Positions 1 to 64,000 of a DNA stretch of 64,000 nt are shown here, in pieces. The notes under the pieces were generated by a model, which was given only the letters and a program-made list of their open reading frames with translations, had not been told where the DNA came from and did not search any database. Position 1 is the stretch's first letter, and each line of letters begins with the position of its first letter. The stretch is from Virgisporangium aliadipatigenens. GTDB lineage: Bacteria > Actinomycetota > Actinomycetes > Mycobacteriales > Micromonosporaceae. The translations under genes were made by a program, and so were the position numbers. The stretch is taken from contig NZ_BOPF01000003.1 of assembly GCF_016863615.1 (NCBI RefSeq), positions 1 through 64,000 of the forward strand, given 5' to 3'.

Positions 1-198
1 AGCGGGTGCGCCGTCGACGAACCGGACGGTGGTGGCCTGTGTGGGGTCGGTGAGGTGCCTGCTCTCCACGACCTCGCCGGAGGCGCGTAGCTCCTGGTCC
101 ATGCGCATCATGGTGGTTTGCATGCCGGTGATCCACTCGGGGCTGCGGTCGGCGAGGGTGGCTCCCAGCCCGCCGAACATCATGATCATGTACTTCAT
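1..198 (-). CDS. YCII-family (DGPF domain) protein, C-terminus cut by window edge
   Basis: The first 66 residues are visible and begin MKYMIMMFGG, the usual N-terminus of small YCII/DGPF-domain proteins. They are followed by a segment on weighing daily variables of the type EWITGMQ..MMRMDQELRASGEVVES, characteristic of that family. A ribosome site (GGAAGG) lies 7 bases before the ATG at 198. The start overlaps the stop of the upstream regulator gene as ATGA, so the two are translationally coupled. DGPF proteins are often partnered with ECF sigma factors or regulators; the biochemical role is unknown. The gene runs off the left edge. Confidence 0.8.
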   Translation of the reverse strand, partial: MKYMIMMFGGLGATLADRSPEWITGMQTTMMRMDQELRASGEVVESRHLTDPTQATTVRFVDGAPA

Positions 199-1061
199 TC
201 GGGTTCCTTCCGCTGTGTGCTCTCTCGGTGGAGCGTCGGCGTCAGGTCGGAGCCGCGGTCGCCGTTCTCGACATCGTGCGCGTGGTTTCTTGCTGCGGCC
301 CGGTTTCGGAAGAATCGCTCCGCGGTGTCGTCCATCGGGTACATGAGTTCGACGTGGATGTCGTCGAGGGTGGTCTCGGCGGGATGGTCGAACCGGGCGA
401 CCATCCCGATCGTGCGGATGGTCTCGTTGCCGACGTTAAACCAGGGACAGACCAGGATCTGCGGCGCAGGCGGGTCGGGCCGTGGGACGTCGGCGAGGGC
501 GGTCTCGGCCGCGGCGAGGAGTTCGCGTAGGAGCGGGTCGAACGGATGGCGCCGCTGGTGCTGACGGAGCCGGTCGACGCCGCCCCAGGCGACCTCGGGC
601 CAGTTGACGACCAGCGCGGCGGCGGCCTCGTCGGTGAGCGCATCGCGGACGAAGTTGCTGCCCACTATCGCCGGGCCGAACAACGCCGTGCAGGCGTCGT
701 TGGCGGCCACGACGTTCCAGTGCCCGTCGAGGAGCAGTCCTGGGTAGGGCCCGTGCGCGGTGAGCATGCGATCGAGGGCGGCCCGGTACGGTGCGAGGTC
801 GGCACCGTCGAGCGGGACGGTGGGGTACTCGGCGTGCAGCCCGGCGGCGTGCAGCAGGTCGTTGGCGTCAGCACGGCCCACATCGAGCGCATCGGCGAGG
901 CGCAGCACCATCTGCCTGCTGGGCCGGGACCGGCCGGTCTCCAGGAAGGAAATGTGCCGCCCGGTCGAGCCGACCTGCCCGGCCAGGCCCAGCTGGCTCA
1001 GTCCGCGGTGCAGGCGCCACTGCCGCAGTCTCGTCCCGAACGGGCCGGCCGGCGAGGTCAT
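195..1061 (-). CDS. XRE-family regulator with MmyB-like ligand-binding domain
   Basis: The protein has 288 residues. Residues about 10-65 form an XRE helix-turn-helix (RLRQWRLHRGLSQLGLA, then HISFLETGRSRPS). Residues about 100-260 match the MmyB-like (MLTR) ligand-binding module, with the typical LLLDGHWNVVAAN and a later IRTIGMVARFDHPAE-like segment. I chose the ATG at 1061 because it sits directly before the HTH; upstream in-frame codons would run into the divergent SRPBCC gene. Its likely targets are itself plus the coupled YCII gene, and the divergent SRPBCC genes, through the inverted repeat at 1093-1117. The ligand is unknown. Confidence 0.88.
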   Translation of the reverse strand: MTSPAGPFGTRLRQWRLHRGLSQLGLAGQVGSTGRHISFLETGRSRPSRQMVLRLADALDVGRADANDLLHAAGLHAEYPTVPLDGADLAPYRAALDRMLTAHGPYPGLLLDGHWNVVAANDACTALFGPAIVGSNFVRDALTDEAAAALVVNWPEVAWGGVDRLRQHQRRHPFDPLLRELLAAAETALADVPRPDPPAPQILVCPWFNVGNETIRTIGMVARFDHPAETTLDDIHVELMYPMDDTAERFFRNRAAARNHAHDVENGDRGSDLTPTLHRESTQRKEPE

Positions 1062-1092
1062 GGCAGCGAGTGTGGCAGCCCGACCGGTGGGT

Positions 1093-1117
1093 GGCGATTC
1101 CCTCGGCGGGAATCGCC
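1093..1117. promoter_or_regulatory. Perfect inverted repeat, probable operator of the XRE regulator
   Basis: The arms GGCGATTCCC and GGGAATCGCC are perfectly complementary across a 5-base spacer (TCGGC). The site is centred in the 87-base gap between two divergent starts (1061 leftward, 1149 rightward), an ideal position for a dimeric XRE regulator to control both directions. The repeat and its location are seen; binding is inferred. Confidence 0.6.
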
Positions 1118-1148
1118 AGTTCGCCTGCTGCCGGCCCACGCTGGCGGC

Positions 1149-1715
1149 ATGTCTGAGATCTCTGTCGACCTGCTCGTCGCCGCACCGGCGGACGCGGTGT
1201 GGAAGGTCATCGGCCCCGGCTTCGCCCGGATCGGGGAGTGGTCCACCGCCGTTGTCACCTCGACCGCCGTGCCGCGTGACGCCGCAGACACGCGGGTACC
1301 GGCGGCTGGCGCTTCGGCCGCCGGTCGCGTCTGCGACACCGGCCTTCGGCTCGTTCCACGAATCACCGAAACCCTTGTCGCTTATGACGACGCGGCTCGC
1401 ACGCTCACCTACGAGGCGGGTGGCATGCCGTCGTTCGTGACGCTGGCCCGTAACACCTGGAGCGTGACGCCGATGGATGAGACCAGGTGCCGGGTCAGCC
1501 TGCGTGCCCGGTTCGATACCCGTGGGCCGCTCGGCCTGCTCGGAAGATGGGTCATCCTGGCGCAGGCTCGCCGTGCCGCCCGTCACCTGGCCGAGGATCT
1601 GCGCCATGTCGCGGAGACCGGCACGCCGTCACCACGCAAGCGGCGGCAACTGCGCGCCGGACGGCCCGCCGGTCCCTCGGCGACGTCGCCCCCGTGCTGG
1701 CGGGCGGAGGTGTAG
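1149..1715 (+). CDS. SRPBCC (polyketide cyclase/dehydrase-like) protein
   Basis: The protein has 188 residues. It opens MSEISVDLLVAAPADAVWKV, the classic SRPBCC/START-like entry in which a beta-strand leads to PADAVW. Later segments follow the helix-grip pattern (ITETLVAYDDAARTLTYEA, then a WSVTPMDETRCRVSL strand). The C-terminus is a basic Pro/Ser/Arg tail that looks unstructured. SRPBCC proteins bind small hydrophobic ligands; nothing identifies the ligand here. It is divergent from the XRE regulator and is followed 10 bases later by a second SRPBCC gene. Confidence 0.75.
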   Translation: MSEISVDLLVAAPADAVWKVIGPGFARIGEWSTAVVTSTAVPRDAADTRVPAAGASAAGRVCDTGLRLVPRITETLVAYDDAARTLTYEAGGMPSFVTLARNTWSVTPMDETRCRVSLRARFDTRGPLGLLGRWVILAQARRAARHLAEDLRHVAETGTPSPRKRRQLRAGRPAGPSATSPPCWRAEV

Positions 1716-1725
1716 GACTGTTGTT

Positions 1726-2169
1726 GTGGCTGTCGACGTGCTGACCGACGTGGTCATCGAGCGCCCCTGTGCGGAGGTCGCCGCCTACGCGGGAGAGCCT
1801 TCGCACGCGCCGCAGTGGTACGTGAACATCGAGTCGGTGGTGTGGCGCACGCCCGCGCCGGTGGCGGTGGGGTCGCGGATGGATTTCGTGGCGCGGTTCC
1901 TCGGTCGCCGGCTGGCGTACACGTACGAGGTGGCGGAACTCGTGCACGGTGAGCGGCTGGTGATGCGCACCGCCCAGGGGCCGTTCCCGATGGAGACGAC
2001 CTACACGTGGCAGCCGCTCGACCCGCACCGCACGCGCATGACCTTGCGCAACCGCGGCGAGCCGGCGGGGTTCGCCCGGATGAGCGCGCCGATGATGGCG
2101 GCGGCGATGCGCCGTGCCAACCGCAAGGACCTGGCGAACCTGAAACGGATCCTGGAGGAACGGCCCTGA
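1726..2169 (+). CDS. SRPBCC family protein
   Basis: The protein has 147 residues. A GTG start at 1726 lies 10 bases after the previous stop, with GGAGG at 1706-1710. The sequence shows SRPBCC features: DVVIERPCAEVAAYAGEPSHAPQW at the start (the PxxxVxxYxxdP..W pattern), LAYTYEVAELVHGERLVMR in the middle and the terminal helix AAAMRRANRKDLANLK. It is probably co-transcribed with the preceding SRPBCC gene and ends 3 bases before the convergent sigma factor gene. Ligand and role are unknown. Confidence 0.8.
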   Translation: MAVDVLTDVVIERPCAEVAAYAGEPSHAPQWYVNIESVVWRTPAPVAVGSRMDFVARFLGRRLAYTYEVAELVHGERLVMRTAQGPFPMETTYTWQPLDPHRTRMTLRNRGEPAGFARMSAPMMAAAMRRANRKDLANLKRILEERP

Positions 2170-2172
2170 TCC

Positions 2173-3156
2173 TCAGTAGGCGGGCGGAAGGTCGAAGACC
2201 GGGTACAGGGCCGGGTCGGGGAAGCCGGTGACGGTGGCGATCCGGTCGCCCTGGACGGTAAGGACCATGATCCCGTATCCGCGGCAGTCGCCGGTGTCGT
2301 CGGGCAGGTAGGCGGCCAGTGCCGGGTGACCGTTGGCGGCGATCGGGACGAGGCGGATGAGGTCCAGCCGCCCGTCGGCGGGAACGGTGGCGAAGAACTC
2401 GACGACCGCGTCGCGGCCGATGATCTCGATGGCCTGCGGTGGCATGGTGAGGGTGGCGTCGTCGCGCAGCAGCGCGGCGAGTGCGGGGATGTCGCGCGCG
2501 TGCCAGGCGCGCACGAACGCCGCCACGACCCGCCGCTGCTCCGCGTCGTCTGGCCGGGCGGATGTGCCGGCCGGGGAAAGGCCGCCGTGGGCCTGGGCGA
2601 GGGTGGCGCGGGCGCGCTGGAGCGCGCTGTTGACGGCGGCGACGGTGGTGCCGAGCAGTTCGGCGACCTGCTGGGCGCTCCAGCCGAGCACCTCGCGCAG
2701 GATCAGCACCGCGCGTTGGGTGCCGGGAAGCAGTTGCAGCGCGACGATGAAGGCCAGGGCGACGCTTTCGCGCCGGTCGGCGACGGCGGCCGGATCGGCG
2801 TCGTGGTCGGCGAGCCGATCGAGCAGGGCGTCCGGGTAGGGCTGCAACCAGGCGACGTCGACCGTGGTGGTGACCGGCTCGCGGGACCGCTTGTGGATCA
2901 TTTTGAGGCAGGTCGTGGTCGTGATCCGGTACAGCCAGTGCAGCAGCGGTGCCCGGCCCTCGTACCCGCCGAACCCCCGCCAGGCGCGCAGCAGCGTCTC
3001 CTGCACCGCTTCCTCGGCGTCGAAGTAGGAGCCGAGCATCCGGTAGCTGTGCAGGTGCAACGCGCGCAGGTGCGGCGCGACCAGCGCCCGGAACGCCTCC
3101 GCGTCACCGCCACGCGCCGCTGCCACCAGCGGGTCGGTGCCCGCTTCCACACTCAT
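2173..3156 (-). CDS. ECF RNA polymerase sigma factor with SnoaL-like C-terminal domain (SigX5/SigG-like)
   Basis: The protein has 327 residues. Sigma region 2 covers about residues 20-95 (LHLHSYRMLGSYFDAEEAVQ, then WLYRITTTTCLKMI). Region 4 covers about 135-190 (LPGTQRAVLILREVLGWSAQ, QQVAELLGTTVAAVNSALQR). A SnoaL/NTF2-like extension follows from about 205 (VVAAFVRAWHARDIPALAAL). This layout matches the SigX5/SigG subgroup of ECF factors, in which the C-terminal domain modulates activity in place of a membrane anti-sigma factor. No anti-sigma gene is adjacent. Targets cannot be read from the sequence. Confidence 0.88.
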   Translation of the reverse strand: MSVEAGTDPLVAAARGGDAEAFRALVAPHLRALHLHSYRMLGSYFDAEEAVQETLLRAWRGFGGYEGRAPLLHWLYRITTTTCLKMIHKRSREPVTTTVDVAWLQPYPDALLDRLADHDADPAAVADRRESVALAFIVALQLLPGTQRAVLILREVLGWSAQQVAELLGTTVAAVNSALQRARATLAQAHGGLSPAGTSARPDDAEQRRVVAAFVRAWHARDIPALAALLRDDATLTMPPQAIEIIGRDAVVEFFATVPADGRLDLIRLVPIAANGHPALAAYLPDDTGDCRGYGIMVLTVQGDRIATVTGFPDPALYPVFDLPPAY

Positions 3157-3271
3157 CCGGACACCGTAACCGCCGGGTGTGACAGGACCGATGAGTCGCG
3201 CGCCGCGTCGGGATCAGTCAGTGGTGGCGGGGCCGGTTCGGCTCCGTTCCCTCGGATGTGAAGGGCTTGAC

Positions 3272-3619
3272 ATGGGTGCACCGTTTGTGTGGTTCGACCT
3301 GACCGCCGACGACGGCGGGAAGGTCGGTGACTTCTACCGGGACCTCTTCGGGTGGCAGGTGGGGCCGGGAGCCGGCGACTACACCGCCTGGCTGACCCAC
3401 GGGCAGCAGCCGTGGGCCGGCGTCTCCGCCGGCGGCCCGGTGCCGGCCGGCCGGTGGGTGCCGTACGTCGTCGTCGAGGACCTCGACGCCGCGACGAAAC
3501 AGGCCGTGGCACTCGGCGGCCGGGTGGTGCGCTCGCGGACGACCGGCCCGGCCGGCACCTCCGTCGTCGTCGCCGACCCGGGCGACGGGCACGTCGCACT
3601 GTTCGTTCCCGCCGCCTGA
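3272..3619 (+). CDS. VOC (glyoxalase/bleomycin-resistance fold) family protein
   Basis: The protein has 115 residues. MGAPFVWFDLTADDGGKVGD followed by FYRDLFGW is the standard VOC entry, and the second half ends with ADPGDGHVALF, the usual final strand. A ribosome site (AAGGG) precedes the ATG at 3272; longer in-frame starts have none. Members bind a metal or a small ligand. With a single beta-alpha-beta-beta-beta pair it would act as a homodimer. It is divergent from the sigma factor gene and tandem with the TfoX-DUF2461 gene. Confidence 0.85.
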   Translation: MGAPFVWFDLTADDGGKVGDFYRDLFGWQVGPGAGDYTAWLTHGQQPWAGVSAGGPVPAGRWVPYVVVEDLDAATKQAVALGGRVVRSRTTGPAGTSVVVADPGDGHVALFVPAA

Positions 3620-3678
3620 GCACCACCGCCGGGCCGCGGGCGATCGCGGCCCGGCCCTACGCCGAGGAGAGGATGCCC

Positions 3679-4713
3679 ATGCGACAGACAGGCGAGGATC
3701 TTTTCTGGGAACTGGTCGAGCCCATGTACGCCGACCCGGCGGTACGGCGCTCCACGATGATGGGCATGGCGTGCGTGCGGCTCGGCGGCCGGTTCTTTGC
3801 CTCCCTCGAACGCAGCACCGGCGCGCTGCTGGTGAAGTTGCCCGCCGAACGGGTCGCCGCACTCGTGGCCGCCGGGCAGGGGGAGCCGTTCGCACCTGCC
3901 GGGCGGGTGTTCCGCGAGTGGGTGGCGCTGCCCCGGCCGGACCGGCCACGATGGCGCGCCCTGCTGGAGGAGGCGAGGAAGCACGCCGGCGGGCAGGAGC
4001 ACACCGGCGGGTTCGCCGGATTCGGCCGCGACGGCCTGGAGTTCCTCGCCGGCCTCGAACACGACAACACGAAACGGTTCTTCGACGCCCACCACGACGT
4101 CTACCGGCGGGAACTGCTGGAACCGGCGAAGGCGTTCGTCGCGGCGATCGGCCCGGTCCTGCGCCGGCGCGTCTCGGCCGAGCTGCGGGCGGAGCCACGC
4201 GTCGGCGGCAGCCTGTTCCGTATCGCGAACGACCTGCGCTTCGCACGGGACCGCCCGCCGTACAAGGCCCACGTGGACTTCGCGTTCTGGGAAGGAACCG
4301 GCGGACCCCGCCGCGATCCTGCGCTGATCCTGCGGATCGCCCCGGCGGAAGTGCACCTCGGCGCCGGGGCGATCGGCCTCACCGGCGCCGCGCTGGAGTC
4401 GTACCGAACGGCCCTGCACGACACTGGACGAATCGTCGCGCTCGACCGGCAGGTCACCGCGCTACTGGCCGACGGAGCCGAACTCAGCGAACCGAACCGC
4501 CGGCGAACACCAGCCGGATTCGATCCGACCGCGCCCGCGGCACAGTACGCCGTACGAGACAGCTTCCACATCACGCGCCGACTTCCGCAACCGGCCGAGA
4601 TCACCTCATGCACGTTCGTCGAATGGTGCGTAGAGCGCTTCGCACCGTTCGCCCCCGTACAGCAGTGGATGACCGAGGTAATGGCGACAACCGACCAGCG
4701 GCAAGCCGACTGA
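3679..4713 (+). CDS. TfoX_N-DUF2461 fusion protein
   Basis: The protein has 344 residues. The N-terminal ~110 residues resemble TfoX/Sxy N-terminal proteins (MMGMACVRLGGRFFASL, LLVKLPAERVAALVAAG, VFREWVALP). From about residue 115 the sequence is a full DUF2461 (GLEFLAGLEHDNTKRFFDAH, FRIANDLRFARDRPPYKAH), a family of unknown function. The start at 3679 has GGAGAGG six bases upstream; ATG 3673 abuts the ribosome site. I regard the fusion of two normally separate small families as the notable feature. Function is unknown. Confidence 0.82.
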   Translation: MRQTGEDLFWELVEPMYADPAVRRSTMMGMACVRLGGRFFASLERSTGALLVKLPAERVAALVAAGQGEPFAPAGRVFREWVALPRPDRPRWRALLEEARKHAGGQEHTGGFAGFGRDGLEFLAGLEHDNTKRFFDAHHDVYRRELLEPAKAFVAAIGPVLRRRVSAELRAEPRVGGSLFRIANDLRFARDRPPYKAHVDFAFWEGTGGPRRDPALILRIAPAEVHLGAGAIGLTGAALESYRTALHDTGRIVALDRQVTALLADGAELSEPNRRRTPAGFDPTAPAAQYAVRDSFHITRRLPQPAEITSCTFVEWCVERFAPFAPVQQWMTEVMATTDQRQAD

Positions 4714-4938
4714 ACGGTGACAAACGACCCGGGCCACCCGTCTGGAACGACTAGCTGCCCGGGGCGCACCGTGTGACGGAGGCCGTGCCGACACCCGCAC
4801 GCGGGCAGGAGGGCCGGTCACGGTGCCCCGGCGGCTCGCCACCGGGCTTCCGAGTCGCCCGGCGCCATCAGTGTCAGAGTGCCCGACGTCGCAGAACCGG
4901 CGGTTAGTCCAGCGCGCAGGGGACGGATCCCGGTCCTA

Positions 4939-4961
4939 CCAACTAGCGAAGCACGGGCTTG
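4939..4961 (+). repeat. Left copy of 23-bp direct repeat flanking the toxin island
   Basis: It is identical at 22 of 23 positions to 18463-18485 (core AACTAGCGAAGCA, one C/T difference) and in the same orientation. The two copies are 13.5 kb apart and bracket the LamG, RHS toxin, immunity and transposase genes. It may be a recombination junction, or two remnants of one HNH-type gene end. Confidence 0.65.
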
Positions 4962-5019
4962 TTCGTGTCTGTCTGTCCGGTTTGGTCGACAGTTCCCGCG
5001 CGTGGCGTCTCCGCCGTGT

Positions 5020-5055
5020 GGGGGTGGAGTGCGATCGTGTCTGCACTCCACCCCC
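5020..5055 (-). terminator. Strong hairpin terminator after the LamG gene
   Basis: The arms GGGGGTGGAGTGC and GCACTCCACCCCC are perfect 13-base complements around a 10-base loop. The hairpin starts 11 bases past the LamG gene stop on the minus strand. There is no T-run, as is common in actinomycete terminators. Confidence 0.7.
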
Positions 5056-5065
5056 GGTCGCTTGG

Positions 5066-8000
5066 TTAGGGCGCCGTGGCGGCGAGGGTGCGGATTTCGT
5101 TGGCGTCGAGGGCGGCGTTGTAGAGGCGGACGTCGTCGATGGATCCGGTCCAGTGGCTGTGGGTGATGCCGTCGTATTTGTCGCGTCCGATGTTGACGGG
5201 CCCGGTGGAGGTGATGGTGTTGGGGACGGTGACGCTGTTGGCTTCTTCGCCGTTGATGTAGATCCATGCGGTGCGGCTGGGCGCGTCGTAGACGCCGGTG
5301 ACGTGGGTCCAGACGCTAGCCGCGGCGGGGCGGGGTGCGTGGAGGTTGGTGTGTGGGGCGCCGTCGCGGTCTTCGTTGGCGAGGGTGAAGACGAATTCGT
5401 TGTTCGGTGCGGCGTAGCGGAGGAAGAATTTGCTGACGCGGTTGCCGTCCTGGCTGACCGCTCCGCGCCATTGGGTGCCGCCGGTGGCGTCGAGTTTGAG
5501 CCAGGCGGCGACGGTGAAGCTGCTGTTGCCGCGGATGACGGGGTCGGCGGTTACGCAGTATTGGGCGGTGGTGCCGTCGAAGTGCAGGGCGCCGTCGGGT
5601 CGTGCGACACGGTCCTTGTCGGGTGCCGGTGGGCCGTAGATGGTGAGGTTCGTGCCACGGATGATGTCGGTGCCTTGGTGGGCGGTGCCGAGCTTCCAGT
5701 GCGCGTCGGGTTGGCGGTTGGCGAGTTCGAGGATTTCGTAAGGCGTTTTGACGTGGTTGAACGTGCGGACGTCGTCGACGCCGCCAGCCCAGTGGCTGTA
5801 GCCGTCGTGTTCCTTGTTGCGCCCGATGTGGAGTTGTCCGTAGGCGTGGAAGCCGCCGGGGAATGTGGTGCTGCCGGCGAGGACGCCGTTGACGTACAGC
5901 CGCATCTCGCCGGTACGGTCCTCGTAGACCCCGGCGAGGTGGGTCCAGCGTTGCGTGGTGACCTGGACGTCGGATTGCAGGTCGATGTAGCCGCCGGTGG
6001 TGGTGTCGTTGGTGGCCATGGAGAATGCCCAGGCGTTGCCGCCGCTGGCGCGCAGGGTGAAGGCGCTGATGTGTTCTCCGTCCTGCGCGATGACGGGGCG
6101 CCAGGCGCCGTTCGTCGGAGCGTCGAGGTGGGCCCAGGCGGTGACGGTGAAGCTGCGGTCGGTGCGGACGACGGGGCCTGCGGTTGCTGCCCATTGGGTG
6201 CCGTTGAGGGACAGGGCCTGGTCGTCTTGTCCGCCGCGGTGTCCGGGGCGTCGGGACGGTCCGCCGGCGGTGGTTACCTGGTGCGTTCCGTGGTCGTCCT
6301 GGAACCGGCTGAGCGGACCGCCGGGGCCGGAGGCGCCGTCCGGATCGTCGAAGCGCCAGCGGGCCTGGGTCGGGCGTTTGTCCGTGACGGTGATCTCCTG
6401 GCTGCGGTGCTGATCGCCGAACGCTGTTCCGGTGGAGGTGAAGGTCCAGAGTTCCTTGTTCCCGACGGTGCAACAGTCGGTGAAGATGGTGAGGTCGTCT
6501 TTGCGGTCGCCGTTGAGGTCGGTGGTCCCGAACATCGCGGTGCGGCTGTCGAAGCTCGCGGACGGGCCTTCGGCCGGCCACCACTTCGCGTCGGTGAATC
6601 CGGTGCCGCTTGCCGAAAAGGTGATGATCCGGGATTGGCTGCTGTCCTCACTGATGAGGGCGATGATGTCGTCGCGGCCGTGTCCGTTGGTGGTGTCGCC
6701 GTCGACGTTGCCGGCGGTGAAGGTGCTGCGCTGGAAGTCGTACTGGCGGGCCGGGTCGGTTGCGCCGCCCGATGTGAATTGCAGTGCGGGGGTTGCGAAA
6801 CCGGTGCCCGTGGACGTGTAGGTGTGGATGTCGATGCGGGTGTTGTTGATGCCGGCGACGGTGGCCAGGTCGGCGCGGCCGTCGGCGTCGAAGTCGCCGA
6901 CGAGTGCGGTCATGCTGCCCCACGGCTGGTTCGCCCCGGCGGCGTACCAGACTTGGTTGGTTGTGTGTCCGGTCGCGGCGGTCCAGACGAATGCGGTCCA
7001 GGCGCCGTTGTCGGTGCGGGAGAGTGCCACGAGGTCGTCTCCACCAACACCGTCGATGTTCCCGGCGGTGACTTTGAGGTTGGCCAGCGTCCATCGATCG
7101 GCCGTGGGGCTGGTCCAGACGGGGTCGCCGAACACGTCGAGGCGGTGGCCGTGTGAGTGGGCGATGAACAGTCGGATGTGTCCGTCGGGGTCTTGGCGGA
7201 AGATGGCCTGGTCGGCGAGGCCGTCGTCGTTGAAGTCGCCGGTGACCGGTCGCATCGACACGAACGACGAGCCGTCACGGCCGGTGTCCCAGCCGACGTA
7301 GGAGGTGTGGAAGCCGTCGCCGGCCGAGGTCACGGTCCAGGCGCGCAGGCGGTCGTCGCCGTAGGCGAACATGGCGGTGGCGTCGCCCTTGCCGTCGCCG
7401 TTGACATCACCGGTGACGCCGGGCGGTCGGCGTCCGGTGTCGTTGGCCTGCATGCGGTAGGGGCCGGCGGCCGGGCTGAGGTTGCCGGAATAGTCGACCG
7501 CCCGCACGTACAACTCGGCCTCGGGCAGTCCGGTGCCCGGTTTCGGCCACAGCGTCATCGGGACCTGGGCCTGGCCCGCCGGGTCGGCGGGGATCCAACC
7601 GGTGAGTTGTTCAGCGTCGAAGCCGTACTGGAACCCGGCGATGTCGGTGTCGGTGGTGTGGCGCCGGAAGGTGACGGTGCCGAGTTCGCCGGTGTCGCGG
7701 ATCGGTGTCCACTCGGGGAAGTCCGCCGATTCGATGGCGGGTTGGCCGGGTCCGACATCGTCGACGATGAAGTAGCAGCGGTCTGTCCAGGCGCCGGATG
7801 CGGTGCCGTCGTTGGTGCGTGCCCGGTAGGAGTAGACGACGTTCGGGCGCAGGACGCCGAGCGGTACCGGGGGCCAGACAGCGACCGCGGCCCGGGCGAT
7901 CTTCGTGGTTTTCGCGGTGTCGCCATTGGCCGGGTACACGACGGTGTCGCTGGAACCGGCGAGGACCTGCAGTTCTCCGGTGACGAGGTTGGCGTCGTCG

Positions 8001-9607
8001 TCACGCAGGTGGGCGCTGAACCCGGGGGTCAGCATCGTCGCACCGAGTCGGGTGGGCGCCTGTGCGGGGCCGCAGGTGCTGGGTGGCACGGTGTTCAGCT
8101 CTGCCGGGGCGGTCGGTGGCGTGTTGTATTCGACGCTCAGCACGGCCGACCAGCCGTGGAACTTCTTCCACTGGTACTCGTCGCCTTCGTTGGGCGCGCG
8201 CAGGCCGAGGGACATGACGTTGCCGAACTCGCCGGCGGCGGCCCGTGACACCACGTTGGTGATCTTCCAGTGTTCGAACTGGAGCTTCATGTCGGGCTGG
8301 TTGCCGCCCGCGCAGCCGCCCGCCTGGTTGGCGTTGCCGAGGGCGTAGCCGATCGGGTCGCCGCCGTACCAGCCGTTTTCGGTGTTGTTCCAGGTGGTGG
8401 GCGTGTCCGCGTGGATGGTCACGGTGTGCCAGAGGTCGACCTCGGTCGGGTCGCAGGAAGCCGAGTGGTCGAGGTCGATGGAGAAGCGGGCGTTGAGGAT
8501 GTTCTTTCCGTACCAGTTCCAGGTGTGGAACATCAGGAAGGTGCGCCACGGCGTGTAGTTCGGGGCGTCGTACCAGCCGGAGTAGCCGACCCGTGCGTTG
8601 TCTCGGTAGGAGTTCCAGTAGGACTTGTCACGGTTGGCTTTGTTGACGTGGGTCCAGTGGTAGTTGACCAGGGCGTGCGAGGACGGGTCGATGTAGACGG
8701 GGTATGCCGTGTCCGGCCCGCGCAGCAGAGCGAGATCGGGGCTGAACTCCAGGCTCGTGTCGGTCAACCGGATGGGCATGACGGCCTGCTGCCGGGGTGA
8801 GTAGTCGTCCTGCGGTACCTCAGGATGTCCCGGTGGGGGTTGTGGGCGGTCCCACATCGCTGCGGGGTCGCTGGCGAAGACCGAGGTTCCCTTCTTGTCA
8901 GCGACGACGAGGCCGCCGTCGGGTCGGGACCGGATCGTGCCGCCACGCACGTCGACGCTGAAGCGGAGGACATCCAGTGCCGGGTTGTCGGCAGCGGCGC
9001 GGTCCTTCACGACGAGGATCTTCGAGAAGCCGTCGCGCAGTGCGCGTAGTTGGAGGTCGACGCCGGGCAGCACCTCCGGGTACGTGGCCGTGTCGCCATC
9101 GAGGCGGGGCACGGGTAGCCGGGCCGGCCAGGACAGGCGGTACTGCACACCGTCCTTGGACTGGGTGACGGCAGGGCCGTCGCCGCCGGGCGAGAAACGC
9201 AGGTCGGGCAGTGTGGCAACCGGCCGTACACCGTCGGCGGTCGCCCGCAGCGTCGGGTCGATCGGCACCCAGCCGCCGTCACGGCGCACCCGGGTCGGGA
9301 CCGCGTGTTGGTGGACCGTGGTGGTGCCGGACGGGTTCGCGTACACCTCAGCGTCCGCAGACCCACGGTGTGTCAGCTCTACGGGTCGGCCGGTCTGCTT
9401 CGCCGTCGTGAAGGCCCGTTCGGTGGCGACGTCGTCCGGGTTCTTGACCGGCGGCGCGTCGGCTCGCGACGGAGGCCGAGGTATGACAGTACCGCTCCGT
9501 GAGTTACCACTGTCAATATCGCCGGTGATGAGAAACGCAGTAAGAATGCCGACAATAAGTGTCGCGGTTGCGCGGACGCGCTTTTTGCTGACGGACACGG
9601 GCGTCAT
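5066..9607 (-). CDS. Large secreted protein with FG-GAP/VCBS-like repeats and two LamG domains
   Basis: The protein has 1513 residues. The N-terminus has a basic stretch (SKKRVR) and hydrophobic core (TATLIVGILTAFLITG), a signal peptide or anchor. Residues about 300-480 look like the DNRLRE-type region that precedes RHS-associated proteins. From about 730 come at least five Asp/Gly repeats of the FG-GAP type (GDVNGDGKGD, GDFNDDGLAD, GDFDADGRAD, TDLNGDRKDD), which usually bind calcium. Two LamG/jellyroll domains follow (about 1130-1285 and 1340-1512; RSFTVTAWAHL, SSFTVAAWLKL, LYVNGVLAGS). I chose ATG 9607; a GTG at 9643 would add 12 residues but has no better ribosome site. It is divergent from the RHS toxin, a pairing that suggests shared export or adhesion. 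No catalytic domain is recognisable. Confidence 0.85.
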   Translation of the reverse strand: MTPVSVSKKRVRATATLIVGILTAFLITGDIDSGNSRSGTVIPRPPSRADAPPVKNPDDVATERAFTTAKQTGRPVELTHRGSADAEVYANPSGTTTVHQHAVPTRVRRDGGWVPIDPTLRATADGVRPVATLPDLRFSPGGDGPAVTQSKDGVQYRLSWPARLPVPRLDGDTATYPEVLPGVDLQLRALRDGFSKILVVKDRAAADNPALDVLRFSVDVRGGTIRSRPDGGLVVADKKGTSVFASDPAAMWDRPQPPPGHPEVPQDDYSPRQQAVMPIRLTDTSLEFSPDLALLRGPDTAYPVYIDPSSHALVNYHWTHVNKANRDKSYWNSYRDNARVGYSGWYDAPNYTPWRTFLMFHTWNWYGKNILNARFSIDLDHSASCDPTEVDLWHTVTIHADTPTTWNNTENGWYGGDPIGYALGNANQAGGCAGGNQPDMKLQFEHWKITNVVSRAAAGEFGNVMSLGLRAPNEGDEYQWKKFHGWSAVLSVEYNTPPTAPAELNTVPPSTCGPAQAPTRLGATMLTPGFSAHLRDDDANLVTGELQVLAGSSDTVVYPANGDTAKTTKIARAAVAVWPPVPLGVLRPNVVYSYRARTNDGTASGAWTDRCYFIVDDVGPGQPAIESADFPEWTPIRDTGELGTVTFRRHTTDTDIAGFQYGFDAEQLTGWIPADPAGQAQVPMTLWPKPGTGLPEAELYVRAVDYSGNLSPAAGPYRMQANDTGRRPPGVTGDVNGDGKGDATAMFAYGDDRLRAWTVTSAGDGFHTSYVGWDTGRDGSSFVSMRPVTGDFNDDGLADQAIFRQDPDGHIRLFIAHSHGHRLDVFGDPVWTSPTADRWTLANLKVTAGNIDGVGGDDLVALSRTDNGAWTAFVWTAATGHTTNQVWYAAGANQPWGSMTALVGDFDADGRADLATVAGINNTRIDIHTYTSTGTGFATPALQFTSGGATDPARQYDFQRSTFTAGNVDGDTTNGHGRDDIIALISEDSSQSRIITFSASGTGFTDAKWWPAEGPSASFDSRTAMFGTTDLNGDRKDDLTIFTDCCTVGNKELWTFTSTGTAFGDQHRSQEITVTDKRPTQARWRFDDPDGASGPGGPLSRFQDDHGTHQVTTAGGPSRRPGHRGGQDDQALSLNGTQWAATAGPVVRTDRSFTVTAWAHLDAPTNGAWRPVIAQDGEHISAFTLRASGGNAWAFSMATNDTTTGGYIDLQSDVQVTTQRWTHLAGVYEDRTGEMRLYVNGVLAGSTTFPGGFHAYGQLHIGRNKEHDGYSHWAGGVDDVRTFNHVKTPYEILELANRQPDAHWKLGTAHQGTDIIRGTNLTIYGPPAPDKDRVARPDGALHFDGTTAQYCVTADPVIRGNSSFTVAAWLKLDATGGTQWRGAVSQDGNRVSKFFLRYAAPNNEFVFTLANEDRDGAPHTNLHAPRPAAASVWTHVTGVYDAPSRTAWIYINGEEANSVTVPNTITSTGPVNIGRDKYDGITHSHWTGSIDDVRLYNAALDANEIRTLAATAP

Positions 9608-9652
9608 GCCACCCTTCGAGGTAGCGGAAGAGGGATACCTCACCTTGACGGC

Positions 9653-9665
9653 GAAAACCGTTTTC
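9653..9665. promoter_or_regulatory. Short perfect palindrome upstream of the LamG gene
   Basis: GAAAAC and GTTTTC are complementary around a single C, 46 bases before the LamG start. It lies in the divergent LamG/RHS promoter region and could be an operator half of a control region. No regulator gene is adjacent. Confidence 0.3.
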
Positions 9666-9708
9666 CGGTATGGCGTTTTCCCGGCTCAGAGCGCTCGACG
9701 TCCCTCCT

Positions 9709-9729
9709 TTCGCCGCGCGTCGCGGCGAA
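9709..9729. promoter_or_regulatory. Inverted repeat in the LamG/RHS divergent promoter region
   Basis: TTCGCCGCG and CGCGGCGAA form a perfect 9-base inverted repeat with a 3-base spacer, about 120 bases before the RHS start and about 100 before the LamG start. It is either an operator serving both genes or a leader hairpin. Confidence 0.4.
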
Positions 9730-9848
9730 TCTTAGGGATGCTGAGAGTATTGAACAAGTCCCCTTGCGTATTCGTTCGTGGCAATGAATGATTCGCCTGC
9801 GGCTGTCGTAGGCGGCCGTTTTGGCTTGCTGAGATCCGGGGGAAGTCC

Positions 9849-12800
9849 GTGCCGATCCCGTCGCTGCCACCGATCCCGTCACGCCGCTCGCGATACCCGC
9901 AGCGGTGCCGCGCAATGGCGGCAGTCGTGCTGTCCGCAGTGGTGACCGTCGTGCTGACCGGTGCGCCTCCGGCGCTGGCCGCGCCCGGTTACACGCCGCC
10001 GGAACAGGTCGAGCCGTCGGTCCCGGGCCGGGACCTGCCGGATTCTCCACCGTCGGTCGATCCGGACGCCGCCGTCGCGGTCACCGCGCCGGCCGCGGTC
10101 GCGTGGCCGGTTGCGCAGTCCGCTGATGTCGACCTGGCCGCCGCACCCCCGGCAGTCGCCGCGACCGAGGCCAGTCGGGCTGGTGCGGCGGGTAAGGTCC
10201 GCGCCGGAACCACGCCGGTGTGGCTGCGTGCGCTGACCACCGACCCTGCCCGCGGCGCGCGTGCCGAAACTGTTGCGCCTGTGGGCAGGATGCGGGTCGA
10301 GGTCCTCGACCGGGCCGCGTCCGAGCGCGGCCGGGTGGCGGGTCCGTTGATCCGGCTCGGCCGAACCGATGGACGGGCCGAAGCGGGTCGGGTCGCGGTC
10401 GAGGTCGATTACGGCGGGTTCAAGGAGGCGTACGGGGGTGCGTGGGCGGCTCGGCTGAAGGTCGCCGCGGTCCCCGAATGTGCTCTTACCGCTCCGGGCC
10501 GGCGTGACTGTGCCCCGATTCCGTTGGCGTCGACCAACGATCTCGCTGCCGGCAGGGTCGCGGCCGATGTCGCTGTTCCGGCGTCGGGTACTGCCTTGTT
10601 CGGGGTGGTCGCTGCGGCGCAGGGCAAGTCCGGCACGTTCGGTGCGACGTCGCTCGCGGCGTCGTCGACGTGGAGTGCCGGGGGCTCGAGTGGGGACTTC
10701 AACTGGTCGTATCCGCTGCGGGTGCCGCCTGCCGTCGCCGGGCCGGCGCCACAGCTGGGGTTGACCTACTCCTCCGGTTCGGTCGATGGGCGGACCGCGG
10801 CGACGAACAACCAGGCGTCGTGGCTCGGGCTCGGGTTCGAGTTCTGGCCGGGTCAGATCGAGCGTAAGTACAAGCCGTGCGCCGAGGACATGGACGGTGG
10901 TGGTAACAACGCCGGGCGTCCCACGGGTGACCAGTGCTGGGTCTCCGACAACGCGACCATGTCCCTCGGCGGACGCTCGTCCGAGTTGGTGAAGGTCGAG
11001 GACAACAACAACCTGTGGAGGCCGAAGAACGACGACGGCTCCCGCGTCGAACAGATCTTCGACCCCAGTCGCGACAACGGTGACAACGACGGCGAGTACT
11101 GGAAGGTCACCACCGCCGACGGCACGCAGTACCACTTCGGCTACCACAAGCTGCCCGCGTTCGCCGGTACGGAACGCACCTGGTCGACCTTCACAGTGCC
11201 GGTCTACGGCAATCATCCCGGCGAGAAGTGCCACGATGCGGCCGGCAACCGGTTCGCGGCCTCGGGTTGTCGGCAGGCGTACCGGTGGAACGTCGACTAC
11301 GTCGTCGACGTGCACGGCAACACGATGACCTACTTCTACGAACAGGAACACAACCGCTACGCCCGCGACGGCGAACTCAACCATCCGGACTCGTGGTACG
11401 TCCGCGGCGGATACCTCAAGCGCATCGACTACGGCCAACGCGCCGGTGACACCGTCGCCACGGCGGCGCCGGCGCAGGTCCGGTTCGATGTCGAAGACCG
11501 TTGCCTGCCCGGCAACTGCACGAAGGCACAGCCCGAACGGTGGCCGGACGTCCCGTGGGACCAGAACTGCGACCCGGGGCAGGAGTGCACCAACGCGTTC
11601 TCTCCAACGTTCTTCACCCAGAAGCGCCTGTCCATGATCACTACCTCGGTGCTGAAGGCCGACGGCAGCGGCCACCGTGACGTGGACCGGTGGACGCTGC
11701 GGCATTCGTTCCTCGATCCGGATGACGGCACCGGCGCCGCGATGTGGCTGGAAGGCATCACCCATACCGGCGTGGCCAACAGCGTCGTCGGGACGAGTCT
11801 GCCGGAGGTGGCCTTCGACGGGGAGTTCCTCGCCAACCGGGTCGACAACGCGGCCAACCACATCTCGCCGCTGATGTGGCGTCGGCTCATCGCTGTCACC
11901 ACCGAGACCGGCGCCAAGATCGCTGTCGATTACGCCGATCAGGAATGCTCCTCCGCCAACCGTCCTTCGGACAACGACGCTGATATCAACACCAAGCGGT
12001 GCATGCCGGTCAAGGGCGTCGACCCGGCGTTTGCGAACCGGGTCGACTGGTTCCACAAGTATGTCGTCGCGCAGGTCACTGAGACCGACGCGGCGACCGG
12101 GCTGCGACCGGTCGTGACCTCATACGAATATGTCGGGCCGGCGGCGTGGCACTTCGACGAGATCGACGGCATCGTGCCGGTGGAGAAGAAGACGTGGGCA
12201 CAGTGGCGCGGCTACGGGCAGGTCTTCACCCGTGTCGGTGACGGCCAGGACGGCCCGGTCCGCCGCACCGACACCATCTACTTCCGCGGCATGGACGGCG
12301 ACCGCCTCGACGACGGCACGGTCAAGGACATCAAGATCGTCGACCATCGCGGGCCTGGGTTCGCGCTAAAGGACCACGACCGCTACGCCGGTACCGTCCG
12401 GGAAACCACCGCCTACATCACCGACGGCGGCGCCGTACTGAGCCGGACGATCACCGATCCGTGGCTGTCGGCCCCCACCGCGACGCAGCGCAAGCCAGGG
12501 AACATCACCGCCGAAGCCCGCATGATCGACAGCACGGCTACGTACGGCTACCACACCGTATGGGGCGCAGCCGGGCCGACGGTCCGTACCACCGAGGTTC
12601 GCAAAACCATCGACGGGCAGGGCCGGGTCACCCAGATCCACGACAGGGGCGACACCGCCACACCCACCGATGATCTGTGTACCCGCACGGAGTACGCCTC
12701 CAACACCGCGGCGAACCTCCTCAACCTCGTCACCCGGGTACAGAAGTTCTCGGCGCCGTGTGACACACCGATGACCCTGCCCGATGATGTGCTGTCGGAC

Positions 12801-15800
12801 GGGCGCACCTTCTACGACTACTCCGACACCTTCGGCGAGATCCGCGACAAAGGCATCGTCACCCGCGTGGACGACCTCAGCGGCTGGACGATCCGCACGC
12901 CCACCTACGCCACCACGCAGCGGATCCGCTACGACAACCTCGGACGGGTCGTCGAATCCACCGACCAGCGCGGCCTGCTGACCCGCACCACGTTCACTCC
13001 CGCCACCGGCCCGGTCACCCGGGTCACCACCAACGATCCACTCGGGATCGAAACCTACGTCGAAGCGGACCCGGCGTGGGGCGCACCCGTCCTGGAAGTC
13101 AACACCACCTACGGCACCCGCACCCGCGTCGCGTTGGACAACCTCGGACGGGTCGCGAAGGTTTGGGGGCCGACCCGCCCCGACAACTCCGATCCCGACG
13201 GCGAGTTCGGCTACCTCGTCCGGAACAACGGCCCGATCGTGGTCACCAGCCGCAACCGACAGACCAACGGCAACTACCTCACGAAATACGAACTCTACGA
13301 CGGCCGGATGCGGCTACGGCAGACCCAGATCCCGGCCGCGAACGGTGGACGCGCCGTCGCCGACATGCACTACGACTCCCGCGACCTGCTCGTCAAACGC
13401 AGCGGCCCCTACTACAACGACGCACCACCCGGCTTCAGCCTGCTGCAGGTGACCAACGAGGCCGCGCTACCCAACCAGGTCCGCACCGAGTACGACGGCG
13501 CCGGCCGCGCCACCGCAGAGATCCTCATGGCCGGCAACGGCACCACCCTCACCGAGAAATGGCGCACCACCACCGTCCACGGCGGTGACCGGGTCCACGT
13601 CATCCCGCCGTACGGCGCCACCGCGACCGAAACCATCTACGACGCCCGCGGCCGGATCCAGGAACTGCGCCAACTCCACACCACCAGCGCGGCCGGCACC
13701 TACGACCTGACCCGCTACGAGTACACCAAGGACGGCAAACCGGCCAAGGTCACCGACCCGGTCGGCAACGTCTGGGAAACCAAGTACGACCTCCTCGGCC
13801 GGGTCCGCCAGACCGTCGACCCCGACCGCGGCACCACCACCATCACCTACAACGCCTACGACCAACCCGAAACGACCACCGACTCACGCGGCAAAACCCT
13901 CCAGACGACCTACGACAATTACGGCCGCCCCACGGAGACCCGTGACATCACCGGCGGCGGATCGGTCAAGCGCACCAGCACCGTCTACGACACCATCAAG
14001 CTCGGCCTGCCCACCTCATCGACCCGCTGGGTCGGCGACGACGCCTACACCACCCGCGTCGCCGAATACGACCAGCACCTACGCCCCAAGCGCACCCAGT
14101 ACGTGCTGCCCATGTCCGAAGGCGCGCTCGGCGGCACCTGGGAGTTCTCCTCGACGTTCAACGACGACGGAAGCCCGGCCAGCACCACGATGCCCGCCGC
14201 CGGCGGCCTGCCCGCCGAAACCTTGAGCTTCGGCTACAACGAGTTCAGCCTCCCCACGACCACGACCGGTCTCGCGCCGTACGTCACCGGCACCACCTAC
14301 ACCGCCTACGCCGAACCGTCCGCGCTCCAACTCAGCGACGGCACCACATGGGTCCAGCACCGCTACTACTACGACCAGGCCACCCGCCGCCCCACCAACA
14401 CACTGACCCGCACCCAGACCAGCAACACCCCGATCGTCAACGCCTCCTACACCTACGACCCGGCAGGCAACCTCACCAAGGTCTCCGACAGCCCCACCGG
14501 CCAACCCACCGACACCCAATGCTTCTGGTACGACAACCTGCGCCGCCTCACCACCGCCTGGACCCCGGCCAGCAACGACTGCGCCACGGCACCCACCCGC
14601 GAAACGCTCGGCGGCCCGGCACCGTACTGGCACGCCTTCGACTACGACAAGGTCGGCAACCGCACCGCCGAGAAACGACACGTCCCCGAAAACACCACCG
14701 CCACCTACACCTACCCCGCCGCCGGCAAGCCGCAGCCGCACACCCTCACCTCGAAGACCACCACCGGCCCGACCGGCACCAAATCGTTGACCTTCGGTTA
14801 CGACCCCACGGGGAACACGACCCGCCGCGACGTCGCCGGGGCCGTCCAGGACCTCGAATGGGACGTCGAGGGGAAACTCGTCAAGGCCACCCAGGGCGCC
14901 GCGGAGACCTCGTACCTGTACGACGCCGACGGCGAGCGGCTGATCCGCCGTGACTCGACCGGCAGCACCCTCTACCTCGGCGGTATGGAACTGCACCGCA
15001 GCGCCAGCGGGGCACTCAGCGCCACCCGCTACTACAGCCACGGCGGGCAGACAATCGGCGTGCGGACCAATGACAACCGGCTCACCTGGCTCGGTGGCGA
15101 CCACCACGGCACCCACACCATCGCCATCGATGCCCAAACCCAAAACTACGAACGTCGCCGCTCCACCCCGTTCGGCGCCGACCGCGGCACCGCCCCCACC
15201 TGGTGGGCCGGCGACAAAGGCTTCGTCGGCGGCACCCGGGACACCTCCACCGGCTACACCCACCTCGGCGCCCGCGAATACGACGACGACACCGGCCGAT
15301 TCCTCTCCATCGACCCGATCATCGACCCCGCCGACCCGCAACAGATGCACGGCTACGCCTACGCCAACAACAACCCCACCACCTTCTCCGACCCCGACGG
15401 GCTCCTCATCGCCTGCGGCCCCGACGGCATCTACTGCGGCCCCAACGCCGAACCCAAACCCGACCTCTCCAACAAAGAACCACCCCCGGTCACCCTCCCA
15501 CCCAACGAGCAGGCCGCGATCGACGAAGCCAAAGCCGTCAAACAAAAAAGCATGATCGACATCATCAAGGAACAAGGACTGGCGTTCCTGCTCGACTTCC
15601 TCGGCATCACCGACATCGTCAACTGCTTCACCAAGGGCGACCTCGGCGCCTGCGTCAGTACGCTCATCGGCTTCATTCCCTGGGGCAAGGTCCTCAAAGC
15701 CGGTAAAGCGATCATCAAAGGCATCGACAAGGCCTTCACCGCCTACACCGCGTGGCAAAAGGCCGTCAAACTCGCCGACGACGTCCTCAAACGCGCGGAC

Positions 15801-16742
15801 GAATGGATCGCCGCCGCACGCAAGAAAGCCGACGAAGTGGCGGACGCGGCCGCCAAGGCCGAAAAGAAGGGAGGCGGCTGCACGAATCCCGACAACAGTT
15901 TTGTCCCCGGCACCGAGGTCGCCCTCGGCGGTGGTGGCACGAAGCCCATCGAAGAGCTGCGGGCCGGGGACGAAGTTCTCGCCGCCGATCCCGAAACGGG
16001 AACAGTAGCAGCCAGGCCGATCACGGTCGCGATCGAGGGGAGCGGTCCTAAGGCACTCGTCGATATTCGAGTGAGTACGTCGAATACGAACGGTGAGAAC
16101 GTTATCACGGCCACCGACGCCCATCCGTTCTGGGTGACGAACAGGTCGTCCTGGCGTGACGCCGGCGATCTGGAGCCCGGGGACGAGCTGCTCGCGCCGG
16201 ACGGTGCACGGGTCACGGTCATCGCGGTCGTCGCCTACGGTGCGCGGGCGTCGGTCCACAACCTGACCGTCCAGGACCTGCACACGTACTTCGTGCTCGC
16301 CGGTGGAAAGCCGGTCCTTGTCCATAACTGTCCCGCCGATCTTCCCGAGGGATTCTTTCCCGCACCGTCGCGCTATGACGAGCCGCTCGGACCCGTCGAA
16401 AACATCACCAGCGACTACCGGAGGAGTGATTACGGCGGGAGGCGTGCGACGAGAAATCCCGCGGGGAATGCGATTGTGGCGGCCGCCGCCGGCACGCCGT
16501 GCCCGGAGTGCGGCGCCATCATGATTCCGCGCACCCGTACCAGTCCTCAGCCCGAGCACTTTCCGGCCCTGGTCGTTTTCCACTTCGAGCACGGGGGCCA
16601 CAGGTTGACGCCGGCGGAGCGCGCGGCCTACGGTACCAGTGGCGCCTCTCTGAACGGCGCGAACTGCGCGCAATGCCAGAGGCAGCAGGGAAATAGGTTG
16701 ATGAGATATGTGCAGAAGATGCGGAAGAAGTTCGGGCTGTAA
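9849..16742 (+). CDS. RHS-repeat polymorphic toxin with Hint domain and zinc-Cys nuclease-like C-terminus
   Basis: The protein has 2297 residues. A Sec signal peptide lies at the N-terminus (VVLSAVVTVVLTGAPPALAA, cleavage near residue 44). A SpvB-like entry (~270-345, DFNWSYPLRVPPAVAGPAP) precedes long YD/RHS repeats. The RHS core is at about 1770-1850 (YTHLGAREYDDDTGRFLSID). A Hint pretoxin domain follows (~2010-2160): it begins at Cys in GGGCTNP, has FVPGTEV and DAHPFWV, and ends VLVHNC. The last ~137 residues are the variable tip, with two zinc-like Cys pairs (CPECG, CAQCQ) and His-rich FHFEHGGH, compatible with an HNH/treble-clef nuclease. The Hint domain should release the tip by autoproteolysis. 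The tip region is visibly less GC-rich than the repeats, as expected for tip exchange. The SUFU immunity gene follows with a one-base overlap. Confidence 0.9.
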   Translation: MPIPSLPPIPSRRSRYPQRCRAMAAVVLSAVVTVVLTGAPPALAAPGYTPPEQVEPSVPGRDLPDSPPSVDPDAAVAVTAPAAVAWPVAQSADVDLAAAPPAVAATEASRAGAAGKVRAGTTPVWLRALTTDPARGARAETVAPVGRMRVEVLDRAASERGRVAGPLIRLGRTDGRAEAGRVAVEVDYGGFKEAYGGAWAARLKVAAVPECALTAPGRRDCAPIPLASTNDLAAGRVAADVAVPASGTALFGVVAAAQGKSGTFGATSLAASSTWSAGGSSGDFNWSYPLRVPPAVAGPAPQLGLTYSSGSVDGRTAATNNQASWLGLGFEFWPGQIERKYKPCAEDMDGGGNNAGRPTGDQCWVSDNATMSLGGRSSELVKVEDNNNLWRPKNDDGSRVEQIFDPSRDNGDNDGEYWKVTTADGTQYHFGYHKLPAFAGTERTWSTFTVPVYGNHPGEKCHDAAGNRFAASGCRQAYRWNVDYVVDVHGNTMTYFYEQEHNRYARDGELNHPDSWYVRGGYLKRIDYGQRAGDTVATAAPAQVRFDVEDRCLPGNCTKAQPERWPDVPWDQNCDPGQECTNAFSPTFFTQKRLSMITTSVLKADGSGHRDVDRWTLRHSFLDPDDGTGAAMWLEGITHTGVANSVVGTSLPEVAFDGEFLANRVDNAANHISPLMWRRLIAVTTETGAKIAVDYADQECSSANRPSDNDADINTKRCMPVKGVDPAFANRVDWFHKYVVAQVTETDAATGLRPVVTSYEYVGPAAWHFDEIDGIVPVEKKTWAQWRGYGQVFTRVGDGQDGPVRRTDTIYFRGMDGDRLDDGTVKDIKIVDHRGPGFALKDHDRYAGTVRETTAYITDGGAVLSRTITDPWLSAPTATQRKPGNITAEARMIDSTATYGYHTVWGAAGPTVRTTEVRKTIDGQGRVTQIHDRGDTATPTDDLCTRTEYASNTAANLLNLVTRVQKFSAPCDTPMTLPDDVLSDGRTFYDYSDTFGEIRDKGIVTRVDDLSGWTIRTPTYATTQRIRYDNLGRVVESTDQRGLLTRTTFTPATGPVTRVTTNDPLGIETYVEADPAWGAPVLEVNTTYGTRTRVALDNLGRVAKVWGPTRPDNSDPDGEFGYLVRNNGPIVVTSRNRQTNGNYLTKYELYDGRMRLRQTQIPAANGGRAVADMHYDSRDLLVKRSGPYYNDAPPGFSLLQVTNEAALPNQVRTEYDGAGRATAEILMAGNGTTLTEKWRTTTVHGGDRVHVIPPYGATATETIYDARGRIQELRQLHTTSAAGTYDLTRYEYTKDGKPAKVTDPVGNVWETKYDLLGRVRQTVDPDRGTTTITYNAYDQPETTTDSRGKTLQTTYDNYGRPTETRDITGGGSVKRTSTVYDTIKLGLPTSSTRWVGDDAYTTRVAEYDQHLRPKRTQYVLPMSEGALGGTWEFSSTFNDDGSPASTTMPAAGGLPAETLSFGYNEFSLPTTTTGLAPYVTGTTYTAYAEPSALQLSDGTTWVQHRYYYDQATRRPTNTLTRTQTSNTPIVNASYTYDPAGNLTKVSDSPTGQPTDTQCFWYDNLRRLTTAWTPASNDCATAPTRETLGGPAPYWHAFDYDKVGNRTAEKRHVPENTTATYTYPAAGKPQPHTLTSKTTTGPTGTKSLTFGYDPTGNTTRRDVAGAVQDLEWDVEGKLVKATQGAAETSYLYDADGERLIRRDSTGSTLYLGGMELHRSASGALSATRYYSHGGQTIGVRTNDNRLTWLGGDHHGTHTIAIDAQTQNYERRRSTPFGADRGTAPTWWAGDKGFVGGTRDTSTGYTHLGAREYDDDTGRFLSIDPIIDPADPQQMHGYAYANNNPTTFSDPDGLLIACGPDGIYCGPNAEPKPDLSNKEPPPVTLPPNEQAAIDEAKAVKQKSMIDIIKEQGLAFLLDFLGITDIVNCFTKGDLGACVSTLIGFIPWGKVLKAGKAIIKGIDKAFTAYTAWQKAVKLADDVLKRADEWIAAARKKADEVADAAAKAEKKGGGCTNPDNSFVPGTEVALGGGGTKPIEELRAGDEVLAADPETGTVAARPITVAIEGSGPKALVDIRVSTSNTNGENVITATDAHPFWVTNRSSWRDAGDLEPGDELLAPDGARVTVIAVVAYGARASVHNLTVQDLHTYFVLAGGKPVLVHNCPADLPEGFFPAPSRYDEPLGPVENITSDYRRSDYGGRRATRNPAGNAIVAAAAGTPCPECGAIMIPRTRTSPQPEHFPALVVFHFEHGGHRLTPAERAAYGTSGASLNGANCAQCQRQQGNRLMRYVQKMRKKFGL

Positions 16743-17335
16743 TGCAAATTGACGCGAAATCAGTTCACTCGGGCGTAGCGGCGCACATCAGAGGTGTGTG
16801 GCCGGGCCGTACCGTGGTCCGTACCCGAATGAACAGCATCGACTACCAGGAGGACGCTCCACAGATCGCGAATGAACCGATCGAGGTGCTCGAGATAGCG
16901 CCCGAGAAACCGGACGGAGCATGGGTCTACGCTTCCTGGGGGGCATGGCAGACTCCGACCCAAGGGCAGCCGCTATCCGAATTTCTCCTGGTCTCCCTGG
17001 ATTCTTCGATGCGCCACGTGGAAACTGTCTACGACGTGATCACTCTGCACGCCGACGGCGGTGGGCCAATCAGACTTTACGAGACGCTCAACCTTGGCCG
17101 GCCGTGGCAGCCCGGAAGTGCTTGCGAACACCTTCTCGTCGCCCCGCCGTACATCATCGACGAAGGGCTGGGGGAATTCGAGATATCCGGCGTTGCTATT
17201 TCGTTGTCCTGGCTGATCCCCATAACTGCGAGCGAGGTCGAGTTCGCGTACCATCACGGTGGTTTTCAACTCGGCGAGGAGATCGCCCAGGCCGAGGTCA
17301 ACGTGTTCGAGGCCGGCCGACCTGCGGTCAGGTGA
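16742..17335 (+). CDS. Suppressor-of-fused (SUFU) domain immunity protein
   Basis: The protein has 197 residues. Two segments match bacterial SUFU-domain immunity proteins: IEVLEIAPEKPDGAWVYAS near residue 40, and GRPWQPGSACEHLLVAPPY followed by a LSWLIPITASEVEFAYHHG strand-turn. SUFU-fold proteins are established as immunity partners of RHS and other polymorphic toxins. The ATG at 16742 overlaps the toxin stop (TAATG), so synthesis is coupled and protection is ensured. Base composition is lower in GC than the neighbours, consistent with arrival together with the toxin tip. The predicted role is to bind and neutralise the nuclease tip in the cytoplasm. Confidence 0.78.
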   Translation: MQIDAKSVHSGVAAHIRGVWPGRTVVRTRMNSIDYQEDAPQIANEPIEVLEIAPEKPDGAWVYASWGAWQTPTQGQPLSEFLLVSLDSSMRHVETVYDVITLHADGGGPIRLYETLNLGRPWQPGSACEHLLVAPPYIIDEGLGEFEISGVAISLSWLIPITASEVEFAYHHGGFQLGEEIAQAEVNVFEAGRPAVR

Positions 17336-17582
17336 ATGATCCGGAGGCGGGCCGCTCTTGCCAGGGTGCCGTCGGGTGGCGTTATGGTGACTTCGGGTCG
17401 CGAGGCGCTGCAACGAATTCCACATCCGCCACGCTCGGCCCAGTCACGGTGGTGGCGTTGTACGACATGCTTTCGGTACAGCGAGCGTTTTCCAACTGGA
17501 TCTACACAGCTCGAGGCGGGTCCTGGGGTGGGTTGCGGGCTGAGGCGAGACTCCCGGTAAGACAAGCAATCGACCAAGAAAG

Positions 17583-18403
17583 ATGCCCTTCCCGGGAGCC
17601 TCGTTGCTGTCTTATCCTGCCGCGATCCCGCTGTCCACCCGATCGCTGAACCACCTCGCCGACCTGATCCGCACCCACCGCCACAGCGCCGATCGCACTG
17701 GCGTCGCCTCGGTCCCGGCCGCCAAGCGCTGCTCGCTCTGGCCCACCTGCGCAACGGCGACACGTTCATCCGCCTGGCGGCCGGCTTCGAGATCGGCGTG
17801 GCCACCGCCTGGCGCTATGTCCGCGAGGCGATCACCCTGCTCGCCGCAACCGCCAACGACCTGCAAACAGCCATGACGAAGATCCGCCTGCTGGCCTACG
17901 CCATTCTCGACGGCACCCTGATCCCGATCGACCGCATCGCCGACCAGAAGCCGTACTACTCCGGGAAACACAAGCGCCACGGTGTCAACGTGCAGGTCAT
18001 CGCCGACCCGGCCGGGCGTCTGGTCTGGGCGTCCGCGGCCCTGCCCGGCACGGTCCACGACCTGAGCGCCGCCCGCACCCACGACATCGTCAACGCGCTG
18101 GCCGGCGCAGACGTACTGACGTTCGCCGACCGCGGCTACCAAGGCGCTGGTGGCAGCGTCCGCACGCCGTTCAAGCGGCACCGCCGGCGACGGCGGCTGT
18201 CCCGGCAAGAGAAGGCAGTTAACCGCTCCCATGCCCGCATCCGCGCGCTCGGCGAACGCGCCATCGCGACCCTCAAGACCTGGCGACTGCTGAACAAACT
18301 GCGCTGCTGCCCACGCCGCGCCACCGCGATCGTGCAGGCCATCCTTGCCCTGCACCACATCGAGAACCCGTCCACAGCAGTTGAAAAACGCTCAGCACCT
18401 TGA
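17583..18403 (+). mobile_element. IS5-like transposase (DDE_Tnp_4), frameshifted
   Basis: Read through one shift, the product is about 270 residues. The N-terminus (LSYPAAIPLSTRSLNHLADL) ends in frame near 17688, where one base appears missing after the CACAG. The rest continues one frame over: LALAHLRNGDTFIRLAAGF, then VATAWRYV, the first Asp in AILDGTLIPIDR, the second in LTFADRGYQG, and the Glu in ALGERAIATLKTW (a D-D-E triad). This is the HTH_Tnp_4/DDE_Tnp_4 type widespread in actinomycetes. The shift probably inactivates it, although some IS5 elements use programmed frameshifting. I could not identify convincing terminal inverted repeats, so the element ends are not given. Confidence 0.8.
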
Positions 18404-18462
18404 AGCTTGTTTGGTCATTCAGTAATGACTCGCGCGCTGTCCCGGCCGCAGTCAGACGACCG

Positions 18463-18485
18463 CCAACTAGCGAAGCATGGGCTTG
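18463..18485 (+). repeat. Right copy of 23-bp direct repeat
   Basis: It differs from the left copy at 4939-4961 at one position. On the minus strand it forms the last coding bases of the HNH pseudogene and supplies its stop (CGC TAG). The word GTCTGTCCGGT follows both copies, after 9 bases on the left and 20 on the right. Confidence 0.65.
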
Positions 18486-19416
18486 GCCAGGGATGTCGGT
18501 CCGCCGTCTGTCCGGTGCACGATGTGGTGTGCCTGCGTCCATGCCGGTCGGCGATCGCAGCCGGGGAAGGCGCAGCCGCGATCCCGTAGCTCGACGGCGC
18601 GGCGTAGCTCGCCGACGACAAGTCGTTTCGTACGGCCGACGTCGAGTGGGATGCCGTTGCATGCCTAGCACGGCGGGGAGGATGTGGGCGTCGCAGGCCA
18701 GCCGCCGCACGGTTTCGGGGTGCAGGTGTGCTCCGTTGTCGAGGGTGCCCATCCCGAGCCGCTGTGTGAGCACGTCGTAGGCGACGGTGACCACGATTGT
18801 CGGCCGCTGCGCCCTACCGCCGGTGCCGCCGATGCCTCCCGTGCTGCCCGTGCCGGCGGTGTTGGCTGTGTCGGGGATTTCGACGAGGGCGTTGGCCGGC
18901 GGTGCGGGGGTCGGGTCGATCAGGCTCAACACCACGTCGCCGAGGTAGTTGAGGTCTTTGGGTCCGAGGCTGCCGGCCCCTTGCCGCAGGATCTGCTCCG
19001 CCGGCACTTTGGTGGACAGGTCGTCACCCGTGGGGGTGATCTCGGTTTTGGTGAGGGTGTCCAGGATGTCGGCGATCGTGGCGGCCTGTTCCGGGTTGAG
19101 CTGCCCGGCCGAGGTCGCGGCGTCCATACGTTTGTGGGTGTCCGGGGCGCTGCCGAGGCGCACGATCCGGGCCGCGGTCGCGGGGCCGAGGAGGTCTGCG
19201 CGGCCAGCCACTCAGTCCCCCGACGGTGCCGGCCCGGCCGGGCATGCCGCGGCCGCGGGCCTCGTGCGTGAGGCGGGCGAGCAGGATCGTCGAGAGGGAC
19301 CGCAGCCGGGCAGCGAGGCGGACTCCGGTGGCAATGTCCTGTGTGGACAGATACAGCGTGCTGGTGTGAAGGCGCCGGGCCAGTACGGCTTCGGCTTCCT
19401 TCAGCGCTGTCCGCAT
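18463..19416 (-). pseudogene. DUF222/HNH endonuclease (13E12-type), degraded
   Basis: The protein starts intact (MRTALKEAEAVLARRLH, start 19416) and has the DUF222 helical region (DILDTLTKTEITP, then AEQILRQGAGSLGPKDLNYL), but reading frame breaks occur near 19200 and near 18670. After the second break another frame resumes with the HNH core: NGIPLDVGRTKRLVVGELRR, then CAFPGCDRRPAWTQAHHI. The gene ends abruptly after HRTDGGPTSL, losing the final LLCRxHH half of the HNH motif. At least two indels plus a 3-prime truncation mean it is not functional. The 3-prime break coincides with the direct repeat. Confidence 0.8.
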
Positions 19417-19535
19417 GCCCCCATTCTCGTACACCTGTCGGACGAATCAGCGTTATCCACAGCCCCAATTTCCGACTGTCCACAGGTCCGAAAAACCGGC
19501 GGAAGGGACGGGAACGGCCGGGCTACGATCGCGCG

Positions 19536-20948
19536 ATGAGCAGACAGCCGGTGGTGACACCGCGCGGGGACGACTTCCCCCGGTGGTACCAGGACGTGAT
19601 CGCCAAGGCCGAGCTGGCCGAAAACGGGCCGGTGCGCGGCTCCATGGTGATCCGACCGGCCGGCTACGCCCTGTGGGAGCGCATGCAGGGCGAGGTCGAC
19701 GCGCGCATCAAGGCCGCCGGCGCGCAAAACGCCTACTTCCCGCTGCTCATCCCCGAGTCCTACCTGCGCCGCGAGGCAGAGCATGTCGAGGGCTTCAGCC
19801 CGGAGCTGGCCGTCGTGACGATCGGGGGCGGCAAGCAGTTGGAGGAGCCGCTCGTCGTTCGGCCCACCAGCGAGACGGTCATCGGCGAGTACATGGCCAA
19901 GTGGGTGCAGAGCTATCGGGACCTGCCGCTGCTGCTCAACCAGTGGGCCAACGTGCTGCGTTGGGAGCTGCGGCCGCGGCTGTTCCTGCGCACGACCGAG
20001 TTCCTGTGGCAGGAGGGGCACACCGCGCACGCCACCGAGGAGGACGCCCGCGCCTACGCGCGACGGATCCTGCACGAGGTGTACGAGGACTTCATGGTGG
20101 GCGTGCTCGGCATTCCGGTCACCGCTGGCCGCAAGACCGCGCGCGAGCGGTTCGCCGGCGCCACGAGCACGTACACGCTCGAGGCGATGATGGGCGACGG
20201 CAAGGCTCTGCAGATGGGCACGTCCCATGAGCTGGGGCAGAATTTCGCGAAGGCGTTCGGCATCGAGTACTCGTCGGTGCGCGGGACGCGTGAGCACGCG
20301 TGGACCACGTCGTGGGGTTCGACCACGCGGATGATCGGCGGCATGGTGATGGTGCACGGCGACGACGGCGGGTTGCGCGTTCCGCCGCTGCTGGCGCCGA
20401 CGCAGGTGCTGGTGTGCGTGGTCAAGGACGGCGACGGGGTGCACGACGCGGCGCGTCGCCTCGTCGAGGAAATCGAGCGGGCCGGCGTGCGGGTCGCGCT
20501 CGACACCCGCACGGACACGCCCTTCGGTCGGCGTGCGGTGGACGCCGAGCTCAAAGGGTTCCCCCTGAGGATCGAGATCGGACCGCGCGACCTCGGCGAG
20601 GGACGGGTCGTGCTGGTGCGGCGACTGGACGGGTCCAAGACGCCGACCCCGATCGACGCGGTCACCGACCGGGTCACCGAGATGCTGTCGGCGGACCAGC
20701 GGGGGCTGTACGAGGCGGCACGCGAGCACCGCGACGCCCGCACGGTCGAGGTGAAGACGCTCGACGAGGCGGTCGAGGTGGCGGCGACCGGCTGGGCCCG
20801 GGTGCCCTGGGCGGCCGTGGGCACGGCGGGGGAGACCCGGCTCAACGCGCAGGGCCTGACCGTGCGCTGCCTGGTCCGGGCCGACGGCGGGGTACCGGAC
20901 AGCGAGGACGAGCCGGACCTGGTGGCGCTCGTTGCCAGAGCCTATTGA
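19536..20948 (+). CDS. proS: Prolyl-tRNA synthetase, archaeal/eukaryotic-like (type 3)
   Basis: The protein has 470 residues. It charges tRNA-Pro with proline using ATP in the cytoplasm. Class II motif 1 is at GSMVIRPAGYALWERMQ and motif 2 at RWELRPRLFLRTTEFLWQEG. The anticodon-binding domain begins near LLAPTQVLVCVVKDG. The absence of the bacterial editing insertion and the C-terminal ARAY ending in Tyr mark the type 3 form used by many actinomycetes. The ATG at 19536 precedes the standard PRGDDFPRWYQDVI start. A bacterial YbaK-type deacylase at 26020 could supply the missing editing in trans. Confidence 0.95.
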   Translation: MSRQPVVTPRGDDFPRWYQDVIAKAELAENGPVRGSMVIRPAGYALWERMQGEVDARIKAAGAQNAYFPLLIPESYLRREAEHVEGFSPELAVVTIGGGKQLEEPLVVRPTSETVIGEYMAKWVQSYRDLPLLLNQWANVLRWELRPRLFLRTTEFLWQEGHTAHATEEDARAYARRILHEVYEDFMVGVLGIPVTAGRKTARERFAGATSTYTLEAMMGDGKALQMGTSHELGQNFAKAFGIEYSSVRGTREHAWTTSWGSTTRMIGGMVMVHGDDGGLRVPPLLAPTQVLVCVVKDGDGVHDAARRLVEEIERAGVRVALDTRTDTPFGRRAVDAELKGFPLRIEIGPRDLGEGRVVLVRRLDGSKTPTPIDAVTDRVTEMLSADQRGLYEAAREHRDARTVEVKTLDEAVEVAATGWARVPWAAVGTAGETRLNAQGLTVRCLVRADGGVPDSEDEPDLVALVARAY

Positions 20949-20977
20949 GCGGCCGGCGGCCGGATCCGCTCCGCGCC

Positions 20978-21649
20978 TCAGTCGACGCGGTAGCCCTCGA
21001 ACAGCGGGCCGCCGGCGCCCTCCAGGATCTTCGTCGTGACCGGCGTGGGATCTTCCCGGGCGGCCAGCCACTCGGCGGCCAGGGCGGGGTCGTGGACGCG
21101 GAGTTCGCGGAGGAGCCATTTGCCCTTGCCGGCCCAGCGGTCGGCGAACGCCAGCGCGGCCTGGGCCGTCTCGCTCCACAGGGTCGTGGCGATGACGGCG
21201 CGTTCGCCTGCGTCGGTGGCGTGGGTCAGGTCGTCGAGCAGGTCGGTGAGGGCGTAGCGGAGGCGGTCGCGTTCGGCGTCGGTCAGCGGCGGCGGTCCCT
21301 CGGCGAGCACCCGCGCGCATCGCGCCGGTAGGTCGCCGGGGTCGCCGTGCAGCGTCGTGCCGGTCGCGAGCATCCGATGCGTGGAGGGCTTACGGGCGGC
21401 CAGTTCGCGGGCGAGGATGTCGGTGAGCCGCTCCGGCGTGTGCACGAACAGCTCCACCGGCCAGCCACGGAAGCGCAGGCTCTCCCGGTAGCCGGGCCCG
21501 TCCTCGTGCAGCACCACGATGTCCAGGTCCGAACCGGCCGTGCGGTGCGGCCCGAGGACGCTCCCGGTGAGCATCGCCCAGTTTGCGCTCGGGAAGCGCG
21601 CGGCGACGAGTTCCCGGGCGGCGGTCAGCGGATCCTTGCCGAAATCCAT
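20978..21649 (-). CDS. Nucleotidyltransferase-domain protein
   Basis: The protein has 223 residues. The motif LTGSVLGPHRTAGSDLDIVV is the pol-beta nucleotidyltransferase signature (GS..xGx..SDxD), with the Asp pair for metal binding. The C-terminal ~100 residues are helical and resemble HEPN-like accessory regions (LLDDLTHATDAGERAVI, WLLRELRVHD). Such proteins can modify small molecules, tRNA or protein; the substrate cannot be told. It is divergent from the receiver-like gene at 21685. Confidence 0.8.
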   Translation of the reverse strand: MDFGKDPLTAARELVAARFPSANWAMLTGSVLGPHRTAGSDLDIVVLHEDGPGYRESLRFRGWPVELFVHTPERLTDILARELAARKPSTHRMLATGTTLHGDPGDLPARCARVLAEGPPPLTDAERDRLRYALTDLLDDLTHATDAGERAVIATTLWSETAQAALAFADRWAGKGKWLLRELRVHDPALAAEWLAAREDPTPVTTKILEGAGGPLFEGYRVD

Positions 21650-21684
21650 GGCGCCATGATCCCGCGTGCCTCCATCATCGAGGA

Positions 21685-22023
21685 ATGATTTTGCTCGTCG
21701 ACGACCTGAGGTCCTTTGTGGACGGTCGGCGCGCGGAGGTGGCGCGGACCAGCGCGGCGGGCGTCGCGCTGCTCGAACGCCATCGGGCCGCCCGCGTCGA
21801 GGAACTCTGGCTCGACCACGACCTCGGCGGCGACGACACCATCTGGCCGGTCGTCGAGGTGCTCGAACGGGCCGCTTTCGAGGGCCGGCCGTTCGACGTG
21901 GGCGTCATCGTCATCCACTCCGCCAACCCGGCCGGGGCGGCGAAGATGGCGCAGGCCCTGCGGCACTGGGGCTATCGGGTGAGGGCCGCGTCCGGTTCGG
22001 TCGAGGTCGGCTTCCTCGACTGA
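21685..22023 (+). CDS. Cyclic-phosphate-processing receiver domain (cREC) protein
   Basis: The protein has 112 residues. MILLVDDLRSFVDGR at the start and ELWLDHDLGGDDTIWPVVE in the middle match the stand-alone cREC_REC family, a receiver-like fold proposed to act on cyclic nucleotide phosphates. It lacks an output domain. Its 3-prime end overlaps the convergent MFS gene by 52 bases. Start ATG is preceded by GAGGA. Confidence 0.75.
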   Translation: MILLVDDLRSFVDGRRAEVARTSAAGVALLERHRAARVEELWLDHDLGGDDTIWPVVEVLERAAFEGRPFDVGVIVIHSANPAGAAKMAQALRHWGYRVRAASGSVEVGFLD

Positions 22024-23366
22024 GCGGGCGCCTGCCGCCCGGGCAGCAGGAGCGACAGCACCACGGCGATCGCGGTGAAGCCGACCGCCCACCAGAAGGC
22101 CCGTTCGAACGAGTGGGTCGCGGCGAGGATGACCGCGAGCACGGCCGTGCCGAAGGAACCGCCGACCTGCTGGGCGATCCGGGTCAGCACGCTCGCGTGC
22201 GGCACCTCGGCCCGCGCCAGCCCGATGAACGCCACCGCCATCACCGGCACGGTCACCACGCTCAGCCCGAGGCCGCGTACCAGCAGGGCCGCCAGCAGCC
22301 AACCGTCGGCGGTGTGCGGGCCGGCCAGCGCGAACGGCACCGTCGCCAGCCCCACCAGCACGAACCCGGCCGCCACCAGGACCCGCGCGCCGAGCGAGTC
22401 CATCAGCCGGCCGGTCAGTCCACGGCTCAGCAGCGACCCGACGCCCTGCGGCACGAGCAACAGCCCGGCGGCCAGCACACTCGCACCGCGCGCCTGCTGG
22501 AAGAAGAGCGGCAGCAACAGCATCGCCCCGTACAGCGACGCGCCGGACAGGAACAGCATCGCCGCCGACGAGGCGACCGGCCGGTGCCGCAGCAGTCGCA
22601 CGTCGACCAGCGCCCCGCTGCCGCCCCGGGCCGCCCGCCACACGAAGCCGGCGGTGAGCACGACCCCGCCGATCACCGGCACGAGCACGTCCGCCCGCCC
22701 GAACCCGCCGGCGTCCCCCACGTTGGACAGCCCGTAGAGCAGGCCGACGATGCCGGGTGCGATGAGCGCGAGGCCGGGGAGGTCGAGGCGCACGCCGCCG
22801 GTCGGCGGGTCGTCGGGCAGCAGCCGCAGCGCGAGCACCACCCCGACCGCGCAGAACGGCACGTTCACCCAGAACAGCCACCGCCAGTCGAGCCAGTGCA
22901 GGATGACGCCACCGAGCACCGGTCCGAGGATCGGTCCGAGCACGGCGGGAAGGCTGACGATCGCCATCGTCCGGCCGAGGTCGCGCCCGCGCGCCGCCTG
23001 CATGACCAGGGTCGCCATCAGCGGCAGCATGAGCCCGCCGCCGACGCCCTGCACCACCCGGAACGCGATGAGGCTCGCGGCGTTCCAGGCGAGGCTGCAC
23101 AGGATCGATCCGGCCGTGAAGACGCACAGCGCGATGAGCCAGAGCCGTCTGCCGCCGGTGCGGGCCTGGGCCCAGGCCACCAGGGGGATGACGACGCCGA
23201 GCGAGAGCAGGTAGCCGGTGCTGACCCACTGGACGGTGGAGACCGACGAGTGCAGTTCGTCCACCAGGGTCGGCAGCGCGATGCTGGTGATCGTGGTGTC
23301 GAAGATGACCGCCAGCGCGCCGGCGATCAGCGCACCCGCCGTCCGGAGAACGTCGCGGTCGACCAT
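21972..23366 (-). CDS. MFS drug-efflux transporter, DHA2 (EmrB/QacA) family
   Basis: The protein has 464 residues and up to 14 membrane helices are readable. It opens with the DHA2 signature FDTTITSIALPTLVDEL. Motif C-like segments follow (VVQGVGGGLMLPLMATLV, GPILGPVLGGVI, LDWRWLFWVNVPF). It is predicted to export hydrophobic drugs or metabolites by proton antiport across the plasma membrane. It is divergent from a TetR regulator across an inverted-repeat operator, so it is probably de-repressed by its substrate. It ends 52 bases inside the convergent cREC gene. Confidence 0.9.
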   Translation of the reverse strand: MVDRDVLRTAGALIAGALAVIFDTTITSIALPTLVDELHSSVSTVQWVSTGYLLSLGVVIPLVAWAQARTGGRRLWLIALCVFTAGSILCSLAWNAASLIAFRVVQGVGGGLMLPLMATLVMQAARGRDLGRTMAIVSLPAVLGPILGPVLGGVILHWLDWRWLFWVNVPFCAVGVVLALRLLPDDPPTGGVRLDLPGLALIAPGIVGLLYGLSNVGDAGGFGRADVLVPVIGGVVLTAGFVWRAARGGSGALVDVRLLRHRPVASSAAMLFLSGASLYGAMLLLPLFFQQARGASVLAAGLLLVPQGVGSLLSRGLTGRLMDSLGARVLVAAGFVLVGLATVPFALAGPHTADGWLLAALLVRGLGLSVVTVPVMAVAFIGLARAEVPHASVLTRIAQQVGGSFGTAVLAVILAATHSFERAFWWAVGFTAIAVVLSLLLPGRQAPAQSRKPTSTEPDAALTR

Positions 23367-23387
23367 GCCGCCCCCTCAACAGACAAT

Positions 23388-23409
23388 TAAGATACAGGAC
23401 TGCATCTTA
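23388..23409. promoter_or_regulatory. TetR operator, MFS/TetR divergent promoter
   Basis: TAAGATACA and TGCATCTTA are opposed around a 4-base spacer (8 of 9 complementary). It lies between the divergent MFS (start 23366) and TetR (start 23446) genes. Confidence 0.6.
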
Positions 23410-23433
23410 TGGGCCGACCGTACGCCGTCGCGA

Positions 23434-23442
23434 TAAGATGCA
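23434..23442. promoter_or_regulatory. Third TetR half-site before the TetR start codon
   Basis: TAAGATGCA repeats the operator half-site, 46 bases downstream of the first half, and ends 3 bases before the GTG start of the TetR gene. It could permit autoregulation or act as a solitary half. Confidence 0.45.
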
Positions 23443-23445
23443 CAA

Positions 23446-24024
23446 GTGAGTCTTACGCGGCGGCGCGGCCAGGCACTCGAAGACGCCCTGCTCGAAGCGG
23501 CCTACGCCGAGCTGATCGAGGGCGGCCTCTCGGCGTTCACGTTCGACGGGGTGGCCGCGCGGGCGCAGACCAGCCGCCCGGTGCTGTACCGGCGCTGGCC
23601 CACCCGCGAGGCGCTGGTCATCGCCGCCCTGCGGCACCACGACGCGCACCACCGGCCGCCGGTCCCGGACACCGGCACGCTGCGGGGCGACCTGATCGCC
23701 GCGCTCAAGAACGCCAACCGTCACCGCATGCGGCTGATCGCGCCGGTGCTGGCCCAGTTCAACGGTTCCTTCCTGGAGAACGGGCGGACGCCGGCCGAAC
23801 TGCGCCGCGAGCTCATCGGCGACCGGGTCACCGCGGACACGGTGATCGTCCAGCGGGCCGTCGAGCGGGGCGAACTCGACCCGGCCCGCATCACGCCCCG
23901 GATCGTCGGGTTGGCGTTCGACCTGTTCCGCCACGAACTGCTCATGACGCACGCCCCGGTGCCGGACGAGGTGATCGAGGAGATCGTCGACACGATCGCC
24001 CTGCCGCTGCTGACCGGGGAATGA
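23446..24024 (+). CDS. TetR-family repressor of the divergent MFS exporter
   Basis: The protein has 192 residues. It starts at a GTG with MSLTRRRGQALEDALLEAA. The HTH is at LSAFTFDGVAARAQTSRPVL, followed by YRRWPTREALV, the usual TetR end of the DNA-binding domain. The remaining helical part has the TetR_C ligand-binding shape. The half-site just before the start suggests autoregulation. It probably senses substrates of the exporter. Confidence 0.88.
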   Translation: MSLTRRRGQALEDALLEAAYAELIEGGLSAFTFDGVAARAQTSRPVLYRRWPTREALVIAALRHHDAHHRPPVPDTGTLRGDLIAALKNANRHRMRLIAPVLAQFNGSFLENGRTPAELRRELIGDRVTADTVIVQRAVERGELDPARITPRIVGLAFDLFRHELLMTHAPVPDEVIEEIVDTIALPLLTGE

Positions 24025-24028
24025 CGCC

Positions 24029-24448
24029 CTAGACCTCGACGACCATCACGGCCACGACGATGAGCGCGTAGGCGCAGCTGACCAGCCCCGTGACGACCCC
24101 GGTGACGGCCGACTCCGACGCGCCGTCGCGGTCCATCGCCCACCCGGCGAGCACGGCCGCCGCCGCGCCGGTCACCCCGCCGATCCCGCCGCACAGCACC
24201 AGCGGCAGCGACGCCAGGCCGAGCACGGCACCGGCCACCGCGCCCGACGGCTGCGTCGCGCGGGGCGGTGCGATCGCCGCCGGCGGCAGGTCCTCGAGCG
24301 TCGCGCGCAACGCGTCGTCCGTGCGGGCGGCCAGGACCTGTCGCACCCGGGCGTCGTACTCGGACGCGTCGAGGTACCCGTTGCCGACGGCCCGTTCGAT
24401 CAGCCGGCGAACGGCATCCCGCTGCGCGTGCCCGACCCGCTCACTCAT
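24029..24448 (-). CDS. DUF1707-domain membrane protein
   Basis: The protein has 139 residues. Residues 1-55 are DUF1707 (AQRDAVRRLIERAVGNGYLD, YDARVRQVLAARTDDAL), a domain frequent at the front of actinobacterial membrane proteins. Two or three hydrophobic segments follow (AGAVLGLASLPLVLCGG, VTGLVSCAYALIVVAVMV). It lies 4 bases from the convergent TetR stop. Function is unknown. I chose ATG 24448, which begins MSERVGHAQR. Confidence 0.78.
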   Translation of the reverse strand: MSERVGHAQRDAVRRLIERAVGNGYLDASEYDARVRQVLAARTDDALRATLEDLPPAAIAPPRATQPSGAVAGAVLGLASLPLVLCGGIGGVTGAAAAVLAGWAMDRDGASESAVTGVVTGLVSCAYALIVVAVMVVEV

Positions 24449-24507
24449 GGGCGGATTGTGCGCGGAACCCGCGTGAAACCCCGGTAAATGTTCCGGGCGG
24501 GCGGATT

Positions 24508-25668
24508 TCAGGGCAGGTAGTAGGTCAGCAGGTCGGCGGCCACCGGCGGGAACAGCGCGCGCATCAGGTCGCCGCGCGGCCCCGGGTAGACGTCGGCGTG
24601 CAGTGCGGCCAACCCCGCCATGCCGTGCGGGCCGAACAGCAGCGGCCCGACGAGATCCGGCGCGACCCCGGCACCGCCCTGCGACGCCGGCCCCTGCATC
24701 GGCCCGCCGCGTTCGACCGCGACGACGGCGCCGTCCTTGCGGACGAGTCGCACGTGATGCCGGAAGAACGACACCAGGATGTCGTCGTCGGTGTCGTCCC
24801 CGGCCAGGCGCGCCGACAGCACCGGCCGCAGGTGCTCCAGCAGCGGCGCCACCTCGGGCACCCGCACGTAGTACTGGCTGGCATCGGGTTCGGCCGGTCC
24901 GAGATACGACGCCAGCAGCCCGTTGCGCTCCTTCGCCTCGATCGGTGCGCCGCCGGCGGTCGCGGCCGCGTGGGCCAGCAGCGCCGCCACGGCCTCCGGC
25001 CCGTCCGCCGCGATCTCGCCGAGGACCACGCCGTCGTCGGGCGGCGTGATCCGTCCCGTCCCGACCGCGCTCCCGTCCCGTTCCACCAATATTTGGGAAC
25101 TGCCACCGCGCGCCACGAGCGCCCGCCAGCACAGCGCGGAGTGCGGCATCCTCAGGTCGAACGGACGCTGCGCCTCGTCCTGCAACCGTGCCATGGCCGG
25201 GATGTCGGCCGCGACGGCGGTGCGCACGCGGTACCCGGCGGGCATCGCCGGCACGGTGTGCACGGGACGGGCCGGCGCGATCGGGATCGCGTACGCGTAG
25301 CCGAACTGCCGGTAGAAGTACGGGATGCCGATCATCACCTGCATCAGGTGCCCGCGCCGGGCGGACCGCTCGTGCGCCCACGCCATCAACGCCCGCACCA
25401 GTCCGCGGCCCTCGTAGGCGCGGTCGGTGGCGACCAGTTCGACCTGGCCGGCCGGGATCGGCACCCCGTCGAGCAGAACGGTCTCGTCGAGCAGCGTGGC
25501 CGTGGAGACGACCCGGCCGTCCTCGACGACGACCCCGCACGCCCCGAACCCGCCGTCGGGATCCTCGACCACCAGCCGATGGTCCACCGCGTCCTCGGGC
25601 TCGCCGCGCTCGGCGAGCAGCGCACCGATCTGGTCGAGATCCTCGGGACGTGCCGCGCGCAGTTCCAC
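24508..25668 (-). CDS. GNAT-family N-acetyltransferase, long form
   Basis: The protein has 386 residues. The start is GTG. The first GNAT domain (about 1-130) holds VELVATDRAYEGRGLVRALM, which has the acetyl-CoA-binding R/Q-x-x-G-x-G/A pattern (YEGRGLV), and IGIPYFYRQFGYAYA. A second, more divergent GNAT-like region covers about 150-290. This architecture suits acetylation of small molecules or drugs, similar to Eis-type proteins, but the substrate is unknown. It is divergent from the ArsR gene with 59 bases between starts. Confidence 0.78.
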   Translation of the reverse strand: MELRAARPEDLDQIGALLAERGEPEDAVDHRLVVEDPDGGFGACGVVVEDGRVVSTATLLDETVLLDGVPIPAGQVELVATDRAYEGRGLVRALMAWAHERSARRGHLMQVMIGIPYFYRQFGYAYAIPIAPARPVHTVPAMPAGYRVRTAVAADIPAMARLQDEAQRPFDLRMPHSALCWRALVARGGSSQILVERDGSAVGTGRITPPDDGVVLGEIAADGPEAVAALLAHAAATAGGAPIEAKERNGLLASYLGPAEPDASQYYVRVPEVAPLLEHLRPVLSARLAGDDTDDDILVSFFRHHVRLVRKDGAVVAVERGGPMQGPASQGGAGVAPDLVGPLLFGPHGMAGLAALHADVYPGPRGDLMRALFPPVAADLLTYYLP

Positions 25669-25727
25669 CGCCCGATGGTCCCCACGAAACGCTGGACAGG
25701 CAATAAGCTTTTTGCCATAGTACTCGG

Positions 25728-26030
25728 GTGCTTGAGGTCGAACTGGTCAAGGCGCTGGCGAGCGACAAGCGCCTGCTGATCCTCGACTGGCTGCGCGACC
25801 CCGAGCGGCACTTCCCGCCGCAGCGCGACGGCGACCTCGTGCGGGACGGCGTGTGTTCGCTGTTCATCGCGCAGAAGCTGGGCGTGAGCCAGCCGACCTG
25901 CGGCGAACACCTGCGGGTCCTCGCGCAGGCGGGGCTGGTGCGCGGCAAGAAGATCAAGCAGTGGGTGTTCTACCGGCGCGACGAAGAGCGCATCACACGG
26001 GCCAAGGAGCTGTTGAGCGGTGAGTGGTGA
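25728..26030 (+). CDS. ArsR-family HTH regulator
   Basis: The protein has 100 residues. MLEVELVKALASDKRLLILD followed by SLFIAQKLGVSQPTCGEHLR is the ArsR winged-helix core; the wing is at KQWVFYRRDEERI. The family's metal-binding Cys pair is not seen, so it is probably not a metal sensor. Cys in DGVCSLF and QPTCGEH could be redox-active. The end overlaps the YbaK gene by 11 bases, pointing to coupled expression. Confidence 0.82.
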   Translation: MLEVELVKALASDKRLLILDWLRDPERHFPPQRDGDLVRDGVCSLFIAQKLGVSQPTCGEHLRVLAQAGLVRGKKIKQWVFYRRDEERITRAKELLSGEW

Positions 26031-26511
26031 GGATCGTTACGACCGGCTCGTCGCCGAGTTGGACGCCGCCGACGCGAAGTACCGGCTGATCGAGCACGCC
26101 CCCGAGGGGCGCACCGAGGAGGTCAGCGCGCTGCGCGGGCACGACGTCGCGCACGCCGCCAAGTGCCTGATCGTCATGGTGAAGGTGGGCAAGAAGCAGA
26201 CCCGGCACGTGCTGGCCGTGGTGCCCGGCGACGCCCGCCTGGACCTGTCCAGGGTCAAGGACCTGCTCGCGGGCACCTACGTCGCGTTCGCCGCCAAGGA
26301 ACGCGCCGAGGAACTGGCCGGCAGCGTCAGCGGGACGGTGCTGCCGTTCAGCTACGACCCGCGCCTCGAACTGGTCGCGGATCCGGCCCTGCTGCGCGCG
26401 CCGGAGCTGTACTTCAACGCCGCCCGGCTGGACCGTTCGGTCGCGCTCGCCACGGAGGACTACGTGCGGCTGGCTGCGCCCCGCGTCGCGCCGATCGTCG
26501 CCACCCCGTAG
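26020..26511 (+). CDS. YbaK/aminoacyl-tRNA editing-domain protein
   Basis: The protein has 163 residues. Residues about 30-150 fit the YbaK/EbsC editing fold (AAKCLIVMVKVGKKQTRHVL, VVPGDARLDLSRVKDLL, GTVLPFSYDPRLELVADPAL). Family members hydrolyse mischarged Ala- or Cys-tRNA-Pro. In a genome whose ProRS lacks the editing insertion, trans editing is a plausible role. It starts at a GTG inside the ArsR gene. Confidence 0.8.
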   Translation: MSGEDRYDRLVAELDAADAKYRLIEHAPEGRTEEVSALRGHDVAHAAKCLIVMVKVGKKQTRHVLAVVPGDARLDLSRVKDLLAGTYVAFAAKERAEELAGSVSGTVLPFSYDPRLELVADPALLRAPELYFNAARLDRSVALATEDYVRLAAPRVAPIVATP

Positions 26512-26568
26512 GAGACCACCCGCCGCGGGGGAGCGCCGGCCGCGGTGCGCGGCGGTAGCATCGCGTCG

Positions 26569-26964
26569 ATGATTCGGTTCCTGCTCAACGTGCTGTGGTT
26601 CTTCTTCGGCAGCGGCTTCGTGCTGTTCCTCGGGTACGGGTTCGCCGCGCTGGTCTGCGTCTGCCTCGTGGTGACGATCCCGTTCGCCGTCGCTTCGTGG
26701 CGGCTGGCGGTCTATTCGCTGTGGCCGTTCGGGCGGACGATCGTGGACAAGCCGAGCGCGGGTGTCGCCACGGGTGCGGCCAACGTGCTGTGGCTGATCG
26801 TCGCCGGGTGGTGGATCGCGCTGCTGCACCTCGTCGCGGGGATCGCGCAGTGCCTCACCGTCATCGGGATCCCGTTCGGCGTGGCGAACGTCAAGCTGAC
26901 CCTGGTGGCGTTGTGGCCGTTGGGCCGGGAGGTCGTGGACGTCGACGACCTCCCGCGCCCGTAG
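26569..26964 (+). CDS. YccF-domain inner membrane protein
   Basis: The protein has 131 residues, with two internal repeats typical of YccF: the first around FLLNVLWFFFGSGFVLFLGY to LAVYSLWPFGR, the second around GAANVLWLIVAGWWIALL to LVALWPLGREVV. Four membrane segments are readable. The ATG at 26569 heads the first helix. YccF has been linked to a mechanosensitive-like channel gene in enterobacteria, but its function is unsettled. It converges on hsp20 with a 38-base gap. Confidence 0.82.
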   Translation: MIRFLLNVLWFFFGSGFVLFLGYGFAALVCVCLVVTIPFAVASWRLAVYSLWPFGRTIVDKPSAGVATGAANVLWLIVAGWWIALLHLVAGIAQCLTVIGIPFGVANVKLTLVALWPLGREVVDVDDLPRP

Positions 26965-27002
26965 CGACGTTCCCCCGGAAAAGACCCCGAAAGAAGCGCG
27001 GG

Positions 27003-27473
27003 TCAGCCGGTCTTGCCCTCGATGGTCTTGCGCTCGGTGGAGCCGGCACCGCGGACCGCGATCTTCTGCGGCGGCAGGACCGGCTTGGTGACGTTCTTGA
27101 TTCGCAGGCGCAGCAGGCCGCGGTCGGCCTCCGCGTCGATCTGGTCGTGCCCGACGCCGTCGGGCAGCAGGAACGTGCGCCGGAACGAGCCGTAGCGCAG
27201 CTCCCGCACGAGCAGCTTGCCGCGGCTGTCCTCCCAGCGGTCCTTGCGCTCGCCGGAGACGGTCAGCCGGCCGTCGGCGACCTCGATGTCGATGTCCTTG
27301 ATGTCGACACCGGGCACCTCCAACGTGATCACCACGTCGGAGCCCTCGGTGGACATCTCCACCGGCGGCACGAACTGGAACTGGGCGGCGCCGAACGTGC
27401 GGCGCACGACCTCGTCGAACTCGTCGTCGAGGCGGGCAAGCGCCGTGAACGGATCCCATCGCATCAGGGGCAT
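27003..27473 (-). CDS. Hsp20/alpha-crystallin small heat-shock protein
   Basis: The protein has 156 residues. The ATP-independent holdase has the alpha-crystallin domain from FQFVPPVEMSTEGSDVVITL to LLRLRIKNVTKP, with the conserved GVDIKDIDIEVADGRLTVSG and SFRRTFLLPDGV. The N-terminus (MPLMRWDPFTALARLDDEFD) is of the common bacterial Hsp20 type. Expression is probably heat-induced through the CIRCE element 35 bases upstream of the start codon, read by HrcA. Confidence 0.93.
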   Translation of the reverse strand: MPLMRWDPFTALARLDDEFDEVVRRTFGAAQFQFVPPVEMSTEGSDVVITLEVPGVDIKDIDIEVADGRLTVSGERKDRWEDSRGKLLVRELRYGSFRRTFLLPDGVGHDQIDAEADRGLLRLRIKNVTKPVLPPQKIAVRGAGSTERKTIEGKTG

Positions 27474-27507
27474 CGTGCGTCACCTCTCTAGCTCTATTGA
27501 TCTTTTG

Positions 27508-27534
27508 TTAGCACTCTCGGGTGGTGAGTGCTAG
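27508..27534. promoter_or_regulatory. CIRCE operator (HrcA binding site) for hsp20
   Basis: TTAGCACTC, nine-base spacer, GAGTGCTAG: the canonical CIRCE arrangement with one end mismatch (G instead of A at the last position). It lies between the hsp20 start and the terminator of the next gene. Confidence 0.9.
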
Positions 27535-27564
27535 CGACGAAAAAAGGTTACTACACACTTCGCC

Positions 27565-27594
27565 GGCCCTGTCAAGGGGTCAAAAAACAGGGCC
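27565..27594. terminator. Hairpin between hsp20 control region and the DUF6745-like gene
   Basis: GGCCCTGT and ACAGGGCC are perfect 8-base arms around a 14-base loop that includes an A-run. It lies upstream of the CIRCE promoter and could help insulate it from the gene to the right. Confidence 0.45.
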
Positions 27595-27622
27595 CCCGCC
27601 GGCCGTGGAAGCCGACGGGGGC
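27592..27622 (-). terminator. Terminator hairpin of the DUF6745-like gene
   Basis: GCCCCCGCCGGC and GCCGACGGGGGC (11 of 12 complementary) flank a 7-base loop, starting 12 bases after the stop at 27634. It overlaps the preceding hairpin by three bases, so the two may be alternative folds. Confidence 0.65.
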
Positions 27623-27633
27623 GGACGGAATTC

Positions 27634-28548
27634 CTAGCGTTGCGAGGACATCGGCGCCGGCCAGGTCGACCACGGCCGCTGCTCCCGCCCGGGCAGGGCG
27701 GGCGCCCAGCCGTCCCGGTAGACGACCGGCGCGCGAACGCTGCGGTCCAGCCGCACCTCCTCGTGCCAGCCGCCGGGCCGCAGTCGCATGTGGACGGTCG
27801 CGGGACGTTCGACGAGTACGCACCGGTGCTCGTCCGGCCACCACCAACCGGCGGCCCGGACCAGCGCGGCCCACTCGTCCAACTGCGCCCCGTCGCCGGG
27901 CGCGAACGCCGCGAGCCCCAACTGGCGCAGGATGTCGTAGTACGCCACCCAGAACGCGTCCTGCTGGCCGAACCACCCCACCGGCACCGGCACCCCGGAA
28001 CGGGCCGACATCGCCGCCCGCACCGGAAGCACGAACCCGTGCACCAGGCCGGTCCACAGCGCTTCGCGCACCCCGTCGTTCAGCACCCGGCGCAGCCCCG
28101 CACCGGCCTCCAGGGCCTGAACGGGCGGCACCGGCGGCTGCTTCTCCGGCTTCTTCCCCTTGCGGGGCTTCACCGGCGGGTCGAGATCCGGGTGGACGGC
28201 GTGCGCGTCGAGGCCCGAGCGCAGCCGGGACAGCCCGGCGGCGATGTCGGCGACGAGCGGTGGCGCGCCGTCGGGCGTTCGCGGGCGCAGCCACTGCTGC
28301 AGGTCGGCGTGCGTCGGCATGCCCCGCAGGAGCGGCAGTGCCGCAGCGGGCGAGTCGACCCACACGAACTCCGGCCGGCGCCGGAAGTGCCGGGCGTAGA
28401 TGCCGGCGATGAGGCGTTCCGCGGCCGTGCGGTCGGCCGGGGATGTGGACAGCCCGATGTCCCGCCATTCCTGACGGAGTTCCACCGCTTGCTTCCACAG
28501 ATCGTGCGTGCTGTCGGCGGCGACACCGCGCCGCGCAAGCCCGTTCAT
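27634..28548 (-). CDS. DUF6745-like protein of unknown function
   Basis: The protein has 304 residues. The C-terminal part resembles the DUF6745 pattern: AGWWWPDEHRCVLVERPATV, a His/Arg strand, then APVVYRDGWAPA. A mid-protein segment is Pro/Lys-rich (PVKPRKGKKPEKQPP), probably a linker. The family is frequent in actinomycetes and is often found near leucine-rich or STAND-type genes; its activity is unknown. The start is ATG at 28548, beginning MNGLARRGV. Confidence 0.68.
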   Translation of the reverse strand: MNGLARRGVAADSTHDLWKQAVELRQEWRDIGLSTSPADRTAAERLIAGIYARHFRRRPEFVWVDSPAAALPLLRGMPTHADLQQWLRPRTPDGAPPLVADIAAGLSRLRSGLDAHAVHPDLDPPVKPRKGKKPEKQPPVPPVQALEAGAGLRRVLNDGVREALWTGLVHGFVLPVRAAMSARSGVPVPVGWFGQQDAFWVAYYDILRQLGLAAFAPGDGAQLDEWAALVRAAGWWWPDEHRCVLVERPATVHMRLRPGGWHEEVRLDRSVRAPVVYRDGWAPALPGREQRPWSTWPAPMSSQR

Positions 28549-28641
28549 CGGGCGAGGGCGTCAACGCCCTTTCGCATGGAGGCGATCATGCGCTCCATCA
28601 TGCGGGCCGGAGTCAAGCGCGCGCAAGTCGTCTTTCCGGCG

Positions 28642-30612
28642 TCAGAACCGGGCGGGTGTGCCCGGCGGCACGTCGACGCCGGACTCGACCGGGATCCGCT
28701 CCGACAGGTTCCACTGCGGCACGCCCTGGCCCACGGGCCACTTCTCGAGGTTCTCCGCCTTGGAGCGGGCGGGATGCTTGCCGGCCGGGCTCTGGGTCAG
28801 GCCCCGCAGGTTGAGGTTCTCCAGGGTGATCTTCGAACGGTCGAGCCGGTAGATCCGCACGCCCTTGACGAAGTCGGCGACGCCGAGGATGGCGGCGAGT
28901 TCCTCCGGGGTGCGCCCGAGCACGAACTTCGCGGTGGTGATGTCGCCCCCCGTCTCCGTCCTCGGCTCGGCGGTCAGCGCGACGACCTTGACCGGCTGGT
29001 TCAACCCGTCGTCGGACATGACCTCCAGGGCCAGTGCGCGGCGTTCGACGATGTCCCGGTGTGCCACCGGGTCGCGCATGTCGTCGGTGACCGTGTAGTC
29101 GTAGTCCTCACCGGGTTTCAGCTTCGCGACGCGGTCGGCCAGCGTGGGGTCGTCCGGGGTGTTGACGGCCCTCGGCGGGCCGGGCATCGGCTGCCACAGC
29201 GCCGCACCACTGTCCACAGTGGACGCTGCCGCAGCCGGTGCGGCGGGTGTGGCGGGAGAGGCGGCGGTGCCGGCGGGGGAGGCGGCCGCACCGGGCGGCC
29301 CGGCGGCGTGCGCGCCGGCGATCTCGTCGGCGGTGTCCAGGAGCCGTTCGGTCTCGTCGCCGATGCGCTGCACGGCAGCGGTGTCCTCTGTGGACAGTGG
29401 GGCGTCCGCCGCGTCCACTGCCGCGCGCAACTCGCCGTACGCCTTGCGCAGCTGGGTGATGACGCGGTACAGGTCGACGGCGACCCGGGTGTAGCCGTAG
29501 ATCATGGTGACCCTGTCCACGATGTCGACGTAGCGCAGGAACTTCTCGGCCGGCTCGCCGAACTCGGCCACGAGCATGCCCCGGTGTTCGTCGAGCACCA
29601 TCGCGATCGTGCCGAGGCTCGTGGCGGCGCGGTCCGTCCAGACCACGGCCCGCGCCCCCCACGTCGCCGCCGCGCCGGTCTCCGCCACGGCTCCCACGCC
29701 GAACGAGACCCCCAGGCCGGCGATCTCGGCCAGCTTGTCCGCCGTCGCGGTGCTGCCCTCGTTCGACAGCTGCACGAGGAACAGCGCCGGCTGGTACACC
29801 ACCTTTTCGTCCACGTCGTACAGCCGGACGCCGACCAGCTGTTCCTCGGGCAGCAGGATCCCCTGCACGAAGACCTCCGTCGGCAGCCCCTGCACGTCGG
29901 CCCGGAACGGCGCGGCGGCGAAGACCCGGGGCGGTATCTGCACCCAGACCCGGCCGCCCGGCCGGCGTTCGGCGATGATCGGCGCGTCGTGCAGCACAGT
30001 GAGGCCGGGCAGCTTGAACGGGAACACCGGTCCCTGCTCCATCTGTGCCAGGGCATCGTCCGGGTCGTTGCGCAGCGCCGTCACCGTCATGACCCGGTCG
30101 GCCTGCTGCTTCTCGTCGTCGGCGAGCCGGCCGGAGGTGAGTTCGTCGAACATCCGGCTGAGCAGCTCCTGCCCGCCCGAACGCGACAGCGCGAGCAGGT
30201 CCCCGTCGCTCGCCGCCCGGATCAAAGCGAAGGAGACGTCGTCGCGATCGGTCGTGCCCAGCGCGTCGAGCACGCTCTCGACGATGCGGTGCTCGCCGCG
30301 CAGTGCGCGCTGGAGGAGTTCGGCCCCGAGGCGGTCCTCCGCGAGGGAACCCCAGTCGGTGTACCGGTCGATCAGTTCCTCCGCCGGCGACGTGGTGGTC
30401 GCCGGGCGGGTCAGCAACTGGGCCAGCGCCGTGTTGGTGCCGACGGCGGCGAGCTGGGCGGCGACGAGCGCCGGCAGCGGGCCGTCGCCCCCGATGGCGC
30501 GCTCCCGGGCCGCGTTGCTGTCCGCGTGTGCGGTTGCGGACGCACCGGCGGGCGCGGCCTCGGGCGCGGCGCCGTCGACCCCGGCATCGCGCTGCGTCCG
30601 GTCGGCTCTCAT
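28642..30612 (-). CDS. Large protein resembling contractile-injection-system-associated proteins
   Basis: The protein has 656 residues. The N-terminus (~1-50) is Ala-rich and low-complexity. A helical region follows with DGDLLALSRSGGQELLSRMF followed by DELTSGRLADDEKQQADRV, a pattern I recall from large DUF4157/eCIS-associated actinobacterial proteins. The central region (~200-380) is a beta-rich then helical module (FPFKLPGLTVLHDAPIIA). An Ala/Pro linker (~430-480) separates a C-terminal ~170 residues with RSKITLENLNLRGLTQSP. No DUF4157 metalloprotease motif is present. It is solitary, with no sheath, tube or baseplate genes nearby. The start ATG at 30612 lacks a clear ribosome site. The family link is from memory and needs a profile search. 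Confidence 0.5.
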   Translation of the reverse strand: MRADRTQRDAGVDGAAPEAAPAGASATAHADSNAARERAIGGDGPLPALVAAQLAAVGTNTALAQLLTRPATTTSPAEELIDRYTDWGSLAEDRLGAELLQRALRGEHRIVESVLDALGTTDRDDVSFALIRAASDGDLLALSRSGGQELLSRMFDELTSGRLADDEKQQADRVMTVTALRNDPDDALAQMEQGPVFPFKLPGLTVLHDAPIIAERRPGGRVWVQIPPRVFAAAPFRADVQGLPTEVFVQGILLPEEQLVGVRLYDVDEKVVYQPALFLVQLSNEGSTATADKLAEIAGLGVSFGVGAVAETGAAATWGARAVVWTDRAATSLGTIAMVLDEHRGMLVAEFGEPAEKFLRYVDIVDRVTMIYGYTRVAVDLYRVITQLRKAYGELRAAVDAADAPLSTEDTAAVQRIGDETERLLDTADEIAGAHAAGPPGAAASPAGTAASPATPAAPAAAASTVDSGAALWQPMPGPPRAVNTPDDPTLADRVAKLKPGEDYDYTVTDDMRDPVAHRDIVERRALALEVMSDDGLNQPVKVVALTAEPRTETGGDITTAKFVLGRTPEELAAILGVADFVKGVRIYRLDRSKITLENLNLRGLTQSPAGKHPARSKAENLEKWPVGQGVPQWNLSERIPVESGVDVPPGTPARF

Positions 30613-30715
30613 GCGATCAGGTTTGGTCGATCGCGCCGAACACGTCAACGAAAGAGCCGACGGTTGCACGAAACCCGGTCAACGGATCGGCCGGGGGCCG
30701 GTACCGTTCCGCGCG

Positions 30716-31393
30716 ATGAACCTGAATCTCTACCACGACGTCCCGGACGGGCTGAGCCGGCGGGCAACGACGTTCGTCAGCATGCACGGGGTCCGCGCCG
30801 AGCCGGCGGACGCCGAGGCGCATCGGGCCGGCTGGCGGGAGCTGGGCGTCCCGGACGCCGAGATCGACCGGGCCGTCGCGTTCCAGCGCCGGTGGGGCGG
30901 CCTGGTGCTGCCCCCGGGACCCCTTCACGACGACGGTCCCCGCTACTTCGAGGTCGACACCCCGGAGGAGTACTCGGTCGAACGGTGGGACGGCCCCACC
31001 GTGCGCGGATGGTGGCTCGAGGCGGGGGTCCAACGCAGCGCCGTCCCGTACTCGTTCGTGATCGGTCCCGATGGTGCGTACGGCGTCCTCGCCGACAGAT
31101 GGGTGCCGTTGCACGAGAGCGTCGAGGGATGGATCGAGTCGCTCGCGCTGACGTATCACGCCACGGCGTGGGCGCGACGGATCACCAAGGTGACCGGCGC
31201 GACGCCGGAGGAGTTCGGGCTGGACGGCTTCGCGCCGGTGGCGGAGGTCCGCGGGATGGGCGACACCTGGTGGCGCGGCGCCGATTCGCTGGTGGCCGTC
31301 CACCTGGAACGCACGGTGTGCCTGGGCGGACCGGCGACGTTCACGGCGTGGACCTACTCCGGGCTGGACGAGTGGGGCCTGCACGGCTTGTGA
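30716..31393 (+). CDS. Conserved hypothetical, SMI1/KNR4 (SUKH)-like possible
   Basis: The protein has 225 residues. I do not recognise it firmly. DAEIDRAVAFQRRWGGLVLP, then PRYFEVDTPEEYS, resembles the SUKH/SMI1 layout in which an acidic/aromatic pocket leads to a strand. WVPLHESVEGWIESLALTYH fits the C-terminal helix of that family. SUKH proteins are usually immunity proteins against nuclease toxins. No toxin is adjacent, so any role is speculative. The ATG at 30716 has no strong ribosome site. Confidence 0.5.
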   Translation: MNLNLYHDVPDGLSRRATTFVSMHGVRAEPADAEAHRAGWRELGVPDAEIDRAVAFQRRWGGLVLPPGPLHDDGPRYFEVDTPEEYSVERWDGPTVRGWWLEAGVQRSAVPYSFVIGPDGAYGVLADRWVPLHESVEGWIESLALTYHATAWARRITKVTGATPEEFGLDGFAPVAEVRGMGDTWWRGADSLVAVHLERTVCLGGPATFTAWTYSGLDEWGLHGL

Positions 31394-31417
31394 TTCCGCC
31401 CGGCGGCTGACGATGGG

Positions 31418-31642
31418 TCACGCGGTCGACACGATCCAGCGGTAGATCTGACCGTCGCGCAGTTCGACGGCGTCGGGGCGCGGCGGTACGCCGATCGACG
31501 CGAGGTGCGCCAGCACCTTGGTGCGCCCGCGCAGCCGCACGGCCGGCTCGGTCCAGTGCAGGTAGGGGTGCAGCAGCGGTTTCACCCCGGCCCAGTCGCG
31601 CCGGCCGATCGCGTCCAGAACGTCGTCCACCACGTGATCCAC
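31418..31642 (-). CDS. Short SnoaL-like (NTF2-fold) protein
   Basis: The protein has 74 residues. VDDVLDAIGRRDWAGVKPLL followed by HPYLHWTEPAVRLRG and RDGQIYRWIV is SnoaL-like but shorter than the usual ~120. It is either a small member or a truncated one. Starts at GTG 31642; GTG 31657 is also possible and neither has a clear ribosome site. Confidence 0.6.
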   Translation of the reverse strand: MDHVVDDVLDAIGRRDWAGVKPLLHPYLHWTEPAVRLRGRTKVLAHLASIGVPPRPDAVELRDGQIYRWIVSTA

Positions 31643-31694
31643 ACCGGCCAGTATCACCGGATCGCGGCCGGCCGACCGCCGGTACGGTGCCGGC

Positions 31695-32189
31695 ATGACC
31701 GCGCCACGACCGCTGATCCTGCTCGACGTCGACGGTGTGCTGATCCCGTTGCGGGCCCGGCGGGTGACGGTGCGTCCCGATGCGCGGGCGCGGCCGCCGC
31801 GCGGGGAGCACGACGGCAACCCGCTGCTGGAGCGGCTCGACCCGGCCGACGGCGAACGCCTGCTGAGCCTGCCGGGCGACCTCGCGTGGGCCACCTCCTG
31901 GATGGCCGAGGCGAACGAGGTGATCGCGCCGATCCTCGGCCTCCCGGACCTGCCCGTCGTGGACTGGCCGGACGACGGGCCGCCGCTGCCCGGCACGCAC
32001 TGGAAGACCGTGGGCATCTCCCGCTGGGCGGCGGACCGCCCGTTCGTCTGGCTCGACGACGAGATCACCGACGCCGACCGGCGCTGGGTCGCCGCGCACC
32101 ATCCCCGGCCGGCCCTGCTGCACCGGGTGGATCCGTCGATCGGCCTGACCGGCGGCGATCTCGCGGCCGTTCGCCGATGGCTCGACTGA
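31695..32189 (+). CDS. HAD-fold domain protein
   Basis: The protein has 164 residues. PLILLDVDGVLIPLRA is the HAD motif I, with the catalytic Asp pair (DVDGV). WATSWMAEANEVIAPILGL is the next segment, and the acidic metal site appears as VWLDDEITDADRRW. This matches small HAD-like phosphatase domains common in actinomycetes. The substrate is unknown. It lies 28 bases from the ArsR gene start. Confidence 0.82.
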   Translation: MTAPRPLILLDVDGVLIPLRARRVTVRPDARARPPRGEHDGNPLLERLDPADGERLLSLPGDLAWATSWMAEANEVIAPILGLPDLPVVDWPDDGPPLPGTHWKTVGISRWAADRPFVWLDDEITDADRRWVAAHHPRPALLHRVDPSIGLTGGDLAAVRRWLD

Positions 32190-32192
32190 CGT

Positions 32193-32208
32193 GTAACACA
32201 TGGGTTAC
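32193..32208. promoter_or_regulatory. Short palindrome at the ArsR/SRPBCC operon start
   Basis: GTAAC and GTTAC are opposed around ACATGG, immediately before the probable GTG start. The ATG within it is an alternative start codon. An ArsR autoregulatory operator is plausible. Confidence 0.4.
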
Positions 32209-32217
32209 GCTTCCGGG

Positions 32218-32568
32218 GTGGACGAGGTGGCGGGGGCGATCGCCGACCCGGTGCGGCGGGAGATCCTGCTGATGCTGCGCGACGAGTCGCTCTCCGCCGG
32301 GCAGGTCGCCGACCGCTTCGCGATCAGCCGCCCGGCCGTCAGCCGCCACCTGCGCGTCCTGCGCGAGGCGGGCCTGGTCCGCGACGCCGTCGACGGTCGC
32401 CGTCGCGTCTACACGCTGATCACCGCGCCGCTCGACGAGCTGACCGATTTCGTCGAACGGCTCCGTCAGCCGGCCGGCTGGCAGCAGCACCTCGACGCGT
32501 TGGAGACCGAGGTCTACCGCACCCGCCGCGAGCGGCGGCAGCACCGATCCCAGGAGAGAAGCGCATGA
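32218..32568 (+). CDS. ArsR-family HTH regulator coupled to an AHSA1-type SRPBCC protein
   Basis: The protein has 116 residues. DEVAGAIADPVRREILLMLR followed by GQVADRFAISRPAVSRHLRV is the classic ArsR winged helix of the subgroup that pairs with SRPBCC/AHSA1 genes. The wing is at VDGRRRVYTLITAPLDE. I placed the start at GTG 32218, so the product opens VDEVAG, as in relatives; ATG 32200 would put the start within the palindrome. The stop overlaps the next start by four bases (ATGA). Confidence 0.85.
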   Translation: MDEVAGAIADPVRREILLMLRDESLSAGQVADRFAISRPAVSRHLRVLREAGLVRDAVDGRRRVYTLITAPLDELTDFVERLRQPAGWQQHLDALETEVYRTRRERRQHRSQERSA

Positions 32569-33044
32569 ACCCCACCCCGACCGGCCGGCTCCTCGGCAAG
32601 GACCTCGTGCTCACCCGCACCTTCCGCGCCTCCGTCGACGACGTCTGGGCCAGTGTCACCGAGCCCGAACGGACCGCCCGTTGGTACGGCCCGTGGCGCG
32701 GCGAGGCGGGCCCCGGCCGCGAGATCGAGATCCAGATGATCCACGAGGAGGGTCAGCCCTGGACGCGGATGACGATCGACGCCTGCGAGCCGCCGCGCCG
32801 GTTGGCGCTGTCCGCCGTGAACGACTGGGGCAGCTGGCACCTCGAGCTGGAGCTCTCCGAGCGCGACGGCGTGACCGAGCTGACCTTCACGCACCACCTG
32901 ACCGACACCGACGCCGTCGGCGACTTCGGGGCCGGCTGGGAGTTCTACCTCGACGCGCTGGTGCACGCGCGGGAGGGCCGGCCGATGCCCTCCTTCGACG
33001 ACTACTACCCGGCGATGAAGGAGCACTTCGAGGCGCAGCGGTGA
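32565..33044 (+). CDS. SRPBCC/AHSA1-type protein
   Basis: The protein has 159 residues. It shows LTRTFRASVDDVWASVTEPE and RTARWYGPWRGEAG, the N-terminal helix-grip signature, and VTELTFTHHLTDTDAVGDFG, the GWEFYL-type ending. Members with a coupled ArsR regulator are common in actinomycetes and are thought to bind or respond to small molecules. The start overlaps the ArsR stop, so the two are one transcriptional unit. Confidence 0.85.
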   Translation: MNPTPTGRLLGKDLVLTRTFRASVDDVWASVTEPERTARWYGPWRGEAGPGREIEIQMIHEEGQPWTRMTIDACEPPRRLALSAVNDWGSWHLELELSERDGVTELTFTHHLTDTDAVGDFGAGWEFYLDALVHAREGRPMPSFDDYYPAMKEHFEAQR

Positions 33045-33118
33045 TACCCGCGGGACGACGAGCGGATCCGGAGGTTCGCGGGTAAGACTGGTGGGGTGAG
33101 ATCAACGGGGGCGGCTGC

Positions 33119-33931
33119 GTGAAGCCGGTCGGCGTCAGGATCGCGCAGATCGCCGACCTGCACTTCGGCCGCGATGTTCAGAGTGTCACCGAGTCGTTGT
33201 TGCGGGAGTTGCGCGAGGTGGGGCCGACGATGATCGCGGTCTGCGGCGACCTGACCCAGACGGCGCGCGACTCGGAGTTCCGCGCGGCCCGCGCCTTTCT
33301 GGACCGGCTCGCGGCCCCGACCCTGGTGGTGCCGGGCAACCACGACCTGCCGGGCTGGACGTTCTGGTCGCGGTTCCTGTGGCCGTGGCGGCGGTGGCGG
33401 CGGCACATGCGCACCGATCCGCACGGGGCCGTCACGCACGAGTCCGACGGGCTGATCGCCGTCGGCGTCAACACGGCCCGCAGCTGGGGCCTGCACCACG
33501 ACTGGTCCCGCGGGCGGATCAACCTGCGGCAGCTGCGGGCCGTCCGGGCGGCGTTCGACGGGGCTCCCCGCGACGACCTGCGGGTGGTCATCGGGCACCA
33601 CCCGTTCCTCCTGAACGAACGCGGCATCGAGCGCGGCCTGGTGGGGCGCTCGGCGCTGGCGCTGCGGCACCTGCGGCGGCGGGCGGACCTGCTGCTCGGC
33701 GGGCACATCCACGTCGCCTACAGCGGCGTGGTCGACGGGCTGGTCGTGGCGCAGTGCGGCACCGCCGTCTCCGACCGGCTCAAGGGCGAGCCCAACAGCT
33801 ACAACCTCATCGAGGCCGAGGGGGATCGGATCGCCGTGTCGGTGCGCCGGCTGGACGGCGGCCGCTTCGACACCCACGAACGGGCCGAGTACGCCCGCGA
33901 CGACCACGAGTGGCACGCCCTCGGCGCGTAG
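33119..33931 (+). CDS. Calcineurin-like metallophosphoesterase
   Basis: The protein has 270 residues. All metal-site motifs are present: IAQIADLHFG (D-x-H), MIAVCGDLTQ (GDxxx), VVPGNHDLPG (GNHD), VIGHHPF (HH) and GGHIHVAYSG (GHxH). It is a binuclear metal hydrolase acting on phosphodiesters or phosphomonoesters in the cytoplasm. The substrate is not evident. GTG at 33119 directly follows the ggcggctgc run. Confidence 0.92.
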   Translation: MKPVGVRIAQIADLHFGRDVQSVTESLLRELREVGPTMIAVCGDLTQTARDSEFRAARAFLDRLAAPTLVVPGNHDLPGWTFWSRFLWPWRRWRRHMRTDPHGAVTHESDGLIAVGVNTARSWGLHHDWSRGRINLRQLRAVRAAFDGAPRDDLRVVIGHHPFLLNERGIERGLVGRSALALRHLRRRADLLLGGHIHVAYSGVVDGLVVAQCGTAVSDRLKGEPNSYNLIEAEGDRIAVSVRRLDGGRFDTHERAEYARDDHEWHALGA

Positions 33932-33962
33932 CGGCGGCGACCGCCGGCCATGCCCGGCACGG

Positions 33963-34787
33963 CTACAGCCGAACGGCCCCGAGCGTGGCGATCAGCTCGA
34001 TCACCCCGTACGCGCTCGGCAGGTCGGCGGCGTCATAGCCCAGCGTGCACCCGTCGACGCGGCTCATCCCCGGCACCAGCAGCGCATACTCCGTCATGTG
34101 CGGCCGGTGCACCCGCACCTCCAGCCGCACCGGCCCGTCCAGCCGCAGCGGCCGAACGTCGGCCCGCCCGGCCAGCGCCTCCGGCACCGCTCGCGCGATC
34201 CGCTCGCACGCCTCCTCGGGATGCACACTCGACGCGGCCCGGGCGCCCAGCGCATTCTTGACCGTCACGCACCGCATGCCGGGCGCCACCTCCGCGGCCT
34301 CTGCGGCGACCGTGTCGTCCCCGCTCACGAGCACCGGGGCCGCGCCGTGGTGGGCGGCGAGCGCGACGTTGAGCCCCAGTTCGCCGAGCGAACGGCCGTT
34401 GCACCGCACGTCGGAGATCACGCCGCCGGAGACGGTGTGCGCCAGCACCGAACGCGCCGTGCCCGCCTTGCCGTGGTAGCCGATGAACAGCACGGCGTCC
34501 GGCCCGGTCGACAGCCCGGCCATCATGCCGTCCGGCCGGGGCGCGCCGCGCAGCAGGACGGCCCGCCGGTCCAGCGCCGCCGGCAGCAGGTTGCGAAACT
34601 GCGCGTGCGCGTCGGCCACCAGCACCTCGGCGCCGGGATCGTGCGCGAACACGCCCCGGACCGCCGCGTCGGCCTCGGCGGTGAGCAGCGCGCGGTGGCG
34701 TTCGTACTCGCTGTGACCGGGACGGATGTCGTCGCCGTGCACCACGCCGGCGATGCCCTCCATGTCCACGGAGATGAGGACCCGCAT
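33963..34787 (-). CDS. dppA: M55-family D-aminopeptidase, DppA-like
   Basis: The protein has 274 residues. MRVLISVDMEGIAGVVHGDD carries the zinc-binding Asp/Glu of DppA. Further motifs are EVLVADAHAQFRNLLP, DAVLFIGYHGKAG and RCVTVKNALGARAASSVHP. DppA releases N-terminal D-Ala from D-amino-acid peptides derived from cell-wall material, usually as a decamer. Here it is solitary, with no dipeptide ABC transporter alongside. It is divergent from a lipoprotein gene. Confidence 0.9.
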   Translation of the reverse strand: MRVLISVDMEGIAGVVHGDDIRPGHSEYERHRALLTAEADAAVRGVFAHDPGAEVLVADAHAQFRNLLPAALDRRAVLLRGAPRPDGMMAGLSTGPDAVLFIGYHGKAGTARSVLAHTVSGGVISDVRCNGRSLGELGLNVALAAHHGAAPVLVSGDDTVAAEAAEVAPGMRCVTVKNALGARAASSVHPEEACERIARAVPEALAGRADVRPLRLDGPVRLEVRVHRPHMTEYALLVPGMSRVDGCTLGYDAADLPSAYGVIELIATLGAVRL

Positions 34788-34827
34788 GCCACCGGATCCT
34801 ATGATCGACGGCCGTCATCCGAATCGC

Positions 34828-34857
34828 GACCCCTCCATGGCGGGTACGGGAGGGGTC
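34828..34857. promoter_or_regulatory. Hairpin-forming inverted repeat between dppA and the lipoprotein gene
   Basis: GACCCCTCC and GGAGGGGTC are perfect 9-base arms around 12 bases, 41 bases before the dppA start (leftward) and 27 bases before the lipoprotein start (rightward). It may be an operator or a leader structure for either gene. Confidence 0.4.
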
Positions 34858-34884
34858 CCCGCGTCGGACGCCTACCTTCGCCCC

Positions 34885-35409
34885 ATGCGGTGGTTCGCGT
34901 TCGGGTTCGCGTTGAGCCTTCTCGCCGGCGGATGTGCGGGCGGCCCGGATCCGCGGACGCCGCCGTCGGCGCAATCAACGCCCGCGCCGTCGGCGTCCCC
35001 GGCCGCCCCGCAGCCGCGCAGGTATCCGCGGGCCGAGCTCGCCGCACAGCCGTGTCTCGCGCTCGATGATCGCGACCTCGCCGCACTCGGCATCGGCGCC
35101 GCCGGAACGGAGGAGTCCGGCCCCACGTGCACGTGGAAGCTCGCGGGCCAGAACGTCAGCCTCGATCTGGACGTGGAACTCTCCTTCGCCGAGCAGATGA
35201 CCGCGGGCGGGCGCGTGACCCAGGTGTCGGTCGGGCGGCACAACGGCGTCCAGGCCGAGTTCCAACGGATCTGCTTCACCTTCGTCGCGTTGGACGCGGT
35301 CGACGACCTCGTCGGCGCCACGACGATTCCGGAGCCCGGCGCGCCGCAGGAGGGCGCCTGTCCGGCCGGCGCCGCCGTTCTCGCGGCGGCGTTGACCCAT
35401 GTCGAGTGA
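34885..35409 (+). CDS. Putative lipoprotein, DUF3558-like
   Basis: The protein has 174 residues. A lipoprotein signal (RWFAFGFALSLLAGGCAGG) places the mature N-terminal Cys at residue 16. A Pro/Ser/Thr-rich linker follows. LAAQPCLALDDRDLAALGIG, GPTCTWKLAGQNVSLDLDVE and a terminal CPAGAAVLAAALTHVE look like the DUF3558 layout, with Cys residues that may pair. It is anchored to the outer face of the membrane. Function is unknown. Confidence 0.7.
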   Translation: MRWFAFGFALSLLAGGCAGGPDPRTPPSAQSTPAPSASPAAPQPRRYPRAELAAQPCLALDDRDLAALGIGAAGTEESGPTCTWKLAGQNVSLDLDVELSFAEQMTAGGRVTQVSVGRHNGVQAEFQRICFTFVALDAVDDLVGATTIPEPGAPQEGACPAGAAVLAAALTHVE

Positions 35410-35438
35410 CCCAGGATCCCGCCCTCTATGGTGAGGCG

Positions 35439-35873
35439 ATGGCGTCAGTCAAGCAGTTCCAGGTGACCTTCGACTGCGCGGAGCCGGAGCGCGTCGCCCG
35501 GTTCTGGTGCGAAGCCTTGGGGTATGTGGTGCCTCCGCCGCCCGCCGGGTTCGCCTCGTGGGAGGACTTCGATCGGGCGCTGCCGGCTGAGCGGCAGGGG
35601 TCGGCGTTCGCCTGTGTCGATCCTGAGGGGGTGGGCCCACGGCTGTTCTTTCAGCGCGTTCCGGAAGACAAGGTCGTCAAGAATCGGCTCCACTTGGACG
35701 TGCGGGTCGGCACCGGGCTCGTAGGGGACGAACGCGTGGCCGCGTTGGAGGCCGAGTGTGCACGGCTGGTCGCGCTCGGCGCGAAGCGGGTGCGGCTTCT
35801 GCGCGCCGACGGCTTCAACGAGTCGTGTCTGGTGATGCAGGATGTCGAGGGCAACGAGTTCTGTCTCGACTGA
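35439..35873 (+). CDS. VOC-family glyoxalase-like protein
   Basis: The protein has 144 residues. KQFQVTFDCAEPERVARFWC, then ALGYVVPPPP, is typical of the Glyoxalase-like (VOC) proteins in actinobacteria; later RLFFQRVPEDKVVKNRLHLD and MQDVEGNEFCLD complete the pattern. The ATG at 35439 is used; no ribosome site distinguishes it. It follows the lipoprotein gene by 29 bases. The next gene is convergent. Confidence 0.85.
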   Translation: MASVKQFQVTFDCAEPERVARFWCEALGYVVPPPPAGFASWEDFDRALPAERQGSAFACVDPEGVGPRLFFQRVPEDKVVKNRLHLDVRVGTGLVGDERVAALEAECARLVALGAKRVRLLRADGFNESCLVMQDVEGNEFCLD

Positions 35874-35996
35874 ATACCCCGGGGGCAGCCGCGATAGGCC
35901 TTCTCCACAACTCGGTCGAACTGCGGCAACAGGGCCGCCGTGCGACGGCGTAGCAGGACGTGACGGGCGGTCCAGCGGTGACCGACTCCGCAAGGA

Positions 35997-38621
35997 TCAG
36001 ACGAGGTCGGCTACGCCATGACGAGTCAGATAGGTGTGCAGGTGAGTGGCCCAGCGCGCCCGCACGACGGTGAACGGCTCCACCCACTGGGTCGGAATCG
36101 GACGCACCGGCCGGCCGGACGATTCGAGGAAGCACTCGACCGGAATCCACGCACGGCCGCGCATGGTGAGCGCGTCGACGGCGGTGCGCAAGGCGTCGAG
36201 CCTATCCCCGTCGCCGACGACAGCGGCGTCGCAGAACTCGGCAAACGCATACCGGAAACTGAACGTTCCCGTATCGGTGGACACCTCGTCCAGCATCTTC
36301 AGCCGACGGAGGGCGATCGAGAGATCCTCCGGGGCGCAACGGCGCATCAGCAACGTGGTCAGCAGCCCGGATCGGATCCCGACGGTGTGACCGGCTGACT
36401 CGGCCTCTTCGCGGAACGCGTCGACCTCGCCCACCCCGGGATCGCCGTGGAAGAACGCTCGACGCTCCAGATGTATCCCGACGTCCTCCAAATGCTCGCG
36501 TTGGCGGCCGGCGGCATCGAGTTGGGCGAGCTTGGCGCCGATGTCGAGGAAGTACTGCTCCGGACGACCGTGGACGTACTCACGGATTCGGGTGACCAGA
36601 CTCTCCACGGGAAGGCCCGCGGCGGCGTTACGTGCATCGACGAACCGGCGCGCGGTGCCGAGCAACTGTGGCCGCTGGCCGCGGTTCAGGTCGGTCGGCA
36701 CACGGGCGGCGAGGTCATCGAAGACGGCCAGCGCTTCCTCCCAACGGTACTGGCGACGAATCGTGTACCCGAGGTGGCGGCAGGCGGCATCGCGCAGTGG
36801 ATGCTCGGCCTCAGATACCCCACGCAGGAGATGAACCCGTTCGTCCGCGGTCTTGTCGTGGGACTTGCCGGCAATGAAGTTCAGAACGTGGCGGCCGTAG
36901 TCGGTTCTGCTTGACGCCGGTATCCGGGTACTCAGACCGGTGAGCGAAGGACTGTAGACAATGGCGCGTGCCAGCCAGTCCGCGTATGTGTTGCCCGGTG
37001 CGGCCTCAAGGTCGGTACGCTGGTCGCACACCAGCCTCACGGCGATCCCGATGGCGTCGAGGATCTCGCGGTTGTTCCTGCGCTCCTTTGCCGCGTCGTG
37101 CAGTTGCCGCGCCGCCACCGCCGCTCGAGTCGCGGCCGTTTCCCAATCGCGTTCCGACCAACCGCCCGTGACCCGGTGATCCGACCATCGGATCGCGTTG
37201 CGCACCGCATCGTGCAGGCGGTAAGGGAACCGCTCGTCAGAATGGACTTCGATCATGGGTCGGGCAACCGCGCGCTCGGCGCACCCTTGGTCGACGTTGG
37301 CGGCCGCGGCGACGAGGGCGGTGTCGAAGCTCCGGAACAGACAGCCGGCACGGATTGCCCGCTGTTCGTCGGCAGGAACGTCGTCCAGCACCCGCATGAC
37401 CAGTGACCGCAGCGATCCGGTGACATCTGAAACCTGAACCTGCCGTCCGCCGCCGGAATTCTTGACCGACAGCGCGGCCTGGCAAGCCAGTTCGAGGTAT
37501 TGAGGCAGGCCGGCCGACGCGCGGACGAGGTCCTCGACCACCGCCTCACTCATCGGTAGATCCATCAGGCGCCGGCTGCGCCGGATGAAAGCCGCTGCGT
37601 CGACGGGTGACAGGTTGCCGATCGCCTGCTGGCGGATCTCCTCCTGCGTGCCGGGTACCAGACCGGGCCAGGTCCACGGGCCACGGAACTGCAGGTCCGC
37701 ACGTTCCGGGTCGTGCCAGTCCAGCATGTCCCGGCCGGTCAGCACGAAAAGGACGTTCGGCATGGCGTGGATGAGTCGGTTGAGGTGACTCTCTGATGCC
37801 CGCCGGGGATCGAGGGCCAGGCGCTCGGTGGTGTCGACAAAGATCGCGATCAACGAACTCGGTGTGATGCCGGCCAATTCCCATGACAGGGTCGCGGCCA
37901 GTTCGCAGGCGATCGCCGGCCGCGGCTCGGTGGGACTCGGCTCGTCCGCGCAGCGCAACAGGAACTCCTCGAATCCGTCGAACGCTTCGAGACCGAGCCG
38001 CATGTCGCCTCGGCGTCGGATCATGCCGACGAGCTTTCGGACACCCCACACACCGACCCCGATGGGAGTGCCGACGGCCATGTCCGCCACGGAGCCGAGA
38101 TCCTTGAACACCTCCCCGACGGTGTTCGCGACGACATCGCCGTATTCCGCGTTTCCCCGGAAGCTCGGCAACGCCTCGCCGGGGCGTACCGCCGACCAGT
38201 ACGCCGTGAAAGCGAGGTCGAACAGCGGCCATCGGGTGCGAACGCCGGCCAGGCCCGCTCGCAAGGCCAGCAGCACGGCTGTCAAATCCAACCGTCCGGC
38301 TGAGCTGTGCAGGTCGATCCGCACGGTGGCGTCGACCTTGGTCGGCGGAGGCGGTCCCCAACCGTTCGCCAGCGGCAGGTCGCGCCTGACCCATGCCTCC
38401 AGCCGTTCCGACAGTGCTGACTTCCCGATCCCGCCGAGGCCGTGGAACCCGACGATGTTGCGACGCTCGACACCAACCTCACGGTCGGAGTCCACAAGGC
38501 TCCGGAAATGTGCCAGTGCCGCCTTGAACGCGCGCGCTTCCGCCAGGCGGCCGGTAAACAGTTCCCCCGCGTGCGGATCCGTCCCTCGGACAGCGCTGCC
38601 ACCCACGGGAGGAACCCTCAT
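35997..38621 (-). CDS. STAND-family ATPase (NB-ARC-like) with helical C-terminus
   Basis: The protein has 874 residues. Walker A is GLGGIGKS (61-68). Walker B is in LIAIFVDTTERLAL, near 262. A sensor Arg lies in VLFVLTGRDMLDW. GLPQYLELA at about 390 fits the GxP motif of STAND NTPases. The C-terminal ~400 residues are helical, TPR-like (YRWEEALAVFDDLAARV, EEALAVF). No recognisable effector domain is at the N-terminus; the first 60 residues are short. STAND proteins act as ligand-triggered switches, many in antiphage defence. The start at 38621 is backed by AGGAG. It is divergent from a DUF2510 gene. Confidence 0.8.
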   Translation of the reverse strand: MRVPPVGGSAVRGTDPHAGELFTGRLAEARAFKAALAHFRSLVDSDREVGVERRNIVGFHGLGGIGKSALSERLEAWVRRDLPLANGWGPPPPTKVDATVRIDLHSSAGRLDLTAVLLALRAGLAGVRTRWPLFDLAFTAYWSAVRPGEALPSFRGNAEYGDVVANTVGEVFKDLGSVADMAVGTPIGVGVWGVRKLVGMIRRRGDMRLGLEAFDGFEEFLLRCADEPSPTEPRPAIACELAATLSWELAGITPSSLIAIFVDTTERLALDPRRASESHLNRLIHAMPNVLFVLTGRDMLDWHDPERADLQFRGPWTWPGLVPGTQEEIRQQAIGNLSPVDAAAFIRRSRRLMDLPMSEAVVEDLVRASAGLPQYLELACQAALSVKNSGGGRQVQVSDVTGSLRSLVMRVLDDVPADEQRAIRAGCLFRSFDTALVAAAANVDQGCAERAVARPMIEVHSDERFPYRLHDAVRNAIRWSDHRVTGGWSERDWETAATRAAVAARQLHDAAKERRNNREILDAIGIAVRLVCDQRTDLEAAPGNTYADWLARAIVYSPSLTGLSTRIPASSRTDYGRHVLNFIAGKSHDKTADERVHLLRGVSEAEHPLRDAACRHLGYTIRRQYRWEEALAVFDDLAARVPTDLNRGQRPQLLGTARRFVDARNAAAGLPVESLVTRIREYVHGRPEQYFLDIGAKLAQLDAAGRQREHLEDVGIHLERRAFFHGDPGVGEVDAFREEAESAGHTVGIRSGLLTTLLMRRCAPEDLSIALRRLKMLDEVSTDTGTFSFRYAFAEFCDAAVVGDGDRLDALRTAVDALTMRGRAWIPVECFLESSGRPVRPIPTQWVEPFTVVRARWATHLHTYLTRHGVADLV

Positions 38622-38968
38622 GTCTCCTGCTCCGTCCTGCTGGGACTGTGACCGAATTCTGCCCGGATGACGGGCGGACTGAAACGGTCCGATCATCCGG
38701 CCATGTTGTCCACAAGGGACGGTGCCGCAGTCCGACCAGCCCGTATTGCTGGGATGAACAGCCTCAGTCAACGATGTCCCGGCCCGCGAACCGTCCACGC
38801 CCGTGCCGCCCCCGGTGGACACGTCGGCCGTGTCGTCCATCGACACCCGCCCGTACGTCGATTGTGGACACCACATGGACGGGGTGACGCTGGCCTTGGG
38901 CGCCGGCGATAGGCAGCAGTGGCGGTGCCCACCGGGATGGACGACGTTCACGCACTCTGGAGGCGGCT
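38622..38968. other. Divergent promoter region of the STAND and DUF2510 genes
   Basis: I see no credible gene in this 347-base stretch between two divergent starts. It contains GTGTCG and CGACAC as a perfect inverted repeat with a 5-base spacer (38830-38846), and several TTGTCCACA/TGTGGACAC-like words. No clear regulator binding site stands out. Confidence 0.5.
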
Positions 38969-39646
38969 GTGACAACCACATCGCAGGCAGCGGGGTGGCA
39001 CCCGGATCCCGACGGGGTGTACCAGTACCGCTACCACGACGGCGTGGGCTGGACGCTCCACGTCGCCGACAACGGCGTGACCTCACAGGCTCCGCTGGCA
39101 GGTGTGCCGCAACCGCCACCTCCTCCGCCACCGGGTTCGGCGCCGATCGCCGGGACCGGGGCGGTGCCCGCAGAGGACGCGCAGGCGCTGCGCCGGTTCG
39201 CCGAGGAGTACGGGCGGGCTTGCAGCAACATGCTTACCAGCATTGAAGCCGCGCTCAGGGTCGCCAACGATGCGACCGCGACACGCAACATGGCGGAGAA
39301 GCGGCCTCAGCACGAAATCTCGATCCGGAACTTCGCCGATATGGCGAGCCGGTTGGAGGAGGAGTTCGCACCACTCTACCGGGCGTTCGACAACGCCCGC
39401 GCTCTCGCGAAGGAGGCCGGTGCCAGGCTTGTGGCCGGGTGCCGCAACTCCGACCCCGAGGTCGTACTCCTTGCCTCTCTTGATCCACAGACTTACAGCG
39501 AAACCGGCGCCGCCGTCGAGTACTTACGCGCACCATTCGGACCGACCCCTCGCGCCTTTGTCGCGGCCGTCAAGGCGGGCAACGCTGCAATCAGCAGTGC
39601 CCCCGACTTCGGCGAGCCGGCTTTCCGCGGCCACGTCTATCGCTGA
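38969..39646 (+). CDS. DUF2510-domain protein with helical C-terminal domain
   Basis: The protein has 225 residues. The N-terminal ~40 residues are DUF2510 (AGWHPDPDGVYQYRYHDGVG followed by WTLHVADNG). A Pro-rich linker (PQPPPPPPPGSAP) leads to a ~160-residue helical domain (FAEEYGRACSNMLTSIEAAL, FADMASRLEEEFAPLYRAFD). There is no membrane segment. The start is GTG with GGAGG six bases upstream. The divergent STAND ATPase shares its promoter region, suggesting a paired function, possibly sensor or target. Confidence 0.72.
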   Translation: MTTTSQAAGWHPDPDGVYQYRYHDGVGWTLHVADNGVTSQAPLAGVPQPPPPPPPGSAPIAGTGAVPAEDAQALRRFAEEYGRACSNMLTSIEAALRVANDATATRNMAEKRPQHEISIRNFADMASRLEEEFAPLYRAFDNARALAKEAGARLVAGCRNSDPEVVLLASLDPQTYSETGAAVEYLRAPFGPTPRAFVAAVKAGNAAISSAPDFGEPAFRGHVYR

Positions 39647-39896
39647 TGTCGTCGCCGGCGCCGGCCCCGGACGACGTGAGCGCGCCGGCGGTCTGAATCC
39701 CCCTCCGGGCACATATCGAAGACACGACCGTTCGCCATGGTGGGCCGTCGCGCGATGTGGCTGCTCGTCGAGAGTCTCCGGACGTGCGCCGCCGCCTCCT
39801 GCTGGATCCTGTGGTTATGATGCCGACGTCGCCTCCTGCTCGTCGTCCGGTGTGCCCTCACCGCATATGACGTGCCGGGACGACCGAAGGTGACCG

Positions 39897-40811
39897 ATGG
39901 ACCCCAACGCCGTGCTTGCCGAGCAGTTCCAGCGATCGCGTGCGCACCTGCGCGCCGTCGCGGTACGGATACTCGGTTCGCCCGAGGATGCCGAGGACGC
40001 TCTTCAGGAGGTCTGGCTGCGCGCGAGCCGGGTCGACGTCAGCGCGGTGGAGAACCTGCCGGGGTGGCTGACCACCGTCACCAGCCGGGTCTGCCTTGAC
40101 ATGCTGCGCGCTCGCCGGCGCCGGCCGGAGACGCCGACCGACCCGGTCCTGCTGGCGCCGCTGGTGACCGACGGCGTACCCGACCCGGCGGACGCGGTGG
40201 CGCAGGCCGGCCGCGTGAGTGAGGCACTGCTGGTGGTCCTCGATCGGCTGGGACCGGCGGAACGGGTGGCGTTCATGCTGCACGACCTGTTCGCCGTGCC
40301 GTTCGACGATATCGCCGAACTGCTCGACCGGTCACCGGACGCGGCGAAGAAGCTCGCCAGCCGTGCCCGCCGCCAGGTGCACGGCACGGCCACGGTACCC
40401 GCCGCCGAACTCGACCGGCATCGCACCGTTGTCGAGGCATTCCTGGCCGCCACCCGCGCCGGTGACCTGGATGCGCTTCTGCGCGTGCTGGCGCCGGACG
40501 TCGTACGGCGGGTCGACCGGGTGGCAATGCGCGGACAGCCGGCGCAGGAGGCGCGTGGCGCCCGCGGAGTGGCGACCGAGACGGTCCTGAGCGCGGGCAT
40601 GGCCCGGCACGCGTGGCCGGCCCTCGTCGACGGCCGGATCGGCGTGGTGGTCGCGCCGCACGGGCGGCTGCGCTTCGCGCTGCGTCTGGTGATCGACGGT
40701 GATCGCGTGGCCGGTATCGACGTGATCGGAGAACCGGACCGGCTGCGCCGGCTGGTCCTGGCGGTCGTCGAGCCGGTCACTTCTCTCCGCCCGGTGGCGT
40801 CAGAGAGCTGA
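39897..40811 (+). CDS. ECF41/SigJ-like sigma factor with SnoaL-like tail
   Basis: The protein has 304 residues. Region 2 holds GSPEDAEDALQEVWLRASRV, followed by the ECF41 hallmark WLTTVTSRVCLDMLRARRR. Region 4 has LGPAERVAFMLHDLFAVPFD, then IAELLDRSPDAAKKLASRA. The C-terminal SnoaL-like domain starts near RTVVEAFLAATRAGDLDALL and is expected to control activity. ECF41 genes often sit beside an oxidoreductase or carboxymuconolactone decarboxylase; here the flavodoxin-like gene follows 27 bases later, which fits that rule. Confidence 0.87.
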   Translation: MDPNAVLAEQFQRSRAHLRAVAVRILGSPEDAEDALQEVWLRASRVDVSAVENLPGWLTTVTSRVCLDMLRARRRRPETPTDPVLLAPLVTDGVPDPADAVAQAGRVSEALLVVLDRLGPAERVAFMLHDLFAVPFDDIAELLDRSPDAAKKLASRARRQVHGTATVPAAELDRHRTVVEAFLAATRAGDLDALLRVLAPDVVRRVDRVAMRGQPAQEARGARGVATETVLSAGMARHAWPALVDGRIGVVVAPHGRLRFALRLVIDGDRVAGIDVIGEPDRLRRLVLAVVEPVTSLRPVASES

Positions 40812-40838
40812 CACACCACCGAGCGACGGAGGACTCTC

Positions 40839-41492
40839 ATGCCGGACACCCGGATCGCCATTGTGTACCACAGCGGATACGGCCACACCCGGCGGCAGGC
40901 CGAGGCGGTGACGAGCGGCGTGGACCGTGTCGCCGGGGCCGAATCCCTGCTGCTGACGGTCGAGCAGGCGCCGCACCGCTGGGACGAGCTGGCCGCCGCC
41001 GACGCGATCGTCTTCGGCACCCCGACGTACGTGGCGGGCGCCTCGGCGGCGTTCAAGGCCTTCCAGGAGGCGAGCTCCAACGCGGTGATGAGTACCGGGT
41101 ACGGGTGGCAGGGCAAGCTCGCCGCCGGGTTCACCAACTCCGGTTCGCGGTCCGGTGACAAGCTCGCCACCCTGATCCAGCTCAGCCTCTTCGCCGCGCA
41201 GCACGGCATGCACTGGGTCAGTCTCGGTCTGCCGCCGGCGAACCACTCCAGCACCGGCTCGGAAGACGACCTCAATCGGCTCGGCTTCTGGCTCGGCGCC
41301 GGTGCACAGTCCAATGTGGACGAAGAACCGGATCTGGCGCCTCCGGAGTCCGACCTGCTGACGGCCGAGCACCTCGGCCGGCGCGTCGCCGAAACCACGC
41401 TGGCGTTCGTGCGCGGGCGCCTTGCCGCCATCGAGCCGGTCGCGGACCGCCCACGGGGTGGGGAATTCAGCATCCGGATGGAGACAAAGTGA
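40839..41492 (+). CDS. Flavodoxin-family NAD(P)H-dependent oxidoreductase (WrbA-like)
   Basis: The protein has 217 residues. The flavin-phosphate loop is IVYHSGYGHTRRQAEAV; DAIVFGTPTYVAGASAAFKA is the 70s-loop motif, and GKLAAGFTNSGSRSGDKLA a later FMN-contacting segment. It matches WrbA/NAD(P)H:quinone-type oxidoreductases that bind FMN. Preceded by GGAGG. Its position after the ECF41 sigma factor suggests it is the sigma factor's direct target, as in other ECF41 loci. Confidence 0.85.
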   Translation: MPDTRIAIVYHSGYGHTRRQAEAVTSGVDRVAGAESLLLTVEQAPHRWDELAAADAIVFGTPTYVAGASAAFKAFQEASSNAVMSTGYGWQGKLAAGFTNSGSRSGDKLATLIQLSLFAAQHGMHWVSLGLPPANHSSTGSEDDLNRLGFWLGAGAQSNVDEEPDLAPPESDLLTAEHLGRRVAETTLAFVRGRLAAIEPVADRPRGGEFSIRMETK

Positions 41493-41525
41493 GCGGGCCC
41501 CGGGCCGAGTCGCGAGCGCTTCGGC

Positions 41526-42284
41526 TCACGGGTCGTCGGTGCGGGGCGCGTCGACGTGGGTGACGAGGTTGATGCCGCCGTCGACGTGGATCACCTCACC
41601 GGTGACGAAGGGGACCTTGATGAGCGCCACGACCATCGCCGCGACGTCGGACGGCTGCCCGAGCCGGCCCAGCGGTGTCATCGCCCTGGTGCGCGCCGCC
41701 CGCGTGGCGAGGCTGTCCGAGGTCAGCCGGGTCTCGATCGGCCCCGGGGCGATCGCGTTCACCCGGATGTCCGGACCCACGGCCTTGGCCATCAGCCTCG
41801 TCAGGTGGTCGAGCGCGGCCTTGCTGACGGAGTAGGGGATCGAACTGCCGAGGGGGCGCGAGCCGCCCACCGAGGTGATGTTGATGATCTGGCCGCCGGG
41901 CTCCATGACCTTCACGGCGGCGACGGAGACCTGCCACGTCCCGACGACGTTGACGCCGAGGATCCGGTGCCAGTCGTCAGCGGTGATCGCATCCAGGTCG
42001 GCGTGCGGGACGGGGCGCGACACCCCGGCGTTGTTCACCAGCAGGTCGAGCCGGCCGTGCCGCGCCACGGTCGTCTCCACCAGGCGCACGGCGTCGGCGC
42101 GATCGGCGATGTCGGCCTGGACGAAGCTGGCCCCCGGGAGTTCGGCCGCGAGCCGCTCACCGGCGTCGACCGAGGTGGCCGAGTTGACCACGACGGTGCA
42201 GCCGTCGGCCGCGAGCGCACGGGCGATCCCCTCTCCGATCCCGGAGCTCGAGCCCGTCACGATGGCGACACGTGGCGCGCTCAC
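41526..42284 (-). CDS. Short-chain dehydrogenase/reductase (SDR)
   Basis: The protein has 252 residues. VAIVTGSSSGIGEGIARALA gives the Rossmann TGxxxGIG, LLVNNAGVSRP the NNAG motif, NITSVGG the catalytic Ser and YSVSKAALDHLTRL the YxxxK pair. NAIAPGPIETRL is the PG motif. It is a classical NAD(P)-dependent alcohol dehydrogenase or ketoreductase. It is the last gene of the leftward arm of the catabolic cluster, starting at GTG next to a tandem repeat; the substrate is probably an intermediate of that pathway. Confidence 0.92.
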   Translation of the reverse strand: MSAPRVAIVTGSSSGIGEGIARALAADGCTVVVNSATSVDAGERLAAELPGASFVQADIADRADAVRLVETTVARHGRLDLLVNNAGVSRPVPHADLDAITADDWHRILGVNVVGTWQVSVAAVKVMEPGGQIINITSVGGSRPLGSSIPYSVSKAALDHLTRLMAKAVGPDIRVNAIAPGPIETRLTSDSLATRAARTRAMTPLGRLGQPSDVAAMVVALIKVPFVTGEVIHVDGGINLVTHVDAPRTDDP

Positions 42285-42319
42285 GATGCTGCCCGCCCCG
42301 CGCTCACGATGCTGCCCGC
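42276..42319 (-). repeat. Perfect 21-bp tandem duplication across the aldolase stop and SDR start
   Basis: Two identical 21-base copies (42276-42296 and 42299-42319) are separated by two bases. Each copy contains TCGTGAGC on the coding strand: in one copy it is the aldolase stop, in the other the SDR start. Ancestrally the genes probably overlapped by GTGA. Confidence 0.85.
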
Positions 42320-43074
42320 TCGGCGACGGGCGCTCTCAGCGCGTTCACGATCGCCCGGCCCCCGCTGGCGAGGATCGAGGTGTCGTTGCTGACCACCACG
42401 TAGTCGTAGCCCCGGGCCAGTGCGGCCCGGGCCTGGTCACTCGTGGCGGACGCGGTACCGATGGGGACACCTGCCGCGGCGGCGGCCGTCAGCGCGGCGG
42501 TGGTGAGCCGGTGCACCTCGTCGCTTCCCGCCGCGACGCCCATCGACATCGAGAGGTCGGCCGTCCCGACGAACACGGCACCGATGCCGTCGATGGCCAG
42601 GATCTCCCGCGCGTTCCTGATCGCCACCTCGCTCTCGAGTTGGACGACGCACAGCGCCTGCTCGTTGCCGTACTCGAGGTAGTCCGCCCGCGGCAGCAGT
42701 CCCCAGCGACCCGCTCGGCTGGTGCCGCCGGACCCGCGGTCGCCGCGCGGCGGGAAGCAGGTGGCCCGCACGACCGTCCGGGCCTGCTCGACCGTGTCGA
42801 CGTGCGGCACGACCACACCGGCCGCGCCGGCGTCCAGGACCCGCTGGATCACGCTCAGGCCGTGGTCGGGCACCCTGACGAGCGGGTCCACGCCGAGGGC
42901 GCGGGCCATCGCGACGTGGGTCGAGGCGGCGCCCAGGTCCAGTGTCGTGTGCTCGAGGTCGATGACCACGAAGTCGAAGCCCGCGTAGGCCATGATCTCG
43001 ACACTCTCGGGGCTGGCGAGCTTGATCCAGGTCCCGAGGGTGCCGCCGTTGATCCCGTCGCGCACCCGCGCCAT
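42304..43074 (-). CDS. HpcH/HpaI-family aldolase/citrate lyase
   Basis: The protein has 256 residues. The family cleaves 2-oxo-3-deoxy- or 4-hydroxy-2-oxo acids into pyruvate plus an aldehyde using a divalent metal. Markers are GTWIKLASPESVEIMAYAGF, FDFVVIDLEHTTLDL (metal/Asp-Glu), DAGAAGVVVPHVDT (Arg/Gly pocket), VQLESEVAIRN (metal Glu) and GIGAVFVGTADLSMSMG (metal Asp). It is the third gene of the leftward arm, 3 bases after the permease stop. The aldehyde product is the natural substrate of the ALDH on the other arm. Confidence 0.92.
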   Translation of the reverse strand: MARVRDGINGGTLGTWIKLASPESVEIMAYAGFDFVVIDLEHTTLDLGAASTHVAMARALGVDPLVRVPDHGLSVIQRVLDAGAAGVVVPHVDTVEQARTVVRATCFPPRGDRGSGGTSRAGRWGLLPRADYLEYGNEQALCVVQLESEVAIRNAREILAIDGIGAVFVGTADLSMSMGVAAGSDEVHRLTTAALTAAAAAGVPIGTASATSDQARAALARGYDYVVVSNDTSILASGGRAIVNALRAPVAERAAS

Positions 43075-43077
43075 GGC

Positions 43078-43971
43078 TCAGATCCCGCCGGCGGTGTCGG
43101 TGGGGGTGGCGGTCCAGAAGACCAGCCACTTGCCGAGCCGCACGACGACCGCGTGCAGTGCGATGCCGACAGCCGACAGTACGACGATCACCGCGAAGGT
43201 CCTGGCCACGTCCAGGGTGAAGTTGCTCGCCTGGATCAGGTAGCCCAGACCTTCGGAGCTGCCGACGAACTCCGCGACGACGGCGCCGGTCACGGACAGG
43301 ATGACGGCGACCTCCAGTCCCGCGAAGATGTGCGGAAGCGCCGACGGGATCTGCAGGTGCCGCATGACCTGCATGCGGGACGCGCCGAAGGACCGGAGCA
43401 TCTCGACCTGCTCGTGGGCGGCGGACCGGAATCCCAGGATGGCGTTGATGAGGAGGGGGAAGAACGCGATCAGGGCCACGGTCAGCACCTTCGAGCTGAT
43501 CCCGATGCCGAACCAGACGATCAGCAGCGGCGCCATGGCGACCTTCGGGATCGTCTGGGTCAGGATGAGCAGCGGGAAGAGCACGCGCTCCACCGTCCGG
43601 AACTGCGTGATGAGCACCGCGGACACCAGTGCCGAGCCGACCGCGATGCCGAACCCGATCAGGATTTCCTTCAGGGTGACGATCGAGTGGGTCAGCAGTG
43701 TGCCGTCCTGGAAGCCGTCGACCAGGGAGTCGGCGACGGCCGTGGGCGTGGGGACGAGGATGTTGGAGACGTCGAACATCTTCACGACGGCCTGCCAGAG
43801 CACCAACAGCCCGAGGAACACCAGCACGCTGTGGGCGATCCCGGGTACTCGGCGGCGTCGGCGTCGGACCGCGGTGGCCGAGCTCGTGGGCGCCTCCACC
43901 GGCACGGTCCCGCCCTCCGGGACGGCGAGTACCTCTCGGCCGGCTGCGTGGCGCTTGGTGTTGGTGAACAT
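43078..43971 (-). CDS. ABC transporter permease (SsuC/TauC-like)
   Basis: The protein has 297 residues with about six membrane helices. The EAA-like cytoplasmic loop is seen as MLRSFGASRMQVMRHLQIPS. The family imports nitrate, sulfonates, taurine or aromatic-like substrates. It is 3 bases from the aldolase gene and 8 bases from the ATPase gene. The partner solute-binding lipoprotein is on the rightward arm (47659), so the transporter is split across the two operons. Confidence 0.9.
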   Translation of the reverse strand: MFTNTKRHAAGREVLAVPEGGTVPVEAPTSSATAVRRRRRRVPGIAHSVLVFLGLLVLWQAVVKMFDVSNILVPTPTAVADSLVDGFQDGTLLTHSIVTLKEILIGFGIAVGSALVSAVLITQFRTVERVLFPLLILTQTIPKVAMAPLLIVWFGIGISSKVLTVALIAFFPLLINAILGFRSAAHEQVEMLRSFGASRMQVMRHLQIPSALPHIFAGLEVAVILSVTGAVVAEFVGSSEGLGYLIQASNFTLDVARTFAVIVVLSAVGIALHAVVVRLGKWLVFWTATPTDTAGGI

Positions 43972-43979
43972 CGGGTCTC

Positions 43980-44777
43980 CTAGTGGGCGCTGTGCTCGGA
44001 GTCGAGTAACTTGCGGATCTTCAGGACGATCTCGCCGAACTCGGGCGTGTTGATGTTCTCGAGCCGCCGGGGTCGAGGGAGTGCGACCTCGACGACGTCC
44101 GCCAACCGGCCGGGTCGCGGTGTCATGACCACGACGCGGTCGGCGAGGAGCACCGCTTCGGGGATGCTGTGCGTCACGAACAGCACGGTCTTGCGGTCCT
44201 GGTCCCAGATCCTCAGCAGGTCCAGTCCCATCTGGTCGCGGGTCATCGCGTCGAGGGCGCCGAACGGCTCGTCCATGAGCAGGATGCGCGGGTCGTGCAT
44301 CAGGGCCCGGCCGATGCCGACCCGCTGCTGCATCCCGCCGGACAGTTCGTTGGGGTACCGGTCGCCGAACTCCTCGAGGCCGAGCATCACCAGCAGCTCG
44401 TCGGCTTTCGCGTGGGTCGCGGCGTCCCGGGCGTGGTGCAGGTCCGGCGACGTCAGCAGGTTCTTCCGCACGGTGCGCCAGGGCAGCAGCAGCGGCTGCT
44501 GGAAGACCATCCCGAGCTGGTTGCGGTGGCTGTCGTCCGACGGCCCGAAGGTGACCTGTCCGGAGGTCTGGCGGGACAGGCCCATGATGATCCGCAGCAG
44601 CGTGCTCTTGCCGCAGCCGCTGGGGCCGACGATGGAGATGAACTCACCGGCTCGGACGCTGAGGGAGACGTCGTCGAGAGCCTGGACGGTCCCGCCGGAC
44701 TTCGTCGGGTAGAGCATGGACAGCGAGTCCAGGCGGATCACGAAGTCGGTGTCGGTGCTGGTCGGCATGTCAGTCAT
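43980..44777 (-). CDS. ABC transporter ATP-binding protein (SsuB/TauB-like)
   Basis: The protein has 265 residues. Walker A is GPSGCGKST, Q-loop GMVFQQPLLLPWRTV, signature LSGGMQQRVGIGRAL, Walker B ILLMDEPFGALD and H-switch FVTHSIPEAVLLADR. This is the nitrate/sulfonate-type import ATPase. It lies 53 bases after the IclR gene and is expected to be co-expressed with the permease. It energises uptake of the cluster substrate. Confidence 0.93.
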   Translation of the reverse strand: MTDMPTSTDTDFVIRLDSLSMLYPTKSGGTVQALDDVSLSVRAGEFISIVGPSGCGKSTLLRIIMGLSRQTSGQVTFGPSDDSHRNQLGMVFQQPLLLPWRTVRKNLLTSPDLHHARDAATHAKADELLVMLGLEEFGDRYPNELSGGMQQRVGIGRALMHDPRILLMDEPFGALDAMTRDQMGLDLLRIWDQDRKTVLFVTHSIPEAVLLADRVVVMTPRPGRLADVVEVALPRPRRLENINTPEFGEIVLKIRKLLDSEHSAH

Positions 44778-44830
44778 TCCTCACCTGGTTCGAGCGCAGG
44801 CTGCCCGCGCCTCGGCTGTCGTGCTGGCGA

Positions 44831-45610
44831 TCAGTCGGCCGCCTCGGGCCACGTGCCGCCCATCTCCTTGGTCAGTCGCTTGCAGACGGCCTTCAACGCC
44901 GTGGCCTCGCGGGAGTCCAGGGCGTCCGGCAGCATCCGCTCGGTGCCGACGGCCGCGATCGTGGCGCAGATCCCGGTCGCCGCGAACACCGGCGCCGCGA
45001 CGACGCAGATGCCGCGGTGGTTGACGTCGCTGCTCATGCCGGCCTGTCGGATCGCCTCGATCCGCCGGCGAGTCTCGGTGCGCTGGGGCTCGGGGAGACT
45101 GCCGGTGAGTCGCTCGGCGTGGAACTGGTCTGGGAGGAAGGCCAGGAAGACCTTGGCCTGCGAGGAGTTGAGGGCGAGCTGCGAGCCCACCCGCACCGTC
45201 ACCAGGGTGGGATGGTCGGCCTCCTCCACCAGCGAGACCACCGGGCCGGAGGTGCCCCACAGCGACAGCACGATGCTGATCTTGATGTCGAGCGTGAGCT
45301 CGCGCATGTAGGCCGGCGCCATCTGCAGGATGCGCTGCTGTCCCAGCGCGAAGCTGCCGAGCTGCAGGATCGACCGTCCGGGACGGACGAGAGCGGAGTC
45401 CTCCACGCGCTCGAGCAGGCCGGAGCCGATCATCGAGCTGAAGTAGCGGTGCACCGTGGTCCGCTTCAGGTCGAGCCGGCGGCTGGTCTCCGCGACGGAG
45501 AGCTCCGGAGTCTCCGGTCCGAACAGTCCGAGGATCTGCGCCGTCCGGCTCACCGCCTGGATGTCCTGCTCGCGAGCAGTCACCGGCTTGTCGAGCTCGT
45601 GCTCCGTCAT
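44831..45610 (-). CDS. IclR-family transcriptional regulator of the catabolic cluster
   Basis: The protein has 259 residues. The N-terminal HTH lies in SVAETSRRLDLKRTTVHRYF (position ~38-57), followed by the IclR effector domain with LSLWGTSGPVVSLVEEADHP and GICVVAAPVFAATGICATIA. It is first in the leftward arm and divergent from the DUF6282 gene. Two related palindromes at 45651-45666 and 45749-45764 are its likely sites, placing both arms under its control. IclR members can repress or activate; the inducer is probably the pathway substrate. ATG 45610 has GAGGG upstream. Confidence 0.9.
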   Translation of the reverse strand: MTEHELDKPVTAREQDIQAVSRTAQILGLFGPETPELSVAETSRRLDLKRTTVHRYFSSMIGSGLLERVEDSALVRPGRSILQLGSFALGQQRILQMAPAYMRELTLDIKISIVLSLWGTSGPVVSLVEEADHPTLVTVRVGSQLALNSSQAKVFLAFLPDQFHAERLTGSLPEPQRTETRRRIEAIRQAGMSSDVNHRGICVVAAPVFAATGICATIAAVGTERMLPDALDSREATALKAVCKRLTKEMGGTWPEAAD

Positions 45611-45650
45611 CGACCCTCGTCTCGTTGGGGTGTCCACAAAGTGTTCACGT

Positions 45651-45666
45651 AGTCCGCAGTACGGAC
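45651..45666. promoter_or_regulatory. Putative IclR operator 1
   Basis: AGTCCGCAGTACGGAC has GTCCG and CGGAC arms around CAGTA, 41 bases before the IclR start. It resembles site 2 read in the opposite direction (AGTCCGC shared), as expected for two copies of one operator. Confidence 0.55.
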
Positions 45667-45748
45667 AGAGGGTAGGCGTGCCCTACGTACCACTGCAAGG
45701 TTTCCCTGGGATTTCGCGCAAGTGCCTTTCGCGCCCCTCCTCTTGACA

Positions 45749-45764
45749 GACCGCATAGCGGACT
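45749..45764. promoter_or_regulatory. Putative IclR operator 2 beside a -35-like TTGACA
   Basis: On the plus strand GACCGCATAGCGGACT; its complement AGTCCGCTATGCGGTC matches site 1 in ten of sixteen positions or more, with the same AGTCCGC arm. TTGACA (45743-45748) abuts it, suggesting control of the rightward promoter. A GACAGAC/GTCTGTC inverted repeat (45745-45775) surrounds it. Confidence 0.5.
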
Positions 45765-45807
45765 CAGAGTCTGTCATGCGAACACTGCTGACCCAGGGGG
45801 AGACTTC

Positions 45808-46698
45808 ATGACCGACACACCCGCCGTCATCAAGCTGCTGAACGGCTGCGTTGACCTGCACTGCCACTCCGGTCCGAACCCGTTCCCTCGACGCATCGAC
45901 CACGCCGAGGCCGGCAAGGACGGAGAGCGGCTCGGGATGCGGGGCGTGCTGGTGAAGTCCCACCACCACAACACCGTCATGGACCTGCTCGCGATGAGCG
46001 ACCGGCTGGCGAAGATCAGCACTCCGGTCTTCGGCGGCATAACCCTGAACAGCATGGTCGGCGGCATCAACCCGCAGGCGGTGGCCATGTCGTTGCGCAT
46101 GGGCGGCAAGGCCGTGTGGTTTCCGACGTTCTCGGCCGGCCGGCACATCGACTGCCATCCGGAGGGCGTCGGCTTCCCCACGGCGAGCGTCGAGGTGCCG
46201 TCGTCCCGGGTCGACATCCACCAGGAGAACGGTGATCTCATCCCGCAGGTCTACGAGGTGCTCGACCTGGTGAAGGAGACCGGAGCGATGGTGACCGGCG
46301 GTCACATGGAGACCGAGTCGATCACCCAGCTGTTCGCCGCGGCGAAGGAGAAGGGGGTCACCCGGATGCTGCTCAACCATCCCGACTACGTCATCGGTGC
46401 GGACGAGGCGAAGTGTCGTGAGCTGGTCGGATACGGAGCTTTCATCGAGCACGAGACCGGCTTCTACGACCCCGAGGGGACCAAGAAGTGGGACCCGAAG
46501 ATCCTCCTCGACTGGATCGAGAAGATCGGTCCGGAGCACACCGTGATGGCCTCCGACCTCGGGCAGAAGGATCGTCCGCTGCCGGTGGACTCCTACATCC
46601 GCGTCGCGACCGCGCTGTTGGACCTCGGCCTGGACGAGCGGTCGCTGCGCCGGATCTTCTGCGACAACCCGGCTTTCCTGCTCGGCCTGGACGACTGA
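45808..46698 (+). CDS. DUF6282 amidohydrolase-like protein
   Basis: The protein has 296 residues. GCVDLHCHSGPNPFPRRIDH carries the HxH-like metal motif at the start. Later His/Asp-containing segments (KSHHHNTV, TGGHMETESITQLFAA, LNHPDYVIG and TVMASDLGQKDRPLP) resemble the TIM-barrel amidohydrolase/PHP-like fold. DUF6282 members are found beside aldolases, dioxygenases and CoA-transferases, consistent with a hydrolase step. The reaction is unknown. It is the first gene of the rightward arm, 44 bases from operator 2. Confidence 0.8.
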   Translation: MTDTPAVIKLLNGCVDLHCHSGPNPFPRRIDHAEAGKDGERLGMRGVLVKSHHHNTVMDLLAMSDRLAKISTPVFGGITLNSMVGGINPQAVAMSLRMGGKAVWFPTFSAGRHIDCHPEGVGFPTASVEVPSSRVDIHQENGDLIPQVYEVLDLVKETGAMVTGGHMETESITQLFAAAKEKGVTRMLLNHPDYVIGADEAKCRELVGYGAFIEHETGFYDPEGTKKWDPKILLDWIEKIGPEHTVMASDLGQKDRPLPVDSYIRVATALLDLGLDERSLRRIFCDNPAFLLGLDD

Positions 46699-46733
46699 AC
46701 CGGCATCCTGCCGCTGACCCGAAAGGACAGAAG

Positions 46734-47600
46734 ATGACCACCCTGGCCACCCCGCCCGATGTGGAGTTCTCCGACCTCGGTACGGGCGATCCCGACGAGA
46801 CGACCCCTGGCGGATCGTCGACGTGGTACTTCCGCGGACACAACTTCGTGCTCGCCCACACGACGCTGGTCGCCGGCGACGTGCTGGAGCGGGGTGATCA
46901 GCCGGACGAGTACGTCGTGATCCTCCCCGCCGAGGAGTGCGACGTCGAGGTTCGTGCGTCGGGGGAGGTCGTGTCGGTCTCGGGCAAGGCGGTGGTGATG
47001 GTTCCGCCGGGCAGCAGCGCGATCGTCGGTGTCGACGACTGCACCGTCGTGCGGCTGTTCAGCTGTCGCTCCACCGACCTGCTGGACAAGGCGCGCAACC
47101 GGGATTCGTACGCGCAGCCGCACCCGAACGTCAGGCCGTTCGAGCCGTGGCCGGACCCGCCGGAGGGTTATCGCATCCGGCCCTACCGGCTGGCCGACCT
47201 GACGGTGACGCAGGACGCGGTCCGCCCGGGCCAGATCGTGCGGTGCAGCACCTTCATGGTCAACTTCCTGGCGCCCAGGATCGGTCCGCGCGACCCGGAC
47301 AGCCTCTCGCCGCACGACCACGACGACTTCGAGCAGTGCTCGCTCGCCGTCGAGGGGGAGTACGTCCACCACCTGCGGACCCCGTGGTCGAAGCGGCGCA
47401 GCGAATGGCGCGAGGACCGGCACCTGCGGTGCGGCAGTCCTTCGGTGGCCGTGATCCCGCCACCCATGATCCACACCAGCGAGGCCGTGGGATCGGGGAC
47501 CAATCAGCTGATCGACATCTTCTGTCCGCCGCGTCTGGACTTCTCCCTGAAGCCGGGCCGAGTGCTCAACGAAGACACCTACCCGCTCCCCACCCTGTAA
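46734..47600 (+). CDS. Bicupin-like protein
   Basis: The protein has 288 residues. I read two cupin-like halves: the first around NFVLAHTTLVAGDVLERGDQ to AVVMVPPGSSAIVG; the second around SPHDHDDFEQCSLAVEGEYV and PPPMIHTSEAVG, where His residues and a Glu could hold a metal. It may be a ring-cleaving dioxygenase or an isomerase; it may also be a non-catalytic accessory protein. It is second in the rightward arm, 35 bases after the previous stop. Start ATG 46734 follows AAAGGAC. Confidence 0.65.
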   Translation: MTTLATPPDVEFSDLGTGDPDETTPGGSSTWYFRGHNFVLAHTTLVAGDVLERGDQPDEYVVILPAEECDVEVRASGEVVSVSGKAVVMVPPGSSAIVGVDDCTVVRLFSCRSTDLLDKARNRDSYAQPHPNVRPFEPWPDPPEGYRIRPYRLADLTVTQDAVRPGQIVRCSTFMVNFLAPRIGPRDPDSLSPHDHDDFEQCSLAVEGEYVHHLRTPWSKRRSEWREDRHLRCGSPSVAVIPPPMIHTSEAVGSGTNQLIDIFCPPRLDFSLKPGRVLNEDTYPLPTL

Positions 47601-47611
47601 CGACACACTCG

Positions 47612-47642
47612 CCACCCACCCCCACCCCCACCCCCACCCCCC
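47612..47642 (+). repeat. C-rich tract, minus-strand G-quadruplex-forming
   Basis: It is a run of C blocks separated by single A (three to six C each, at least five blocks), between the bicupin stop and the start of the substrate-binding protein gene at 47659. Its complement has consecutive G-tracts able to fold as a G-quadruplex on the template strand. It is the only such tract I noticed in the window. Confidence 0.7.
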
Positions 47643-47658
47643 GTAAGGAAGGTTCATC

Positions 47659-48741
47659 GTGACGACCAGACGAGCGATGAAGGTCTTAAGTGGTGCGGTC
47701 GCCGTCCTGTGCGCGGCGGCGACGCTGAGCGCGTGCGGATCCGACGACGACTCAGCCAAGGCCGGCGGGCTGACGCCGGTGACGTTCGCGATGGCGTCCC
47801 CGAGCTGGAACGCGGGCTTCGCGGTCATGGCCGTCGTGGAGGCCGAGGGCTTCTACGAGGAGGAGGGCCTGAAGGTCACGACCAACCTGTTCCCGTCGGC
47901 CACCCAGGCGGCGCAGCAGGTCGCCGGCGGCGGGGCGGACCTCGGCCTCATGACGGTCGAGCCGGTGGCCATCGGGCACGACAAGGACCTGAACCTGGCC
48001 TACTTCGGCTCCTACTGGCCGGAGTGGATCTACAGCCTGCAGGTGCCGGACGGCTCGAACGTGAAGAGCATCGCCGACCTGAAGGGCAAGAAGATCGGCG
48101 TCTCCGCGGTCGCGAGCTCCGGCGCGACGTTCGCCCGGACGGCGCTGGAGCTCAACGGGATGAGCCAGGACGCCGCGACCCTGGTGCCGATCGGTGCCGG
48201 CGCCCAGCAGATCAACGCCATCAAGACCGGCCAGGTCGACGCGTTGGCACTCTGGGACATCCAGTACCAGATGGTCAAGAACGCCGGTGTCAACCTGACG
48301 CCGCTTCCGGTCAAGGAGGCGGCGGGCGCGTGGGGCGGCGGCTTCGCGACGACCCGGAAGAACCTCAAGGCCAAGAAGGACGTCCTCGAACGCTTCGGTC
48401 GTGCGGTCGCGAAGGCGTTCGTCTTCGCCAAGGCCAACCCCGAGGCCGCGATCCGCGCCCTGTGGAAGCTCTACCCGGAGACCCGCGGGTCCGACCCGGA
48501 GGAGAAGGCGCTGGCCGACGGGATCAAGGTTCTCGATGTCCGACTGGCCGGGCAGGGGTTCGACGACAAGAGCCTGGGCCGGATCGACGAGGCAGCGTGC
48601 ACCCGGGCGATCGACCTGATGACCTCGGCCAAAATGATCAAGAAGTTTCCGGCGAAGGAGATCTACACCGACGAGATGTTCAAGGCGTTCAACGACTTCT
48701 CCTACGACGACATCACCAAACGAGCGAAGAGCGCCGGCTGA
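47659..48741 (+). CDS. Substrate-binding lipoprotein of an ABC importer (NMT1/THI5-like)
   Basis: The protein has 360 residues. The lipobox is LSAC (Cys at about residue 26). MASPSWNAGFAVMAVVEAEG, GLKVTTNLFPSATQAAQQVA and LKGKKIGVSAVASSGAT match NMT1/SsuA-type solute-binding proteins. It binds the substrate outside the membrane and delivers it to the permease at 43078. GTG 47659 follows AAGGAAGG. It is split from the other transporter genes but shares the IclR-controlled region. Confidence 0.9.
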   Translation: MTTRRAMKVLSGAVAVLCAAATLSACGSDDDSAKAGGLTPVTFAMASPSWNAGFAVMAVVEAEGFYEEEGLKVTTNLFPSATQAAQQVAGGGADLGLMTVEPVAIGHDKDLNLAYFGSYWPEWIYSLQVPDGSNVKSIADLKGKKIGVSAVASSGATFARTALELNGMSQDAATLVPIGAGAQQINAIKTGQVDALALWDIQYQMVKNAGVNLTPLPVKEAAGAWGGGFATTRKNLKAKKDVLERFGRAVAKAFVFAKANPEAAIRALWKLYPETRGSDPEEKALADGIKVLDVRLAGQGFDDKSLGRIDEAACTRAIDLMTSAKMIKKFPAKEIYTDEMFKAFNDFSYDDITKRAKSAG

Positions 48742-49749
48742 ATGCGGCTGGGGATCGCGCTCGACCTGAGCTCCCGGGAGCCGGTGCGCCCACAGGTGGA
48801 CCGCACGGTCACGATGCTCGCCCGCGCGGAGCGGCACGGGTTCGACTCCGCGTGGGTGGGGGAGAGCTATCACGCGGCCGCTCAGCCGTTCCACCTGCCG
48901 TCCGCCCTGATGGTCCTGGGGCATCTGGCCGGCCGGACGTCGCTGGCGCTGGGATCGGCGGTGCTGCTCCTGCGCGCGTACAGCCCGGAGAAGCTGGCCT
49001 ACGAGGCCGCGCTGCTCGACCAGCTGTGCGGCGGGAAGCTCACGCTCGGCCTCGGCCTCGGCAGCCCGGAGGTCGCCCGACGGGCCGGGCTGCCCGCGAA
49101 AGGTCCGGCCGGTGCGGCCTTCGACGCCACGCTCACGCTGCTGCGCGACGCCTGGTCCGCCGACGCGAGCACCGATTCGCCGGTGGCGGTCCCACCCCCG
49201 CTGCGGCGCGGCGGGCCGCGGATCCTGGTGGGCGGCAGCGTACCTGCCTCGGCCCGTCGCGCGGCGACGCTCGCCGACGGCTTCTACGGCGCGACGAACT
49301 ACCGCGACGACCTGTTGATCAGACAGTCGGCCGCCTACTGGTCGTATCGCGGCGGACGGCCGGGGGGAGCGGTCGCCACCACCAGGTTCTGCGTCGTCCA
49401 CGAGGATGCCGCCACTGCTCGCGAACTCGCCGCGTGCCACCTGAAGGCCGCTTCCGACTACTACACCGAGCGCGGCTTGTGGATGGGTGCGGACGGCCCC
49501 ACTGAGCCGGAGTTCCCCATGGTGGGCACGCCCGACGAGATCGACGCGACGATCGCCCGGTACGTGCGGGCGGGCGTCACGTCCGTCCAGTTGCGGGTCG
49601 CCCCGTTCGGCACGCCGCCCGACGTCGCCCGCCACACGCTCGACCTCGTCGGGCGGCACGTCCTCCCGCACTGGCACGCCACGACGAGTTCCGCACGCAC
49701 GCGAAGGACGCCTCCCGAGATGGGGCAGGAAGTGGAGACGACCCGATGA
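48742..49749 (+). CDS. LLM-class flavin-dependent oxidoreductase
   Basis: The protein has 335 residues. RAERHGFDSAWVGESYH, LALGSAVLLLRAYSPEKLAY and LTLGLGLGSPEVARRAG are luciferase-like monooxygenase motifs; a C-terminal domain follows. Such enzymes use FMNH2 or F420H2; no flavin reductase gene is in the cluster, so F420 is possible. The TGA of the upstream gene abuts the ATG. It is the only oxygenase-like gene in the cluster and is the obvious first oxidative step. Confidence 0.88.
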   Translation: MRLGIALDLSSREPVRPQVDRTVTMLARAERHGFDSAWVGESYHAAAQPFHLPSALMVLGHLAGRTSLALGSAVLLLRAYSPEKLAYEAALLDQLCGGKLTLGLGLGSPEVARRAGLPAKGPAGAAFDATLTLLRDAWSADASTDSPVAVPPPLRRGGPRILVGGSVPASARRAATLADGFYGATNYRDDLLIRQSAAYWSYRGGRPGGAVATTRFCVVHEDAATARELAACHLKAASDYYTERGLWMGADGPTEPEFPMVGTPDEIDATIARYVRAGVTSVQLRVAPFGTPPDVARHTLDLVGRHVLPHWHATTSSARTRRTPPEMGQEVETTR

Positions 49750-50939
49750 GCAGCTCATTCGTGTACGCGTCGGTCCGGACCCCGTTCGGCCGGTTCAACG
49801 GGGCCCTGGCCGACACGAGGACCGACGATCTGGCCGCGACCGCACTGAAGGGACTTCTCGACCGCTCGCCGGGCCTGGATCCCGGCCTGGTCGACGACGT
49901 GTTCTGGGGCAACGCCAACGGCGCCGGCGAGGACAATCGCAACGTCGGCCGGATGGCCGTGCTGCTGGCGGGCATGCCCGTCGCGGTGACCGCCACGACG
50001 GTGAACCGGCTCTGCGGCTCGTCGCTGGACGCCGCCATGATGGCCGCACGCATGATCGAGGTCGACGACGCGGAGATCGCGATCGCCGGAGGCGTGGAGT
50101 CGATGACGCGGGCGCCGTGGGTCCTGCCGAAGCCGTCGCGTCGGTTCCCGGCCGGCGACGTCACCGCCGTCTCCACGACGCTGGGCTGGCGTCTGGTGAA
50201 CGAGCGGATGCCCGCCGAGTGGACGGCCTCGCTGGGCGAGTGCAACGAGCAGCTGCGGGAGAAGTTCTCGATCTCGCGCGAGCGGCAGGACGAGTTCGGC
50301 GCCCGCTCGCACCGCCTCGCGGCGCAGGCGTGGGAGAAGGGCTTCTACGACGACCTCGTGGTCCCCGTCCCCGGCACCGACCTGGTCCGGGACGAGAGCA
50401 TCCGGGCCGGCACCTCGGTCGAGGCGCTGGCCGGGCTGAAGCCGGCGTTCCGGCCCGACGGGACGATCACCGCCGGCAACTGCTCACCGTTGAACGACGG
50501 CGCGAGCGCGGTCCTGCTGGGCTCGGCGCGCGCGGCGGCGTCCATCGGTCGTGACCCGGTCGCGCGGATCGCCGGTCGCGGCTGGTCGGCGCTGGAGCCG
50601 CAGCAGTTCGGCTACGCCCCGGTCGAGGCGGCCAACGACGCGCTCGAACGGGCCGGCATCACCTGGGAGGACATCGGCGCCGTCGAGCTGAACGAGGCGT
50701 TCGCCGTCCAGTCGATCGCCTGTGTCGACGCCTGGCTCGAACTCGGGCTGCGGGACGCCGACGTCGTCAACGCCAAGGGCGGGGCGATCGCCATCGGGCA
50801 CCCGCTGGGCGCCTCCGGCGGGCGCATCCTCGGGACCCTCGCGGCGCGGCTCGTGGAGTCCGGTGAACGATGGGGCCTGGCGGCCATCTGCATCGGTGTG
50901 GGCCAAGGCTTGGCGGTCGTCCTCGAGAACGTCTCATGA
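49746..50939 (+). CDS. Acetyl-CoA acyltransferase (thiolase), 3-oxoadipyl-CoA thiolase-like
   Basis: The protein has 397 residues. It performs CoA-dependent cleavage of a 3-oxoacyl-CoA to acetyl-CoA plus a shortened acyl-CoA. The acylated Cys is in TTVNRLCGSSLDA, His in AIAIGHPLGASGG and the second Cys in AICIGVGQG. The usual NGGAIA reads KGGAIA here. The gene overlaps its predecessor and its successor by four bases each, so it is tightly coupled with the CoA-transferase. The pairing is as in 3-oxoadipate catabolism (pcaIJF). Confidence 0.92.
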   Translation: MSSSFVYASVRTPFGRFNGALADTRTDDLAATALKGLLDRSPGLDPGLVDDVFWGNANGAGEDNRNVGRMAVLLAGMPVAVTATTVNRLCGSSLDAAMMAARMIEVDDAEIAIAGGVESMTRAPWVLPKPSRRFPAGDVTAVSTTLGWRLVNERMPAEWTASLGECNEQLREKFSISRERQDEFGARSHRLAAQAWEKGFYDDLVVPVPGTDLVRDESIRAGTSVEALAGLKPAFRPDGTITAGNCSPLNDGASAVLLGSARAAASIGRDPVARIAGRGWSALEPQQFGYAPVEAANDALERAGITWEDIGAVELNEAFAVQSIACVDAWLELGLRDADVVNAKGGAIAIGHPLGASGGRILGTLAARLVESGERWGLAAICIGVGQGLAVVLENVS

Positions 50940-51616
50940 CGCGGCTCTGCACCTCTGTCGACGAGGCGGTCAGCGGCATCGCCGACGGCTCGACGGTGCT
51001 GATCGGCGGCTTCGGCACGGCCGGCATGCCGTTCGACCTGATCGAGGGGCTGATCCGGCAGGGAGCGCGGGACCTCACCGTCGTGTCGAACAACGCGGGC
51101 AACGCGGACACCGGGCTCGCGGCGCTGCTCGCGGCCGGGCAGGTGCGCAAGATCGTCTGCTCGTTCCCCCGGCAGACGGACTCCTGGGTCTTCGAGGAGC
51201 TGTACCGCAACGGGAAGATCGAGCTCGAGGTCGCCCCGCAGGGGAGCCTGGCCGAGCGGCTGCGCGCCGCCGGGGCCGGGATCGGCGGGTTCTACACCCG
51301 CACCGGAGTCGGGACCCTCCTCGCGGAGGGAAAGGAGACCCGCGAGATCGACGGCCGGACCTACGTCCTCGAACTGCCCATCGCCGCCGACGTCGCGCTC
51401 ATCAGCGCCCACACCGCGGACACCCTCGGGAACCTCGTCTACCGCAAGACGGCACGCAACTTCGCTCCCGTCATGGCGACGGCCGCGACGACCACCGTCG
51501 TGCAGGTGCGGCACGTCGTCGAGCCGGGCGTGCTGGATCCCGAGGCGGTGGTCACCCCGGGCATCTACGTCGACCGGATCGTGCGGGTGGCCGCTGTGCA
51601 GGGGAGGGCGGCATGA
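50936..51616 (+). CDS. 3-oxoacid CoA-transferase subunit A
   Basis: The protein has 226 residues. The signature GGFGTAGMPFDLIEGLI, then LTVVSNNAGN and PQGSLAERLRAAGAGIGGFY, is that of the alpha subunit of PcaI/ScoA-type enzymes. It transfers CoA from succinyl- or acetyl-CoA to a 3-oxoacid. Overlaps by four bases with both neighbours. Confidence 0.92.
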   Translation: MTRLCTSVDEAVSGIADGSTVLIGGFGTAGMPFDLIEGLIRQGARDLTVVSNNAGNADTGLAALLAAGQVRKIVCSFPRQTDSWVFEELYRNGKIELEVAPQGSLAERLRAAGAGIGGFYTRTGVGTLLAEGKETREIDGRTYVLELPIAADVALISAHTADTLGNLVYRKTARNFAPVMATAATTTVVQVRHVVEPGVLDPEAVVTPGIYVDRIVRVAAVQGRAA

Positions 51617-52296
51617 GTGTGGTGTCCGCGGGCGTCGTCGAGCACACCGACCGCGGCCCGCTCGGACGGGACGAGATGGCCCGGGTACTCGCCGGCGACA
51701 TTCCCCGCGGGGCGTACGTCAACCTCGGCATAGGCCAGCCCACGACCGTCGGCGACCACCTCCCCCCGGAGTCGGGGGTCATCCTGCACACCGAGAACGG
51801 CATGCTGGGCATGGGGCCGGCGGCGACGGGCGACGCGATCGATCCCGACCTGATCAATGCCGGCAAGTTCCCGGTGACCGAGCTTCCCGGCGCCTCGTAC
51901 TTCCACCACGCCGACTCGTTCGCCATGATGCGAGGCGGCCACCTCGACCTGTGCGTCCTCGGCGCCTATCAGGTGTCGGTGTCGGGGGATCTCGCCAACT
52001 GGCACACCGGTGAGCCCGACGCGATCCCGGCGGTCGGCGGGGCGATGGACCTCGCCGTGGGCGCCAAGCAGGTCTTCGTGCTGATGTCGCTGTTCACCAG
52101 GACCGGCGAGCCGAAGCTCGTCAGGGAATGTACGTATCCGCTCACCGCGCTGCGCTGCGTGGACCGGGTCTACACCGACGTCGCCACGTTCGAGATCACC
52201 GGAGGAGACCAGGTCCTCGTCCGGGAGACGTGGGGGATGTCGTTCCACGAGCTCCGCTCGCGCGTCGACGTCCCGCTCACCGCGGCTACACCGTGA
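51613..52296 (+). CDS. 3-oxoacid CoA-transferase subunit B
   Basis: The protein has 227 residues. The beta-subunit catalytic Glu is in HTENGMLGMGP; VNLGIGQPTTVGDHL and VGAKQVFVLM complete the signature. With subunit A it forms the heterotetramer. Together with the thiolase it activates and then cleaves a 3-oxoacid. Confidence 0.92.
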   Translation: MSVVSAGVVEHTDRGPLGRDEMARVLAGDIPRGAYVNLGIGQPTTVGDHLPPESGVILHTENGMLGMGPAATGDAIDPDLINAGKFPVTELPGASYFHHADSFAMMRGGHLDLCVLGAYQVSVSGDLANWHTGEPDAIPAVGGAMDLAVGAKQVFVLMSLFTRTGEPKLVRECTYPLTALRCVDRVYTDVATFEITGGDQVLVRETWGMSFHELRSRVDVPLTAATP

Positions 52297-52325
52297 CCAC
52301 GCCCGTCAGGAGGTTGGAGAGCGAC

Positions 52326-53753
52326 ATGTCCACCAGGCACCAGTTCTACATCGGGGGTGCGTGGGTCGATCCGGCCGCGCCGCGGACCCTGGGCGTCGTC
52401 GACCCCGCGACCGAGGAGACGTTCGCGACGATCAGCCTCGGGACGGCCGAGGACGTCGACCGCGCGGTGGCGGCGGCGCGTGCGGCGTTCGCCACGTACT
52501 CGCAGGTCAGCGTGAAGCAACGGCTGGAGTACCTCGAGCGGATCAGCTCCGGCTTCCGGGCCCGGCTGCCCGAGATCGCCCGGACGATGACCCGCGAGAT
52601 GGGTTCGCCGATCACGTTCTCGACGGAACGCCAGGCCACGGTGGCGCTGTTCCACTTCGAGGAGGCGGCCCGCGTGCTGGCGGACTACCGCTTCGAGGAG
52701 GAGATGGGAGCCGGGATCGTGCGGCGCGAGCCGATCGGCGTCTGCGGTCTCATCACGCCGTGGAACTGGCCGCTGAACCAGGTCGCCTCGAAGGTGGCCC
52801 CGGCCCTCGCCACGGGATGCACGGTGGTGCTCAAGCCGAGCGAGATCGCGCCGCTCAGCGCCATGGTGCTCGCCGAGGTCATCCACGACGCCGGGCTGCC
52901 GCCCGGAGCGTTCAACCTCGTCAACGGCGACGGTCCCACGGTCGGTGAGGCCATCGCGGCGCACCCCGACATCGACATGGTCTCGCTCACCGGCTCGACC
53001 GGCGCCGGCATCAGGGTTTCCAAGCTGGCGGCCGACACGGTGAAGCGCGTCGCGCTCGAACTCGGCGGCAAGTCGGCCAACATCGTCCTGCCCGACGCGG
53101 ACCTGGAATCCGCGGTCATCGCCGGGGTGCACTCGTGCTTCACCAACGCCGGCCAGAACTGTCAGTCGCCCACGCGGATGCTGGTGCACCGCTCGCAGCG
53201 GGACGAGGCGTACGCCGCCGCGCGACGGGCGGTCGAGGAGGTGCGTCTCGGGAACCCGCTCGATCCGTCGACCACGATGGGGCCCGTGGTGAGCCGGGCC
53301 CAGCTGGAGAAGATCACCGCGCTCATGCAGTCGGGGATCGACGAGGGTGCGACGCTCGTGGTCGGCGGCCCGGGACGCCCCGACGGGCTCGACGACGGGT
53401 TCTACGTCCGCCCGACCGTCTTCGGCGACGTCACGCCGCGGATGCGGATCGCGCGCGAGGAGATCTTCGGCCCCGTGCTCTCGATCCTGCTCTACGAGAC
53501 CGAGGACGAGGCCGTCGAGATCGCGAACGACACGCCGTTCGGCCTGGCGGGCTTCGTGCAGTCGAAGGACCCCGACCGCGCCCGCAGGGTCGCCAACCGC
53601 ATCCGTGCGGGCCGCGTCTACCTCAACGGCGCTCCGTTCGACCGCAGCCTGCCGTTCGGCGGCTACAAGCAGTCCGGGAACGGGCGGGAGTTCGGCCGGT
53701 TCGGCTTCGAGGAGTACCTCGAGGTGAAGGCCGTGCTCGGGTACCCACGGTGA
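52326..53753 (+). CDS. NAD(P)-dependent aldehyde dehydrogenase
   Basis: The protein has 475 residues. PWNWPLNQVASKVAPALATG is the cofactor-binding part, LELGGKSANIVL the Glu motif, NAGQNCQSPTRMLV the catalytic Cys motif and EEIFGPVLSILLY the C-terminal landmark. It oxidises an aldehyde to an acid, most simply the aldehyde released by the HpcH/HpaI aldolase. It is 29 bases downstream of the CoA-transferase. Confidence 0.94.
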   Translation: MSTRHQFYIGGAWVDPAAPRTLGVVDPATEETFATISLGTAEDVDRAVAAARAAFATYSQVSVKQRLEYLERISSGFRARLPEIARTMTREMGSPITFSTERQATVALFHFEEAARVLADYRFEEEMGAGIVRREPIGVCGLITPWNWPLNQVASKVAPALATGCTVVLKPSEIAPLSAMVLAEVIHDAGLPPGAFNLVNGDGPTVGEAIAAHPDIDMVSLTGSTGAGIRVSKLAADTVKRVALELGGKSANIVLPDADLESAVIAGVHSCFTNAGQNCQSPTRMLVHRSQRDEAYAAARRAVEEVRLGNPLDPSTTMGPVVSRAQLEKITALMQSGIDEGATLVVGGPGRPDGLDDGFYVRPTVFGDVTPRMRIAREEIFGPVLSILLYETEDEAVEIANDTPFGLAGFVQSKDPDRARRVANRIRAGRVYLNGAPFDRSLPFGGYKQSGNGREFGRFGFEEYLEVKAVLGYPR

Positions 53754-54373
53754 ACGGGATGAACCCCGATCGGCTCGCCGCCCTGCTGGACCGCGAGGAG
53801 CTCTTCGACCTGGTGCGGCGCGAACGCTTCGCCCGCGACCAGCGGCTCTTCGAGGTGATGCGGGACTGCTTCCACGACGACGCCTACGTGCGGACCACGT
53901 GGTACGACGGACGCGGCGGCGAGGCCTACGTCGAGGCGACGAAGGCGTGGATGGGTCGGACCGGGAACAGCAAACACTGGGTCTTCCCCGCCTACGCGCG
54001 GGTCGAGGGCGACCGCGCGACCGTCGAGAGCCCGGCGAAGATCTTCAACCGGACCACGGTGGAGGGAGTGGACGTCGACTTCCACGCCTATTGCCGGTTC
54101 TTCTCTCGTGCCGTTCGGGACGAAGGGCGGTGGCGGCTGATGAGCTTCGAGGTCCTGCTGGAGCGCGACGAACTGCGCCCCGTCCACGCGGGTGAGGCGC
54201 TCCCGGTGGACGCGGCCCGGCTCGCCGGGTTTCGGCCGTCCTACCGGTTCATCACCTGGATCCAGTCGACCCGTGGCGTGATGGTGAGTCAGGACCTGCT
54301 CGGCGACGACCGGCCGGCCGAGCTCGACGCGTTCCATCAGGGCGAGACCGCCTGGCTCGCCGGCACGCAATAG
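53750..54373 (+). CDS. NTF2-like (nuclear transport factor 2 / SnoaL) protein
   Basis: The protein has 207 residues. LLDREELFDLVRRERFARDQ, then MRDCFHDDAYVRTTWYDGRG and DEGRWRLMSFEVLLERDEL, follow the SnoaL_4/NTF2-like pattern seen in ring-hydroxylating-dioxygenase beta-like and dehydratase-like proteins. A GTG at 53750 overlaps the ALDH stop; ATG 53759 is an alternative. It is the last gene of the rightward arm; it may supply dehydration, isomerisation or ligand binding. Confidence 0.75.
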   Translation: MNGMNPDRLAALLDREELFDLVRRERFARDQRLFEVMRDCFHDDAYVRTTWYDGRGGEAYVEATKAWMGRTGNSKHWVFPAYARVEGDRATVESPAKIFNRTTVEGVDVDFHAYCRFFSRAVRDEGRWRLMSFEVLLERDELRPVHAGEALPVDAARLAGFRPSYRFITWIQSTRGVMVSQDLLGDDRPAELDAFHQGETAWLAGTQ

Positions 54374-54442
54374 CGACGGCGCCGCGGGCTTGCTCGCGCG
54401 GCTGCTGCTCACCGATGAGGAGACGGGTTCTGCCTCGACCGA

Positions 54443-55618
54443 TCACCGGGCCATCCGGTTCAGCCGGCCGGCCGCCGCCTGCCGCACGGTGGCGACCGGG
54501 TCCTCGGCGAGGCGCCGGAGCAGCGTTTCGGCTTCTTCCGGGGCGAGGTGCCCGACCACGAACGCCACCCGTTGCCGGACCGCCGGGTCGGGGTCGTCCG
54601 CCAGTTCGGTGACCGGGCCGGCCCAGCGCGACGAGCCGTCCGCGACGGTGGCGAGCCCGCTCAGGGTGGCGGCGCGCACCGTCGGGTCGGGATCGCGGGC
54701 CAGCCGCGTCAGGTGCGGCGCGGCGCGCGGGTCGGTGTCGGCGGCTTTCGCGAGCGCCTTGGCCGCCTGCGCCCGTCGGTACGGGTCGTCGCCGGTGGCC
54801 TCGGCGAGCAGCGCGTCGACGGCGGCCGGCGCACCGATCCCGCCGAGCGCGTCCCGGGCCTGGTCGCGCACGTGCCGATCCGCGTCGTGCAGCAGGGCCA
54901 GCAGGGCCGGTGTCGCCGACGGATCGCCGAGCCTGCCGAGCGCGTAGGCCGTTCGGGCGCGCATCCGCGGGTCGTCGTGTGTCGTGGCGGCGGCGAGCGC
55001 GGCCACGGCCGCGGGGCGCCCGGTCGCCGCGAGCCGGTTGATCGCCGCCGTCGCCACGTGCTCGTCGGCGTCGTGCAGAGCCGCGCGGACGATGCCGAAG
55101 GCCCGGTCGTCTCTGGCGGGGTCGACGACCGTCTCGACCGCCATGAGCCGGATCTCCGGATCGGTGTGACCGGCCGCCTCGGCCAGCAGCGCGGCATCGC
55201 CGGGCTCCGCCACGGCGCCCAACGCCAGCAGCCCCACGCGTCGCCGGTGCGGGGCGTCGGCGCGGACGAGGTCCAGGACGATGCGCCGGGCGGCCGCCGG
55301 GTCCTCGGCGAGCAACCCGTCGATGTCGCTCTGCAGGCCGTCCTGGTCGTCGCCGAGGTCCCGGTCCGCCGCCAGCAACAGGGCGGGCAACGCCGCCACA
55401 CCGGCGATGCCGGCGAGCAGGCCGGCGATGATGTCGCGACCGTAGAAGTTCCCGTCGTCGAGGAAGCGTTCGAGAGCCTCGTGCAGGCGGGGTACCAGGG
55501 TGAGGTCGCCGGAATCGACGAGCGCCTCCACGGTCGGCGCGATCTCCTCGTAGTCGAGCGCGCCCTGTTGCGCGCCGTGCTCGATCACGGACTCGAGGGC
55601 GGCACCGCTGTGTGGCAT
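54443..55618 (-). CDS. HEAT-repeat protein
   Basis: The protein has 391 residues. It consists of tandem HEAT/PBS-like helical repeats over nearly its full length (IRLMAVETVVDPARDD, MRARTAYALGRLGDPS, VRDQARDALGGIGAPA, VRQRVAFVVGHLAPEE, each with the conserved Arg/Ala helix). HEAT scaffolds bind other proteins or phycobilin-like ligands. No catalytic site is seen. ATG 55618 is chosen over GTG 55621. Confidence 0.82.
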   Translation of the reverse strand: MPHSGAALESVIEHGAQQGALDYEEIAPTVEALVDSGDLTLVPRLHEALERFLDDGNFYGRDIIAGLLAGIAGVAALPALLLAADRDLGDDQDGLQSDIDGLLAEDPAAARRIVLDLVRADAPHRRRVGLLALGAVAEPGDAALLAEAAGHTDPEIRLMAVETVVDPARDDRAFGIVRAALHDADEHVATAAINRLAATGRPAAVAALAAATTHDDPRMRARTAYALGRLGDPSATPALLALLHDADRHVRDQARDALGGIGAPAAVDALLAEATGDDPYRRAQAAKALAKAADTDPRAAPHLTRLARDPDPTVRAATLSGLATVADGSSRWAGPVTELADDPDPAVRQRVAFVVGHLAPEEAETLLRRLAEDPVATVRQAAAGRLNRMAR

Positions 55619-55649
55619 CACGCCACCCTGTCACACCGCGCCGGCTCCC

Positions 55650-56483
55650 CTACGCCCCGTCCGGTTTGCGGGAACGGGCGTACACGACGTTCGTCCGCAG
55701 TTCGCGCACCCCGTCCGCGCGCAGTCGCCGCACGGTGGCGTCCCGGACCCGTTGCGCCGCCGCCGGTTCGAGGCGCGCGACGGTCGCCCGGTAACCGGTG
55801 CCGAGCACGATGGTCCACCAGTCCTCGGGAGTCGCCAGCGGGTGCGTGCCCGGCTCCTCGGCCACCTCGGGAACGGCCGCACCGCCCCGGCGGAGGAGTT
55901 CCGTCAGCGCGGTGGCGTCGGTGACCCGGGTCCACGGGTGAAATCCGCCCACGAGATCGGCGCGTTCGACACCGACGGCGGCCCAGAACGCGCTCGTCGC
56001 CGGTTCGAGGAACCGCGGGCCCCACACCGTGACGGCGAGTGTGCCGGACGGGCGCACCAGCCGCCACAGTTCGGCGACGGCGGCGGCCATGTCGGGCAGG
56101 AAGAAGATGCCGAAGACGCAGACGACCGCGTCGAACGACTCCGACGGCAGGCCGGTGCGCCCGGCGTCGGCAGCCCGGAACTCGACGTTCGTCAGCCCCT
56201 GCCGGTGCGCCTTGGCCCGGGCGCGGGCGAGCGCCGGTTCGGCGAGGTCGACACCGAGCACCCGCCCGGTGGGGCCCACCAGACGCGCGGCGGGAAGCGC
56301 GGAGGCGCCGGTGCCGCAGCACGCGTCGAGCACCCGATCGCCCGGCCGCAGGCCGATCCGGTCCACCGTGCCGCGCCCGAACCGGTCCCAGAACGAGAGC
56401 ACCGGGTCGTCGAAGTGATCGGCGGCGGCCGTGTAGGTGGCCGCCGAGAGGGCCCTGATGCCCTCGCCGTCAGCGTCCCGCAC
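55650..56483 (-). CDS. Class I SAM-dependent methyltransferase
   Basis: The protein has 277 residues. Motif I is RVLDACCGTGASALPAAR, with the acidic Asp in VLGVDLAEPALARARAK; motif II-like FRAADAGR follows, then FDAVVCVFGIFFLPD and LVRPSGTLAVTVWGP. It resembles ubiquinone/menaquinone C-methyltransferase-like or small-molecule enzymes. The start is a GTG at 56483, close behind the DinB gene's end. Confidence 0.85.
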   Translation of the reverse strand: MRDADGEGIRALSAATYTAAADHFDDPVLSFWDRFGRGTVDRIGLRPGDRVLDACCGTGASALPAARLVGPTGRVLGVDLAEPALARARAKAHRQGLTNVEFRAADAGRTGLPSESFDAVVCVFGIFFLPDMAAAVAELWRLVRPSGTLAVTVWGPRFLEPATSAFWAAVGVERADLVGGFHPWTRVTDATALTELLRRGGAAVPEVAEEPGTHPLATPEDWWTIVLGTGYRATVARLEPAAAQRVRDATVRRLRADGVRELRTNVVYARSRKPDGA

Positions 56484-56490
56484 GGACCCA

Positions 56491-57069
56491 TCATGCACCC
56501 GCGGCGCGGGCGGCCCGTTCGATCCGGGCGTGCCGTTGCGCCAGTAGTGCCGCATCGGGCCGCGGACCGGCGGAGAACGCCCCCGTGCCCGTCGACCCGT
56601 CGAGCCCCTCGCGCAGGATGTCGGCGTGACCGGCGTGCCGGGCGGTCTCGGTGAGCATGTGCACCAGGACGGCGAACAGCGTCACCTCGGGGCGCGGCCA
56701 CCAGGGAACGCATCCGGGCGCGCCGAGATCCAGGGCGGTGATGGTCGCGTCCGAGTGTTCCCACACCCGCCGGTAGCGGCCGACGAGGTCGGCGCGCGTC
56801 TCCCGCTCCGTGGCCCACAGGTCCGTGCCGCGCGCCTCGACGTCGTCCCAGCGCGGCAACGGCTCGGGGAACGGCCGCCCGAACACCTCGCCGAAGTACC
56901 GGGACTCCCAGAGCGTCAGGTGCTTGACCAGGCCGAGCAGGTTGGTGCCGGTCGGGGTCAGCGGGCGGCGCACGTCGTACTCGCCGAGCCCGTCGAGCTT
57001 CCAGAGCACCGCTTCCCGGAACTCCCGCAGGTCGGCGTGCAGGTAGCCCTTGGCGAAATCGTCGATCAC
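56491..57069 (-). CDS. DinB-family protein
   Basis: The protein has 192 residues. LREFREAVLWKLDGLGEYDV followed by TNLLGLVKHLTLWESRYFG gives the first metal-binding His; LTETARHAGHADILRE gives the later pair of His. DinB-fold four-helix bundles use these for metal, and some are mycothiol-dependent transferases in actinomycetes. GTG start at 57069. The methyltransferase follows 7 bases later. Confidence 0.87.
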   Translation of the reverse strand: MIDDFAKGYLHADLREFREAVLWKLDGLGEYDVRRPLTPTGTNLLGLVKHLTLWESRYFGEVFGRPFPEPLPRWDDVEARGTDLWATERETRADLVGRYRRVWEHSDATITALDLGAPGCVPWWPRPEVTLFAVLVHMLTETARHAGHADILREGLDGSTGTGAFSAGPRPDAALLAQRHARIERAARAAGA

Positions 57070-57141
57070 GAGCCAAGAGCCTGCCAGGCGCCACGCGCCG
57101 ACCGGAACGTCGGCGCGCGTTCCCGCCGCCCGGGCCGGCCG

Positions 57142-57723
57142 TCAGTCGAACAGGATGTGCCGCAGCGCTTTCGTCAGATACGTGATGAGGCGGTCCCGCG
57201 GCATCGATGCGAGCGGCTCGATGCGGGCGATGTACCGGACGAACGTCAGGCCGATCAGTTGCGACCCGACGAGTGCCACCCGAGCGTCCAGGTCCACTAC
57301 GGACGGTCCGAGAACCGATCGGTACACGCCGATGCTGCGTTCCTGCATCGCGACGAGCAGGTCGGCCGCGGCGCGCTCGTCGGAGGCGGCGCTGCGCAGC
57401 AGGATCACGAGGGGGTCGCCCGCGGCACCGGCCTCCATCCGGTCGATGTAGCCACGCGCGATCCGATCCGGAAGCGTCGCCGGCTCGCCCTCCGCCACCA
57501 GTTCCAGGTCGCGGTTGCCCGGCACCGCCGCGAGGAACAGCCGTTCCTTCGACGCGAACTGTCGCGTGATGAGCCCATGGGTGACCCCGGCCCGCTGCGC
57601 GATGTCCCGCAACGTCGTGCGGTTGTAGCCGCGTTCGGCGAACGCGTGCCGCGCCGCCTCGATGATCGCCGCCCGATGCCCTTCCGGGTCGCGTCGTCGC
57701 GCCGGTCTCGCCTGGTCGCTCAT
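57142..57723 (-). CDS. TetR-family regulator
   Basis: The protein has 193 residues. AIIEAARHAFAERGYNRTTL followed by RDIAQRAGVTHGLITRQFAS is the HTH; FKEKLFLA-type sequence appears as KERLFLAAVPG. It is divergent from the hemerythrin-SDR pair across a perfect palindrome at 57782-57801, which is its probable operator. Inducer unknown. Confidence 0.9.
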   Translation of the reverse strand: MSDQARPARRRDPEGHRAAIIEAARHAFAERGYNRTTLRDIAQRAGVTHGLITRQFASKERLFLAAVPGNRDLELVAEGEPATLPDRIARGYIDRMEAGAAGDPLVILLRSAASDERAAADLLVAMQERSIGVYRSVLGPSVVDLDARVALVGSQLIGLTFVRYIARIEPLASMPRDRLITYLTKALRHILFD

Positions 57724-57781
57724 GTACTCCCCTCTCGACCGGACACGGTACCGGGGTTGCTCGGGGACTTGATCGTCGCGC

Positions 57782-57801
57782 TAATATCCAATTGGATATT
57801 A
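57782..57801. promoter_or_regulatory. Perfect 20-bp palindrome, TetR operator
   Basis: TAATATCCAATTGGATATTA is a perfect palindrome. It sits 58 bases from the TetR start and 16 bases from the hemerythrin start, an arrangement expected for repression of both genes. The AT-rich sequence stands out in this GC-rich genome. Confidence 0.8.
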
Positions 57802-57817
57802 ACTGGGGAGGAACGAG

Positions 57818-58426
57818 ATGAACGCACAACCGGCGGCTGTCCTCGAGACGCGGCTGCTGCACAACATGCACCGGGCCGCGACATCGCTGCTCGTCGACGC
57901 GGCAGGTCGGGCCACGGCACCGACCCCGTCGCTGACCGAACTGCGGGACTTTCTCGTGGCGGCGCTGCGGCACCATCACGAGAGCGAGGACGACATCCTC
58001 TGGCCCCGCCTGATCGTCGCGGACCCCGCGGCCGGCGACCGGCTCGCGGCACTGAGCACCGAGCACGACGCTCTCGACGCCGCGTTGGACGCCCTGGAGG
58101 CGACGGAGATCTCGGACCGCCCCGCGCTGGCCGACGCGGCGAAGGCCGTACGCGACCTGGTCCACAAGCACCTCGAGGCCGAGGAGCCGGTGCTGTTCCC
58201 CGCCCTCGAAGCCACCATGTCCGACGACGAGTGGGCCGAGTTCTCCCGAACGGTCATCGCGTCCGCCCCGCCCGTGGCGGCCCACCTCAACATCGGCTTC
58301 TTCGCCGAGGTCGGCACCGCGGAGGAACTGGCGACCGTCGCGAAGGGCATGCCACCACAGGTCCAGCAGCTCGTGCCGGCGCTGCGCGAACAGGCCGAGG
58401 CGACGCTCCGGAGCCTGCGCGCATGA
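57818..58426 (+). CDS. Hemerythrin-domain protein
   Basis: The protein has 202 residues. The di-iron pocket residues appear in HNMHRAATSLLV, LRHHHESEDDILWPRL, STEHDALDAALDAL and DLVHKHLEAEEPVLFPALE, the classic H...H.xxE...H...HxxxE layout. Such proteins bind oxygen or NO or guard against nitrosative/oxidative stress. The start has GGGGAGGAA upstream. It overlaps the SDR by four bases. Confidence 0.9.
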   Translation: MNAQPAAVLETRLLHNMHRAATSLLVDAAGRATAPTPSLTELRDFLVAALRHHHESEDDILWPRLIVADPAAGDRLAALSTEHDALDAALDALEATEISDRPALADAAKAVRDLVHKHLEAEEPVLFPALEATMSDDEWAEFSRTVIASAPPVAAHLNIGFFAEVGTAEELATVAKGMPPQVQQLVPALREQAEATLRSLRA

Positions 58427-59109
58427 CCACGACCCTGGTCGTCGGCGGAAGCGGAGGGCTCGGCAGCACGATCGCCGCTCACTTTCTCCGGCGCGGCGAC
58501 ACCGTGCTCGTGACCAGCCGGGACCGCACCAGGGCGGAAGCCGTCGCCCGGGACCTCGGCGGCGGTGCCCGCGGGCTGGCGCTCGACCTCGCGAGTCCGT
58601 CCACCATCGAGGCGGCGCTCACGGGGCTGACGAGCGTCGATCATGTCGTCATGACGGCGGTCGGCAACGCGGAGAACACCCTTGCGGCACTCAACACCAC
58701 GGCGGCCGTCGAGGCGCTGACGATGAAGCTCGTCGGGTACGCCGAGACCGTGCGGGTGCTGCGCGACAGGTTCGAGCCCGGCGCCTCGGTGGTGCTCTTC
58801 GGCGGCCTCGCCAAGGAACGCCCGTATCCCGGATCGACAGTGGTCAGCACGTTCAACGCCGGCATCAGCGGGTTGGTCCGGACCCTCGCGGCGGAGATCG
58901 CGCCGTTCCGGGTCAACGCCCTGCACCCGGGCCTCATCGGCGACAGCCCACGATGGCGCGACGTGCCCAACCCGCCGCACACCGAACGCACCCCGATCCG
59001 CAGGCTCGTCACGATGGCCGAGATCGCCGGCGCGACCGAGTTCCTGCTGAGCAACGGTGGGATCAACGCCCACGACCTGAACGTCGACGGCGGTGTGCTG
59101 ATCACCTGA
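58423..59109 (+). CDS. SDR-family protein (short form)
   Basis: The protein has 228 residues. TTLVVGGSGGLGSTIAAHFL is the glycine-rich Rossmann motif; VDHVVMTAVGNAENTL and VRTLAAEIAPFRVNALHPGL are SDR landmarks. The usual YxxxK catalytic pair is not clear; STFNAGISGLVRTL stands where Tyr-x-x-x-Lys is expected, so it may be an atypical or inactive SDR. Overlaps the hemerythrin stop, and is likely induced with it when TetR is released. Confidence 0.85.
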   Translation: MTTTLVVGGSGGLGSTIAAHFLRRGDTVLVTSRDRTRAEAVARDLGGGARGLALDLASPSTIEAALTGLTSVDHVVMTAVGNAENTLAALNTTAAVEALTMKLVGYAETVRVLRDRFEPGASVVLFGGLAKERPYPGSTVVSTFNAGISGLVRTLAAEIAPFRVNALHPGLIGDSPRWRDVPNPPHTERTPIRRLVTMAEIAGATEFLLSNGGINAHDLNVDGGVLIT

Positions 59110-59253
59110 CACCCGGTCGTGCGTCGGGCCCCGTCCCGGGCGCCGGTAGCGGAACGATGTCAAGCGGCCCAACCAAAACGCCGACGAGTGACGGATTCCG
59201 CTCCGGCGCGTCGCACGGATCGACTCCGGTGCGTGATCGATCATCCTGTCGGC

Positions 59254-60099
59254 ATGACCGACCCACAGCTGTCCGGCCGGATGGAGCGCATCGAGGCGGA
59301 GGCCATCTACCGCCTCGGCGCCGCGGCATCCGGACCGACCCGCACGGCCCTCGGGGTCGCCGCGAACCGTTACGACGACGGCGTCTCCCTTTCCGTGCGG
59401 GAGGATCCGAGCCGCTACTGGTCCAAGACGCTCGGCTTCACCGCGCCGGTGAGCGCCGGGACGATCGACCGCGTTCTGGAGTTCTACCGGGAGCAGCGCA
59501 ATCCCATGGCGATCCTGCAGATCGCGCCGCACCTGCTGCCGCCGGACTGGGACGAGATCCGCGCCGCGCGGGGGATCACGTCGACGTCCCGCCCGTGGCT
59601 GAAGCTGTCGGCCCCGGTCGACGCCCTCCGCCCGGACTTCTCGACCGAACTGCGCGTCGCCGCGGTGCCGCCGGCGGACGCACACGAGTGGGCGACCGTG
59701 CTGCTGCGCGGGTTCGGCATGGACGCGTCCCTGGTCCCGCTGTTCGCGGCGAGCGCCGGGCACGACGGGTTCCGGCCGTTCGCCGCGTGGGACGGGGCCG
59801 AGATGGTGGCCGCCGCGAACGTCTTCACGCTCGGCGACACCGCCGCGCTGTGCGGCGCGTCGACGCTTCCCGCACACCGGGGCCGGGGCGCGCAGACGGC
59901 GCTCCTCGCGGCGCGCGCGGCGGCGGCCGCGGAGCGCGGCTGCGACCTGCTGGTCGCCGAGACGTACCAGCCGGGCGCCGACGGGATCAACCCGTCCCTG
60001 ACGAACCTGCGCCGGCTCGGGCTGAGCGTCTCCTACACCCGCCCGAACTGGCTGTGGCGCCAGGAACCCGACGAGGCCGCACCGACCGCAGCCGAGTGA
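59254..60099 (+). CDS. GNAT-family N-acetyltransferase
   Basis: The protein has 281 residues. The acetyl-CoA signature is in ASTLPAHRGRGAQTALLAAR (RGxGxQ/A), followed by AERGCDLLVAETYQ and SLTNLRRLGLSVSYTRPNWL. The N-terminal half is divergent and may hold a second fold. Substrate unknown. The ATG at 59254 was chosen because longer in-frame starts run through sequence without a ribosome site. Confidence 0.83.
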   Translation: MTDPQLSGRMERIEAEAIYRLGAAASGPTRTALGVAANRYDDGVSLSVREDPSRYWSKTLGFTAPVSAGTIDRVLEFYREQRNPMAILQIAPHLLPPDWDEIRAARGITSTSRPWLKLSAPVDALRPDFSTELRVAAVPPADAHEWATVLLRGFGMDASLVPLFAASAGHDGFRPFAAWDGAEMVAAANVFTLGDTAALCGASTLPAHRGRGAQTALLAARAAAAAERGCDLLVAETYQPGADGINPSLTNLRRLGLSVSYTRPNWLWRQEPDEAAPTAAE

Positions 60100-60106
60100 G
60101 CCGACC

Positions 60107-61006
60107 TCAGGCGGCCGTGAGCCGTCGCAGGGCGGCCCGGGCGGGTGGCCCCCAGCTCGGCTTCCCGCCGGGGCCGGCGTCCTCGGCGATGAGGATGCCA
60201 CCGACCGCCCGCACCACCGCCCAGCCGCGGGCGCGACGCACGGTGGCGTCGTCCGGACCCGGCCGGTAGGCCGCGAGGAACCGGTCGACGGCGCCGTCCG
60301 GCAACAGGAGCCACCCGGCGGAGAGGTCGTAGGCCGGATCGCCCGCGCAGAGGTCACCGAAGTCGATCACGCCGCAGAGCCCGCCGTCGGCGGTGAGAAC
60401 GTTCGCGGGATGCAGGTCGGCGTGCAGCCACACCGCCGGGCCGGTCCACGCGGGTGCGGCGACCGCGTCCTGCCAGACGGCCCGGACGGCATCGGGATCG
60501 GGGACGAGCCCCCGTTCGGCGGCCGCCGCCAGGCCCCGGGCGAATCCGTCGGCTCGTTCGGCCAACGGTCCACCGCGGTCGCGTCCGGCGGGCGCGTCGC
60601 CGGGAGCGGGCCGGTGCAGCACCGTCAGGAACGCGCCCAACGCCTCGGCCGCCGCCGCGCCGCGCACGAGCGGAGCGCGGTCGGCGGGTGTGCCCGGGAC
60701 CCAGGTGGTGACGATCCAGGGACGCGGGAACCGCGCGGACGGTTCGCCGAGCCGCTGCGGGACGGGAACCGGCAGGGGCAGGCGCGGGGCCAGCGACGGC
60801 AGCCACGCGTGTTCCTTGCGCAGGAGCGCGTCGGCGGAGTCCGTCGCCCAGGGGAGCCGGACGGCGAGGTCGTTCCCGAGGCGCCACAGTTGGTTGTCCC
60901 AGCCGCGGGCGCCCGGCCGGATGGGCCGGTCGGCGAGGTCGGGGTGCTGGTCGCGGAGCAGGTCCCGGACGAGTTCGGCGGTGACGGGTGGGCCGGCGTG
61001 GGTCAT
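60107..61006 (-). CDS. Aminoglycoside-phosphotransferase-like kinase (APH/ChoK fold)
   Basis: The protein has 299 residues. AVWLHADLHPANVLTADGGL gives the catalytic HxDLxxxN (Brenner) motif and CGVIDFGDLCAGDPAYDLSA the DFG-like metal-binding Asp. NQLWRLGNDLAVRLPW is the N-lobe. It phosphorylates a small molecule, perhaps an aminoglycoside, choline or sugar. Its start overlaps the stop of the upstream helical-repeat gene by four bases (ATGA). Confidence 0.9.
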   Translation of the reverse strand: MTHAGPPVTAELVRDLLRDQHPDLADRPIRPGARGWDNQLWRLGNDLAVRLPWATDSADALLRKEHAWLPSLAPRLPLPVPVPQRLGEPSARFPRPWIVTTWVPGTPADRAPLVRGAAAAEALGAFLTVLHRPAPGDAPAGRDRGGPLAERADGFARGLAAAAERGLVPDPDAVRAVWQDAVAAPAWTGPAVWLHADLHPANVLTADGGLCGVIDFGDLCAGDPAYDLSAGWLLLPDGAVDRFLAAYRPGPDDATVRRARGWAVVRAVGGILIAEDAGPGGKPSWGPPARAALRRLTAA

Positions 61007-62157
61007 GCGGAATCCGCCAACTCGTCGGCCTCCGTCTCGGCCGCCTCGGCGTCGGTGCGCAGCCCGATCGCACCGGCGATCTCGGCGAACCGGCGCAGGT
61101 GCGTGACGAGTGCCGTCCGGGCGTCGGCGGGATGTTCGGCGGCCCAGCGGCGGGTCTGCTCCAGCGCGGCGCGCTGTGCCTGCAGGGCGGCGCTGCGCTG
61201 TCCGCCGGCGTCCCAACGGGCCTCGGCCAGTTCGCCCCAGGCGATCGAGAGTGCGCGGGCGTCGTCGGACGCGTTCAGCCGCTCCAGCCGGGCCTCGACG
61301 CGCGTCACGCGGTCGCGGGCGGCGGCCCGGGCGAGTTCGGCGGGCGGGGTGGCTCCCGGGCGGGGCGGGATCCTGCGGCGGTCGCCGGTGAGCACCGCGA
61401 ACGCGGCGGCCAGGATCCAGCGGCGGCGCTGTCCACGCAGCAGGATCCGGCGCTGCTTCGCGATGGTGACGTCCAGCGGCGGCCGGTGGTCGGGGAGGGC
61501 GTGGTGGCGGTGCAGCAGTTCGAGCACCTCGAGGTAAATCCGGCGGCCGGCGGCGTTTCCCCGGGCGCTGGCGGCGACGTTCGGCAGCTCGCGACGGGCG
61601 TGCTCGGCCAGTTCCGCGGTGCGGCCGGCGGCGGCGAGCGCCTCGAAGAGCATGACGCCGGCCCGGTACCGGGTGTGCGACCACGGGTGTGCCGCCTCGT
61701 GCACGCCGCGCAGCAGCGGCACCGCCTCGTCGGCCCGGCCGTGCCGGAGCAGGAGCGCACAGTGCCGGAAAAGGAGCGGCCGCGCGGGCGGCGTTCCCCC
61801 GGAAAGCAGTCGGCCGGTCAGCGCCAACGCCTCGTCGGTGCGGCCGGCGAGGTCCAGGTGCGACGCGACGACCGCGAGGTCCGTCGCGTCGGCCGGATCC
61901 GTGGCCCGGTCGCGGTACGCGAGGGCCTCGTCGACGTCGCGGGCCGCTTCGGCCGTGCGGCCCCGCACGTGCAGGCACGCGGCCCGAACGGCGAGCGCCC
62001 TGGCCATCGCGGCCGGATACCGTCCGGCGACCGGCCGCAGCAGGTCGACGGCCCGGTCGGCCTCCTGGATCGCCCACGCGTGCTCGCCGATCCGGGAGAA
62101 CCGCATGGCCGACGCCTCGCGGCGTTGCGCCCGCCGCGTCAGCGGTGACCGCCCCAT
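61003..62157 (-). CDS. Tetratricopeptide-like helical repeat protein
   Basis: The protein has 384 residues, rich in 34-residue-type helical hairpins (AWAIQEADRAVDLLRPVAGR, ARALAVRAACLHVRGRTAEA, HLDLAGRTDEALALTGRLLS, LLRHGRADEAVPLLRGVHE). No N-terminal kinase, HTH or NTPase is present. It is co-translated with the APH-like kinase, a pairing that may regulate its activity. Function unknown. Confidence 0.75.
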   Translation of the reverse strand: MGRSPLTRRAQRREASAMRFSRIGEHAWAIQEADRAVDLLRPVAGRYPAAMARALAVRAACLHVRGRTAEAARDVDEALAYRDRATDPADATDLAVVASHLDLAGRTDEALALTGRLLSGGTPPARPLLFRHCALLLRHGRADEAVPLLRGVHEAAHPWSHTRYRAGVMLFEALAAAGRTAELAEHARRELPNVAASARGNAAGRRIYLEVLELLHRHHALPDHRPPLDVTIAKQRRILLRGQRRRWILAAAFAVLTGDRRRIPPRPGATPPAELARAAARDRVTRVEARLERLNASDDARALSIAWGELAEARWDAGGQRSAALQAQRAALEQTRRWAAEHPADARTALVTHLRRFAEIAGAIGLRTDAEAAETEADELADSA

Positions 62158-62213
62158 CGGCCAAGGGTAATGCGTCGAGACGACCCGCCCGTCGCGGTAA
62201 CGGAGGCGGCCGC

Positions 62214-63032
62214 TCAGGCGACGAAGCGGGTCCGCCGGCGCCGGTGCAGCACGAACAGGACGGCACCGAGCCCGGTGAGCACGAGGCCCGCGCCGGCCAT
62301 CAGCGGAATGTCGCTACCGGTCACCGGCAGGCCGGGCGACGCCGGGCGCGACGCGGTCGGGGTGACGACGGCGGTGGGGGAGGCCGACGCGGCGGCCGAC
62401 GGCGACGGCGACGCCGGACCGGACACCGACGGCGACGGGCTCGGCGTCTCCTGCGCGGTCGGCCGGAACACCAGGTCCAGCCAGTAGTTGTCGTGCCCCG
62501 GCGACACCTGGTCGGGGAAACCCGCGCCGCTGTGGTAGAGCGAACCCGCCGGCGGGATGTGCAGCGGCCCCGAGTCGAGGCCCCGCTCGACGAACGTGCC
62601 GCGGCTGAGCGAGTAGAAGCCCGCGCCGGTGTGGTACGAGGCGACGTAGTCGGTGTGCGCCTTGATGGCCACCGGCTCGGCGAAGGCGACGGTCTGCCAG
62701 CCGGTCGCGGTCTCGTTCTTGAACGTCGCCGTCGCCAGCAGAACGCCGTCGATCGTCCACAGTGAACCGGTGTGCTCGCCGGTGTTTTTGGCGCCCTTGT
62801 AGAAACGCAGTTTCGTGATGGTGCCGTCCTCGTCGGACGTGAACCGGAAACCCAAGTCGTACGCGTTGGAATCCTCGAAACTGGCAATTTCGGGTGTGTC
62901 CGAATTGGTGAAGAAACTGACCGTCCGGTCGGCCGCCGAAACCGGTGGGGCCGTCAGCGTCAGCGCCGCCACGCAGGCCACCGCGCCGGCTGCACCGGCC
63001 ACGCGCATTCCCACCCGCAAGCGTCCGCCCAT
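62214..63032 (-). CDS. Secreted DUF4082 protein with LPXTG cell-wall anchor
   Basis: The protein has 272 residues. A Sec signal (AGAVACVAALTLTAPPVSAA) is followed by DUF4082 (FFTNSDTPEIASFEDSNAYD, DLGFRFTSDEDGTITKLRFY, WQTVAFAEPVAIKAHTDYVA), a carbohydrate-binding-like jelly roll. A Ser/Pro/Ala linker leads to LPVTG, a hydrophobic stretch (LMAGAGLVLTGLGAVLFVL) and HRRRR: the complete sortase signal. A ribosome site (AAAGGGAC) precedes ATG 63032. It should be covalently anchored to peptidoglycan. Confidence 0.9.
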   Translation of the reverse strand: MGGRLRVGMRVAGAAGAVACVAALTLTAPPVSAADRTVSFFTNSDTPEIASFEDSNAYDLGFRFTSDEDGTITKLRFYKGAKNTGEHTGSLWTIDGVLLATATFKNETATGWQTVAFAEPVAIKAHTDYVASYHTGAGFYSLSRGTFVERGLDSGPLHIPPAGSLYHSGAGFPDQVSPGHDNYWLDLVFRPTAQETPSPSPSVSGPASPSPSAAASASPTAVVTPTASRPASPGLPVTGSDIPLMAGAGLVLTGLGAVLFVLHRRRRTRFVA

Positions 63033-63130
63033 TGTAAGTCCCTTTCACCTTTTCGTGAGCGCGGTAAAGGTAGCCGAAAGAAACGGGTGTGGCTAGACGG
63101 GCCAATGAATCGGAAGATAACGCATTCGCA

Positions 63131-64000
63131 TCAGGAAACGAGCAACGTCACTGCTATCGGGGCGTGGTCGGAGGCGGTGGTGGTGCCGACCGACGGTTCG
63201 CTCGCGGTGAGCCCGCCGCGCGCGAGTACGTGGTCGATCTCCTCGGTCGGCCGATCGGCCGAGAACGTCCGAAGTGGACGGAACGCGGCCAGCGAATCGC
63301 CGTAGCCGTTCTCGGCGAACGCGCGCATCGATTCGTCGCCGGGGTGGATGTTCAGGTCGCCGGCGATGACGGTCGGGCGGTCGCCGCCGAACCGCGTCGC
63401 GAACTCGCTGATCTCGCGCACCTGCACCAGCGGCGGCCGGCCGGGAGGCGGCTGGATGTGCGTGGCGACGACGGCGATCTCCCGCCCGCCGACGCGCACC
63501 ACGACACCCAGCGCCTGGGCGCCGGTCGGTGCGCCGTCCGGGCTCAGGCGCACGGACTCGCGCGCGGCGACCAGCAGGTCGGTCAGGACGGCGTCGCCCC
63601 AGACCGGATCGGCGGCCGGCGCGAACGAGTACCGCATGCCGAGCCGCCGCGCGAGGACGGCCAGCGTGTCGTGGCCGCCGTTCAGCAGCCAGGCGCGGTC
63701 CACCTCGGAAAGCACCACCACGTCGGGGCGTTCGCGGCGCACCGCGCGGACCACGGCGTCCGGGTCGAACGTGCCGTCGAGCCCGAAGCCCATCCGGATG
63801 TTGTAGGCGACCAGGCGCAGCGACCGCGCGTCCGGCCGTTCGACGGGAGCCGGCGGCGATCCGGCCAGGAAGACCAGGATCCCGACGAAGGCGGGCAGCA
63901 GCGCGGAGGACCACCTGAGGTCCCGCTCGTCGACGTGATCGCCCTTGCCGGCGAACCGCAGGGCGCGCAGCGCGACGTAGCCGGCGACGGCGACCGGCAC
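63131..64000 (-). CDS. Endonuclease/exonuclease/phosphatase (EEP) family protein, N-terminus cut by window edge
   Basis: At least 289 residues. Hydrophobic segments near the visible N-terminus (LLPAFVGILVFLAGSP) suggest membrane attachment. SLRLVAYNIRMG, VVVLSEVDR, TVIAGDLNIHPGD and ASDHAPIAVTLL are the EEP motifs (Asn, Glu, Asp/Asn, Asp-His). The catalytic domain probably faces outside. The gene continues beyond 64000, so the start is unknown. Confidence 0.88.
   Translation of the reverse strand: MPVAVAGYVALRALRFAGKGDHVDERDLRWSSALLPAFVGILVFLAGSPPAPVERPDARSLRLVAYNIRMGFGLDGTFDPDAVVRAVRRERPDVVVLSEVDRAWLLNGGHDTLAVLARRLGMRYSFAPAADPVWGDAVLTDLLVAARESVRLSPDGAPTGAQALGVVVRVGGREIAVVATHIQPPPGRPPLVQVREISEFATRFGGDRPTVIAGDLNIHPGDESMRAFAENGYGDSLAAFRPLRTFSADRPTEEIDHVLARGGLTASEPSVGTTTASDHAPIAVTLLVS

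Follow-up and report, generated by a model that had tools for sequence, protein, structure and literature searches.

Within the 64,000-nucleotide stretch of DNA analysed here (the window), positions 41526–54373 carry a divergent gene cluster of approximately 12.9 kb. With about even confidence, we read it as a self-contained, horizontally mobile catabolic cassette with predicted activities and substrate, in which ring hydrolysis would be followed by hydration or tautomerisation, aldol cleavage and formation of acetyl-CoA. Judged by gene neighbourhoods, the cluster is centred on a triad made up of a DUF6282 protein, an HpcH/HpaI aldolase and a bicupin of no named family. If true, this would provide a testable function for DUF6282, a family of unknown function, and for a bicupin that falls outside all Pfam and NCBIfam models.

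Results

All 14 genes of the cluster, 13 structural and transport genes and an IclR-type regulator, are present with open frames. The minus arm encodes a short-chain dehydrogenase (SDR; 41526–42284; Pfam adh_short_C2, 1.3e-59), the aldolase (42304–43074), the permease and ATPase of an ABC importer (43078–43971 and 43980–44777) and the regulator (44831–45610). The plus arm encodes the DUF6282 protein (45808–46698), the bicupin (46734–47600), an NMT1-type substrate-binding lipoprotein (47659–48741), a luciferase-like (LLM) flavin-dependent oxidoreductase (48742–49749), a thiolase (49746–50939), subunits A and B of a 3-oxoacid CoA-transferase (50936–51616 and 51613–52296), an aldehyde dehydrogenase (ALDH; 52326–53753; Pfam Aldedh, 2.8e-160) and a SnoaL/NTF2-like protein (53759–54373; Pfam SnoaL_4, 8.5e-16, scanned within the open reading frame 53135–54373). 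Families were assigned by Pfam and NCBIfam for all of these except the bicupin, which has no match in either.

DNA similarity to nine relatives sets in at 41522–41541 and ends at 54362–54389. These sharp borders coincide with those of the original prediction, which had treated the regulator and its thirteen companion genes for structure and transport as a single functional unit. The full 14-gene set is found at at least 60% identity in 8 of the 80 DUF6282 loci and, given that DNA similarity also ends at the borders, the grouping goes beyond chance. An FMN-reductase-like gene next to the cluster (40839–41492) was weighed as a partner of the LLM but, like four further flanking proteins, it is unmatched in the loci of 13 relatives. 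The Streptomyces and Nonomuraea copies are 92–94% identical compared with 80–81% for rpoB; hence, by this comparison, the cassette has moved horizontally and is mobile between soil actinobacteria.

The regulator is matched only by NCBIfam (TIGR02431, E 1.4e-14), with 54 of the 285 bits that the cut-off requires. Upstream of it, the unstranded palindrome GTCCGCAGTACGGAC (45652–45666) is a candidate IclR operator, with a GTTCGCAGTACGGAC-like block kept in 11 aligned intergenic regions. Intergenic comparison also revealed a conserved block with TTGACAGA (45743–45783, plus strand), a candidate plus-arm promoter with operators, which holds a second palindrome (45749–45763) and a third, partial one (45769–45783). 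A pattern scan of the intergenic region found no sigma-70-type promoter or terminator pattern. The presence of the operator pattern alone is not significant: with up to two mismatches allowed, the window holds 14 matches where 10.4 would be expected, a count equalled or exceeded in 21 of 100 shuffles. What speaks for these candidate sites is their conservation among relatives, together with the intergenic position of both top matches (0 and 1 mismatches). The palindromes of the divergent promoter region are kept in 11 of 11 aligned relatives, which is compatible with the predicted divergent layout in which the IclR-type regulator would govern both arms jointly through the shared intergenic region. 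With clean borders and operator-like palindromes, inducer screening should be straightforward.

The DUF6282 protein is a member of PF19799 (6.5e-66; 222 bits, cut-off 26.8) and a predicted metal-dependent ring-opening hydrolase (lactonase). Its structure model (pLDDT 92.6) is a TIM barrel with the amidohydrolase-superfamily fold, and Foldseek returns E values down to 1.4e-8 against enzymes of this superfamily, a remote likeness with TM scores of about 0.5–0.6 and 12–16% identity. Among the 50 Foldseek matches listed, the majority are lactonase or phosphotriesterase entries, many of them mutants of the same few enzymes, and a sequence-profile search against the PDB gave no significant match. 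The metal ligands of the amidohydrolase superfamily are HxH, H, H and D. Residues H18, H20, H166, H191, H215 and D250 are invariant (45 of 45), and the set without H215 would be a candidate for these ligands. DUF6282 is not mentioned in the literature searched.

Within 3 kb of DUF6282, the bicupin is found in 77 of 80 loci and the aldolase in 72 of 80. Seen in reverse from 19 bicupin places, DUF6282 lies within 1.5 kb in 17 and the aldolase in 16. Order-wide, the bicupin occurs in 15 of 298 genomes, all 15 with DUF6282 (Fisher 1.1e-13, which ignores kinship and includes the window's own genome), and DUF6282 in 47, of which 32 have no bicupin match, so DUF6282 works without the bicupin too. Both bicupin and aldolase are absent from locus L043, and L117 has the bicupin and no aldolase, DUF6282 or ring-cleaving dioxygenase. 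Bicupin plasmid records numbered 27; the 13 that were examined contain an HpcH-type aldolase in 12 cases and DUF6282 in 8. Among the five without DUF6282, L112 and L123 carry VOC-type dioxygenases, and in L116, also without DUF6282, LigB lies directly upstream of bicupin and aldolase. From these neighbourhoods, DUF6282 seems to occupy the place of a ring-cleaving enzyme.

The bicupin, a predicted hydratase or tautomerase, is modelled as two beta-barrels (pLDDT 93.5) and is matched by Foldseek to bicupins, which makes it a two-domain cupin. Foldseek ranks oxalate decarboxylase and quercetin dioxygenase highest, and the modelled fold would suit an oxygenase or a decarboxylase as well. H194, H196, H212 and H213 are invariant and E200 and H247 nearly so, compatible with a metal site. 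Together with the LLM in the cluster, these features could also suit a route that we consider unlikely, in which the bicupin would act as a gentisate- or quercetinase-like ring-cleaving dioxygenase after hydroxylation by the LLM, and DUF6282 as an amidohydrolase-superfamily hydratase or decarboxylase on the opened product. However, no curated oxygenase family in Pfam or NCBIfam matches the window protein, which by this measure places it outside the gentisate-type ring-cleaving bicupins, and its weak profile matches are to a Cupin_2 protein (E 0.0021) and KdgF (E 0.012). Moreover, the dedicated ring-cleaving dioxygenases beside the bicupin in L112, L116 and L123 would be redundant.

The aldolase, predicted to release pyruvate, lies inside the wider HpcH_HpaI family (Pfam, 4.8e-36), scores 166 of the 369 bits of the HpaI equivalog TIGR02311 and has the 2-keto-3-deoxy sugar aldolase YfaU as its best PDB match (1.9e-38), with HpaI next. 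HpcH/HpaI-type aldolases are rare (2 in genome G000 and 3 in G406 at E 1e-10). The YfaU match and the weak likeness of the bicupin to KdgF would be in line with a sugar- or deoxy-acid pathway, with SDR oxidation, DUF6282 as lactonase, a KdgF-like cupin isomerase, a 2-keto-3-deoxy acid aldolase and ALDH acting on the released aldehyde; a lactonase, an SDR and a BKACE are joined in a deoxyribonate pathway in the excerpt available of PMC6365646. We regard this pathway as improbable, given that the cluster also holds an LLM, a CoA-transferase with a PcaF/SCOT-like thiolase and an Ssu/Tau-type importer, and that bicupin loci repeatedly adjoin LigB, VOC dioxygenase, Rieske and flavin monooxygenase genes.

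As predicted, the importer is split, with the ATPase (Pfam ABC_tran, 5e-35) and the Ssu/Tau-like permease (Pfam BPD_transp_1, 2.9e-26; NCBIfam) on the minus arm and the binding protein (Pfam NMT1, 2.4e-30) on the plus arm. For all three, the highest scores come from subfamilies for nitrate, taurine and sulfonate, under the cut-offs, and every NCBIfam match of the LLM (Pfam Bac_luciferase, 7.1e-33) is likewise under its cut-off. A scheme that starts with opening or desulfonation of the substrate by the flavin enzyme, leaving the carbon skeleton to the remaining enzymes, would agree with the resemblance to sulfonate importers and with an LLM in 8 of 8 full clusters; it is at least as improbable as the sugar-acid pathway. 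The Pfam scan of the unit's genes found no sulfur-metabolism gene within the borders. Only 13 of the 80 DUF6282 loci have an LLM nearby, and from the copy in the close relative G406, otherwise 84–94% identical, precisely two genes are missing, those for the LLM and the aldolase (elsewhere that genome has an LLM at 54% and aldolases at 53% and 48%). The missing aldolase weighs against our own reading too. The missing LLM makes doubtful the oxygenation-first order originally suggested, of which aldol cleavage followed by CoA activation and thiolysis stands in outline. The comparison points to hydrolysis by DUF6282, rather than oxygenation by the LLM, as the ring-opening step.

Both CoA-transferase subunits exceed the cut-offs of PcaIJ/SCOT families (A, TIGR02429, 347 bits, cut-off 128.5; B, TIGR02428, 256 bits, cut-off 243.55). 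Subunit B is closest in the PDB to succinyl-CoA:3-ketoacid CoA-transferase subunit B and has no second genomic copy at E 1e-3. The thiolase (Pfam Thiolase_N, 7.4e-67; TIGR01930 above cut-off) reaches 418 of the 597 bits needed for PcaF (TIGR02430). BKACE (PF05853, 5e-95) occurs in 35 of the 80 DUF6282 loci and, together with the SCOT-like subunits, argues for a beta-keto acid end of the predicted pathway; in 31 of the 80 loci, a search within 10 kb shows no BKACE and no pair of CoA-transferase genes. Of the 20 loci with any CoA-transferase pair, 6 carry BKACE as well, which is not below the chance level. With subunit A at at least 60% identity, BKACE is found in 0 of 14 loci against 35 of 66 (p 1.6e-4, with a cut-off chosen afterwards and kinship ignored), a hint of mutual exclusion.

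Discussion

We propose that a small, most likely (hetero)cyclic compound would be imported by the split ABC transporter and adapted by the SDR, ALDH and LLM, the last perhaps as a type II Baeyer–Villiger enzyme forming a lactone. Metal-dependent hydrolysis by DUF6282 would open the ring of this lactone or of a 2-pyrone, the bicupin would hydrate or tautomerise the resulting 2-hydroxy-dienoate type acid, and the aldolase would cleave it to pyruvate and a second piece. This piece would be a beta-keto acid such as acetoacetate, or be oxidised to one, and would then be activated by the CoA-transferase and cleaved by the thiolase to acetyl-CoA, with BKACE at this stage in sister clusters. An attempt to fix the substrate failed, given that importer and LLM score over no curated subfamily cut-off and that importers differ among sister clusters (NMT1-type ABC, SBP_bac_8-type ABC, MFS and TRAP); kojic acid and other pyrones were weighed as substrates and are not claimed.

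In the literature searched, none of the described pathways matches the cluster gene for gene, in agreement with the original prediction. The beta-ketoadipate lower pathway (PcaI, PcaJ, PcaF) likewise has CoA-transferase A/B and thiolase in one operon, but the window thiolase is under the PcaF cut-off and the closest solved CoA-transferases are SCOT. The lower pathway of protocatechuate 4,5-cleavage (LigI, LigU, LigJ, LigK) runs in the order lactonase, tautomerase/hydratase and aldolase, and LigI is an amidohydrolase-superfamily pyrone hydrolase. The proposed scheme shares this order, whereas DUF6282 is a Pfam family of its own, a bicupin would take the part of the hydratase and the window cluster has no dioxygenase.

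In lumichrome (riboflavin) catabolism of Nocardioides simplex, the pyrone hydrolase LumW, the cupin hydratase LumY and the retro-aldolase LumX yield pyruvate and acetoacetate in vitro, according to the excerpt available of PMC12746152, which also cites LigI and LigJ. By description, this is the same order of chemistry as proposed here, and the 3-oxoacid CoA-transferase and thiolase of the window cluster could use acetoacetate. However, LumY (16 kDa) and LumW (40 kDa) differ in size from the bicupin (about 31 kDa) and DUF6282 (about 32 kDa), which are therefore not plain counterparts. The upstream lum genes (P450, xanthine oxidase, Rieske and extradiol dioxygenase) are not among the 14 genes of the window cluster, which by this measure is not a lum cluster. 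A search for the lum cluster in the family of genome G684 by HpcH_HpaI proved too general (110 of 120 genomes match).

Somewhat more tentatively, DUF6282 and the bicupin may be a new, widespread lactonase–hydratase pair, forming with the aldolase a portable ring-opening module. Such a module would serve many different upstream routes, in proteobacteria as well as actinobacteria, and would have passed from order to order as a complete cassette; in the window it would be fed from a cyclic compound of undescribed breakdown. If true, the bicupin would be a second example of a cupin taking on the hydratase step in the catabolism of pyrones. A cupin also figures in the ifc isoflavone cluster of Variovorax, where, once a ring has been cleaved, IfcD converts a pyranone to a ring-opened product, its products being given as masses with predicted structures (PMC11069340, excerpt). 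By description, IfcD resembles the bicupin in its proposed role as a cupin-superfamily enzyme in a ring-opening route, although the excerpt mentions no DUF6282 in that cluster. Public records label the bicupin as hypothetical protein.

Results

The segment 41526-54373 is filled by 13 structural and transport genes and one IclR-type regulator, with four-base overlaps between several adjacent genes. In reading order, the minus arm carries genes for IclR, an ABC ATPase, a permease, an HpcH/HpaI aldolase and an SDR, and the plus arm those for DUF6282, the bicupin, an NMT1-type binding protein, a luciferase-like flavin-dependent oxidoreductase (LLM), thiolase, CoA-transferase A and B, ALDH and a SnoaL-like protein. 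In agreement with the original prediction, the importer genes are divided between the two arms, with ATPase and permease on the minus arm and the binding protein on the plus arm. A short C-rich, CACCCCC-like tandem repeat lies between the bicupin and binding-protein genes (47600-47660), and the interval 12001-16000 has a GC skew of -0.20 and an AT skew of 0.31, strong for this window. The IclR-DUF6282 intergenic region (198 bases) holds palindromes at 45652-45666 and 45749-45763; a third, at 45769-45783, is partial. These blocks, together with TTGACAGA, are conspicuous in the intergenic regions of 11 aligned relatives; the motif count in the window is no higher than chance at two mismatches. 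We infer that the palindromes are candidate IclR binding sites.

Among the best 80 of 89 confirmed loci with DUF6282 relatives, eight (L032-L039) carry all 14 genes at at least 60% identity, in Actinoplanes, Streptomyces, two Nonomuraea, two Virgisporangium, Pseudosporangium and Aeromicrobium. An extra binding protein follows LLM in four of these eight (L033, L034, L036 and L039); counting either side of LLM, a second NMT1-type gene is seen at the same four and at L041-L043. In nine relatives (the eight full clusters and a copy in genome G406), a blastn comparison of 38001-58000 at 1e-20 places the left limit of DNA similarity at 41522-41541 and the right limit at 54362-54389, and five window flank proteins had no match in the few kb examined on each side of 13 relatives' loci. 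The main pieces are 92-94% identical in L033 (Streptomyces) and L034 (Nonomuraea), against 80.4% and 80.8% for rpoB; the corresponding values are 90-93% against 87-91% in the Micromonosporaceae-type relatives L032, L035, L037 and L038, 84-85% against 81% in L039 (Aeromicrobium), and 88-91% against 83% in G406. Measured against rpoB, these cluster identities show that the block has moved between distant hosts. The host of the window itself (genome of 10.3 Mb) is probably a member of the Micromonosporaceae, judging by rpoB.

The bicupin lies within 3 kb of DUF6282 at 77 of the best 80 loci (exceptions L043, L081 and L097), the aldolase within 3 kb at 72 (exceptions L043, L060, L064, L075, L077, L081, L092 and L093), and an IclR relative within 10 kb at 68. 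A PF04199 cyclase-family protein is often near this core triad of DUF6282, bicupin and aldolase (33/80, within L070-L111), and a dihydroorotate-dehydrogenase-like protein occurs at five of the 80 loci. Across 298 genomes of the order, the bicupin has 19 places in 15 genomes, with DUF6282 within 1.5 kb at 17 and the aldolase at 16. All 15 bicupin genomes also have DUF6282, versus 47 of 298 overall (Fisher 1.1e-13, kinship ignored). DUF6282 is the more widespread, 32 of the 47 having no bicupin match, and at locus L125 it adjoins acyl-CoA genes. The window's genome has two more DUF6282 genes. One, on contig C25, lies in a sister cluster of cyclase, IclR and SBP_bac_8-type importer alongside DUF6282, BKACE (PF05853), bicupin, aldolase, SDR, Fe-ADH and ALDH; the other, distant at ~30% identity (contig C37, 2636-3271), has neither bicupin nor aldolase in the 14 kb examined.

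Thirteen of 27 bicupin plasmid records were examined, of which 12 contain an HpcH-type aldolase (exception L117) and eight DUF6282. The records without DUF6282 carry a bphC-type dioxygenase, alpha/beta hydrolase and hydroxylase (L112), a VOC protein, hydrolase, flavin monooxygenase and BKACE (L123), a LigB protein (PF02900, 7.8e-28) directly upstream of bicupin and aldolase (L116), or a Rieske protein (L122); L117 had none of these. From these neighbours, bicupin and aldolase appear to form the lower half of ring-cleavage pathways, and DUF6282 seems often to take the place of the ring-opening enzyme. NTF2/SnoaL-like genes recur by DUF6282-free bicupins (L112, L117, L122 and L123), and the window cluster has one likewise (53759-54373).

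The DUF6282 model (pLDDT 92.6) matched amidohydrolase-superfamily enzymes in Foldseek at TM ~0.5-0.6, mostly lactonase or phosphotriesterase entries among the 50 matches listed, many of them mutants of few proteins, with an uncharacterised protein at ranks 1-2. For the bicupin (pLDDT 93.5), the nearest folds were oxalate decarboxylase, quercetin dioxygenase, DUF861, BacB and AerE, and the predicted fold would suit an oxygenase, a decarboxylase or an isomerase/hydratase. A 45-bicupin profile weakly matched a Cupin_2 protein (E 0.0021) and KdgF (E 0.012), and 14 of the 45 members touched AraC_binding (best E 0.00065).

Discussion

Searches of the literature, with most subscription papers outside their reach, returned no paper on DUF6282 and none describing this gene set. 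According to Sinha et al. (PMC12746152), the Co-dependent hydrolase LumW opens a 6-carboxypyrone, the cupin LumY hydrates the product and the aldolase LumX cleaves it to pyruvate and acetoacetate. Because this chemistry parallels the cluster's lactonase-like-fold hydrolase, cupin protein, pyruvate-forming-family aldolase, CoA-transferase and thiolase, we propose that DUF6282, bicupin, aldolase, CoA-transferase and thiolase would act in that order, each with a putative activity. The 3-oxoacid CoA-transferase and thiolase would stand downstream and could take up the acetoacetate in which lum-like chemistry ends; the nearest solved relatives of the transferase are succinyl-CoA:3-ketoacid CoA-transferases, and its subunit B is the only one in the window's genome. 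We rate the cluster as a hydrolysis, hydration and aldol sequence from new parts. Luciferase-family type II Baeyer-Villiger enzymes form lactones (cf. PMC4631483 and PMC6352141), and LLM might do the same. In Variovorax isoflavone breakdown, the cupin IfcD acts on a 2-hydroxy-4-pyranone (PMC11069340).

BKACE substrates are beta-keto acids (PMC6365646), and the presence of this enzyme near 35 of the best 80 DUF6282 loci fits a product of that class. Counting against the model, in 31 of the 80 both a CoA-transferase pair and BKACE are missing within 10 kb. Also counting against it, the G406 copy (84-94% protein identity) lacks exactly the aldolase and LLM genes, its thiolase starting immediately after the binding-protein stop codon. 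Elsewhere G406 has a 54% LLM and, adjoining its two other bicupins, 53% and 48% aldolases, so supply in trans is possible; this locus (L149, G406:C1:4073000-4092500) offers a natural comparison for the roles of aldolase and LLM.
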